This document shows, piece after piece, positions 1 through 39,636 of a DNA stretch of 39,636 bases. The position numbers were made by a program, and so were the translations under genes. The notes under the pieces were generated by a model, which saw only the letters and a list, made by a program, of their open reading frames with translations, was not told the DNA's origin and did no database searches. How positions within the stretch are numbered: position 1 is the stretch's first letter; each line of letters begins with the position of its first letter. The stretch is from Gammaproteobacteria bacterium. GTDB taxonomy: Bacteria > Pseudomonadota > Gammaproteobacteria > Porifericomitales > Porifericomitaceae. Location of the stretch: the NCBI GenBank assembly GCA_028817305.1, contig JAPPPX010000038.1, forward strand, positions 1 to 39,636, written 5' to 3'.

Positions 1-44
1 GAGGGGGAGTCGCAGCAGCCAAGCCGCCAGGCGCCGGCTGCTGC
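1..44. repeat. Dispersed hairpin repeat, left copy
   Basis: This stretch matches 6336-6379 almost base for base (two or three differences). It holds a 9-bp inverted repeat, GCAGCAGCC at 12-20 and GGCTGCTGC at 36-44. The other copy is preceded by a C-run/G-run stem around TTGAG; here the window starts inside that stem. A third, partial copy of the C/G stem lies at 174-194. The element is intergenic and looks like a REP-type or small non-autonomous repeat. Its family is not recognised. Confidence 0.6.
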
Positions 45-173
45 GGTGGGGGGTATGCGGCCCTTGCGGTTGCCTATACAGGTTCTCCTGGGCGGTGGGG
101 CGGTGGGGCGATGGAGGCGCTTTCGATATTCCCCCCACCGGCGCGACTTCGGGCTTGCGCCCTCGTCTTGCCG

Positions 174-194
174 ACTCCCCCTCAAGGGGGGAGT
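174..194. repeat. C/G-stem inverted repeat at a gene 3' end
   Basis: ACTCCCC at 174-180 is answered by GGGGAGT at 188-194 around a CTCAAGG centre, giving a strong short hairpin. The same stem opens the repeat at 6326-6345. It overlaps the last codons and stop of the minus-strand gene that ends at 182, so the C-terminal residues PLPP are encoded by the repeat. It could act as a transcription end, but there is no T-run on the minus strand after it. Confidence 0.5.
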
Positions 195-1051
195 GGTGCG
201 TATTCGGCGGCACGGGCGCAGGCCCGGCCGTGCCGCTCGCGGGCCGCAAGGAAATTCCGCAACGGGTAGCGCCTGCCGTCGAAGCGGACATGCCCCACGC
301 CCTGCCCGGCGGCTGCCGCCATGCGCGCAATGATTGCCGCCGTGTCCCGTGCGCCGAACTCCAGCCTATACGGCACCGGGTTCCGGACCGGGTAGGTCTC
401 CTCGCTCTCGCCGATCCGCACCGGGACGCTGCGCCTGGACCGATGCAGCGTATTAATGCCCAGGGATTCGCAATCTATGCCGAGATTGGTATGCCCCCCG
501 TCGGGAGACGACTCATGGTCATGGACAGTCATCACCAGGGGGGGTCTGGCGATGCCTTTATCCATAACGGGGTCGAACACCCAACCGCGAGCGCAGTACC
601 AGCCGTGCCGCTCGCGGGCCGCAAGGAAATTCCGCAACGGGTAGCGCCTGCCGTCGAAGCGGACATGCCCCACGCCCTGCCCGGCGGCTGCCGCCATGCG
701 CGCAATGATTGCCGCCGTGTCCCGGGCGCCGAACTCCAGAATATGCGGCCCCGGGCGCCGCACCGGGTAGGTCTCCTCGCTCTCGCCGATCCGCACCGGG
801 ACGCTGGACCTGGGCCAATGCCGGGTATTCACGTACAGGCGTTCGCAACCTATGCCGAGCATGCTGTCCCCCCTGTCGGGAGGCGACTCATAGACGACCA
901 TCTCCAGGCGTCCGGCGCCGGTTCGATCCATAAAAGGGTCGAACGACCAGCCGCGTTCAGAGTCGTCGGCAGCGGCGGCGTCGAGAACGGCCTGCCCCTG
1001 GGCCGCCCCCGCCGCAACCAGGGTCAACGCGGCCAGCAGAAAACTTTTCAC
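182..1051 (-). CDS. Exported protein of two 125-residue tandem copies, function unknown
   Basis: A 289-aa protein with a classic signal peptide (residues 1-20: KSFLLAALTL, then a small-residue cleavage region AQGQA), so it should be periplasmic or secreted. The mature part is two copies of one unit. Each begins with a W-x-FDPxMD segment, has a central motif VPVRIGESEETYPVR, and ends with RFDGRRYPLRNFLAARERHG. At DNA level the copies are offset by exactly 375 bp, and 228-349 is identical to 603-724, while the first half of each unit has diverged. Cysteines near each GIGCE/GIDCE could form disulfides. The start is GTG at 1051 and no convincing ribosome site is visible. It lies 44 bp downstream of the giant TPR gene on the same strand, so co-transcription is likely. 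The second copy runs into a dispersed repeat at its end. I do not recognise a known family. Confidence 0.7.
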   Translation of the reverse strand: MKSFLLAALTLVAAGAAQGQAVLDAAAADDSERGWSFDPFMDRTGAGRLEMVVYESPPDRGDSMLGIGCERLYVNTRHWPRSSVPVRIGESEETYPVRRPGPHILEFGARDTAAIIARMAAAAGQGVGHVRFDGRRYPLRNFLAARERHGWYCARGWVFDPVMDKGIARPPLVMTVHDHESSPDGGHTNLGIDCESLGINTLHRSRRSVPVRIGESEETYPVRNPVPYRLEFGARDTAAIIARMAAAAGQGVGHVRFDGRRYPLRNFLAARERHGRACARAAEYAPLPP

Positions 1052-1095
1052 ATGTTTTGCATCATGCGACAGCGCCGGCAGCGGGCAACAATCCC

Positions 1096-4000
1096 TTACG
1101 GATCATGCGACGGCTCCGGGGACGATCCCGGCGGCGGCAGGGAGTGCCTGGAGCGCCGGACCGCGATCGTTTCGCCGGGGCGCTGGATGCGCGCGATGAA
1201 AGAGGCCCAGGCGCCGGGGGTTTTCGCCAGCGGACCGAGGGTTATCTTTGCGGGGCGAAACTCCGGCGGCAATTCCACGTAGAGCCGGGGACACTCGCCG
1301 CCCTCGGCGTACTCGCACTCGATGGCGGGTTCCGTCTTTTCGGGCAACAGATAGCGCATCCGCACCAGGCGCACTTCCCGTTCCCGCGGGTCGCGACGGC
1401 GCTTGAACAAAAAGCGCGCCTCGTCCAGCAGGCCGCGGGTGCAGGCGTTGATGAACGACGCATATTCCCGGTATTTTTCTTCCTGCTTAAGCTTCAGGAT
1501 ATTCTCCAGGGCGGCCTGCATTTCGCCCAACGGGCCGCGTATCTTTTCCAGCTCATCCTCGTAGAAGACCGCAAACAGCGCCGGCGGAGATGCCTGCGCC
1601 ACGGCGGCCACGCTGCCCGTCGCGTAGGGCAGCATGGCGCTGAAAACGGAATCGGCAAGCGCCTCCCGCGCAAACAGCCGCCGCGGGTAACTCAGGCTGC
1701 ACCCCGCTGCCTCGCGCCCCCGGTCCGTGCCGTAAAGGCGCCACCAGGGCAGCGCGTCTTCCGTGTCCGAGTCGCCCGCCGCGCCGGTGTCGTCCGCGCC
1801 GGACTCCCGGCCGGGGAGAAAACTGCCGACATAGACCGCGCTGTATTCCAGGCGCCCGTCATCCTCTCCGTAAAACTCCCGGCGCCAATCGTCGCCCTTG
1901 TCCATCGCCGCAAACATGGCCTGGCCTTCTTGCGGGTCGCTCATGCTCGCCGCGTTGTAGAGACGAAACCTGCCTGCCGCATCCACCAGGGGACGCAGGA
2001 CGGCCGCCGACGTGTAATGCACCGCGTACGCGGCGCGCTCGGTGCGCTTCATGGATTCCGCAAAGGCCTCCCGCTGCAAACCCCGAATCGCGCGCCTTAA
2101 CTCGTTAAACCGCTGGAACATCCCCGCCCGCCGCTGCGAAGGCATATCGTCGGAGGACAGGATAAAGAAGGCATCGAAGGGGGAAAAACGGGAAACGGCG
2201 CCGTCCTTGTCGTTCTTGAACGCCCTGGCGTAATCGGCTATGGCGCGGTCATGCTTGCCTTGCCCGGCATACGCGGCGCCGCGGTTGTAGTACGCCGCGG
2301 CATCCCGCGGCGCCAGCTCCAGCGTCTTGTCGTAGTCCCATATGGCGGTGTCATAATCGCCCCTGCCCACATAAGCGGCGCCGCGATTGTTGTAAGCCCC
2401 GGCATTCTCCGGGTCCAACTCCAGCACCTTGTCGTAATCCGCTATGGCGCGGTCGTAATCGCCCCGCCGGACATAAGCGGTGCCGCGGTTGTAATACGCC
2501 TTGGCATTTTCCGGGGCAAACTCCAGCGCCTGTTCGTAGTCCGCTACGGCGCGGTCGTAATCGCCCTGGCCGGCATACGCGAGCCCGCGATTGTAGTACG
2601 CCGCGACATATTCCGGCGCCAACTCCAGCGCCCTGGAATAGTCCGCTATGGCGCGCTCATAGTCGCCCTTATTGATATAAGCGGTGCCGCGGTTGTAATA
2701 CGCCGCATCGTTCCCCGGCGCCAACTCCAGCGCCTTGGAATAATCCGCTATGGCACGGCCGTAGTCGCCTTCCCGGGCATGGGCATTGCCGCGGTCGTAG
2801 TACGCCTCGGCATCCTCCGGCGCCAACTCCAGCGCCCGGTCGCAATCCGCTATGGCGCGGTCGTAGTCGCCCCTGCCGGCATAGGCGGCGCCGCGATTCT
2901 TGTACGCCTCGGCATCCTCCGGGTTCAACTCCAGCGCCCGGTCGCAGTCGGCTATGGCGCGGTCGTAGTCGCCCCTGCCGGCATAGGCGGCGCCGCGGCC
3001 CTTGTATGCCTCGACGTCCTCCGGGTTCAACTCCAGCGCCCGGTCGCAGTCCTTGATGGCGCGGTCGTAATCGCCCTTGGCGGCATACGCGGCGCTGCGC
3101 CTCTTGTACGCCTCGGCATCCTCCGGCGCCAGCTTCAGCGCCTTGTCGCAGTCCTTGATGGCCCGCGCGTAATCGCCCCTGCGGATGTAAACGAAGGCGC
3201 GATTCTTGTACGCCGCCACATCCTCCGGCGCCAGCTTCAGCGCCTTGTTGCAATCCGATACGGCCCAGGTGTAATCGCCCTTGCCGGCATGCGCGAGCCC
3301 GCGGCTCTTATATGCCGCCACATTCTCCGGCGCCAACTCCAGCGCCTTGTCGCAATCCTCTATGGCGTAATCGTACTCGCCCCGCGCGACGTAAGCGGCG
3401 CCGCGATCGCAGTACGCCCCGGCATCCTCCGGCATCCGCTCCAGAACCTTGTTGTAGTCCGATATGGCACGGGCATGATCGCCCATGGCGGCATGCGCGG
3501 CGGCGCGATTGCCATACGCCTCGGCATCCTCCGGGTCCAACTCCAGCGCCTTGCCGCAGTCCGTTACGGCGCGCTCATAGTCGCCCTTGCCGGCATACGC
3601 GGCGCCGCGATTCCTATACGCCTCGGCATCTTTCGGGGCCAAGCCCAGCGCCCGCCCGTAATCCTCTATGGCGCGGTTATGCTGGCCCTTCGCGGCATAG
3701 GCGGCCGCGCGATTTTTGTAGGCCCCGGCATCCCTGGGGGACCGCTCCAACACCCGGTCGTAGTCCGCCAGGGCGCGCGCATAATCGCCTTTGCGGAAAT
3801 ACGCCTGCCCGCGGCCCTGGTACGCCCCGGCATCCCCCGGCGCCAGCACCAACACCCGGTCGTAGTCCGCCAGGGCGCGCGCGTACTCGCCCTGGCCGAC
3901 ATATACGGCGCCGCGGCTCTTGTACGCCTCGGTATCCTGCGGCGCCAGCGCCAGCGCCCGGTCGTAGTCCGCCAGGGCGCGTTCGCGCTCGCCCTGGCCT

Positions 4001-6258
4001 GCATATACGGCGCCGCGGCTTTTGTACGCCTCGGCATCCTCCGGGTCCAACTCCAGCGCCTTGTCGCAATCCTGCAGGGCGCGTTCGCGCTCGCCCTTGC
4101 CGGCATACGCGGCGCCGCGGCCGTAGTAAGCCTCGGCATTCTCCGGCGCCATTTCCAGCGCCTGGTCGTAATCCCATATGGCGCGCTCATAGTCGCCCTT
4201 GCCGGCATAGGCGGCGCCGCGCTTTCTGTACACCCCGGCATCCTGCGGCGCCAGCGCTATCGCCTTGTCGAAATCCGTCAGGGCAAAATCGTATGCGCCC
4301 TGGCCTGCATACGCGACGCCGCGATTCTTGTACGTCTCGGCATCCTTCGGCGCCAGCCTCACCACCTTGTCGTAGTCCGATATGGCGCGCTCGTATTCGC
4401 CTTTCTCTACATACGCGGCCGCGCGATTTCTGTACGCATCGCCATACCTGGGGGACAACTTCAGCGCCCTGCCGTAATCCGATATGGCATGGTTGTAATC
4501 GCCCTTGGCGGCATACGCGGCGCCGCGGCTTTTGTAGGCTTCGGCATACCTGGGGGACAACTTCAGCGCCTTGTTGTAGTCCGATATGGCAAGGTCGAAC
4601 TCGCCTTGCTCGGCATAGGCGGCGGCGCGGTTTTTATAGACTTCGGAGTGATTCGGATTCAGGGCGATGTATTCCGTCAGGGTGGCAACGACCTGGTCCC
4701 ACTCCTTGCGGCCTATGGCGTCCTGGATCGTTTGCAACACGTCTTCCTGGGTTTGCGTGGGCGCGACGATCCGTTCCGAGGCAAGCGTGCGATGGTAATA
4801 AGAGGTGACATCCTCCGGCTCCAGTTCCTGCGGCTGGCCGGCGTCCGTGCCGCCCGCCTGCGGCGACCCTTCCGGGGCTTCGGCGGGCGAGCTCGCATGT
4901 TCCTCGGCAGCACCCAGATTGAAGTGAACGGCGGTATCCTCCGGCGACCACTCCGGCACATGTTCGCCCTCGCCCTCCTGCCCGGCCTCCGTGCCGGCCT
5001 CCGGCGATAGTTCCTCCGTGCGCGTCGCCGCGGCCGTCCGCTCTGCGGCGGAATCCGGACTGTCCTGCGCCACGGTGTCCTCCAGCAAAAAATCCGGCTC
5101 GCCGCGGTCTTCCCGCCCAAGCCCCGCGCCAAGCTCCGCGCCCAGCTCCAGCGGCGGCTCCGCCTGCGTAGCGGCCAGCGTCTGCCCGCCCTGGGTAACG
5201 AGCCCCAGATCGTAGTGCGCCTCGGCGCTCTCCGGCGACAACTCCACCGCCTTCTCGCAGTCCGCCACGGCGCGGGCGTGTTCGCCTTTCGCGGAGTAGG
5301 CGTAGCCGCGCTTGCGGTACGCCTCGGCATCGCCCGGGTTCAGGGCGATGTACTCCGTCAAAAGAACGGTGACCTCGTCCCACTCTTTATGCTTAAAGGC
5401 TTCCTGGGACTTGTGCCATATCTCCCGCGGGCTTTGCGACGGCGCGCCGTCCTGCCCCGCGGCGGTCGCCTCGCCCTCATCGGGCAGCGAAGTATCCTCC
5501 GGCTCCAACTCCAGCGCCTTGTCGTAATCCGCCATGGAGAGATCGTGCTCGCCTTTTTTGGAATAGGCCCTGCCGCGCTTGCGGTACGCCTCGGCATCAT
5601 TCGGATTCATGGAGATAAACTCGCTCAACAGCGAGATGGCCTGGTCCCACTTTCTGCGCTGGACGGCTTGCAGGGACCTTTGCCACAGACCTTCGCCGGG
5701 CAGGTCCAACGGGCCGGTCTGCCCCCCGGCGGCGCCCTGGTCGTAGCGCACCGGGGCGTCATCCTCCGGCTCCAACTCCAGCGCCCGGTCATAATCCGCT
5801 ATGGAAAGCTGATGCTCGCCCTGCTTGGCGTAAGCGCCGCCGCGCTTGCGGTACGCCTCGGCATGATTCGGATTCATGGCGATGAATTCCGTCAGCAGGG
5901 CGACGGCCGTATCCCACTCCTTGCGGCGGACGGCCTGCAGGGATTTTTGCCACAGCCCGCTGGAAGTGCGGGTGGACATGGCGCTCTGTTCCCCGGCGGG
6001 CGCCTGGCCGTAGCGCCCCTCGTAGCGCACTGGCGCATCCTCCTCCGGCTCCAGTTCCAGCGCCTTGTCGTAGTCGGCGATGGACTGCACATGCTCGCCC
6101 TGCTTGGCGTAAGCGCTGCCGCGCATACGGTATGCCTCGGCATGGTTCGGCTCCAGGGAGACAAACTCGGTCAGCAGGGAGATGGCCTTCTCCCACTGTT
6201 TGCGGCCCACGGCATCCTGGGCCTTTTGCCACAGTTTCTCGGACGATTGCTTTGGCAT
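1096..6258 (-). CDS. Giant tetratricopeptide-repeat protein with a possible DUF2971-like C-terminus
   Basis: 1720 aa, no signal peptide. Residues 1 to about 537 contain four spaced modules, each with an LLTEF/Y-I-x-x-NPxxAEAYRKRG pair of helices followed by ADYDKALELEPED, separated by acidic Ala/Gly/Glu-rich linkers. Residues about 538-1353 are 24 back-to-back 34-residue TPRs without a break, each close to AEAYxNRGAAYAxKGDYxRA then IxDYDKALELxPED. TPR arrays form superhelical protein-binding scaffolds. The last ~320 residues have the layout of DUF2971 proteins: an HYTS motif, RLYNAASMSDPQEG, then PWWRLYG and a Gly/Ala segment; that match is from memory and needs a profile search. The ATG at 6258 has GCGGAG about 10 bases upstream and a perfect -10 at 6289-6294. 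The repeat units are so alike in DNA that copy number could vary. The gene probably shares a transcript with the exported protein downstream. Partner and role are unknown. Confidence 0.9.
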   Translation of the reverse strand: MPKQSSEKLWQKAQDAVGRKQWEKAISLLTEFVSLEPNHAEAYRMRGSAYAKQGEHVQSIADYDKALELEPEEDAPVRYEGRYGQAPAGEQSAMSTRTSSGLWQKSLQAVRRKEWDTAVALLTEFIAMNPNHAEAYRKRGGAYAKQGEHQLSIADYDRALELEPEDDAPVRYDQGAAGGQTGPLDLPGEGLWQRSLQAVQRRKWDQAISLLSEFISMNPNDAEAYRKRGRAYSKKGEHDLSMADYDKALELEPEDTSLPDEGEATAAGQDGAPSQSPREIWHKSQEAFKHKEWDEVTVLLTEYIALNPGDAEAYRKRGYAYSAKGEHARAVADCEKAVELSPESAEAHYDLGLVTQGGQTLAATQAEPPLELGAELGAGLGREDRGEPDFLLEDTVAQDSPDSAAERTAAATRTEELSPEAGTEAGQEGEGEHVPEWSPEDTAVHFNLGAAEEHASSPAEAPEGSPQAGGTDAGQPQELEPEDVTSYYHRTLASERIVAPTQTQEDVLQTIQDAIGRKEWDQVVATLTEYIALNPNHSEVYKNRAAAYAEQGEFDLAISDYNKALKLSPRYAEAYKSRGAAYAAKGDYNHAISDYGRALKLSPRYGDAYRNRAAAYVEKGEYERAISDYDKVVRLAPKDAETYKNRGVAYAGQGAYDFALTDFDKAIALAPQDAGVYRKRGAAYAGKGDYERAIWDYDQALEMAPENAEAYYGRGAAYAGKGERERALQDCDKALELDPEDAEAYKSRGAVYAGQGERERALADYDRALALAPQDTEAYKSRGAVYVGQGEYARALADYDRVLVLAPGDAGAYQGRGQAYFRKGDYARALADYDRVLERSPRDAGAYKNRAAAYAAKGQHNRAIEDYGRALGLAPKDAEAYRNRGAAYAGKGDYERAVTDCGKALELDPEDAEAYGNRAAAHAAMGDHARAISDYNKVLERMPEDAGAYCDRGAAYVARGEYDYAIEDCDKALELAPENVAAYKSRGLAHAGKGDYTWAVSDCNKALKLAPEDVAAYKNRAFVYIRRGDYARAIKDCDKALKLAPEDAEAYKRRSAAYAAKGDYDRAIKDCDRALELNPEDVEAYKGRGAAYAGRGDYDRAIADCDRALELNPEDAEAYKNRGAAYAGRGDYDRAIADCDRALELAPEDAEAYYDRGNAHAREGDYGRAIADYSKALELAPGNDAAYYNRGTAYINKGDYERAIADYSRALELAPEYVAAYYNRGLAYAGQGDYDRAVADYEQALEFAPENAKAYYNRGTAYVRRGDYDRAIADYDKVLELDPENAGAYNNRGAAYVGRGDYDTAIWDYDKTLELAPRDAAAYYNRGAAYAGQGKHDRAIADYARAFKNDKDGAVSRFSPFDAFFILSSDDMPSQRRAGMFQRFNELRRAIRGLQREAFAESMKRTERAAYAVHYTSAAVLRPLVDAAGRFRLYNAASMSDPQEGQAMFAAMDKGDDWRREFYGEDDGRLEYSAVYVGSFLPGRESGADDTGAAGDSDTEDALPWWRLYGTDRGREAAGCSLSYPRRLFAREALADSVFSAMLPYATGSVAAVAQASPPALFAVFYEDELEKIRGPLGEMQAALENILKLKQEEKYREYASFINACTRGLLDEARFLFKRRRDPREREVRLVRMRYLLPEKTEPAIECEYAEGGECPRLYVELPPEFRPAKITLGPLAKTPGAWASFIARIQRPGETIAVRRSRHSLPPPGSSPEPSHDP

Positions 6259-6288
6259 GATTAGCTGCTCCGCTAGCCCTTTGCGGGG

Positions 6289-6317
6289 ATTATAGCCTTA
6301 ATTCCGCCGTCTGTTCT
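6289..6317 (-). promoter_or_regulatory. Putative sigma-70 promoter of the TPR gene
   Basis: On the minus strand a perfect TATAAT occupies 6294-6289. At 17-bp spacing the -35 region reads AGAACA (6317-6312), which matches only three consensus bases. The start codon at 6258 lies about 30 bases after the -10. The repeat element at 6326-6379 lies immediately upstream. Confidence 0.45.
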
Positions 6318-6325
6318 TTCCATCG

Positions 6326-6379
6326 CTCCCCCCTTGAGGGGGAATCGCAGCAGCCAAGCCGTCAGGCGCCGGCTGCTGC
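6326..6379. repeat. Dispersed hairpin repeat, right copy
   Basis: Full copy of the element at the left end of the window: a C-run/G-run stem around CTTGAG (6326-6341), then a GCAGCAGCC / GGCTGCTGC stem ending at 6379. The two copies bracket the TPR gene and the duplicated exported-protein gene. A pair CCTGC-GAAA-GCAGG follows at about 6400-6413, a motif that recurs in the intergenic repeat block near 19.83 kb. Confidence 0.6.
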
Positions 6380-6488
6380 TGCCTTTCTTGCCGCTATTCC
6401 TGCGAAAGCAGGAAGCCATTTTCCGGGCGCTTGAAGGCGCGGTATGGAAAATCTGCACTGCTGTAAAAGATGGATTTGGACTCCACGG

Positions 6489-6514
6489 ATATAACTTCCG
6501 TCAGGAAGTTATAT
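6489..6514. repeat. Perfect 11-bp palindrome with 4-base loop
   Basis: ATATAACTTCC (6489-6499) and its exact reverse complement GGAAGTTATAT (6504-6514) flank a GTCA loop. It is AT-rich, unlike the GC-rich repeats to its left, and sits where the base composition changes. It could be a regulator or recombinase site, or a terminator stem downstream of the CBASS operon; no T-run follows on either strand. Confidence 0.55.
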
Positions 6515-6611
6515 GGCGCTATCCCAATCTCCCCAAGCGCCGGGGAGGACTCGTGATTGTCGCACGCAAAATTGCCAAGAAAATGTGTATGGGGTTGATG
6601 GAGTAGATATC

Positions 6612-8096
6612 CTATCTAATTTTGACTAGACGCTTTTTGGACTGGGCAACACAGATACCCTCACTATTGAGAATAAACGCTTTTACCCAATGTGTCCCCC
6701 AGTACGCGGTAGATTCCCACCTAGTTTGTTCTCGAGTGTTATCTGATTCGTAAAAGTCCCCTCGAAGACCATCTGCATCTTTAGCCTCTTTACCAGTATT
6801 TGTGACCTGCCACTGTATTGTGTACGGTTTGGGCACGTTCGTTTTCACCTCGAATTTAATCCATACTTTCTTTGGCACAGATTTCTTTCTCAGTGCCCAC
6901 TTGGTTTCACTGCCTCTTTTACGATAAACGGTACCGACAATGTGTACTTCATAACCGGAAATCTCTTCAATTGGAAATTTATTACTAGGGTCTAGCACAT
7001 GGTCTTCGTCGCCTAGGGGAGGCACTGTCGGTTCTAAATCCACTGTAGTAGGCAGTGAAGTTCGGTGGGGAATTTTTAAATCATTTGCTACTTTACTCAT
7101 TACTTTTTCACCGATAGATGTATTCAAAAGGTTGATGGCTTCTTGTGTGCTATCAATGACATAAACTCTCGTAAAGTCTTCCCTGAGCTTATCTAACCAC
7201 TTCTGGAATGCCTTATGACGTGCTGGATATTCGTTCCATCTGTCAGCAAAATTCTCGCCGTCGTCAACAGGATTTTGGACCCACCATTGACCGTTGCGTT
7301 TCTCAATATATTTTGACATCCCTTGTGTGATGGATTTCAACGCATTATAAAGTTCTCCTTCGTTGTTGTAGGCATGTCCGGCAAGGGTCGTGATAATGAT
7401 TGAGACTGGTTTATTGTCTGGATCGTTTTTAAAATAAATGTCTCGATGCCGCTTTAAGATTTGCACGCAACGTTGAAGAGGAGTTTTGACCAGCCAATCT
7501 GGAACATTATCAACTTCAGCCCTTATTTTTATAGCAAGAGCATTCTTTACAGCATGAAAGGAGATCTCCATTTGCTTTTTGAACCATTCAGCATATTTAC
7601 GTGGATTGCTCTTCTGCCACATTCTAAGCTCGGTGTCGGTAAGAAGAATCCCAGTTGGCCGCCGTTCTTCATTTGGGATTGACGGCAAAACATCCATGTG
7701 GAACTTGGGCATTGAACGCTCTTTTGGATACTTGAGAATCCAACAACGTCTCGAAGTTTCTAACATTCGAGCGAGATCGCCCCGAGCCCTGAGGCGTTGG
7801 CCAACCTTTTCCTTCAGATCTTTTGGCGCTATATGCTCTTTATCAATTTCAAGGCAACATACAAGATCAATATCATATCCTTCATTGATGTCTATTGGTT
7901 GCACCACTGTGCCGAGTAGAAAGGAGCCTTGAACATATACATCTGGAGAATAGTCGGAGAGCTCAGATTCGTCATTTGCCAGATGTTCGCCTACATCTGT
8001 ATATTTTAGGACAGCATCTTCATAAACATGTTCTGGAATATCCAGCGCTTCCGCAGTTTTTTCGAGAATTAGTGCGAGCAGATTGCTATTTGTCAT
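6612..8096 (-). CDS. CBASS cyclic-oligonucleotide synthase (CD-NTase) with AGS-C-like sensor domain
   Basis: 494 aa. The nucleotidyltransferase core has QGSFLLGT (Gly57-Ser58), the paired metal-binding acids D75-I-D77 in GYDIDLV, and a third acid, D135, in FHMDVLPS. This is the complete catalytic set of the cGAS/DncV-like (SMODS) family, which makes cyclic di- or trinucleotides on phage infection. The last ~120 residues (from ISGYEVHIVGTVYRK, with WQVTNTGKEA and a W-x-x-T-x-YWGTHW segment) look like the adenylyl/guanylyl-and-SMODS C-terminal sensor domain. I chose the ATG at 8096 over an in-frame ATG at 8240: AGAAGGAA lies just upstream, and the longer start would overlap the preceding gene. 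It follows the CapV-like phospholipase by 16 bases, so the two form an operon. No Cap2/Cap3 ubiquitin-like accessories are present, so this is a minimal type. The nucleotide product cannot be read from sequence. Confidence 0.9.
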   Translation of the reverse strand: MTNSNLLALILEKTAEALDIPEHVYEDAVLKYTDVGEHLANDESELSDYSPDVYVQGSFLLGTVVQPIDINEGYDIDLVCCLEIDKEHIAPKDLKEKVGQRLRARGDLARMLETSRRCWILKYPKERSMPKFHMDVLPSIPNEERRPTGILLTDTELRMWQKSNPRKYAEWFKKQMEISFHAVKNALAIKIRAEVDNVPDWLVKTPLQRCVQILKRHRDIYFKNDPDNKPVSIIITTLAGHAYNNEGELYNALKSITQGMSKYIEKRNGQWWVQNPVDDGENFADRWNEYPARHKAFQKWLDKLREDFTRVYVIDSTQEAINLLNTSIGEKVMSKVANDLKIPHRTSLPTTVDLEPTVPPLGDEDHVLDPSNKFPIEEISGYEVHIVGTVYRKRGSETKWALRKKSVPKKVWIKFEVKTNVPKPYTIQWQVTNTGKEAKDADGLRGDFYESDNTREQTRWESTAYWGTHWVKAFILNSEGICVAQSKKRLVKIR

Positions 8097-8112
8097 AAAG
8101 TTTTCCTTCTGA

Positions 8113-9087
8113 CTATAAGCGGTAAAAGGGGTTGAATTCAGGAGCTTGATGGCTTGTGAATTCTTTGAGAAATACCGGCGCGAAATTTCGACTATAGGAG
8201 GAGGCTTTTGCGAAGAGATCGTCTGCCTTGTGAATTCCATCTAGAGAAAACTCTTCTGGCGCCACTTTGGGATCCAGTCTTTCTACGTGATTCTGTCCCA
8301 ATAAGATTTTACAATGGTTAGTAGCCCCTATGCTCTGCCCGCGCATTATCACATCAACTGCAGTGTTTCCAAGCGACCATGCTATCTTGCCGCCATTATT
8401 GAGATATTTACGACGGCGATTTACTGCATCTAAAGTTCCTATGCTTAACAAGTAAATAGATGAAAGAGGGATGTTCATTGTTCGATATGCTTCCACAACT
8501 GCTACAAGAGAAGGGTTGTTAGCCCAAACCCCACCATCTATGAGACGCAGGTTGTCAATTTCCCGAGCACACGGGAAAAATGTAGGGGCTGCACTCGTAG
8601 CCTTGGCAACCTCCCAGGCAGCAGTTTTATAATCACGCCTTAATTTTTGATGGTGAGCTGTCCGAAAAAGATAGATATCGTCATTGCTAAGGTTATAAGC
8701 CGGAATCAGGAGTCGTTTAGCACTGTCGCCAAGGCGTTTATCTTGGAAACATTTTTTCAAGGCCGCATCAAAAGGGGCGGCAGAAAATTTTCTGGCCACC
8801 CAGTGTTGTAATGATTTAGTGCCACACTGACATGGAAAAATCTTTGGCCCCTCCTGCATATAAAGTTCAACTATCTCGCGCGGACGAATCCCTAGACCCA
8901 AGCCTATAGCAATGACACCTCCCGTAGATGTTCCTGCAATGAGATCGAAATGATCTGTAATCTTGGTTTCCAAATCTTCCTCAATCGCAGCAAGGACGGC
9001 TGCCGAAAAAATCCCTTTGATACCGCCTCCATCCAGAGAAAGAACCTGGAATCGCCTGGCATCACTATTTGTCGTGGCTGCATTCAT
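8113..9087 (-). CDS. Patatin-like phospholipase, CBASS effector (CapV-like)
   Basis: 324 aa, soluble. Patatin hallmarks are all present: the oxyanion motif DGGGIKG (19-25), the nucleophile elbow GTSTG with Ser54, and the DGG motif with catalytic Asp184. Members next to a CD-NTase are CapV effectors: they are switched on by the cyclic nucleotide and hydrolyse inner-membrane phospholipids, killing the infected cell. The gene is first in the operon, directly upstream of the CD-NTase. A purine-rich GAAAGGCAG precedes the ATG. The 118-bp gap to the GIY-YIG gene on the same strand should carry the promoter, or the operon may be read through from that gene. All catalytic residues are intact, so the effector should be active. 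Confidence 0.9.
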   Translation of the reverse strand: MNAATTNSDARRFQVLSLDGGGIKGIFSAAVLAAIEEDLETKITDHFDLIAGTSTGGVIAIGLGLGIRPREIVELYMQEGPKIFPCQCGTKSLQHWVARKFSAAPFDAALKKCFQDKRLGDSAKRLLIPAYNLSNDDIYLFRTAHHQKLRRDYKTAAWEVAKATSAAPTFFPCAREIDNLRLIDGGVWANNPSLVAVVEAYRTMNIPLSSIYLLSIGTLDAVNRRRKYLNNGGKIAWSLGNTAVDVIMRGQSIGATNHCKILLGQNHVERLDPKVAPEEFSLDGIHKADDLFAKASSYSRNFAPVFLKEFTSHQAPEFNPFYRL

Positions 9088-9205
9088 TTTTATCTGCCTT
9101 TCATCTTACTCTTTATTGGCGTGAAAGGTGGGACATGCGCTGTTGCTGAAGTTGCTGACGAATGCCAGATTATTGCTATGGTTGTTTGGTTAAACGGGAA
9201 AGAAT

Positions 9206-9541
9206 TCACGCACTCCCCCTGTTGCAAGGTGGCTTGTGATAGTAAATCATCGCCACTTCTGCGTGCTTTCGATCATCCTCCGGACTGATTGGTGCGACGT
9301 TGAAGCACAACACCTCGCCGTTTCGCAGCTTGCTTTCCCAGTCCTTTCTGCGTTCGTGATTGGACACTCTGTCGTGGATGTCCTCTGACTCACCGATATA
9401 GAGCAGCTTCCGGATAGAAACTGTGCGGGCGTGGACATCATGTGTGCACGCATAGATACAATAGATGCCAGAATAGTCAGGCAGATCAGCGGATTTTGTA
9501 TAATACCCTTGAAAATTAAGAGGATAAGTCATTGAGTTCAT
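9206..9541 (-). CDS. Small GIY-YIG nuclease-domain protein
   Basis: 111 aa, essentially only the GIY-YIG domain. GIY is at 25-27, YIG at 48-50, Arg58 follows in ESEDIHDRVSNHE, and the metal-binding Glu is E95 in HAEVAMIYY, ending with KPPCN. The family cuts DNA and includes homing, repair and restriction enzymes; free-standing copies like this are mostly unassigned. The start has a strong AAGGAGG site and a promoter reading away from the XRE gene, whose -35 lies inside a palindrome. It is upstream of the CBASS operon on the same strand. It could be an accessory of the neighbouring XRE-protease-lipase cassette or an independent nuclease; the substrate is unknown. Confidence 0.85.
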   Translation of the reverse strand: MNSMTYPLNFQGYYTKSADLPDYSGIYCIYACTHDVHARTVSIRKLLYIGESEDIHDRVSNHERRKDWESKLRNGEVLCFNVAPISPEDDRKHAEVAMIYYHKPPCNRGSA

Positions 9542-9578
9542 GTAGCTCCCTCCTTGTGTCTGCCGATTGGTTAGGTAA

Positions 9579-9607
9579 AATATAAGACGTCTCCGTCTAT
9601 ACGGTAA
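9579..9607 (-). promoter_or_regulatory. Putative promoter of the GIY-YIG gene
   Basis: On the minus strand TTACCG (9607-9602) is followed after 17 bases by TATATT (9584-9579). The strong ribosome site and ATG (9541) come about 40 bases later. The -35 lies inside the palindrome at 9599-9613, so a protein bound there should block this promoter. Confidence 0.45.
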
Positions 9608-9613
9608 CCGTAT
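9599..9613. promoter_or_regulatory. Palindromic operator candidate between XRE and GIY-YIG genes
   Basis: ATACGGT-A-ACCGTAT is a perfect 7+1+7 palindrome in the 98-bp divergent intergenic space. It covers the -35 of the GIY-YIG promoter and lies about 26 bases before the GTG of the XRE gene, just upstream of TATACT at 9622-9627. Position and symmetry fit an autoregulating XRE repressor. That the neighbouring XRE protein binds it is inference. Confidence 0.5.
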
Positions 9614-9639
9614 TATTTAATTATACTGGAGCGTCTACA

Positions 9640-9999
9640 GTGAAGTCAAGCCCCCCCAGCGATGTTTTTCCTAATCGCCTTCGCATCATGCGTAGAAAGC
9701 GCAACCTGAGCCAAGGTGCTCTGGCAAAACGCACTGGCCTTCAGGGGTCTGCCATCTCACACTTTGAGACAGGAGCCCGCAAGCCATCCTTTGATAATCT
9801 ACGCCGCCTTGCAGATGCCCTTGATGCTACAACTGACTATTTACTTGGCCGTGTTACTGATACTCAGGCAATAGCCAGTGCTGACAAACTTTATCGGCAT
9901 ATGGATCAACTCACGAGTGAGGACCAAGATATGGTCGAAGATTTCCTTGAAATCCTCGTGAGAAAATCCAAGAAAAGAAAATCGGACAATGAAACGTAA
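9640..9999 (+). CDS. XRE-family transcriptional regulator
   Basis: 119 aa. Residues 12-66 are a complete Cro/CI-type helix-turn-helix (RLRIMRRKRNLSQGALAKRTGL, recognition helix around SAISHFETGARKPS, then LADALDATTDYLLG). The tail is charged and short, with no sensor domain. The only plausible start is GTG at 9640, with TGGAG about eight bases before it. The gene overlaps the ImmA-like protease gene by 11 bases, so the two are translationally coupled. This is the usual layout for a repressor controlled by a dedicated protease (ImmR/ImmA of ICEBs1) and for some HTH/DUF955 toxin-antitoxin pairs. Divergent promoters and the palindrome at 9599-9613 suggest autoregulation. Confidence 0.9.
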   Translation: MKSSPPSDVFPNRLRIMRRKRNLSQGALAKRTGLQGSAISHFETGARKPSFDNLRRLADALDATTDYLLGRVTDTQAIASADKLYRHMDQLTSEDQDMVEDFLEILVRKSKKRKSDNET

Positions 10000-10849
10000 C
10001 AATCCCTATCGGCCTGTCGAACGTGAAGCCGAGAAAGTTATTAAAGATCAAGGTATCTCCAAGTTGCCTGTTAACCCCATAGACTTGGCGCGCAGTATTG
10101 GCATTGAGGTTAAATCAAGGGGTTACACCCATGGTGTTTCAGGTATGCTCCTGCGCCAAGGGGAGCAATATGGCATTTTCTACTCTACTCATATAAATAA
10201 TGTCGGGTTTCACCATTTCAGTGTTGCACATGAATTAGGACACTACTTCTTGCCCGGTCATATAGCCGCCGTTTTAGATGGTGGCAATATTCATCGTTCA
10301 CGTGCAGGCTTTATTTCCGACAATCGTTATGAGAGAGAAGCTGATCATTTCGCCGCAAATATATTGATGCCGGCTCTACTTTTCACTAGCGCTATGAAGA
10401 AGGTTGGAGATGGATTTATTGCGGTCAAGGCCTTGGCAGACCTCTGCCAAACTTCCTTAACTGCGACCGCTATACGCTATGCACAATGTACTGGTGATTC
10501 TATAGCTGTCGTTCTAAGCAGTGGTAACCAGGTTGACTGCTGTTTTATGTCTGACTCTCTAAAAGAAATGGAAGGCATAGAGTGGATTCGCAAAGGATCT
10601 TTTTTGCCAAAGGATACTGCAACTTTTACCTTTAATCAAGATAAAGATGGTGCCGACCATGCCGAACATGTCGAGGATACTTGCAATCTGCAGGACTGGT
10701 TTGGTGGGTCTTGCAGCGCCGAAATCACTGAGGAAATTGTTGGCCTTGGCAATTACGGAAAAACCTTGACAGTTTTAACCGGCTTCCCAGATCCAGAAGA
10801 GATAAAGGAAGAAAGCAGTTTAATGGACTCTTGGCAAGTGAAGTTCTGA
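9989..10849 (+). CDS. ImmA/IrrE-family metallopeptidase (DUF955)
   Basis: 286 aa, cytoplasmic. The zinc site is clear: HELGH at 81-85 after the FHHFSVA strand, and the third ligand E117 in YEREADHFAANILMP. Proteins of this family cleave a partner XRE repressor or, in IrrE, a damage-response repressor. The last ~140 residues are longer than in minimal ImmA proteins and contain an acidic stretch (NQDKDGADHAEHVED) of unknown use. The gene overlaps the XRE gene by 11 bases and lies 22 bases before the lipase gene, giving a three-gene operon. The pair resembles known HTH/DUF955 toxin-antitoxin modules (the RosmerTA defence type is what I recall), but the third gene is not part of that description. 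Confidence 0.88.
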   Translation: MKRNNPYRPVEREAEKVIKDQGISKLPVNPIDLARSIGIEVKSRGYTHGVSGMLLRQGEQYGIFYSTHINNVGFHHFSVAHELGHYFLPGHIAAVLDGGNIHRSRAGFISDNRYEREADHFAANILMPALLFTSAMKKVGDGFIAVKALADLCQTSLTATAIRYAQCTGDSIAVVLSSGNQVDCCFMSDSLKEMEGIEWIRKGSFLPKDTATFTFNQDKDGADHAEHVEDTCNLQDWFGGSCSAEITEEIVGLGNYGKTLTVLTGFPDPEEIKEESSLMDSWQVKF

Positions 10850-10871
10850 CAATATATGGAGGATGATTTAC

Positions 10872-11954
10872 ATGGAAAACGAATATTTTAAAGCACCGAA
10901 AGCAATGATTAAATTGCCGACCACTCGCGCTGCATATAGTGATCGTACGGCGTGGATGATGTCTGAGATGAGTGCTTTGGCATACTTTCCTTTTGAAGGC
11001 GAGAAATCTCTGAGTCAAGAAATTAGAATGGTTACTGGCCCTCTCAAATTATTTTATAAAATGAGAAAAAAAACAGATGTGGCCGATAAAATCTCCGAGC
11101 TTGAACAAAGGCTAAAGGAATATATTGATAGCAGGACCGAGCCCGACAATGGGCAATCGAATAGCGGAAAAGAGGCTTTAGAGGCGGCCCTTATAAGTGC
11201 TGGCTTTGCTCTTGTCCGTACTTTCAACAAGGGAGATACTCAGGCATTCTTGGCAAAACGGGAGAAGGATAATGTGGCTGTTCTTTCTTTCCGTGGAACC
11301 GAAGAAAACAGTTGGAAAGATATTAAAACCGACTTGAACTTCCGATTTTATAAAGGTGAAAAAGGGGCAAAAGTGCATTCCGGCTTTTCTGGCGCACTTC
11401 ATCACGTAAAAGATGAAATTCGAGAAGCGCTTATGCTTAGAGATCTGGAAAGTTATTCGCTCTATATTACTGGGCATTCTCTCGGCGGCGCTTTGGCTAT
11501 TATTGCATCTAAGGAGTTTGAGAAGGACAGCCTCGCGGCTTGTTATACCTTTGGAAGCCCCAGAGTAGGAGATGCGGAATTTGGTGAACAAATTAAAGCG
11601 CCTGTTTACAGAGTTGTCAATGCTGCCGACGCAGTGCCACGCTTACCACTAAGCTGGTGTGTAGATATAATTGCCTGGATTATTTCCATATTCCATGGAA
11701 AATTTGCTGATTACATAAAAGAAAACTTTTCTGGATACATACATTATGGCGATATGCGTTATTTAACGGCGTGTGATAATGACATTCAGAAATTGAAAGT
11801 ACTTCAGAATCTCGGAGTAGGTTCCAGACTCAAGCGATTTTTAAGAATAGTTTTACGCCATGGTCCTTCGGTCGCTGGGAAAGATCATCGTATGAATGAG
11901 TACCGGAAAAAATTGAAATACTATGCTGAAAAGCGCAACAAGCTTGATGCATAA
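10872..11954 (+). CDS. Class 3 (fungal-type) lipase, possible abortive-infection effector
   Basis: 360 aa. The alpha/beta hydrolase core is complete: the lipase-3 strand VLSFRGTEENSW with the oxyanion region, VHSGF, the nucleophile elbow GHSLGG with Ser203, TFGSPRVGD, the catalytic Asp253 in NAADAVPRLP, and a C-terminal DHRMNEYRKKL whose His339 is the likely third triad member. Residues ~262-275 (CVDIIAWIISIFHG) are strongly hydrophobic and may contact a membrane. The first ~90 residues are a separate basic, coiled-coil-like segment. There is no signal peptide, so the enzyme should act inside the cell. GGAGG at 10858-10862 abuts an ATG at 10863, so I prefer the ATG at 10872, which has proper spacing. 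It is the third gene after XRE and ImmA. A lipase kept silent by that pair and released on infection is inference. Confidence 0.85.
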   Translation: MENEYFKAPKAMIKLPTTRAAYSDRTAWMMSEMSALAYFPFEGEKSLSQEIRMVTGPLKLFYKMRKKTDVADKISELEQRLKEYIDSRTEPDNGQSNSGKEALEAALISAGFALVRTFNKGDTQAFLAKREKDNVAVLSFRGTEENSWKDIKTDLNFRFYKGEKGAKVHSGFSGALHHVKDEIREALMLRDLESYSLYITGHSLGGALAIIASKEFEKDSLAACYTFGSPRVGDAEFGEQIKAPVYRVVNAADAVPRLPLSWCVDIIAWIISIFHGKFADYIKENFSGYIHYGDMRYLTACDNDIQKLKVLQNLGVGSRLKRFLRIVLRHGPSVAGKDHRMNEYRKKLKYYAEKRNKLDA

Positions 11955-11966
11955 GTTGAGGGTTTT

Positions 11967-12686
11967 CTATGCGGGCTGCGACTCTGGCATTTCATCATAT
12001 GTCCGGTTATTGAGTTTGCGCCCATGCCGGTGTTTCTGAACACCGCCCCATTGCTTGAAAAAGAACGCCGCGCCAGCCTCACGACACTGTTTTCTGATTG
12101 ACTGAACCCAGGTTTTTTCCATCTCTCTTGCTCCAGGCCCTGATTCGCCTCCGACAATAACCCAGTGGATACCGTGAAGCGGCAGGTTTTCTGTTGGTCC
12201 AATCAATGGCTCGCAGGAGAGAAAGCGCACATGAGCGGGTACTTCAAACAAGTCATGGATACGATGATATACCCGATTATCTTCTATGCTGACCCCCATC
12301 CAGATGTTTGATGTCCACTTGAGTTTGTTCGCCAGAGACTTCAGGCGCCCACTCCGCTTAGTTAAAATCTGAAAGGTGTGTTGTGGGCAGTCGTTCATCG
12401 TTTTGAATACACGCCGAATGAACTCGGTTGGCACATCCTTGTGGAACAAATCACTCATGGAGTTGACAAAAATCAAGCGGGGCAAACGCCACTTACACGG
12501 AACATCTATTAAGTCTTCATGGAGTGTGACCTCGAATCCATTCTGGTAACGGATATTGCCCATAGCCTGAAGTCGGAAAGCTATCCGATGAGCATAGCAA
12601 TTTTTGCAACCGGCGCTGATTTTGGTGCACCCTGTGACAGGGTTCCAGGTTGCTTCAGTCCACTCAATTGAGGATTTGCCGCTCAC
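11967..12686 (-). CDS. DUF5131 / phage Gp37-Gp68 family three-Cys-motif protein
   Basis: 239 aa. The N-terminus carries the family signature IEWTEATWNPVTGC followed by C20-x6-C27-x2-C30 ending CYAHRIA, a metal or Fe-S ligand set. Further family landmarks are FVNSMSDLFH, ILTKR, WMGVSIE, SCEPLIG and VIVGGESGPGAR, a TIM-barrel-like pattern reminiscent of radical-SAM proteins. The molecular function is not established as far as I know; members are common in phages and islands. The gene overlaps the TcmP gene by four bases (ATGA), and the two are known partners, so they probably form one system. It converges on the lipase gene with only 12 bases between the stops. Confidence 0.88.
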   Translation of the reverse strand: MSGKSSIEWTEATWNPVTGCTKISAGCKNCYAHRIAFRLQAMGNIRYQNGFEVTLHEDLIDVPCKWRLPRLIFVNSMSDLFHKDVPTEFIRRVFKTMNDCPQHTFQILTKRSGRLKSLANKLKWTSNIWMGVSIEDNRVYHRIHDLFEVPAHVRFLSCEPLIGPTENLPLHGIHWVIVGGESGPGAREMEKTWVQSIRKQCREAGAAFFFKQWGGVQKHRHGRKLNNRTYDEMPESQPA

Positions 12687-13828
12687 TTATTTGTTTCTCC
12701 TGAGTCGGGGAAAGTTACGAGAACATTGTCCCCAAATGTACCTTTTTTATGCCGGGACGTTTTAATCTTTTTCTGTGCCTCCAAGCGTTTGAGAGCCTCC
12801 TTGTAGTTTTTACTAGTATAGGGGCGATTAACATTGTGCTGCTTGTATATCTGTCTCATAGTGAGTTCTTGTCCAGAGAATTCTTCGAGGAGCATATCGC
12901 CCAAATCATCAAGAGGGCGTGACAGCTGAAACAAAAGTCCCTGTTTCATCTGTGCGCTCGCTGGATTATACTCGAAAGTGGCGACGCCTTGTTCTGTGTC
13001 CGACGATTCCCTGGCCATGATGTTTTTCATGATCTCATAGCCTTTGAACCCTTTGCTGACGAAAATTATGTGATGACTTGATCTCGTCCCACGATCATCT
13101 TTGAAACAGAAGGGCAACACGTAGTTTAGCCCTAGTTCTTTGAGTGCTTGGCACAATTCTTCAACAATGGCTAATTCTCGTTCTCTCGAAGAAAGCTTGC
13201 TAAGTTCTTCTCTCAGCTTGTCGGCACGTTTCTTGCCAAAAAGCGCCTCCATATGTTCTTGCACCCTAGGGTTGTGCAAGCCCATATTGATGCGAATGTA
13301 GTTAAAGAAGAAGATACAGTCACATCCCCAATCTTTCAACACGGAATTGATTAGACGTAAAGAAAGCCCTTTGTAACCCCACGGATCCACGAAGAGGAGT
13401 GTCGGCACTAGCCTCATGTCCTCAAACATCTCCACAATGCGCGCGCCGACTTCTTGATTCTCAACTGTTGGGTAGTGCTTAAGTGTGTCCACACCAGGCA
13501 ACTGTTCTATGGCTTTCGACAAGGACTGTGTATTCTTCTCGTCTTTATCATTGAATAATGTTACAAGACGTTGGCGCAGCTCGTCGTTCTCGATTGCTGT
13601 TTGCAAAATACGCAAGGGCGTTGAAATCGTGCCGTCTGAATATCGCCCCGGTCCAGCGAACAAATCTATGTAGGCAATTCTTTTATCTATATCACGTGGA
13701 TTTCTATCTTGAGCACCAATCATTACATTTGCCCAAACTTTAAAGTATTTAGCAACAATAGCAGACTTCACCTGTGACTGCTGCTTGCTTTCATCGAAAA
13801 ATTTCTGATTCATCGCATCATTACACAT
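12683..13828 (-). CDS. tcmP: Three-Cys-motif partner protein TcmP
   Basis: 381 aa. Family features: AYIDLFAGPGRYSDG (53-66), which resembles a Rossmann methyltransferase motif I; TLFNDKDE; LLFVDPWGYKG (DPWG 148-151); and a C-terminal winged-helix-like segment (LTMRQIYKQHNVNRPYTSKNY). TcmP proteins are found beside three-Cys-motif DUF5131 proteins, exactly as here, with a four-base overlap. Function is unestablished; the methyltransferase-like fold plus Fe-S-type partner suggests nucleic-acid modification, which is inference. Start is the ATG at 13828, with only AGAAAAGA upstream; a second ATG five codons in is possible. It is the first gene of this pair, with a 460-bp space before it. Confidence 0.85.
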   Translation of the reverse strand: MCNDAMNQKFFDESKQQSQVKSAIVAKYFKVWANVMIGAQDRNPRDIDKRIAYIDLFAGPGRYSDGTISTPLRILQTAIENDELRQRLVTLFNDKDEKNTQSLSKAIEQLPGVDTLKHYPTVENQEVGARIVEMFEDMRLVPTLLFVDPWGYKGLSLRLINSVLKDWGCDCIFFFNYIRINMGLHNPRVQEHMEALFGKKRADKLREELSKLSSRERELAIVEELCQALKELGLNYVLPFCFKDDRGTRSSHHIIFVSKGFKGYEIMKNIMARESSDTEQGVATFEYNPASAQMKQGLLFQLSRPLDDLGDMLLEEFSGQELTMRQIYKQHNVNRPYTSKNYKEALKRLEAQKKIKTSRHKKGTFGDNVLVTFPDSGETNK

Positions 13829-14287
13829 TTTCTTTTCTACTTTGTTATTTTCGTGAATTCAACTATCTAGTGCAACCCCACCAATCAGAATTAAGAGGCA
13901 AGTTGCGATCACATATTTGCTTCTCTCGACAAAAAGATGTTACCTGCACAATGCAGAGCAACATCCGGCCCCTCAGCCCACTGAACCCTCACTGGATTAT
14001 GCACGATTAGCAGGGATATGACCAGTCCGCTGCTGCAATTACTACCGACCACACTTGAAGCATTACTGGACTTCTCCGCGTTGACTGTACGCGACCTTCG
14101 CGCCTCATGGACAAGCTGAGCAATCGCCCGAGGAAATGTTTTGGCATGAAAGCGCTGAATCAGATGTTCTTCAGCATCAAGCCGCCTGTTGCACTTGCGA
14201 GTTGAATCCATGAAGTTCCGAGGAATTTCCTGACTTTCCATCTCGTCACATGCGTAGCAACGCCGGATGGCGTCGCTACGCTGGTTT
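13829..14287. other. Space between tcmP and the type I R-M genes
   Basis: No well-supported gene. On the minus strand TTGCAC, 17 bases, GAAAAT ends about 20 bases before the tcmP ATG and could be its promoter. A 110-aa minus-strand open frame (14241-13909) has a weak start and no recognised domain; its helical Arg-rich N-terminal half (EEHLIQRFHAKTFPRAIAQL) leaves a small chance it is a real hypothetical gene. A stem-loop lies at 14252-14281, just after the hsdM stop. Confidence 0.4.
14252..14281 (+). terminator. Stem-loop with T-run next to the hsdM 3' end
   Basis: GCGTAGC (14252-14258) pairs with GCTACGC (14275-14281); after one mismatch ACGCC pairs with GGCGT around a GGAT loop. On the plus strand it is followed by TGG and a T-rich run (14285-14295), the form of an intrinsic terminator, yet no plus-strand gene ends here. 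It more likely ends the hsd operon as a stem on the minus strand, where an A-run precedes it, or blocks antisense transcription. Confidence 0.45.
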
Positions 14288-16180
14288 TTATTTTTCCCCC
14301 CAAACAGCAGCGATTTTGGCTTTGATTTTCTGCTTATGTGAGCGGATGAGGGCCTTATTGGCGTCTATCGTCTTTTCCTCTTCCTGAACTTCGGCGACAG
14401 TTTGCCGCTGAATATTCAGCGGTGGAAGTGGAATATGGGTTTTTGAGTATTGTGAAATCCAATACCTCCTATGGCGTTCATGCCTTTGGAAATTAATGTT
14501 TTTCATCACGTAAAAAACAAATTTCACATCTGCAATTTCTTTTTTTGCGTGCAAAATTTTCATGGCGGAAGATTTAACCTTAAAAGGGAAATCTACAAAT
14601 TTAATGGCAGTAGTGAAATCATCGAAAATAATCACCGGCAATTTCTCACCAGGGAAAACACCGTTCTTTTCATTTGTGTAACCCAAAATAAAAGTTTTCC
14701 CTGCTGTCAAAACAGGCGTTTCATACTCATCGCTGTAGTCAACCGAACTGACAATGTAGTTTGTCGGTTGTTCATAATCCAGAATATCTTCTAGCGCTAC
14801 CATTGGCCAATTTGATCGCTGAACAATCGTATTTTCTTTATATCTTTCTCCGCTCAAATCCCAACCAACACTTTTGTTGATTTTCCCCCTACTCACTACC
14901 ACTGTACCAGTGGCAATTTCTATATCCTGAATCGCACTGTTTCCAGCGGCGTTAAAAAATGTCTTAACTTGCTGTGCTGCTTCAGGCAAATCATTTTTGT
15001 CTATGCGATGACGCTGCTTACCCAAATCATAGCCGTCGTTTTTTACTTTGACAAACAAAATATCTCCTATCTTTTTCGCCAGGGGTTTGTCCATAAACAG
15101 AATGGATGTTTTAATCGCGGAATAAGGATTGAACACGCCTTTAGGCAGAGAGATAACGGCGACAACATAATTTTCCACCAGCATTTCCCGCAACTGTTTG
15201 TATGCTCTGTCGGACTGGGAAATAATTGACTCTGGCACAATCACCGCCGCCCTGCCTTTCGAGGTCAGGTGTTCGGCAATGTAGTCCACAAACAGCACTT
15301 CACTGCGTTTTGACTGGATGGAGAAACGCCCGTGCGGGCGGATGCCGCCCTTAGGTTCCATAAAAGGCGGGTTGGCGAGGATCACATCGGCATTTTCGTT
15401 CCAGCGCTCCTCGGATGTGAGGGTGTCGTATTCATGGATGTGCGGTTCGGCAAACCCATGCAGGTACATGTTGACCAGCGACAGGCGCACCTCATTTGGA
15501 GAAATGTCGTAGCCAGAAATATTGCGCGCCAGTTTGCGGCGCTCGTCGGGAGTGAGGGCGGTGCCAGGCTTGCCGTCTTTGGCATTGGCATTCCGGATGT
15601 ACTTCCAAGCGGAAATCAGAAACCCGGCGGTGCCGCAGGCTGGGTCGAGAATGACCTCGTGCTTTTGCGGCGCGACGATGTCCACTATAAAGTCTATGAT
15701 GTGGTGGGGAGTGCGAACCTGGCCGGCGTCACCCTGGCTGTCGAGTACCGACAGTAGATATTCATAGGCATCGCCCAGGTGCTCCGAGTGGTCGTATTGA
15801 AAATCGTCAATGATTTTCAGAAACCCGCGCAGTGTTTCGGGATCGCGGTACGGCAGATAGGTGTTCTTGAAAATATCCCGGAACAACTGCGGAATGCCGG
15901 GGTTTGCGCTCATCCTGGCGATGGCCTCGGCGTAAAGATTCAAAACGCCGTGGCCGCCCATGCCCGGGGACATGAGTTTTTCCCAGCGGTATCGCTCAAA
16001 ATCCCCGGCAAAAAAAGACCGCTTGCCGCCGACGCTCTCGGCCTCGTTGTCCATATCGGCCATGAATTTGTAAATCAGCGCGACGGTGATTTGCTCCACC
16101 TGCGATTTCGGGTCCGGCACTTTGCCGACCAGTGTGTCGCGGGCCGCGTCTATGCGCCGCTTTGTTCTGTTGTCCAGCAT
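14288..16180 (-). CDS. hsdM: Type I DNA methyltransferase HsdM fused to a half-size specificity domain
   Basis: 630 aa. Residues 1 to ~150 are the HsdM helical N-domain. The N6-adenine methylase core follows, with the SAM motif DPACGTAGF (179-187) and catalytic motif NPPF (270-273). From about residue 440 the sequence switches to a type I target-recognition domain: WPMVALEDILDYEQPTNY, VLTAGKTFILGY, IIFDDFTT, then ISQYSKTHIPLPPLNIQ leading into the conserved helix that spaces two TRDs in HsdS. Only one TRD is present and no hsdS gene is nearby. So this is an M-S fusion that should dimerise to read a palindromic site, or that has lost the second half. It starts three bases after the hsdR frame stops. 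With hsdR broken, this may act as an orphan methylase. Confidence 0.88.
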   Translation of the reverse strand: MLDNRTKRRIDAARDTLVGKVPDPKSQVEQITVALIYKFMADMDNEAESVGGKRSFFAGDFERYRWEKLMSPGMGGHGVLNLYAEAIARMSANPGIPQLFRDIFKNTYLPYRDPETLRGFLKIIDDFQYDHSEHLGDAYEYLLSVLDSQGDAGQVRTPHHIIDFIVDIVAPQKHEVILDPACGTAGFLISAWKYIRNANAKDGKPGTALTPDERRKLARNISGYDISPNEVRLSLVNMYLHGFAEPHIHEYDTLTSEERWNENADVILANPPFMEPKGGIRPHGRFSIQSKRSEVLFVDYIAEHLTSKGRAAVIVPESIISQSDRAYKQLREMLVENYVVAVISLPKGVFNPYSAIKTSILFMDKPLAKKIGDILFVKVKNDGYDLGKQRHRIDKNDLPEAAQQVKTFFNAAGNSAIQDIEIATGTVVVSRGKINKSVGWDLSGERYKENTIVQRSNWPMVALEDILDYEQPTNYIVSSVDYSDEYETPVLTAGKTFILGYTNEKNGVFPGEKLPVIIFDDFTTAIKFVDFPFKVKSSAMKILHAKKEIADVKFVFYVMKNINFQRHERHRRYWISQYSKTHIPLPPLNIQRQTVAEVQEEEKTIDANKALIRSHKQKIKAKIAAVWGEK

Positions 16181-16183
16181 GGC

Positions 16184-18700
16184 TTAATCTATGAACGGGT
16201 TGAGTGAAACATAATCCTTGATGTATTCAGGGATGATTTCCCGCCATTCTTCCGGTACGCTCTTGTAATCCTCGAAGGGCAAGGTGGAATTCGCATAGAG
16301 TTTGGAGAAATCTTTATTCTCCACGATCTGCCGCAGCTCGTTGTCGGTGATATAAGCTTTGAAGTAATACTTCATCGGCACGATGATTTCTGGGTCTTCT
16401 GGCTTGCGGTCGGCGATGAATTTATTGAATTCATCCTCCAGCAATTCGTTTTTGGATTGGAAACGGGAAATCAAGCCAAACGCCTTTTCCAGCAATTCCC
16501 TCGGGCTCAGGCGGCGGTCGGCGCCTGCGGCGCGGCGCAATCTTTGCAGGTTGAAATAGTCTTCCGGGCGGTCGAAAACTTTTTCCTTCAAATGTTTAAT
16601 AGCGATGTCCCACTGCCCGCTTTCAACGCTGCGGCGGATGAACCCGTCGGCCTGAACCGTCTTCTCAAAACGATGGAACATCTCGCGGTCTATTTTCATT
16701 CCCCCCTCGCCGATGAGCGTTCCTTTCATTTGCACCATTGAATCAGGAGCATCGCTTTCGTATTCGTAATTGCGCGCTTTGCCGCCGGGTTCGCCATTGC
16801 CTTGACCAGGAGACGGCAACTCAATTATCTGATCGTAGTCATACTTCTCCTCGAAGTATTCGTAGTTGGCAAAGAAATCGAACAGTTTGAAGCGCTCTTT
16901 TTGCGCGCTGCCGAGGGCCTCTTTTTGGCTGCTATCGGTTACCTATTCCAGAAAATCATGGCGCCGGGTGCCACGCCCCTTCATCTGCACAAAATCCGTG
17001 GGCGAAAAAACCGGGCGCATCAGGCACAAGTTGAGAATATCGGTGCAGTCATAACCAGTAGTCATCATGCCCACGGTAACGCACACGCGGGTTTTGCTGG
17101 TTTTGTAATATTCCTGAAAATTCGCCGAGCCGTTCAGATTGTTGTTGGCAAAGTTGCGGCTGAATTGTTGCGCGTCTTGAACCAGGGAGGTCACCTGAAC
17201 GGCAAAATCCGAGTGGTATTTGCCGGGAAACATCGCATCTGCCAGTTCATTCAATATCTGAGCGATTTTGGCTGCGTGAGTCTGGCTGACCGTGAAAACA
17301 ATGGTCTTGCCAATCTCGCCGCTCACCGGGTCGCGCTCGGCGTACTCAAGAAAAGCGCGGCAAAAAACCCGGTTGGTCGGCTCGGACAGGAACTTCCGCT
17401 CAAAATCCTTGCTGACATAGGTGTATTCTTCCAGATCGCCGTCCTCACCGACAACATGGACCGTGTGGCCTTCATCCGACAGTAATTCCCGGCTAATCCT
17501 GCTACGGGCATCCACCACATGGGTTTTTACCAGGCAATTGTCCCGCACCCCGTCCACCAACGAATAACGAAATGTCGGTTCCTCGCTTTCGCAGCCAAAA
17601 GTGCGGTAGGTGTCCAGCAGCAGACGGCGCTCGGTTGCGCGGCTATCTTCGGTCTTTTTCTCCAGGTTTTTTAGGTAGTCTTTCGGCGTGGCGGTGAGGC
17701 CGAGTTTGTAACCGAAAAAATATTCAAACAGCGCCCGCGCGTTGCCGCTGATGGAACGGTGCGCCTCATCGGAGATGATGAAGTCGAAGTCGGATGGCCC
17801 AAACAGCCGTTGATATTTGTTATCAAACAACAGCGACTGCACGGTGCTGACCACGATTTCCGCCTTGCGCCAGTCGTCGCGCTTTTCCTTGTAAATCACG
17901 CACTGGTAGTCTTTGTGCAACAATTGCTTGAATTGCTTATGCGCCTGTTCTTCCAACTCTAGCCGGTCCACGAGAAACAGCACACGCTGAACATTGCCGG
18001 TTCTCAGGAATAATTTAATCAGCGCTGCCGCGGTCAAAGTTTTACCGGTGCCGGTGGCCATTTCAAAAAGAAAGCGGTTCTTTCCTTCCTTCACCGCCTG
18101 TTGCAGCGCATGCACCGCCCGCAACTGGTAATCGCGCAAAAATCGCAGCCCTTCTTTCTTTTCAAAAACCGAGCGCTGTCCCTCGTCCAGCCAGCCTGGG
18201 TTGCGGGCATAATCCGGCATCTGGCTTAAGGCAATGTAATCCGCCGCCACCGGCTCGGACGCCAACTTTGCCGAATCCGGCCTGTATTCCCGGCGTTGCC
18301 CAAGAGAACCACTGTCGGGGAATCGCGTGATGACTTCCGGGTTGCCCTGCTCCAAATCCCAGAAATAATGCAGATTGCCGTTGGAAAGAATTACAAACCG
18401 GCAATTTTGCGAGCGGGCGTATTTGCGCGCCTGCTCCTTGCCGGCCAGCGGGTTGATGCTTTCCGCTTTGGCCTCCAGCGCCGCCAGCGGGAAGCCCTTG
18501 TCGCCAATCAGCAGAAAATCAATGTAGCCGGATTTTGTTTTCTCAAAATCCTCCCCCATCGCCTTAAGATCATCGCCGGTAAGGGCGACATGATTTTCCA
18601 GCAGCACGTTGGCCTTTCCATCCGCGCAATCCAGCAGGCGCCAACCGGCCTCTTCCAGCAGTTTGTTGATTTTGATTCTGGCTTGGGCCTCATTTTTCAC
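16184..18700 (-). pseudogene. hsdR: Type I restriction subunit HsdR, interrupted by an in-frame amber codon
   Basis: A complete HsdR of about 838 codons except for one TAG at 16945-16943, in frame on both sides. Upstream part (585 aa): the nuclease motif YIDFLLIG...LAALEAKAE (D and ExK), Walker A GTGKT, ISDEAHRS box, LTATPK, and helicase motif VI QMKGRGTRR, which ends a few codons before the stop. Downstream part (~250 codons): the C-terminal helical domain that docks HsdR on HsdM. The break should leave a nuclease-helicase that cannot bind the methylase, so restriction is probably lost unless the codon is suppressed. The frame stays open after the stop, so the mutation looks recent, or is a sequencing error. 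The start is uncertain: I use GTG at 18700 after GGGTGA; TTG codons at 18718 and 18724 also fit. Further upstream the frame runs into a pyrE-like fragment. Confidence 0.85.
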
Positions 18701-18729
18701 CGTGTATTCACCCAGCAAATGCAAGTCGC

Positions 18730-18789
18730 GGTCGTGCCAGATAGCGGAATGCCCTTGTAGGCGGGGCCGAACAGAACGTTGGAATCCAT
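18730..18789 (-). pseudogene. Short orotate phosphoribosyltransferase (pyrE) remnant
   Basis: Read on the minus strand from the ATG at 18789, the peptide contains NVLFGPAYKGIPL (FGPAYKGIPL at 18771-18742), a near-exact match to the conserved PyrE segment of that form. A TAA lies four codons before the ATG, and the similarity ends after about 15 residues, running into the 5' region of hsdR in another frame. No other part of pyrE is visible. This looks like a breakpoint scar from insertion or deletion near pyrE. The match is short but very distinctive. Confidence 0.6.
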
Positions 18790-18891
18790 ACGGCCATTTT
18801 ACTGCCTGGACATGCCGCCCAGACAGCCCTTCGCCAGTATAACCTATCCCCCGGCAACTGAAACGCTCCGGACATTCGCCCGCAACCGGCA

Positions 18892-19317
18892 TTATGCGGG
18901 CAGTGTCTTCACCTTGACTCTGCTGGCCGCCTTGACCAGCGTCTTGTCCAGCGTCGCCAGCGGGATTCCGTGCCGCATGGCGAGTTCCAGATAGGCGGCG
19001 TCGTAGATGGCCAGGGATTCGGCGCGGGCGAGACTCAACACCTCTTTCAGGGTGCGGCTGTGGTCCGTGTCGGCGGTGATGGGCAGCCGGTTGACGAGTT
19101 CCACTATGGCCGCGATTTGGGCGGCGGTTATGCGCCGGTGTTTTTCGGCACGCGCCAGCACGTTGCCAAGTTCCAGATGCCACAGGGCGGGGACCAGCGC
19201 GCCGTCGTCGCGCAGTCGTTCCAGCAGCCGGTCGGTTTTCGCGCTGGCTTCATCCGCAACAAGCCAGGATACGGCGATGGAACAATCGAGTACAAAGGCG
19301 CTCACCGGTGCGCTCAC
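18892..19317 (-). CDS. vapC: PIN-domain ribonuclease toxin, VapC type
   Basis: 141 aa. The four PIN-domain acids are in place: D11 in FVLDCSIAVSW, E49 in HLELGNVL, D106 in IYDAAYLELA and D124 in LATLDKTL. VapC toxins cleave tRNA or rRNA and are neutralised by the upstream antitoxin. The ATG at 19317 overlaps the antitoxin stop by four bases, the standard coupling. It lies between the pyrE-like scar/hsdR and a repeat block, and its base composition is closer to the chromosome than to the defence island. The family call is firm; the RNA target is unknown. Confidence 0.9.
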   Translation of the reverse strand: MSAPVSAFVLDCSIAVSWLVADEASAKTDRLLERLRDDGALVPALWHLELGNVLARAEKHRRITAAQIAAIVELVNRLPITADTDHSRTLKEVLSLARAESLAIYDAAYLELAMRHGIPLATLDKTLVKAASRVKVKTLPA

Positions 19318-19553
19318 CGGCGGCCTTCGTCGCGCAGGGTTTTCCAGTCGAGTTTGCCGAATTTCACTCCTTTGCGCAGCGCCAGCAGTTGTTTGACGGT
19401 CGCGCCGAATTGCGACCGTTCGGCCTGCACGGCGGATACCAGACGTGCCACCGCCTTGCCGCGCCTGGTGATGAGCACCTCCTCCCCCTGGCTGACTTTT
19501 TCCAGCAGCGAGGACAATTTCGTTTTCGCCTCGAATGCGCCGACCTCGATCAT
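19314..19553 (-). CDS. vapB: Phd/YefM-type antitoxin of the VapC pair
   Basis: 79 aa. The N-terminal Phd/YefM fold is recognisable (EVGAFEAKTKLSSLLEKVSQGEEVLITRRGK, then AVARLVS). The C-terminal half (FGKLDWKTLRDEGRR) is the part that would wrap the toxin. It has an excellent AAGGAGG site and, on the minus strand, a TATACT -10 candidate at 19593-19588, about 35 bases before the ATG. Such antitoxins normally bind their own promoter, alone and with the toxin. It overlaps vapC by four bases. Confidence 0.9.
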   Translation of the reverse strand: MIEVGAFEAKTKLSSLLEKVSQGEEVLITRRGKAVARLVSAVQAERSQFGATVKQLLALRKGVKFGKLDWKTLRDEGRR

Positions 19554-19631
19554 GCTGCGCCTCCTTGACAGACTAGTTCAATAGACCAGTATAGCGGATG
19601 GGCCGCCGCACCGCCGCCCAACCCACCCCGT

Positions 19632-19871
19632 CATTCCCATGCCCCCACCTCGCCATTCCCGCGCAGAGCTTGCCCCTGGCTTGAACAGGGGCGGGAACCC
19701 AGCGCAAATACAGCGCGGAACGCGCACATACGCATGATGGCGGCGGCAGGCGGCGGCGCGAGTTTATGGCTGTCTGCCGCGCCCTCGCTCCGCCCTGAAG
19801 GAGCGCGAAGCGCGCGCTTTATACGCTGGATTCCTGCTTTCGCAGGAATGGCGAGGTGGGGGCATGGGAAC
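19632..19871. repeat. MITE-like element with ~31-bp terminal inverted repeats
   Basis: CATTCCCATGCCCCCACC (from 19632, arm to 19663) reappears as its reverse complement at 19841-19871, with about 29 of 31 positions matching. The ~180-base centre is GC-rich and codes for nothing. Long arms with a short non-coding core are the form of a non-autonomous transposable element, though a host REP-type repeat cluster is equally possible. No target-site duplication was identified. Confidence 0.5.
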
Positions 19872-19904
19872 GGCGGAGTAAGCTTTATTTGCTGGATGCC
19901 CATA

Positions 19905-20055
19905 GAGTTTTTACACGGCCTGCTGCGCCGGAATGACAGAAAAAAGCGGGAATGGCGGATATTTGCCGTGCTAGTGGGAAATGTTTTCGGGCGGTTCTGG
20001 ATTTTCGGAGTTTTTACACGGGCTGTTGCGCGGGAATGGCAGATAAGAGCGGGCC
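19905..20055. repeat. Imperfect ~45-bp direct repeat, 103-bp period
   Basis: The unit beginning GAGTTTTTACACGG at 19905 recurs at 20008, each followed by CTG(C/T)TGCGC-GGAATG and an A/G-rich AGCGGG tail. It lies immediately upstream of the thioredoxin-like gene. Function is not evident. Confidence 0.5.
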
Positions 20056-20140
20056 GCTTTTCCCATTCGATCGCGTAACGGCTTGCTCCTACAAGTCAGG
20101 CGGTTGCTATTTGCCCGTGCGCGCCGCTAATATCGCCGGT

Positions 20141-20695
20141 ATGGCGCTCGTCGAGACCTCCATCTGCGATTTCGGCCGCAAGGCCGGGGACTTCACCCTG
20201 CGCGGGGTGGACGGCAGGGACTGGTCGCTGCAGGACTGCCGGGGCGAGAAGGGCACGCTGGTGATGTTCATCTGCAACCACTGCCCGTATGTGCAGGCGG
20301 TGCGCGAGCGGCTGGTGCGCGATACGGCGGAATTGCGGCAACACGGGGTGCACAGCGTCGCGATCATGTCCAACGACGCGCAAAACTATCCGGAGGATTC
20401 TTTCGAGAATATGGCCAGGGAGGCCAAGGAACACGGCTTTCCCTTCCCCTACCTGTACGACGAGACGCAGGAAGTCGCCCGCGCCTACGGGGCGGTGTGC
20501 ACGCCGGATTTCTTCGGCTTCAACGCCGCGCTGGAATTGCAGTACCGGGGACGCCTGGACGAGGCGCGCCTGGACCCGCCCGCGCCCGGCACCCGCCGCG
20601 ATCTATTCGAGGCGATGGTGCAGGTGGCCGAGACCGCTCAGGGGCCCCGGGAACAGTTCGCGAGCGCCGGGTGCTCCATCAAATGGCGCCGCTGA
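20141..20695 (+). CDS. Thioredoxin-like / AhpC-TSA family protein
   Basis: 184 aa, no signal peptide. The redoxin fold is clear: FTLRGVDGRDWSL, LVMFICNHCPYVQAV, then AIMSNDAQNYPEDS, FPYLYDETQEVARAYGAVCTPDFFGFN and a LEYRG-like strand. The redox site is C45-N-H-C48, and a further cysteine sits in the VCTPDFF loop with the cis-proline. Members of this cytoplasmic family are usually annotated as thioredoxin family protein; the substrate is not established. I chose the ATG at 20141 because the fold begins right after it, although the frame stays open upstream through repeats. It precedes transketolase by 99 bases on the same strand. Confidence 0.85.
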   Translation: MALVETSICDFGRKAGDFTLRGVDGRDWSLQDCRGEKGTLVMFICNHCPYVQAVRERLVRDTAELRQHGVHSVAIMSNDAQNYPEDSFENMAREAKEHGFPFPYLYDETQEVARAYGAVCTPDFFGFNAALELQYRGRLDEARLDPPAPGTRRDLFEAMVQVAETAQGPREQFASAGCSIKWRR

Positions 20696-20794
20696 GCCCG
20701 CGCCGCGCCGGATGAGGCGCGGTTTTCCCGCGGCGGGCGGCGGGCCGCAACGCCCGCGCGCCGCCCGCAGCGCCCGCAACGCCCCCCGCCGCTG

Positions 20795-22885
20795 ATGGCC
20801 CTGGCGCGGAAACGAGCCTCCCTCTCCCGCCGCGAGCTGGCGAACGCCGTGCGGGCCCTGTCCATGGACGCCGTGGAACAGGCCGGCTCCGGCCACCCCG
20901 GCGCGCCCATGGGCATGGCCGACATCGCCGAGGTGCTGTGGAACGACTTCCTGCGGCACAACCCGGAGAACCCGCAGTGGCCGGACCGGGATCGTTTCGT
21001 CATGTCCAACGGGCACGGCTCCATGCTGCTCTACTCCCTGTTGCACCTGAGCGGCTACGACCTGCCCATGGAAGAACTGCGGCGCTTCCGCCAGCTGGGC
21101 TCGAAGACGCCGGGCCACCCGGAGCGCGGCGAGACGCCGGGCGTGGAGACCACCACCGGCCCCCTGGGCCAAGGACTGGCGAACGCCGTGGGCATGGCCC
21201 TGGCCGAGCGGACGCTGGCCGCGCGCTTCAACCGCGACGGGGCGGAGATCGTCAATCACCGCACCTACGTCTCCGTGGGCGAGGGCTGCCTGATGGAAGG
21301 GCTGTCGCACGAGGCGGCGGCGCTGGCGGGCGTACTGGGGCTGGGCAAACTGATCGCCTTGTTCGACAACAACGGGGTGTCCATAGACGGCGACGTGGCC
21401 GGCTGGTTTATAGACGACACGGCGGCGCGCTTCGCCGCCTGCGGCTGGCACGTGGTGCGCGACATAGACGGCCACGACTCGGAGCGAATCCGCGCCGCCA
21501 TCGAGGAGGCGCAGGCTTGCGCGGAGCGGCCGTCGCTGCTCTGCTTTCGCACCGTGATCGGCTGGGGTTCTCCCGGCAAACAGGGCAGCGCCGACTGCCA
21601 CGGGGCGCCGCTGGGCGCCGGGGAAGTGGCCCGCTGCCGGGAGCGGCTGGGCTGGAGTTACGCGCCCTTCGAGATCCCCGGCGAGTATTACCAGGCATGG
21701 GACGGGCGCGCCCGCGGGCGCAGCGCCGAGGCCCGGTGGCGGGAGCGCTTCGAGGACTACCGCCGCCGGCACCCGGAAGCGGCGGCGGAATTCGAGCGGC
21801 GCATGCGCGGCGAACTGCCCGCCGAGTGGCCGCAACGGGCGCAGGAGATCGTGGCGGAGTTGAGCCGCGCGCCGGGCGACATGGCGACCCGCAAGGCGTC
21901 GCAGCAATGCCTGGAGGCATTCGGCGCCCTGCTGCCCGAATTGATCGGCGGCTCTGCCGACCTGAGCGGCTCCAACCTGACGGCCTGGAGCGGCTCGCGC
22001 CCGAATGGGCCGCAACAGCCGGACGGCAATTACATCCACTACGGCGTGCGCGAATTCGCCATGGTCGCGGTGAACAGCGGCCTGGCGCTGCACGGCGGCT
22101 TCGTGCCCTACGGCGGCACCTTCCTCGTGTTCTCCGACTACGCCCGCAACGGCCTGCGCCTGGCGGCGCTGATGCGACTGCGCAATATATTCGTATTCAC
22201 GCACGACTCGATCGGCCTGGGGGAGGACGGCCCCACCCACCAGCCGCTGGAACATGCCGCCAGCCTGCGCCTGGTGCCCAATATGTCCCTTTGGCGGCCC
22301 TGCGACGCGGCCGAGAGCGCGCAGGCGTGGCGGGCGGCCCTGGAGCGGCGCGACGGTCCTACGTCGCTGCTGTTCTCGCGCCAGAGCCTGCCGCGCATCG
22401 AGCGGACGCCGGAACAGACGGCGGCGATCCGGCGCGGCGGATACGTGCTGGCCGGCGGCGGCGCGGCGCCGGAATTGCTCCTGATCGCGACCGGCTCGGA
22501 GGTGTCGCTGGCGCTGGCCGCCGCGGAGGAGCTGACCCGGCGGGGGCGCCGGGTGCGGGTGGTCTCCATGCCGTCCATGGACGTATTCGAGCGCCAGGAG
22601 CGGGCGTACCGGGATTCCGTGCTGCCCCCCTCCTGCCGGCTTCGGATTGCCGTGGAGGCGGGGGTGGCGGACTGCTGGCACCGCTACCTGGGCGAGCGGG
22701 GACGGATGCTGGGCGTACAGGATTTCGGCGTCTCCGCCCCCGGCGCGGAGGTGTTTCGCCATTTTCGCCTGACCCGGGAGGAATTGACCCGGCTGGCCGT
22801 CGCCATGCTCGGGGACTCCGGCACGGGCGGCGCCGGGACGGAGGCTGCAATGGAGGCTGCAAATGACAATTCAAGTCGCGATTAA
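20795..22885 (+). CDS. tkt: Transketolase
   Basis: 696 aa, normal length. It transfers two-carbon ketol units in the pentose phosphate or Calvin pathway with thiamine diphosphate. Conserved blocks: [63 protein letters not shown] with the catalytic Glu, and [16 protein letters not shown]. Odd: the cofactor metal motif, normally GDG, reads VGEGC here (Glu163, codon GAG at 21281), while the Asn further on (N193) is kept. Glu could still bind the metal but this is unusual. The start ATG lacks a clear ribosome site. It overlaps the GAPDH gene by 23 bases and heads a tkt-gap-pgk-pyk cluster. Confidence 0.95.
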
Positions 22886-23885
22886 CGGCTACGGCCGCAT
22901 CGGGCGCTGCATCTTGCGCGCCCATTACGAACGGGAGCGCCCGGACGAGATCCGCATCGTCGCGGTGAACGACCTGGGCGACGCGGAGATCAACGCCCTG
23001 CTGACGCGCCGCGACAGCACGCACGGCCCCTTCCCCGGCACGGTCGAAGTAGAAAAGGACGCGGGCGCGATGCGGGTGAACGGCGACCGCATCCGCATCC
23101 TTGCCGAGCGCGACCCCGGGCGCCTGCCCTGGGGCGACCTGGGCGTGGACGTGGTGTTCGAGGCCACCGGTCTGTTCGCCAATCGCGCCGCGGCCGAGGC
23201 GCACCTGCAGGCCGGCGCCAAGAAAGTGCTGATCTCCGCGCCCGCCGGAAAAGACGTGGACGCCACGGTGGTGCACGGCGTGAACCACGACCGCCTGCGG
23301 GCCTCGCACACGGTGGTCTCCAACGCCTCCTGCACCACCAACTGCCTGGCGCCGGTGGTCAAGGTGCTGCACGAGCATATCGGCGTCCTGCAGGGGCTGA
23401 TGACGACGGTGCACTCTTACACCAACGACCAGGTGCTGACCGACACCTTCCATAAGGATCCGCGGCGGGCGCGGTCGGCGGCCCAGTCCATCGTCCTCAC
23501 CGGCACCGGGGCCGCCAGGGCGGTGGGACTGGTGTTGCCGGAGCTCGCGGGCCGGCTGGACGGCTACGCGGCCCGGGTGCCGACAATGAACGTGTCCATG
23601 GTGGACCTCACCTTCCAGGCGGCGCGCGAGACCAGCGTCCAGGAAATAGACTCTTTGATGCGCGAGGCGGCGAACGGCCCTCTGGACGGCGTCCTGGAGT
23701 TTTGCGACGAGCCCCTGGTGTCCGTGGATTTCAACCACAATCCGGCTTCCGCGATCTACGACGCCACGATGACCCGCATCCTGGGCGGCGGCCTGGTCAA
23801 GGTGGTGGCCTGGTACGACAACGAGTGGGGTTTCGCCAACCGGATGCTGGATGTGGCCTGCGCCTGGGCGCGGGCGCCGGATTGA
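22863..23885 (+). CDS. gap: Glyceraldehyde-3-phosphate dehydrogenase
   Basis: 340 aa. It oxidises glyceraldehyde-3-phosphate to 1,3-bisphosphoglycerate. The Rossmann start INGYGRIGR, the NAD-selecting VAVNDLGD, the catalytic Cys157 in SNASCTTNC and His184 in TTVHSYT are all present, as are [11 protein letters not shown] and [12 protein letters not shown] near the end. One deviation: the phosphate-binding loop usually written S-(I/M)-I-P-T-x-TGAA reads [10 protein letters not shown], with Leu212 for the Pro. A GGAGG site six bases before the ATG supports the start inside the end of tkt. Five bases separate its stop from pgk. An erythrose-4-phosphate dehydrogenase role cannot be excluded. Confidence 0.94.
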
Positions 23886-23890
23886 GGCCG

Positions 23891-25147
23891 ATGCCGGCGA
23901 TGGATGCGGCGGACACGACTGGAGAAGCGGACTTCTCCCCCCTGCTCGAGCTCTCCCGGCTGGACCTGGCCGGCAAGCGGGTGCTGATCCGCGAGGACTA
24001 CAATGTGCCGCTAACGGACGGACAGATCGGCAACGACGCCCGCATCCAGGCCAGCCTGTCCACCTTGCGCCAGGTGCTGCAAGCGGGAGCGAGCGTGCTG
24101 GTGGTGTCGCATCTGGGCAGGCCGGTGGCGGGCCGCTACGACGAGGCCCTCTCCCTGCGCCCGGTGGCGGAACGGCTGTCGAAGTCGCTGGGGTGCCCGG
24201 TGCGCTTGCAGCGCGACTGGCTGGACGGGGCGGAGGCGTCGCCCGGAGAGGTGGTGCTGTGCGAAAACGTCCGCTTCGAGGCCGGCGAAACCGACAACGA
24301 GGACAACCTGGCGCGGCGCATGGCGGCGCTGTGCCAGGTATTCGTGAACGACGCCTTCGCCGTCTGCCACCGGCGGCATGCCTCCGTGTACGGCATCGTG
24401 AAATACGCCCCGGTATCCTGTGCGGGGCCGCTGTTGCTGCGCGAGCTGCAAGTGCTGTCGCAGTGCCTGGAGGCGCCCGGGCGGCCGCTGGTCGCCGTGG
24501 TGGGGGGGGCCAAGCTGGAGAGCAAGCTGGGGGTGCTGAAAAACCTCCTGCGCCAGGCCGACCGCCTGGTCGCGGGCGGCGCGATCGGCAACGCCCTGCT
24601 GGCCGCCGCCGGCCACGGCGTGGGCGCCTCCCTGGCGGCGGTGGAGGAGGGCGACCTGCAAGCGGCCCGCACGCTGCTCGCGCATCCCAAAGCCGAGCGC
24701 CTGCTGCTGCCCGCGGACGCGGTCTGCGCCCGGCACTGCCGGGAAGACGCCGAGTGCCGCGAGTGCCGGATCGCGGAGGTCGCGGCTGACGAGATCATTC
24801 TGGACTGGGGGCCGCGGACCCGCGACCAGGTCGGCGCGCTGTTGCGGCAAGCGGGCACAATCTTGTGGAGCGGCCCGCCGGGAGTGTTCGAGATGGCCCC
24901 CTTCAGCGCCGGTACGCGCCTCGTCGTCGAGGCGATCGCGCAGAACCGGGAGGCGCGTTCCATCGCCGGGGGCGGCAATACCCTGGAGGCGCTAGCCCGC
25001 TTCGGCGCGCCCGACGGGGTTTCCTTCGCCTCCACCGGCGGCGGCGCCTTCCTGCATTTTCTGGAGCGGGGCAGCCTCCCCTGCGTAAACATGCTCATGG
25101 AGTCGGCCCGCGCCTGGGCGGCCATGGAGCGGGGCCGGGAGTTGTAG
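23891..25147 (+). CDS. pgk: Phosphoglycerate kinase
   Basis: 418 aa. It interconverts 1,3-bisphosphoglycerate + ADP and 3-phosphoglycerate + ATP. Recognisable blocks: VLIREDYNVPL, VVSHLGRP, LCENVRFEAGE, VFVNDAFAVCHRRHAS, VVGGAKLESKLGVL, ILWSGPPGVFE and SFASTGGGAFLHFLE. The sequence is divergent. The nucleotide-site motif GGGDT reads GGGNT (Asn363), the insert before the C-domain is Cys-rich (ARHCREDAECRECR), and the usual GTAHRAHAS is AVCHRRHAS. The start ATG at 23891 has GAGG upstream and follows gap by five bases; the frame is open further upstream but only as an antiparallel shadow of gap. Activity is likely but not certain given the Asp-to-Asn change. Confidence 0.9.
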   Translation: MPAMDAADTTGEADFSPLLELSRLDLAGKRVLIREDYNVPLTDGQIGNDARIQASLSTLRQVLQAGASVLVVSHLGRPVAGRYDEALSLRPVAERLSKSLGCPVRLQRDWLDGAEASPGEVVLCENVRFEAGETDNEDNLARRMAALCQVFVNDAFAVCHRRHASVYGIVKYAPVSCAGPLLLRELQVLSQCLEAPGRPLVAVVGGAKLESKLGVLKNLLRQADRLVAGGAIGNALLAAAGHGVGASLAAVEEGDLQAARTLLAHPKAERLLLPADAVCARHCREDAECRECRIAEVAADEIILDWGPRTRDQVGALLRQAGTILWSGPPGVFEMAPFSAGTRLVVEAIAQNREARSIAGGGNTLEALARFGAPDGVSFASTGGGAFLHFLERGSLPCVNMLMESARAWAAMERGREL

Positions 25148-25217
25148 CCAGGGAAGCGGCGCGAATACGAATACAGAGAATCCATGCCAATGAGAGGAAT
25201 GCCATGAGGAGAGTGCC

Positions 25218-26657
25218 ATGAGGAGAACCAAGATCATCGCCACCCTGGGGCCGGCTACGGACAAACCGGGGATGCTGGAGAAACTGCTGAACGCGGGCGT
25301 GGACCTGTTCCGCATCAATTATTCCCACCAGTCGCAGGAAGACCACGCGCGCCGGGTGCGGGAGGTGCGGGAGTTAACGGCCCGGCGCAAGATCGAGGCC
25401 GGCATCGTCGCCGACCTGCAGGGGCCCAAGATCCGGGTGCAGCGCTTCGACGCGGAACGGGTCATGCTCAAAGAGGGCGCCACCTTCACCCTGGACACCG
25501 CCCTCGACACGCAGGCGGGCGACGCGACCCACGTGGGGATCACCTACAAGGACATGCCGCGCAATGTGAAGCCGGGGAATACCCTGCTGCTGGACGACGG
25601 GCGCATCGTGCTGACGATCCAGGAGATCTCCGACCACGAGGTGCGTTGCAAGGTGGTGCGCGGCGGCGAGCTGTCCAGCAACAAAGGGGTCAGCCTGCAG
25701 GGCGGCGGCATCCCGTTGCGCGCCTTCTCGCCCAAAGACCGCGGCGATCTGGAACACGGCGCGGCCCTGGGCGTGGACTACTTTTCCGTTTCCTTCGTCC
25801 GCGACGAGGAAGATGTCCTGGTGGCCCGCCAGCTGCTGGAAGAGGCCGGCTGCACGGCGGGAGTCATTGCCAAATTCGAGTGCCCCGAGGCGCTGGAACG
25901 GGCGGAGGAGATTATCCGGGCCGCCGATGCGATCATGATCGCGCGCGGCGACCTGGGGGTGGAGATCGGCGACGCCAACCTGCCCACCGTCCAGAAACGG
26001 CTGATCAAGCTGGCGCGAAGCATGGACCGCGCCGCCATTACCGCCACCCAGATGATGCAATCCATGATCGATCACCAGATCCCCCTGCGCGCCGAAGTCT
26101 TCGATGTCGCCAACGCGGTGCTGGACGGCACCGACGCCATTTTGCTGTCCGGGGAGACCAGCATCGGCATGTTTCCCGAACTGGCCGTGGCCGCGGCCTC
26201 GCGCGTCTGCGAGGAGGCGGAGAAGCAGCGCACCGTGCGCATATCGGACCACCGCATCAACCAGAGTTTCGACCGCATAGACGAGAGCGTCGCCATGGCG
26301 GCCATGTACACCGCCAACCATGTGCATGCCAAAGCCATCGTCGCCCTGACCGAGACCGGTTCCACCTGCGTATGGATGTCCCGCATCAGTTCCGGGCTGC
26401 CCATCTTCGCCTTCAGCCGGCACGTGTCCACCCGCCGCAAGGCAAAGCTCTACCGCGGCGTCTATCCAGTCGTCTTCGACAGGAGCGCCGACCGCTCCCG
26501 CGGCATCTACAAAACGATCGTCGGCGAACTGGTGCGGCGCAAGATCGTCAAGGACGGCGATCTGATCATCATCACGCGCGGCGACCGGATGGGCGAGTCG
26601 GGCGGCACCAACACGATGAAACTGCTGCGCGTCGGAGACACCATCCCCGACGTATAG
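25218..26657 (+). CDS. pyk: Pyruvate kinase
   Basis: 479 aa. It makes pyruvate and ATP from phosphoenolpyruvate. N-terminal RTKIIATLGPA, substrate residues in FRINYSH (Arg32, Asn34), ADLQGPKIR, the catalytic Lys in VIAKFECPEALE, metal and substrate loop IMIARGDLGVEIG, and the signature ATQMMQSMI followed by RAEVFDVANAVLDGTDA. The C-terminal allosteric domain is complete (ALTETGSTCVWMSR; GDRMGESGGTNTMKL). GGAG lies seven bases before the ATG. In the 70-base gap after pgk a small unit (ATGAGAGGAATGCC-like) is repeated three times and offers decoy ATGs, which end at once. Confidence 0.95.
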   Translation: MRRTKIIATLGPATDKPGMLEKLLNAGVDLFRINYSHQSQEDHARRVREVRELTARRKIEAGIVADLQGPKIRVQRFDAERVMLKEGATFTLDTALDTQAGDATHVGITYKDMPRNVKPGNTLLLDDGRIVLTIQEISDHEVRCKVVRGGELSSNKGVSLQGGGIPLRAFSPKDRGDLEHGAALGVDYFSVSFVRDEEDVLVARQLLEEAGCTAGVIAKFECPEALERAEEIIRAADAIMIARGDLGVEIGDANLPTVQKRLIKLARSMDRAAITATQMMQSMIDHQIPLRAEVFDVANAVLDGTDAILLSGETSIGMFPELAVAAASRVCEEAEKQRTVRISDHRINQSFDRIDESVAMAAMYTANHVHAKAIVALTETGSTCVWMSRISSGLPIFAFSRHVSTRRKAKLYRGVYPVVFDRSADRSRGIYKTIVGELVRRKIVKDGDLIIITRGDRMGESGGTNTMKLLRVGDTIPDV

Positions 26658-26728
26658 GCGGCGGGCTATAATCCCGCGGGCGGCGGGGGCGCCGGGCACG
26701 GGCCGCCCGCCGGACACGGAGCGAGACG

Positions 26729-26947
26729 ATGCGAGCCGCTGACAGCAAGAAGGCGCCGGCCGGCCTGGCGGGCAAGCCCCTGCGGGGCGTCGCCGGCGTG
26801 GCGCTGCTGGTGCTGGCGGGGCTTGCGATCCTGGTCAGCGGGTTTCTGCCCTTCCCCTGGGACCTGGGCGGCTGCGCCGTCGCCCTGATGCCCTTCTACC
26901 TGGGCGCTTCCCTGGCGCTCGAGCACTGGAGCGCGACCAGACCCTGA
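26729..26947 (+). CDS. Small two-helix membrane protein, function unknown
   Basis: 72 aa. Two hydrophobic segments, about residues 20-42 (GVAGVALLVLAGLAILVSG) and 48-64 (GGCAVALMPFYLGASLAL), with a positively charged N-terminus that should stay in the cytoplasm. GGAGCGAGACG precedes the ATG. It follows pyk by 71 bases, where a perfect TATAAT (26667-26672) without a -35 is the only promoter-like feature. No family recognised; coding is supported by the ribosome site and the clean membrane pattern. Confidence 0.6.
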   Translation: MRAADSKKAPAGLAGKPLRGVAGVALLVLAGLAILVSGFLPFPWDLGGCAVALMPFYLGASLALEHWSATRP

Positions 26948-26993
26948 GCGGCGACCCGGCGCCCGGGCCGCGCAGCCCCGCGCTCTTGTCGCC

Positions 26994-27023
26994 TTGACAA
27001 AAAACGCCATGGAATCCTACTAT
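26994..27023 (+). promoter_or_regulatory. Putative sigma-70 promoter
   Basis: TTGACA (26994-26999) matches the -35 consensus fully; 18 bases later TACTAT (27018-27023) matches four of six -10 bases. A strong GGAGGG site and the ATG at 27055 follow. It should drive the two-gene unit 27055-27841. Confidence 0.6.
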
Positions 27024-27054
27024 CCCCGCTTAAAGAGGGAGGGAAATTGAGCCG

Positions 27055-27441
27055 ATGAGCGCCCAAAAAAGAGGACAACGCCAACCGCGGCGCGAGCGGA
27101 CAATCGTCGTAACCGAAAAACTCCTGACGGAATTGATCGAGCGATGCGACGCGGAATCGCTCAAGCAATACGGCGCGGAATTGACGGAACGGCTGGAATT
27201 GATACGGCGGCACGGCAGTGCCGGCGCCCGCCGGTCTCGGACGATGGGTTTCTGGAACGGCTTCCTCGACGGTTTCAGCGCTTTGGGCGGGACGGAGGAC
27301 GCCGAATGCTATCCGAACAGCGGGTTTTTGCTTGATCGGATCCGCCTGAGCGAAGATTGCGTACGCTGGAGCGGTTACATAAAGAATGCGCTCGGGCGCG
27401 TTGCCGATGAAGAAGCGGCAAGATTCAAAAAGCCCGCCTGA
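27055..27441 (+). CDS. Uncharacterised protein upstream of DUF2335
   Basis: 128 aa, basic N-terminus (SAQKRGQRQPRRER), then an amphipathic helix region (KLLTELIERCDAESLKQYGAELTERLELIRRH) and a C-terminal half with GFWNGFLDGFSALGG. No signal peptide and no recognised domain. Start is well supported by GGAGGGAAATTGAGCCG before the ATG and by the promoter just upstream. The gene overlaps the DUF2335 gene by about 55 bases in another frame, so the two are co-expressed and perhaps act together. The FWNGFLDGF segment is hydrophobic enough to touch a membrane. Confidence 0.7.
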   Translation: MSAQKRGQRQPRRERTIVVTEKLLTELIERCDAESLKQYGAELTERLELIRRHGSAGARRSRTMGFWNGFLDGFSALGGTEDAECYPNSGFLLDRIRLSEDCVRWSGYIKNALGRVADEEAARFKKPA

Positions 27442-27841
27442 GACCGCGCCTGAAAAAGCCGGGCGCGAAGACTCCACAGTCGTTGCCACGCCTGAGCAGC
27501 TCGAGAAAATCGCCGGCAAATCTTCGCCTGTCGTTTTGGCAGTCGAATCTTCTTCCGGCCCTCTTCCTCCGCCGAAAGTGTACCGGGAATACGATGAAAT
27601 CCATCCGGGGGCTGCGGAACGTATCCTGGCAATGGCGGAGAACGAGCAAGGCTCCCGAAATAGTAGAAATTCTCTAGGACTGGTGTTCGGTTTTGCGACC
27701 GCAGTTCTCTGCATCTGCGCTTCCGCATATGTCGCTCTGCATGGAACGTCTATAGGACATACGGTTGTCGCTTCCTTATTGGCGGGGAACACGGCCGTTA
27801 TCCTTGTCGGGCGCTTTCTTCGGCACAGAAACGGCTTGTAG
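27386..27841 (+). CDS. DUF2335-family membrane protein
   Basis: 151 aa from the first ATG; an ATG at 27407 (MKKRQDSKS) is an equally good start, and neither has a clear ribosome site, so translation is probably coupled to the overlapping upstream gene. Residues ~1-65 are polar. The DUF2335 core motif follows (HPGAAERILAMAENEQGSR), then two membrane spans (GLVFGFATAVLCICASAYVA and HTVVASLLAGNTAVILVGRF). DUF2335 proteins are small two-span membrane proteins of unknown function, often in accessory regions. It converges on glpK with 13 bases between the stops. Confidence 0.8.
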   Translation: MRSGALPMKKRQDSKSPPETAPEKAGREDSTVVATPEQLEKIAGKSSPVVLAVESSSGPLPPPKVYREYDEIHPGAAERILAMAENEQGSRNSRNSLGLVFGFATAVLCICASAYVALHGTSIGHTVVASLLAGNTAVILVGRFLRHRNGL

Positions 27842-27854
27842 TTGCAGTGCGCCG

Positions 27855-29372
<1,518 letters not shown>

Positions 29373-29523
29373 CGCCGGAGAGCCTTCGCAGCGCGCGCCG
29401 CCGGCGGCAGGAGGCGGCCGCCGCCCGCGTCTCCGCAATATGCGATCGCGCGGGCTGCGCCCGCCCCCGATAGCTTGCGCGCTGGCAAAACGAACTACGC
29501 CTGCCGGTTCCGCGCCGGGCGCG

Positions 29524-30042
29524 TTAGCGGCCCCTGAGATAGACGTTCAGGGCGCCGCTGCCGCCTTCCCTGGGGCTGGCGGTCCAGGCCGCCAGCACGT
29601 CCGCGTCCCGTTTCAGTTGCTCGCGCAACGGCTCGCGCAGTGCGGGGATGCCGTCCGGAGAGCGGGCGCCCTTGCCGTGAACGATGCGCGCCCTGCGCCT
29701 GCCGCGCACCAGGCAGTCGCGCAGAAAGCCGCGCACCTTGTCTTGCGCGCCCGCCACCGTCGCGCCATGCAGATCCAAAAAGGCATCGCCGACTTCGTAG
29801 CCGCCCCGGCGCAGGCGCTGAAATTCGCGCTCCTGCATCCCGGCGCGGCGGAAACTGTAGCGGACGCCGCCCCAGCCCTCCTCTACGACCGGCTGCCGCA
29901 ACGACGGGCGCCGCTGTCCTTCCGCCTCCCGCCGGCGAGGACGGCGCATTTCCGGCGGCGTCTCGCGCTTGCTCCCGGCGGCGGCCGCGTCCTCCCGGGC
30001 CATGTGCTCGCGAAAGCTGAGTTCCTTGTCGGCGTCCGGCAC
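29524..30042 (-). CDS. Smr-domain protein (SmrA-type endonuclease)
   Basis: 172 aa. The C-terminal Smr domain has its signature [11 protein letters not shown] and [16 protein letters not shown], ending in LNVYLRGR. The N-terminal half ([11 protein letters not shown]; then [25 protein letters not shown]) matches the stand-alone SmrA layout of gammaproteobacteria, where the domain is a DNA or RNA nuclease. I chose GTG at 30042: it has GCAGGGAG eight bases upstream and begins 23 bases after the msrQ stop. A longer frame upstream is the antisense shadow of msrQ. It is probably transcribed with msrPQ. Confidence 0.85.
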
Positions 30043-30064
30043 CGGGCGTCTCCCTGCGGCCTCC

Positions 30065-30697
30065 CTACGGCGTTCGCGGCCGGCTGCCGGCCAGGAACGG
30101 GATACGCAACAGGCGCAACAACGATACGAACCACGGCAGGCGCAGGCAGAGCAGCGTCGCCAGGATGACGCCGCAGATCGCCGGCTCGCGCACGTCTGCC
30201 TTGACCAGCCAGAGAAAGTGCAGGACCGCCAGGGTGGCGGAGACATAGACCAGGCGGTGCAGCGCCTTCCAGCGCTTGCCTCCCAGGCGCCGGATCATGC
30301 GGTCGGTGGAGGTGACGGCCAGCGGCACCAGCAAGACGAAGGCGGAGAAGCCGACGGTGATGTAGGGGCGCTTGAATATATCCTTGCCGATCTCCGCCCA
30401 ATCGAAGAACTGGTCCAGCACGAAATAGGTGAGGAAGTGCAGTACGCCGTAGAAAAAGGCGAATAACCCGATCATGCGGCGGTGGCGCACCAGGCGGCTC
30501 CAGCCGAAAAGCCGGCGCAACGGCGTGACCGCCAGGGTGAGCAAAAGCAGGTACAGCGCCCAGTCGCCGGTGAAGTGCGTGATCTCTTCGATGGGGTTGG
30601 CGCCGAAGTTGCCGCTCGCTCCGCGGCCCACCAGGAACGCCAGGGGAATCAAGCAGGCGGCAAACAGGGCCGGCCGGGTCCAGGCGCCTTTTTTCAT
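30065..30697 (-). CDS. msrQ: MsrQ, haem-binding membrane subunit of the MsrPQ system
   Basis: 210 aa, about six membrane helices. The ferric-reductase-like core is recognisable (ITHFTGDWALYLLLLTLAVTPLR, RHRRMIGLFAFFYGVLHFLTYF, KRWKALHRLVYVSATLAVLHFLW), with the histidines that hold haem b. MsrQ takes electrons from the quinone pool or a flavin reductase and passes them to MsrP in the periplasm to repair oxidised methionines. It lies 16 bases downstream of msrP. Confidence 0.93.
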   Translation of the reverse strand: MKKGAWTRPALFAACLIPLAFLVGRGASGNFGANPIEEITHFTGDWALYLLLLTLAVTPLRRLFGWSRLVRHRRMIGLFAFFYGVLHFLTYFVLDQFFDWAEIGKDIFKRPYITVGFSAFVLLVPLAVTSTDRMIRRLGGKRWKALHRLVYVSATLAVLHFLWLVKADVREPAICGVILATLLCLRLPWFVSLLRLLRIPFLAGSRPRTP

Positions 30698-30713
30698 GCG
30701 CGGCGCTGCTGTT

Positions 30714-31670
30714 TCAGTAGAACTTCGCCATATCCATGCCGGCGTACAGGTTCCCCACCTGCTCCGCGTAGCCGTTGAGCATCTGCGTCGGGCGTTTGAA
30801 AAAGTCGCCGATCCGGCGCTCCTTGCTTTGGCTCCAGCGCGGATGGTCCACCTCGGGGTTGACGTTGGAGTAAAAGCCGTACTCCCGGGGGCTGGAATCG
30901 TTCCAACTGGTGCGCGGCTGATCGCGGGTGAACTCCACCCTGACGATGGATTTAATGCTCTTGAAGCCGTATTTCCAAGGCACCACGACGCGGATGGGGG
31001 CGCCGTTCTGGTTCGGCAGAATTTGTCCGTACAGTCCCACCGCGAACAGCGTCAGGGGATGCATCGCCTCGTCCAGGCGCAGCCCTTCGCGGTAGGGCCA
31101 ATCGAGGACCTGCCGCTTCTGTCCGGGCATTTCCTCCGGCCGGTACAGCGTGGTGAAGGCGACGTACTTGGCATGGGAGTTGGGCTCGAAACGTTGCAGT
31201 GCCTTGCCCATGGGGATGCCCACCCACGGGATCACCATGGACCAGGCCTCTACGCAGCGCAGGCGGTAGATGCGTTCCTCCAGCTTGTGGGGGGCGATGA
31301 AGTCCTCCAGGTCGTAGGTGCCCGGTTTGGCGCACTCCCCGGCAACCTCCAGGCTCCAGGGGCGCGTCGTCATGCCCCCGGAGTGGCGGGCGGGATCGCG
31401 CTTGTCAATGCCGAATTCGTAGAAATTGTTGTAGCCGGCGACCTTCTTGTAGGGGGTCAGGTCTTCTTCGGTGGAGTACGGGCTGTCCCGTTGCTCGATG
31501 ATCTGCTTTGCCGGTTCCAGCCTTGCGGCGAGGAGAGACGCCGGGCCGGCGGCCAGGGCGGCGCCTGCCAGCAGGGAGCCGCGCAGAAAGCGGCGGCGCT
31601 GCTCGAAGACGCGGCGCTCGGTGATTTCCGAGCTCTTGATGTCGGAGGCGGAGCCTCGTTTGATCAGCAT
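30714..31670 (-). CDS. msrP: MsrP, periplasmic methionine-sulfoxide reductase
   Basis: 318 aa. A Tat signal is present (RRRFLRG at 25-31, then a hydrophobic stretch), as expected for a folded molybdenum enzyme exported with its cofactor. The molybdopterin-ligating cysteine is C139 in [15 protein letters not shown], and the family blocks GVPxGKAL-like ([12 protein letters not shown]), [14 protein letters not shown] and [18 protein letters not shown] follow. It reduces methionine sulfoxide in periplasmic proteins, with MsrQ as electron donor. A TATTAT -10 candidate lies at 31715-31710, and AAGAAG precedes the ATG. Confidence 0.95.
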
Positions 31671-31709
31671 GGCGCTTCTTTATGCTCCTGGCGTACCGTA
31701 CCTGGAGGC

Positions 31710-31715
31710 ATAATA
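31710..31715 (-). promoter_or_regulatory. -10 candidate for msrPQ
   Basis: On the minus strand TATTAT occupies 31715-31710, about 40 bases before the msrP start. No good -35 is visible at 16-18 bases. Next to it a short direct repeat (CCAGGAATTATG / CCAGGAGTTATG on the plus strand) could be a binding site. Confidence 0.35.
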
Positions 31716-31893
31716 GCACAAATGGCGCCGCCGCCAGGAATTATGCCAGGAGTTATGTACGCGCCGCCAAATCCGCGCTTGAACCGCGCCGCCGAAGGGT
31801 TTTTCCCGGCAGCGAGGGCGCCGACTCGTCCCGAAAGGGAGCGCGACGGCCCAGCTGCGGCAAAGGAGCCGGCCGTTCCCTGCTTTGCCGCCG

Positions 31894-34800
31894 TTACCGG
31901 CCGCCGCTCTCCAGCCAGCGACGGGCGTTGCGGAACAGCTGCAACCAGGGACTCTCCGGCGCCTTCCGGTCCCGGGGGAACCAGGAAAACTGCCAGCGCA
32001 GAAAGGCCCGCTCGGGGTGCGGCATCATTGCGGTGACGCGCCCGTCGTCGCTGGCGAAGCCGGCGCCCCCGCCCGGCGAGCCGTTGGGGTTGAGAGGGTA
32101 CGCCTCGGCGGGCCGGCCGCGGTGGTCTATGTAACGCAGGCAGACCCGCCCGGACGGCAGGGCGGCATGGGCGGCGCGGCCTTCGCCGTGAGCCACGGGG
32201 ACCGGCAACTGCCAGCCGGCCATGCCCGCCAGCAGCACCGAACGCGACGGCAATACTTCCACCATGACCAGCCGGGACTCGAACCGATCGGAGGCGTTGC
32301 GGAAAAAGAGCGGCCAACCTTGCGCGCCCGGGATCAGCTCCGCCAACCGGGACAGCATCTGGCAACCGTTGCAGACGCCGAGGGTAAACGTGTCTTCGCG
32401 GGCGAAAAAATCGGCGAACTCGCGGCGCAATGCGTCGTTGTGGAGGATCGTGCCGGCCCAGCCGCCGCCTGCGCCCAGCACGTCGCCGTAGGAGAAGCCG
32501 CCGCCGGCCGCCATGCCGTGAAACCCGCGCAGGGATTGCCGGCCCGCCAGCAGGTCGCTCATATGCACGTCGAGACAGTCGAAGCCGGCACGGTCGAAGG
32601 CGGCCGCCAATTCGATATGGCCGTTGACGCCCTGCTCGCGCAGGACGGCCAGGCGGGGGCGGGCCTTGCCGGCGATGGCGAAGGCGGGGGCGGCAGGAAC
32701 GGACGCGGCGCCGGTGCGCGCGAACAACCCCGGGTCTGCCCGGTCTTGCAGGCGCGCATATTCCTGCCGGGCGCACTCCGGGCAGTCGCGCAGCAGCCGC
32801 AGCCGGTACCCGGACTCGGCCCAGCAGCGCTGCAAGGCGAGGATGTCCCGGTCGTAGATGCGTTTCTCGCCATGGCGGATGCGCAGGCGCAGGCCGTCGG
32901 CAGGGGCGCCCAGCACCCGGGCGGCCAGACCGGAATCGCGCGCCTCCCGCGCGAACAGGGCAAGCAGCTGCCCGGCACGGGCGGCGGGCACTTGCACTAC
33001 GGCGCCGATCTCCTCGCAGAACAGCTGCGCCAGGGGGTCGCCGCGCCGCGGATCCAATTCCAGATCTATGCCGCGGCGGGAGGCGAAAGCCATCTCGCAG
33101 AGGGCGGCGAACAGGCCGCCGTCGGAGCGGTCATGGTAGGCCAGCAGGTCGCCCGTTTCGTTGAGCAGTTGCACCAACCGCGCGAAGCGGCGCAGCGCCG
33201 CCGCGTCGGCCACGTCCGGTGCGGCCGCGCCGAGACAGCCATAGGCCTGGGCCAGGGCGGAGCCCCCCAGCCGGCGTTGCGGGCCGAGCTCCAGGAGCAG
33301 CAGGACCGTCTCGCCGGCATCCGCGCGCAACTCGGGGGTCAGCGTGCGCCGGATATCCGCCACCGGGGCGAAGGCCGAGACCACCGCGGACGAGGGCGAA
33401 AGCACCGCGCGTTCCCGCCCGCCCGCGTCGCGCCAGGCAGCGTGCATGGACAGAGAGTCTTTCCCCACCGGGACGGCGATGCCGAGCTGGCGGCAGAACA
33501 GACTGAGCGCGCGCACGGCGTCGTAGAGGTCGGCGTCCATGCCGGGGGCGCCGCGGGCCGCCAGCCAGTTCGCGGAGAGGGCGATGTCCGCCAGCGACAG
33601 GATGCGCGCCGCGCAAATGTTGGTCACCGCCTCTGCCACCGCCAGCCGCGCGGCGGCGGCCGGATCCAGCAGGGCGACGGGCGCCCGCTCGCCCAGCGCC
33701 ATGGCCGCGCCGTGCCACCCGTCGTAGGAGGCGGCGGTTACGGCGCAATCGGCCACCGGCACCTGCCAGGGGCCTACCATGGGGTCGCGCGCCGTCAGTC
33801 CGCCCACCGTGCGGTCGCCGATCGTGATCAAGAAACTTTTGTCGCCGACGACGGGCAGGCGCAGCACCCGTTCGGCGGCCTCTTCCAGGCGCACGGCGGC
33901 CAGATCCAGCGGCTGCCGGGGCCGCGGGCGGCGCCGCGCCCGGCAGCGGGCGGGGGGCAATGCCTCGTGCAGCCACTGCATGGAAAGTTCCAGGGGCGGG
34001 GCGCCGTTGCCGCGCGCGTCTTCCAGGCGCAGACAGTCCTGTTCGCGCACCGTGCCGATCACCGCAAAGGGCGCGCGCTCGCGCCGGCACCGCTCCTCGA
34101 AGCAGGGCAGAGAAGCGGGCGCCATAGCCAGCAGGTACCGCTCCTGGGCCTCGTTGCACCAATGCTCCAGAGGCAGCAGGCCGGGGTCCGCGCTCGGCAC
34201 TTGGGCCAAAGAAACGACGGCGCCGCGGCCCGCCAGCAATTCCGGCACGGCGTTGGCCAAGCCGCCGGCGCCCACGTCGTGGATGGTGCGGATGGGGTTG
34301 CGTTCTCCCAGCTCGCAACAGCGGTCTATGACCTCCTGGCAGCGCCGCTGCATCTCGGCGTTGGCGCGCTGCACCGATGCGTAATCGCTGTCCGCGTCGC
34401 CCGTGCCGGCAGCCTGCGACGAGGCCGAGCCGCCGCCGAGACCGATGCGCATTGCCGGGCCGCCCAGCACGACCAGCAGGTCTCCGGGCGCCGCCCGCGG
34501 TTTGCGCACCGAGTCGGCGCGGATGCAGCCGTGGCCGCCGGCCAGCATGACCGGCTTGCGGTAACCGAAGACGCGGCCGTCCGCCATGCGCTGCTCGAAG
34601 GAACGGAAATAACCGCACAAGGCGGGCCTGCCGAACTCGTTGTTGTAGGACGCCGCGCCCACCGGCGCCTCCAGCATGATGCGCAGCGCAGAGGCCAGGT
34701 TCGGCGGCGCCGTCGGCTCCGCCGCCTCCTCCCACGGCTGCGCGAAGCCCGGGATGCGCAACTGCGAGACGCTGAAACCGACCAGGCCGGCCGCGGGCCG

Positions 34801-35883
34801 GGCGCCGCGCCCGGTGGCCGCTTCGTCCCGTATCTCGCCGCCGGCGCCGGTCGCCGCCCCGGGATGGGGACAGATGGCGGTGGGGTGGTTGTGCGTCTCG
34901 ACCTTCATCAGAATATGCGTCTCTTGCTCGCGCCGCGCGTAGCGGCCGGAGGCGTCGGGGAAAAAGCGGGAGCCCTTGTAGCCGCGGCATACCGCGGCGT
35001 TGTCGCGGTATGCCGAGAGCACCCGGCCGCCGCCGGCGGTCTCGGCAGTGCGGCGAATCAACGCGAAAGGGGTGTCCTCCAGGCGGCGGCCGTCAATCTC
35101 CCAGCAGGCGTTAAAGGTCTGGTGCCGGCAGTGTTCGGAGTGAAACTGGGCAAAGGTCATTAACTCGACATCGGTAGGGTTGCGGCCCAGGCGCCGAAAG
35201 TGTTCCGCCAGGCAGCGCCGCTCGCGGCGGCCGAGACCCAGCGGCAGGACGGCCTCCAGGCGCTCCAGTGCCGCGACCCCTTCTTCCAGCACGGCGATGC
35301 GGCGCCGGCCGGCGCCGCCGCTGTCCGTGCCGGGCGCGCCGGGCGGAGGCGCAAGCAGCAGGGAGGCGGCATGTTCCGAGTCCGGCGCCAGCCATTGCGT
35401 CATGCGGTCATGCAGCAGGGGCGCCGCCCGTTCGCTCCGGCCGGCGGCCAGGGCGGCGCCGCTGTCGTCTGCCAGGTACCACGCGGTGGCGCGTTCGAGG
35501 CGCCACAGCCCGCGCAGGCCGCAATTTTGCGCGATCTCCGTGGCCTTGCTGCACCAGGGCGAGAGGGCGCGGGGCAACGCCAGCAGCGGCGGGCCGCCGG
35601 CGGGAATGGGGGCATCGAGCGGCGCCTGGGCGCCTGCGAGCAGCGAGCGCAGGCGGCGGCCCTGGTCCGGGGAGGGCGGCTGCCGCCAGTACGCGAAATA
35701 GACATACTCCGCCCACAACTCGCGCAGTTCCGGCAATGTTTCGCGCAAGCGCCGCAACAGTCCTTCGCGGCGAAACGGAGACAGGGCGCGCGCGCCCCGC
35801 AGGCGCCGCTGCGTGCCGGGGGGGGGCGCCGCGCGCGTGCAGGCGTCGGTGTCCCGCGAGGGACGATGCGAGCCTGGGAGCAT
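31894..35883 (-). CDS. purL: Phosphoribosylformylglycinamidine synthase (single-chain PurL)
   Basis: 1329 aa, the large fused form typical of Gamma- and Betaproteobacteria. It converts FGAR to FGAM in purine synthesis. The N-terminal part opens with RGARALSPFRREGLL; the synthetase core has EVELMTFAQFHSEHCRHQ-like sequence, KVETHNHPTAI, IHDVGAGGLANAVPELL and GDKSFLITIGDRTVGG; the C-terminal glutamine amidotransferase has the nucleophile Cys1171 in LGVCNGCQML and the PHPERAF motif. I chose the ATG at 35883, 20 bases after the upstream gene; the ~30 residues before the conserved start are atypical (Arg/Pro-rich), so a later start is possible. It is far longer than its neighbours and shows no damage. 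Confidence 0.94.
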   Translation of the reverse strand: MLPGSHRPSRDTDACTRAAPPPGTQRRLRGARALSPFRREGLLRRLRETLPELRELWAEYVYFAYWRQPPSPDQGRRLRSLLAGAQAPLDAPIPAGGPPLLALPRALSPWCSKATEIAQNCGLRGLWRLERATAWYLADDSGAALAAGRSERAAPLLHDRMTQWLAPDSEHAASLLLAPPPGAPGTDSGGAGRRRIAVLEEGVAALERLEAVLPLGLGRRERRCLAEHFRRLGRNPTDVELMTFAQFHSEHCRHQTFNACWEIDGRRLEDTPFALIRRTAETAGGGRVLSAYRDNAAVCRGYKGSRFFPDASGRYARREQETHILMKVETHNHPTAICPHPGAATGAGGEIRDEAATGRGARPAAGLVGFSVSQLRIPGFAQPWEEAAEPTAPPNLASALRIMLEAPVGAASYNNEFGRPALCGYFRSFEQRMADGRVFGYRKPVMLAGGHGCIRADSVRKPRAAPGDLLVVLGGPAMRIGLGGGSASSQAAGTGDADSDYASVQRANAEMQRRCQEVIDRCCELGERNPIRTIHDVGAGGLANAVPELLAGRGAVVSLAQVPSADPGLLPLEHWCNEAQERYLLAMAPASLPCFEERCRRERAPFAVIGTVREQDCLRLEDARGNGAPPLELSMQWLHEALPPARCRARRRPRPRQPLDLAAVRLEEAAERVLRLPVVGDKSFLITIGDRTVGGLTARDPMVGPWQVPVADCAVTAASYDGWHGAAMALGERAPVALLDPAAAARLAVAEAVTNICAARILSLADIALSANWLAARGAPGMDADLYDAVRALSLFCRQLGIAVPVGKDSLSMHAAWRDAGGRERAVLSPSSAVVSAFAPVADIRRTLTPELRADAGETVLLLLELGPQRRLGGSALAQAYGCLGAAAPDVADAAALRRFARLVQLLNETGDLLAYHDRSDGGLFAALCEMAFASRRGIDLELDPRRGDPLAQLFCEEIGAVVQVPAARAGQLLALFAREARDSGLAARVLGAPADGLRLRIRHGEKRIYDRDILALQRCWAESGYRLRLLRDCPECARQEYARLQDRADPGLFARTGAASVPAAPAFAIAGKARPRLAVLREQGVNGHIELAAAFDRAGFDCLDVHMSDLLAGRQSLRGFHGMAAGGGFSYGDVLGAGGGWAGTILHNDALRREFADFFAREDTFTLGVCNGCQMLSRLAELIPGAQGWPLFFRNASDRFESRLVMVEVLPSRSVLLAGMAGWQLPVPVAHGEGRAAHAALPSGRVCLRYIDHRGRPAEAYPLNPNGSPGGGAGFASDDGRVTAMMPHPERAFLRWQFSWFPRDRKAPESPWLQLFRNARRWLESGGR

Positions 35884-35902
35884 GCCGCCGTTCAGCGGGC
35901 GC

Positions 35903-36430
35903 TCAAAGAGACAGCCGGCGCAATTCGGTGTCCTGATCCGCGGTGGCCCATATTTCCTCGAACTCGGCCAGCAGCTCCCGGCAGCGCAATGCATCGTTGA
36001 AGTCCGCCACCCCCTCCCAGCGCTCGGGGACGGGGCGATTCAGGAACCCGGCGCCGTCCGCCACCAGGAATTCCCTGACGGCGATCTCGCGGTCGGGCGA
36101 CGGGCTGCGGAACTGGACGAAACTGGCCAGGCGGCCGCTCAATCCCAGCAGGCGATGGCCGCCGCCGCTCAGGCCCTTGGGGTCGAAGATCAAGACATGG
36201 AGGGAGAAGCGCCGGTTGCCGGCGATGGCGGTCCGTACGGCGGCGGCGATCTCCTCGGAGTCGAACACCGGCGGGGCGAGCCGGCAGGATACGATCCGCA
36301 CTTCGCGGCGCGCCTGGCACAACAGCGCAGTGGCCGCGGCGCGGTTGTCCTGGATATCCTGCAGCGAACGCAGCCCGCTGTCCCGACCCAGGACGAGGGC
36401 GCTGTAGTCCTTCGCCGCCGTCTCCGCCAT
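35903..36430 (-). CDS. Uncharacterised protein with HKD/PLD-like pattern
   Basis: 175 aa, soluble. Features: DNRAAATALLCQARREVRIVSCRLAPPVFDSEEI, LHVLIFDPKGLSGGGHRLLGLSGRLASFVQFR, EFLVADGAGFLNRP. This resembles a conserved gammaproteobacterial family (DUF7931, as I recall) with a phospholipase-D-like layout but no complete HKD motif. The reaction is unknown. It sits between the DUF934 gene and purL on the same strand, with 58 and 19 bases on either side. Confidence 0.7.
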   Translation of the reverse strand: MAETAAKDYSALVLGRDSGLRSLQDIQDNRAAATALLCQARREVRIVSCRLAPPVFDSEEIAAAVRTAIAGNRRFSLHVLIFDPKGLSGGGHRLLGLSGRLASFVQFRSPSPDREIAVREFLVADGAGFLNRPVPERWEGVADFNDALRCRELLAEFEEIWATADQDTELRRLSL

Positions 36431-36488
36431 GCTTCAGCGGAGGCTCGGGCCGGCGCCGGGCGCGGCCCGCCGGGCGCGGCGCGCGCCC

Positions 36489-36980
36489 TCAACGGTAACG
36501 GTAAAGCGGCGGCGCACCGTCCGAAGATGCCTGGTACTTGACCGTGACTTCCTGGAATGCCTGCAGCGCATCCTCCAAGTCGAGGTCCTCGCGCAGTTGG
36601 AACGAGTTTATCCCGCAACGCTGCATGAAAAACAGCTGGTCGCGCAGCACGTCGCCCACGGCGCGCAACTCGCCCCGGTAGCCGTGACGGTCGCGCAACA
36701 GGCGGGCGATGGAGTAGCAGCGGCCATCGGTAAACTTCTCGAACAGCAGGGCGAGCAGGGGGATGCCGGCCAGGAAGGGGACCAGCTCCTCGAGGGGATC
36801 CTCGCAGCCGAGCAGGACTCCGAGCCGGCCCGCGGGCCGGACGGGCAGCGCGCCGCGCCGCTCGCTCCAGAAGGGAAAGGGCACGATGATGTCGCCCGGC
36901 GGCAGGGCGCCGCTCTCCGGAACCTCGCGCAGCAGGATCCAGCCGTCCTCGACAATGCGCAGGTCTTTAATGACCTTCAT
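36489..36980 (-). CDS. DUF934 protein, sulfite-reductase partner
   Basis: 163 aa. Core: DIIVPFPFWSER, GVLLGCEDPLEELVPFLAGIPLLALLFEKFTDGRCYSIARLLRDR, YRGELRAVGDVLRDQLFFMQRCGINSFQL. DUF934 genes almost always follow a nitrite/sulfite reductase haemoprotein gene and are thought to help assimilatory sulfate reduction; the exact role is unproven. Start ATG at 36980 has GGAAAAGG upstream and lies inside the end of the reductase gene (14-base overlap), so they are coupled. The frame is open further upstream but that is shadow. Confidence 0.9.
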   Translation of the reverse strand: MKVIKDLRIVEDGWILLREVPESGALPPGDIIVPFPFWSERRGALPVRPAGRLGVLLGCEDPLEELVPFLAGIPLLALLFEKFTDGRCYSIARLLRDRHGYRGELRAVGDVLRDQLFFMQRCGINSFQLREDLDLEDALQAFQEVTVKYQASSDGAPPLYRYR

Positions 36981-38625
36981 AAACCTTTTCCCGGAAGGAC
37001 GCGACTCCGATCCGGCGGTAGGTATCCAGGAAGCGTTCGCCGTCGCGGCGGTTTTCCGCATAGACCTCCATCAGTTTGCCGATCGCCTCTGCAACGCGCT
37101 CTTTGGGGATGGCGCGGCCGAGGCGGGCGCCGAGGGCTACGTCGTTGCCGGACGAACCGCCCAGGGTCAATTGATAGTATTCCGCGCCTTTTTTGTCCAC
37201 GCCCAGGATGCCGATATGGCCCACATGGTGGTGGCCGCAGGCGTTCATGCAACCGGAGATGTTGACCCGAATCTCGCCCAGTTCCGCCAGGGCGTCCGGG
37301 TCGGAAAATGCCTCGTTGATCTGGCGGGCGACGGGGATCGAGCCGGCATTGGCCAAGGAACAAAAATCCAGCCCCGGGCAGCAGATCATGTCGGTGAGCA
37401 GGCCAATATTGGGAGTGGTCAGCTCGTGCTCCGCCAATGCCTGCCAGAGCGGGTACAGATCGGCCTGGCGCACGTGACCCAGGACCAGATTCTGGTCATG
37501 GGCGACCCGGATCTCGCCGCAACTGTAACGTTCGGCCAAGTCGGCGATGGCGTCCATCTGCCGGTCGGTGGCGTCGCCGGGCGGCGCCTGCGGGGCCTTC
37601 AGGGAGATATGGACAATGGCGTAGCCGGGCATCTTGTGGGCGGCCAGGTTGCGCGCCGCCCAGCGCGCGAACTCCCGGTCCTGCCGCAGTTGCCCCAGGT
37701 GGGCGCCGTCGGCCGCGGATTCTTCGTAGGCGGGGGGGCGGAAAAAGGCGCCGACCCGTTCCACCTCGGCGGAGTCCAGCAGGCAACCGGGCGACTGCCG
37801 GGCGTATTCCCAGTCCTGTTCGACCAGTTCGGAAAAATGTTCGGCCCCCAGCGCGTTGACGAGGATCTTGATCCTGGCCTTTTGGCGGTTGTCGCGGCGC
37901 CCGAAACGGTTATAGACGCGCAGGATCGACTCGAGGTAGGAGAGCAGATAACGCTCCTCCAGGCGTTCCCGGATGCAAACCCCGATATAGGGCGTGCGCC
38001 CCTGCCCGCCGCCGACCAGCACCCGGAAGCCCTGCTCCCGCCCCTGTTGTCGCGGCGCCAGGTACAGGCCGATGTCGTGTACCTGAACCGCGGCCCGGTC
38101 CCGCCGGGCGCCGCTGACCGCAATCTTGAATTTGCGCGGCAGGTAGGAGAACTCGGGGTGCAACGTGGACCACTGACGCAGGATCTCGCAGTATGGCCTG
38201 GGGTCGCGGAATTCGTCGCGGGCGATGCCTGCCAGCGGGTCGGCGGTGATGTTGCGGACGCAGTTGCCGCTGGTCTGGATGGCGTGCATCTGCACGCTGG
38301 CCAAGTCTTCGAGGATGTCCGGAACCCGCTCCAGGCGCGGCCAGTTGAACTGGATATTCTGGCGCGTACTGAAGTGACCGTAGCCCTTGTCGTATTTGCG
38401 GGCAATGTGGGCCAGCATCCGCAATTGCCGCGCGGACAGCAGGCCATAGGGAATGGCTACCCGCAACATGGGCGCGTGCCGTTGCAGGTACAGGCCGTTC
38501 ATCAGGCGCAGGGGGCGGAACTCTTCGTCGCCGATCTCGCCCTTCAGATAACGCCGGGTTTGTTCCCGGAACTGGGCTACGCGCTGGTTTACCAGGGTCT
38601 GGTCGTAATCGTCGTATGAATACAT
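36967..38625 (-). CDS. cysI: Assimilatory sulfite (nitrite/sulfite) reductase haemoprotein
   Basis: 552 aa. It reduces sulfite to sulfide using sirohaem and a 4Fe-4S cluster. Blocks: LYLQRHAPMLRVAIPYG, the sirohaem region YGHFSTRQNIQFNW, QTSGNCVRNIT, and the cluster ligands C416-x5-C422 and C459-x3-C463 (ISGCMNACGHHHVGH). The start ATG at 38625 (MYSYDDYDQTLVNQR) is preceded by a GGAATGACTAC spacer; the longer open frame upstream is non-coding. The tight pairing with DUF934 supports sulfite rather than nitrite as substrate. There is no cysJ flavoprotein next to it, so the electron donor is probably ferredoxin or another flavoprotein. Confidence 0.92.
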   Translation of the reverse strand: MYSYDDYDQTLVNQRVAQFREQTRRYLKGEIGDEEFRPLRLMNGLYLQRHAPMLRVAIPYGLLSARQLRMLAHIARKYDKGYGHFSTRQNIQFNWPRLERVPDILEDLASVQMHAIQTSGNCVRNITADPLAGIARDEFRDPRPYCEILRQWSTLHPEFSYLPRKFKIAVSGARRDRAAVQVHDIGLYLAPRQQGREQGFRVLVGGGQGRTPYIGVCIRERLEERYLLSYLESILRVYNRFGRRDNRQKARIKILVNALGAEHFSELVEQDWEYARQSPGCLLDSAEVERVGAFFRPPAYEESAADGAHLGQLRQDREFARWAARNLAAHKMPGYAIVHISLKAPQAPPGDATDRQMDAIADLAERYSCGEIRVAHDQNLVLGHVRQADLYPLWQALAEHELTTPNIGLLTDMICCPGLDFCSLANAGSIPVARQINEAFSDPDALAELGEIRVNISGCMNACGHHHVGHIGILGVDKKGAEYYQLTLGGSSGNDVALGARLGRAIPKERVAEAIGKLMEVYAENRRDGERFLDTYRRIGVASFREKVYEGH

Positions 38626-38937
38626 GTAGTCATTCCGCCCGGGCGGGTCTTTCGTCCAGAAAAGAGCGCGCCCGTCCAGAAAAGATCGCAACGGCGAAGC
38701 TCCGATCCGAAAACGCCGCCCGTCCCCGGCAGGAGAATCGCCGCGAGAGGCCCTATAACATACCACCCGTTCCCGGCCAAGGAAACATGCGCGAAGGGGC
38801 GCCGCGCGCTGGAATCCCTGCATCGCCGGCGGTTATTGCAGCCGCGCGCCGCCGACCGCAGGGACGCCCCCCCCAATGGCCGCGCCGCAACCGCCCCCGG
38901 CGACTCTCCCGGGGCAACGACAGGCAATCGGCGGGGC
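38626..38937. other. cysI upstream region
   Basis: No gene seen. A 13-base unit CGTCCAGAAAAGA occurs at 38653-38665 and again at 38673-38685, 20 bp apart, just before the cysI start; the two-turn spacing would suit an activator. A TATGTTATAG segment (minus strand, near 38765-38756) with TTTCCT 17 bases upstream is a weak promoter candidate. The remainder is very GC-rich and featureless. Confidence 0.4.
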
Positions 38938-39144
38938 TCAGACGCTATGGCTGGCCAGGAACATCCGGCCCTGGCGCGTGAGATAGCCTTCGGCGTCCAC
39001 AAGTCCGCGTTGCACCGCTTCGCTCAACAGGTTGCGGGGCGCGTTCCTGGGCAAGTAAACCTGCCCGTCGCCATAGCGATATTCCAGCACCGCCGCCAAC
39101 TGCGACTCGTTGATCGGCGCAGTCTTTTGTTTCCGAACCGTCAT
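38938..39144 (-). CDS. Small protein of unknown function, possible winged-helix fragment
   Basis: 68 aa. The sequence (NESQLAAVLEYRYGDGQVYL; LLSEAVQRGLVDAEGYLTRQGRMFLASH) has the helix-helix-wing rhythm of a minimal winged-helix protein, with the usual GYLTRQGR turn near the end. This is only a pattern reading. Coding is well supported: GGAGGG seven bases before the ATG and a clear promoter at 39202-39229. It is a monocistronic gene between cysI and a divergent gene that starts at the window end. Confidence 0.65.
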   Translation of the reverse strand: MTVRKQKTAPINESQLAAVLEYRYGDGQVYLPRNAPRNLLSEAVQRGLVDAEGYLTRQGRMFLASHSV

Positions 39145-39201
39145 TTTAGACCCTCCAAAAAACCTGAAAATCAGTCAGGTACGACATATGTACACTATAT
39201 T

Positions 39202-39229
39202 AGTATATAAATATACCATATGTTTCCAA
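39202..39229 (-). promoter_or_regulatory. Putative promoter of the 68-aa gene
   Basis: On the minus strand TTGGAA (39229-39224), 16 bases, TATACT (39207-39202). The surrounding 50 bases are strikingly AT-rich against a GC-rich background, and ACATATGT palindromes flank the -10. The octamer ATATGTAC at 39186-39193 recurs at 39532-39539. Confidence 0.5.
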
Positions 39230-39533
39230 TAGATAAAGTTATTTCATCGTTTCCAGCCCGATACAAGGCATCGGAAAACCACGACGCCCTGCGACGGGAT
39301 AGCCGGCAACGCAAAATCTCAGGGCCAAATTTCTGGGCCATCGGGGCGCGTCCGCCGCCCATTCGGCGACAGGCACGGAGCAGGGCGATATTCTGGACGA
39401 GGGACGCAGCTTCTTAGCCGGCCAGGAACAGGCCCGGCACTGGCGCGACTCCTGCAAGCTCGGCCCTCTCCACCGATAGCGGCACCTGAGCGGGTTTGGA
39501 TTCTACCCGGGTCGGCGGCGTAATGCCATATAT

Positions 39534-39552
39534 ATGTACTGGACCGGTACAT
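39534..39552. promoter_or_regulatory. Inverted repeat, operator candidate
   Basis: ATGTAC (39534-39539) and GTACAT (39547-39552) flank TGGACCG. It lies about 20 bases upstream of the TATACT at 39574-39579 and so overlaps the expected -35 zone of the gene beginning at 39628. A regulator site is the simplest reading. Confidence 0.4.
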
Positions 39553-39627
39553 GTAAGGTTAGCCGCGATTGCCTATACTCTCCTTCGATCCAATCCGGGA
39601 TCGCCTATGTCAAGCGGAGGCTCGAAG

Positions 39628-39636
39628 ATGGACATT
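39628..39636 (+). CDS. 5' end of a plus-strand gene, cut by the window end
   Basis: Only ATG GAC ATT (Met-Asp-Ile) is inside the window. The start is supported by GGAGG at 39616-39620, seven bases upstream, a TATACT -10 candidate at 39574-39579, and the inverted repeat before it. Nothing can be said about the product. Confidence 0.5.

What the first reader, a model, noticed from the sequence alone, without database searches (positions are those of the whole stretch)
9640..11954. XRE regulator - ImmA-like protease - class 3 lipase operon: candidate undescribed defence system
Seen: three plus-strand genes, 11-base overlap then a 22-base gap, inside a block of known defence genes. The protease has an intact HELGH...E117 zinc site, and the lipase an intact Ser203/Asp253/His339-type triad and no export signal. 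Known: XRE/DUF955 pairs form protease-controlled switches and toxin-antitoxin defence modules. Inference: the lipase is a third, effector component that attacks the inner membrane once the protease removes the repressor. I know of no named system with this trio.
Basis: partly seen in the sequence, partly recalled or inferred. Interest (0 to 1): 0.8.

Follow-up and report, generated by a model that had tools for sequence, protein, structure and literature searches.

The report
CBASS switch genes plus stray lipase
The regulator and protease match the known CapH-CapP switch of the CBASS anti-phage system encoded next to them, and the lipase behind them is an extra gene whose relatives are nearly always found without that switch, so this looks like a known device carrying an unusual passenger that may or may not be an added weapon.

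Summary
The three genes are real and intact, but the trio is not a conserved unit. The XRE/ImmA pair matches PADLOC capH (1.2e-20) and capP (8.1e-59) and the solved CapP 7T5T. It lies head-to-head with a CBASS operon (CapV phospholipase, CD-NTase) that the finding's coordinates leave out. None of 27 other capP loci holds this lipase; in 17 of them CBASS, Bub or cyclase-like genes face capH. The lipase triad Ser203/Asp253/His339 is kept in 85 of 85, but of 84 other lipase loci only one has a capH-capP-type pair beside it in the stretch held. Still, the lipase lies 22 bp behind capP with no terminator seen between, so it is probably induced with the switch. Some relatives sit in or beside other defence operons (between type III mod and res, behind Wadjet jetD, beside PDC-M48B), and one distant relative (Poribacteria) faces capH-capP across a vestige of a patatin gene. 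Verdict: a CapHP-controlled CBASS with an accessory lipase. 'New three-gene defence system' is not supported; 'facultative extra effector' stays open.

The parts
9640..9999 (+). capH: Cro/C1-type (XRE) repressor, 119 aa
   Evidence: PADLOC capH 1.2e-20; Pfam HTH_31/HTH_3; 40-58% identical to the capH genes found in 25 of 27 other capP loci. It also matches NCBIfam RstR-family repressor at 75.0 bits, below that model's cut-off of 80
9989..10849 (+). capP: ImmA/IrrE-type M78 zinc protease, HELGH 81-85 + E115
   Evidence: PADLOC capP 8.1e-59; PDB 7t5t CapP 2.3e-6; H81, E82, H85, E115 invariant in 12 of 12
10872..11954 (+). class 3 lipase, 360 aa (ORF listing gives an earlier ATG at 10863); triad S203/D253/H339
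   Evidence: Pfam Lipase_3 3.8e-28; triad kept in 85 of 85; AlphaFold2 model, mean pLDDT 87.4, matches fungal feruloyl esterases and class-3 lipases; no PADLOC match at E 0.01
9585..9598 (.). candidate CapH operator, AGACGTCTCCGTCT (AGACG/CGTCT half-sites)
   Evidence: inverted repeat; binding is inference, no shuffle control run
9599..9613 (.). candidate CapH operator, ATACGGTAACCGTAT (7-1-7 palindrome)
   Evidence: ATACG/CGTAT half-sites also stand upstream of capH in L038; the same bases were listed as a terminator-like hairpin; binding is inference
9620..9649 (-). promoter-like TTGACT-18-TATAAT reading toward the CBASS genes, adjoining the candidate operators
   Evidence: 11 of 12 consensus matches, but 4 sites found in the region against 5.7 expected from shuffles
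9206..9541 (-). small GIY-YIG-like protein, 111 aa, first ORF opposite capH
   Evidence: weak: Pfam GIY-YIG 0.0045, below cut-off
8113..9087 (-). CBASS CapV patatin-like phospholipase effector
   Evidence: NCBIfam CBASS_lipase 7.8e-81, 271.8 bits against cut-off 200; PADLOC Effector 2.2e-100; DGGGIKG, GTSTG and DGGV motifs in the sequence (motif meaning recalled)
6612..8240 (-). CBASS CD-NTase (SMODS + AGS_C); likely true start near 8096
   Evidence: PADLOC Cyclase 5.6e-160; Pfam SMODS, AGS_C; GS...DID motif in the sequence (motif meaning recalled); NCBIfam cGAS model 78.7 bits, below its cut-off of 150

Best explanation
The pair is the CapH-CapP controller of the CBASS operon that is transcribed away from it. 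CapH binds palindromes in the 98-bp shared promoter region and represses both directions. When phage attack or DNA damage yields single-stranded DNA, CapP is activated and cuts CapH, so CBASS (CD-NTase and CapV) and the capHP operon are derepressed. The lipase is a separate gene that landed behind capP and is read from the capH promoter, so it is induced by the same switch without being a defining part of it. If it acts in defence (I put that at about 0.4), it does so as a cytoplasmic class 3 lipase or phospholipase, a second membrane-damaging effector. Shown here: gene identities, layout, intact active sites, lack of conservation of the trio. From the literature on CapHP: ssDNA activation and cleavage. 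Inferred: operator binding here, read-through into the lipase, any anti-phage effect of the lipase. The confidence given covers the switch, its CBASS target and the lipase as a non-defining, co-induced extra gene, not the effector role.
For: CapH/CapP profile and structure matches. Head-to-head layout with capV and CD-NTase, as in other CapHP loci: of 27 examined, CBASS genes face capH in 12 (L040, L208, L209, L210, L211, L213, L215, L217, L218, L233, L235, L238, by annotation, blastp or likeness to annotated cyclases), a cyclase-like, perhaps Pycsar, gene in 1 (L234, my reading) and Bub-type multiubiquitin/ThiF genes in 4 (L206, L207, L212, L214, by annotation). Palindromes between the divergent starts. 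Lipase 22 bp behind capP with a ribosome-binding site, and no + strand promoter-like or terminator-like site in the gap. Low-GC island (0.42-0.57 from 6 to 19 kb against 0.60-0.74 outside). A same-species genome, G218, shows no capP and no lipase. The role of CapH+CapP in DNA-damage control of CBASS and Bub operons is stated in PMC13373217 (passages) and PMC10904395 (passages).
Against: No expression data; co-transcription rests on spacing alone. In 9 of the 27 other capP loci (L038, L039, L216, L229, L230, L231, L232, L236, L237) no immune gene was recognised opposite capH in the stretch held, several being cut short, and in L239 no capH was found and a ThiF-like gene lies further off. capH also scores 75.0 bits against a phage RstR-type repressor model, just below its cut-off. 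Palindromes with arms of 7 or more were found in 8 of 15 intergenic stretches, none at all in L215, and no shuffle control was run. G218's contigs break near both island ends, so absence there could be incomplete assembly. A 111-aa ORF lies between capH and capV, so the CBASS operon's first gene is uncertain.
Confidence: 0.72

Rival explanations
1. One reading: a self-standing, undescribed XRE-protease-lipase defence system with the lipase as its dedicated effector.
For: Tight spacing, intact lipase triad, plausible membrane-damaging effector. A Poribacteria locus (L118) independently puts a lipase of this family beside a CapHP-type pair.
Against: 0 of 27 other capP loci hold the lipase; in 83 of 84 other lipase loci no capH-capP-type pair was found beside it. 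The pair has a CBASS operon in the position where most other CapHP pairs have their immune operon. In the same 369 gammaproteobacterial genomes, a lipase match at E 1e-20 occurs in 11 (7 of them near full length) and capP in 4; only the window's own genome has both.
Confidence: 0.08
2. The lipase is a nomadic accessory effector module that joins operons of many defence systems and borrows their control.
For: Traced one by one in 9 of 84 loci: between type III mod and res with 0 bp to res (L060), 28 bp behind Wadjet jetD (L033), 8 bp from PDC-M48B (L051, L069), beside an Orf5/mREase_IV-like gene (L071), beside PDC-M04A (L123), behind a Ppl-matching ATPase (L020), near a KAP NTPase (L036, weak PADLOC match), facing capHP with a patatin vestige (L118). 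One search shows further matches (IetA, PD-Lambda-1, HNH, PDC-M48A) whose loci I did not trace. The window lipase groups with L058, L069 and L071 (98/94); the defence label needs 4 changes on the tree against a shuffled mean of 7.4, 6 of 500 shuffles as low.
Against: Nine of 84 is a minority. PADLOC counts do not separate adjacent genes from genes 4.5 kb or more away (89 against 216 families matched at 1e-10, the latter swelled by generic helicases). I assigned the defence labels after seeing the neighbourhoods, and the window's branch is long.
Confidence: 0.3
3. Passenger: a housekeeping or competition lipase carried by the island, irrelevant to phage defence.
For: The family is widespread in bacteria and many of the neighbours I could read are ordinary metabolic genes (the output was cut and one search lists 25 of 107 Pfam families). 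A lipoprotein gene lies within three genes in 17 of 84 loci, which recalls secreted lipase-immunity pairs (resemblance from memory, not tested).
Against: It sits in the capHP transcription unit; the window's branch of the tree lacks the lipoprotein partner (0 of 28 rows against 14 of 30).
Confidence: 0.45
4. ICE or prophage control circuit (ImmR-ImmA type).
For: XRE/ImmA pairs do this in ICEs (known; PMC10233336 seen in a search listing with the start of its abstract only). capH scores near the cut-off of a phage RstR repressor model.
Against: The PADLOC models fit capH and capP best; no integrase or structural phage family among the 20 ORFs scanned against Pfam and no tRNA in the window; the divergent genes are CBASS. 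Not every ORF of the window was scanned.
Confidence: 0.05

Closest known systems
CapH-CapP controller of CBASS/Bub operons (Lau et al. 2022, recalled and cited in PMC13373217; that 2022 paper is not held)
   Same: Same two protein families, same gene order, capHP head-to-head with a CBASS operon, palindromes in the shared intergenic region.
   Different: A class 3 lipase gene follows capP; a small GIY-YIG-like ORF lies between capH and capV.
CBASS with CapV patatin-type phospholipase effector
   Same: CD-NTase and CapV adjacent, motifs intact by eye.
   Different: The lipase in question is a class 3 lipase (alpha/beta hydrolase), not a patatin, and Pfam shows no further domain on it.
CapK-CapS and CapW controllers (PMC13373217, passages)
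   Same: DNA-damage-controlled repressors placed beside diverse immune operons. That paper reports yegP after capKS in 57 of 443 cases; yegP also adjoins the lipase in L118 (Pfam) and, by my reading of its sequence, in L079.
   Different: Different protein families; here a protease, not a kinase or a WYL protein.
Class 3 (fungal-type) lipases; EDS1-type lipase-like domains
   Same: Core fold and triad; Foldseek best hits feruloyl esterase and Rhizomucor lipase (2.0e-12), EDS1 from 1.5e-7.
   Different: An N-terminal region of about 100 residues, largely helical in the model, with the motif AYSDRT in 75 of 85; no secretion signal seen by eye.

Membership tests
CapH-CapP | CapH: short Cro/C1 HTH repressor directly upstream of capP | tested here: met
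CapH-CapP | CapP: M78 protease with HExxH and downstream Glu | tested here: met
   H81/E82/H85/E115 invariant 12 of 12; 7T5T match
CapH-CapP | Adjacent, divergently transcribed immune operon | tested here: met
   capV and CD-NTase on the minus strand
CapH-CapP | Palindromic operator in the shared intergenic region | tested here: inconclusive
   palindromes present, no shuffle control; binding untested
CapH-CapP | ssDNA-activated cleavage of CapH | not testable with these tools
   biochemistry needed
CBASS | CD-NTase with intact catalytic motif | tested here: met
   PADLOC Cyclase 5.6e-160; GS...DID by eye; below the cut-off of NCBIfam's cGAS model, which is for another cyclase clade as I read it
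CBASS | Cap effector beside the cyclase | tested here: met
   NCBIfam CBASS_lipase 271.8 bits against cut-off 200
   0 of 27 other capP loci; 1 of 84 other lipase loci, in another arrangement
   plating assay needed
Class 3 lipase | GxSxG nucleophile, Asp, His triad in Lipase_3 fold | tested here: met
ImmR-ImmA type ICE/prophage switch | Element with its own integration and transfer or phage genes | tested here: inconclusive
   none among 20 ORFs scanned, no tRNA; island ends not resolved

The most novel reading that the evidence does not exclude
A class 3 lipase family, most of whose members carry an AYSDRT motif, is a wandering membrane-attack module that defence operons recruit as an extra or replacement effector under their own control: beside CapHP at least twice independently (behind capP here; in Poribacteria L118 in the place where a patatin effector gene once began), inside a type III R-M operon, and next to Wadjet and PDC-M48. 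Here it would give one CapHP switch two lipid-attacking effectors of unrelated folds: CapV, which also needs the nucleotide signal, and the lipase, which would need only transcription.
Probability: 0.27. Interest if true: 0.6.

Novelty: new variant of a known kind. Interest (0 to 1): 0.33.

Why it matters
It shows that an apparent new defence system can be a known controller whose real target lies on the other strand, just outside the marked coordinates. If the lipase is a working effector, it would be a membrane-damaging arm tied to a DNA-damage switch without a nucleotide signal, and a lead to a lipase family recruited by several unrelated defence operons.

Tried and rejected
Single-sequence scans of genome contigs and viral contigs with the lipase and of viral contigs with CapP found no relatives; alignment queries worked. 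The 80 viral-contig lipase relatives are mostly partial matches; they were in the blastp set and none had a capH- or capP-like hit; their other neighbours were not annotated. PADLOC contrast of lipase neighbours (144 genes next door) with 144 genes 4.5 kb or more away in the same loci: no usable difference (one search repeats the first set at 1e-40, with no counterpart for the second). Looking for the empty island site in the same-species genome failed because its contigs break there. Literature: three searches for class 3 lipases or CBASS lipases in phage defence showed no description of this trio (20 of 468 papers listed, none found); a fourth was rejected for its wording. Two searches for CapH/CapP (8 papers, 20 of 2,965 listed) led to passages of three papers; no paper was read whole. 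Two further searches, on lipase-immunity pairs and YegP, were seen as listings only. The ICE/prophage circuit was set aside because the profiles and the divergent CBASS fit better. Rows dropped before counts: four genome-contig loci (L053, L072, L104, L116) that repeat whole-genome loci; of 481 or more lipase relatives only the best 80 were kept; whole-genome matches covering only the central domain (such as L003, L026-L028) were not counted among the 84. Of the 84, 73 have at least 1.3 kb and 58 at least 4 kb held on both sides (L118 is among the 73, not the 58). The alignment and tree hold the window and 57 of the 84, most of them chosen for having the AYSDRT motif, so the motif's invariance there is by choice; the unselected count is 75 of 85, while the triad holds in 85 of 85. 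Part of the relatives were themselves found through the GHSLG motif. Of the 27 other capP loci, L230 repeats L229, several are cut short, and in L230 and L239 no capH was found. Six weaker M78 matches (L242-L247, 22-32% identity) were left out. The defence labels on the tree are mine.

Full report
What is there. The window carries three plus-strand genes as described: 9640-9999, 9989-10849 and a lipase gene ending at 11954. Their Pfam families are Cro/C1 HTH, Peptidase_M78 and Lipase_3. The 11-base overlap is exact.

The pair is CapH-CapP. PADLOC gives capH at 1.2e-20 (next model 2e-13) and capP at 8.1e-59 (next 9e-8). A sequence search of solved structures gives one hit for the protease, 7T5T, 'CapP toxin', 2.3e-6. 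Against this: capH also scores 75.0 bits with NCBIfam's RstR-family repressor model, under its cut-off of 80.

The pair has a target on the other strand. Directly upstream, on the minus strand, lie a small GIY-YIG-like ORF, a CapV phospholipase above NCBIfam's cut-off and a CD-NTase with SMODS and AGS_C domains. I examined 27 other capP loci: L206-L218 from plasmid records and two whole genomes, L038-L040 from three gammaproteobacterial genomes, and L229-L239 from IMG/VR contigs, of which L230 repeats L229 and several are cut short. CBASS genes face capH in 12, a cyclase-like (perhaps Pycsar) gene in one more, Bub-type multiubiquitin/ThiF genes in four. In L239 no capH was found and a ThiF-like gene lies further off. 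In the remaining nine nothing was recognised opposite capH in the stretch held. In none of the 27 was this lipase found anywhere in the stretch held. Of 15 intergenic stretches read, eight, the window's included, hold palindromes with arms of seven or more; no shuffle control was run. The window's has AGACGTCTCCGTCT and ATACGGTAACCGTAT beside a minus-strand promoter-like site. Six weaker hits (L242-L247, 22-32% identity) are distant M78 proteins and are not counted.

The lipase is a gene of its own. A search of 84,980 species' genomes gave at least 481 relatives, of which the best 80 were kept. With six whole-genome and two plasmid relatives, and four duplicates removed, 84 loci were examined. 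CapH- and CapP-like genes lie beside it in one, L118; a fused HTH-ImmA gene lies 1.5 kb away in another, L056. Of the 84, 73 have at least 1.3 kb held on both sides. In 369 gammaproteobacterial genomes a lipase match at E 1e-20 occurs in 11, seven of them near full length, and CapP in 4; only the window's genome has both. The triad Ser203/Asp253/His339 is kept in 85 of 85 and the motif AYSDRT in 75 of 85. The predicted structure (mean pLDDT 87.4, pTM 0.86) is a class 3 lipase core with a largely helical N-terminal region; best matches are Aspergillus feruloyl esterase and Rhizomucor lipase at 2.0e-12.

Where relatives live. Many of the neighbours I could read are ordinary or unrecognised (whose output was cut, which lists 25 of 107 families). 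In nine loci I traced a defence-type neighbour: type III mod and res on either side in Nitrospina L060, Wadjet JetD in front in L033, PDC-M48B beside it in L051 and L069, Orf5/mREase_IV- and PDC-S05-like genes in L071, PDC-M04A in L123, a Ppl-matching ATPase (TrlF-like, from memory) in L020, a KAP NTPase with a weak PifA match in L036, and capHP in L118. One search shows further such matches that I did not trace. A comparison with genes 4.5 kb or more away in the same loci showed no excess. In 17 loci a lipoprotein gene lies within three genes of the lipase, in 13 of them with a gene for a ~95-aa protein. The tree of the window and 57 relatives splits into a branch of 28 with the window's gene and no such lipoprotein neighbour, and a branch of 30 with 14 of them. 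The window's gene groups with L058, L069 and L071 at 98/94, on long branches.

L118 deserves a paragraph. In this Poribacteria MAG, capH and capP (PADLOC 4.1e-21 and 6.7e-42; 30% and 26% identical to the window's) face the lipase, which is followed by a YegP/DUF1508 gene. Between capH and the lipase lies a short stretch reading FRVLSIDGG, like the patatin starts FRVLSLDGGG in L211 and YRILSIDGGG in L218, not in the frame of the nearest ATG and cut short. I read it as the remnant of an effector gene in whose place the lipase now stands. Its lipase is in the other branch of the tree (split 95/82), so the two associations with CapHP look independent.

Mechanism. [quoted passage not shown] Applied here, that induces CBASS and, by read-through, the lipase. 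The last step and its consequence are inference; I put an effector role for the lipase at about 0.4.

Setting. The block is a low-GC island (0.42-0.57 from 6 to 19 kb) in surroundings of 0.60-0.74. A genome of the same species shows no capP and no lipase, but its contigs end near both island borders. To the right of the lipase lie DUF5131 with TcmP and type I-like restriction-modification genes.

Verdict. Known controller and known CBASS; the new element is a facultative lipase in the controller's operon.

Noticed in passing
L118:1490-2920 and L118:2996-3418: Poribacteria MAG: capH-capP facing a lipase plus YegP/DUF1508 gene, with a vestige of a patatin gene start between them; looks like an effector replaced under a CapHP promoter.
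   Followed up: partly
L060:6122-11537: Nitrospina: lipase gene lies between type III mod and res, abutting res with 0 bp.
   Followed up: partly
L106:7965-9957, L018:6845-9026 and 15 other loci: Lipase of the same family with a ~220-240 aa lipoprotein gene within three genes (17 of 84 loci), in 13 of them with a gene for a ~95-aa protein. No Pfam match above cut-off for the two pairs scanned and no PADLOC match for the one pair scanned.
   Followed up: partly
window 9206-9541: 111-aa GIY-YIG-like ORF as first ORF opposite capH, between it and capV; possible extra nuclease of the CBASS operon.
   Followed up: no
window 19600-20100 and 1-202: Dispersed repeats: 127 matches to 19600-20100 in the window's own genome; 1-202 is also repeated in the same-species genome. 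Several contigs begin in them.
   Followed up: partly
window 1096-6258: 1720-aa protein made largely of TPR repeats, with a 102-bp tandem repeat array at 2221-4632.
   Followed up: no
window 14288-16180: N6-methylase fused to a type I specificity-like domain, near an HsdR/ResIII-type helicase at 16943-19183 and a DUF5131-TcmP pair.
   Followed up: no
L079:5636-5986: A gene whose product begins like YegP/DUF1508 (my reading) lies 45 bp before the lipase, and a lipoprotein gene 15 bp behind it.
   Followed up: no
L102:7421-7684, L039:5179-5439: Similar 86-87 aa products stand opposite the lipase in L102 and opposite capH in L039; they resemble the product annotated DUF3892 in L206 by eye.
   Followed up: no
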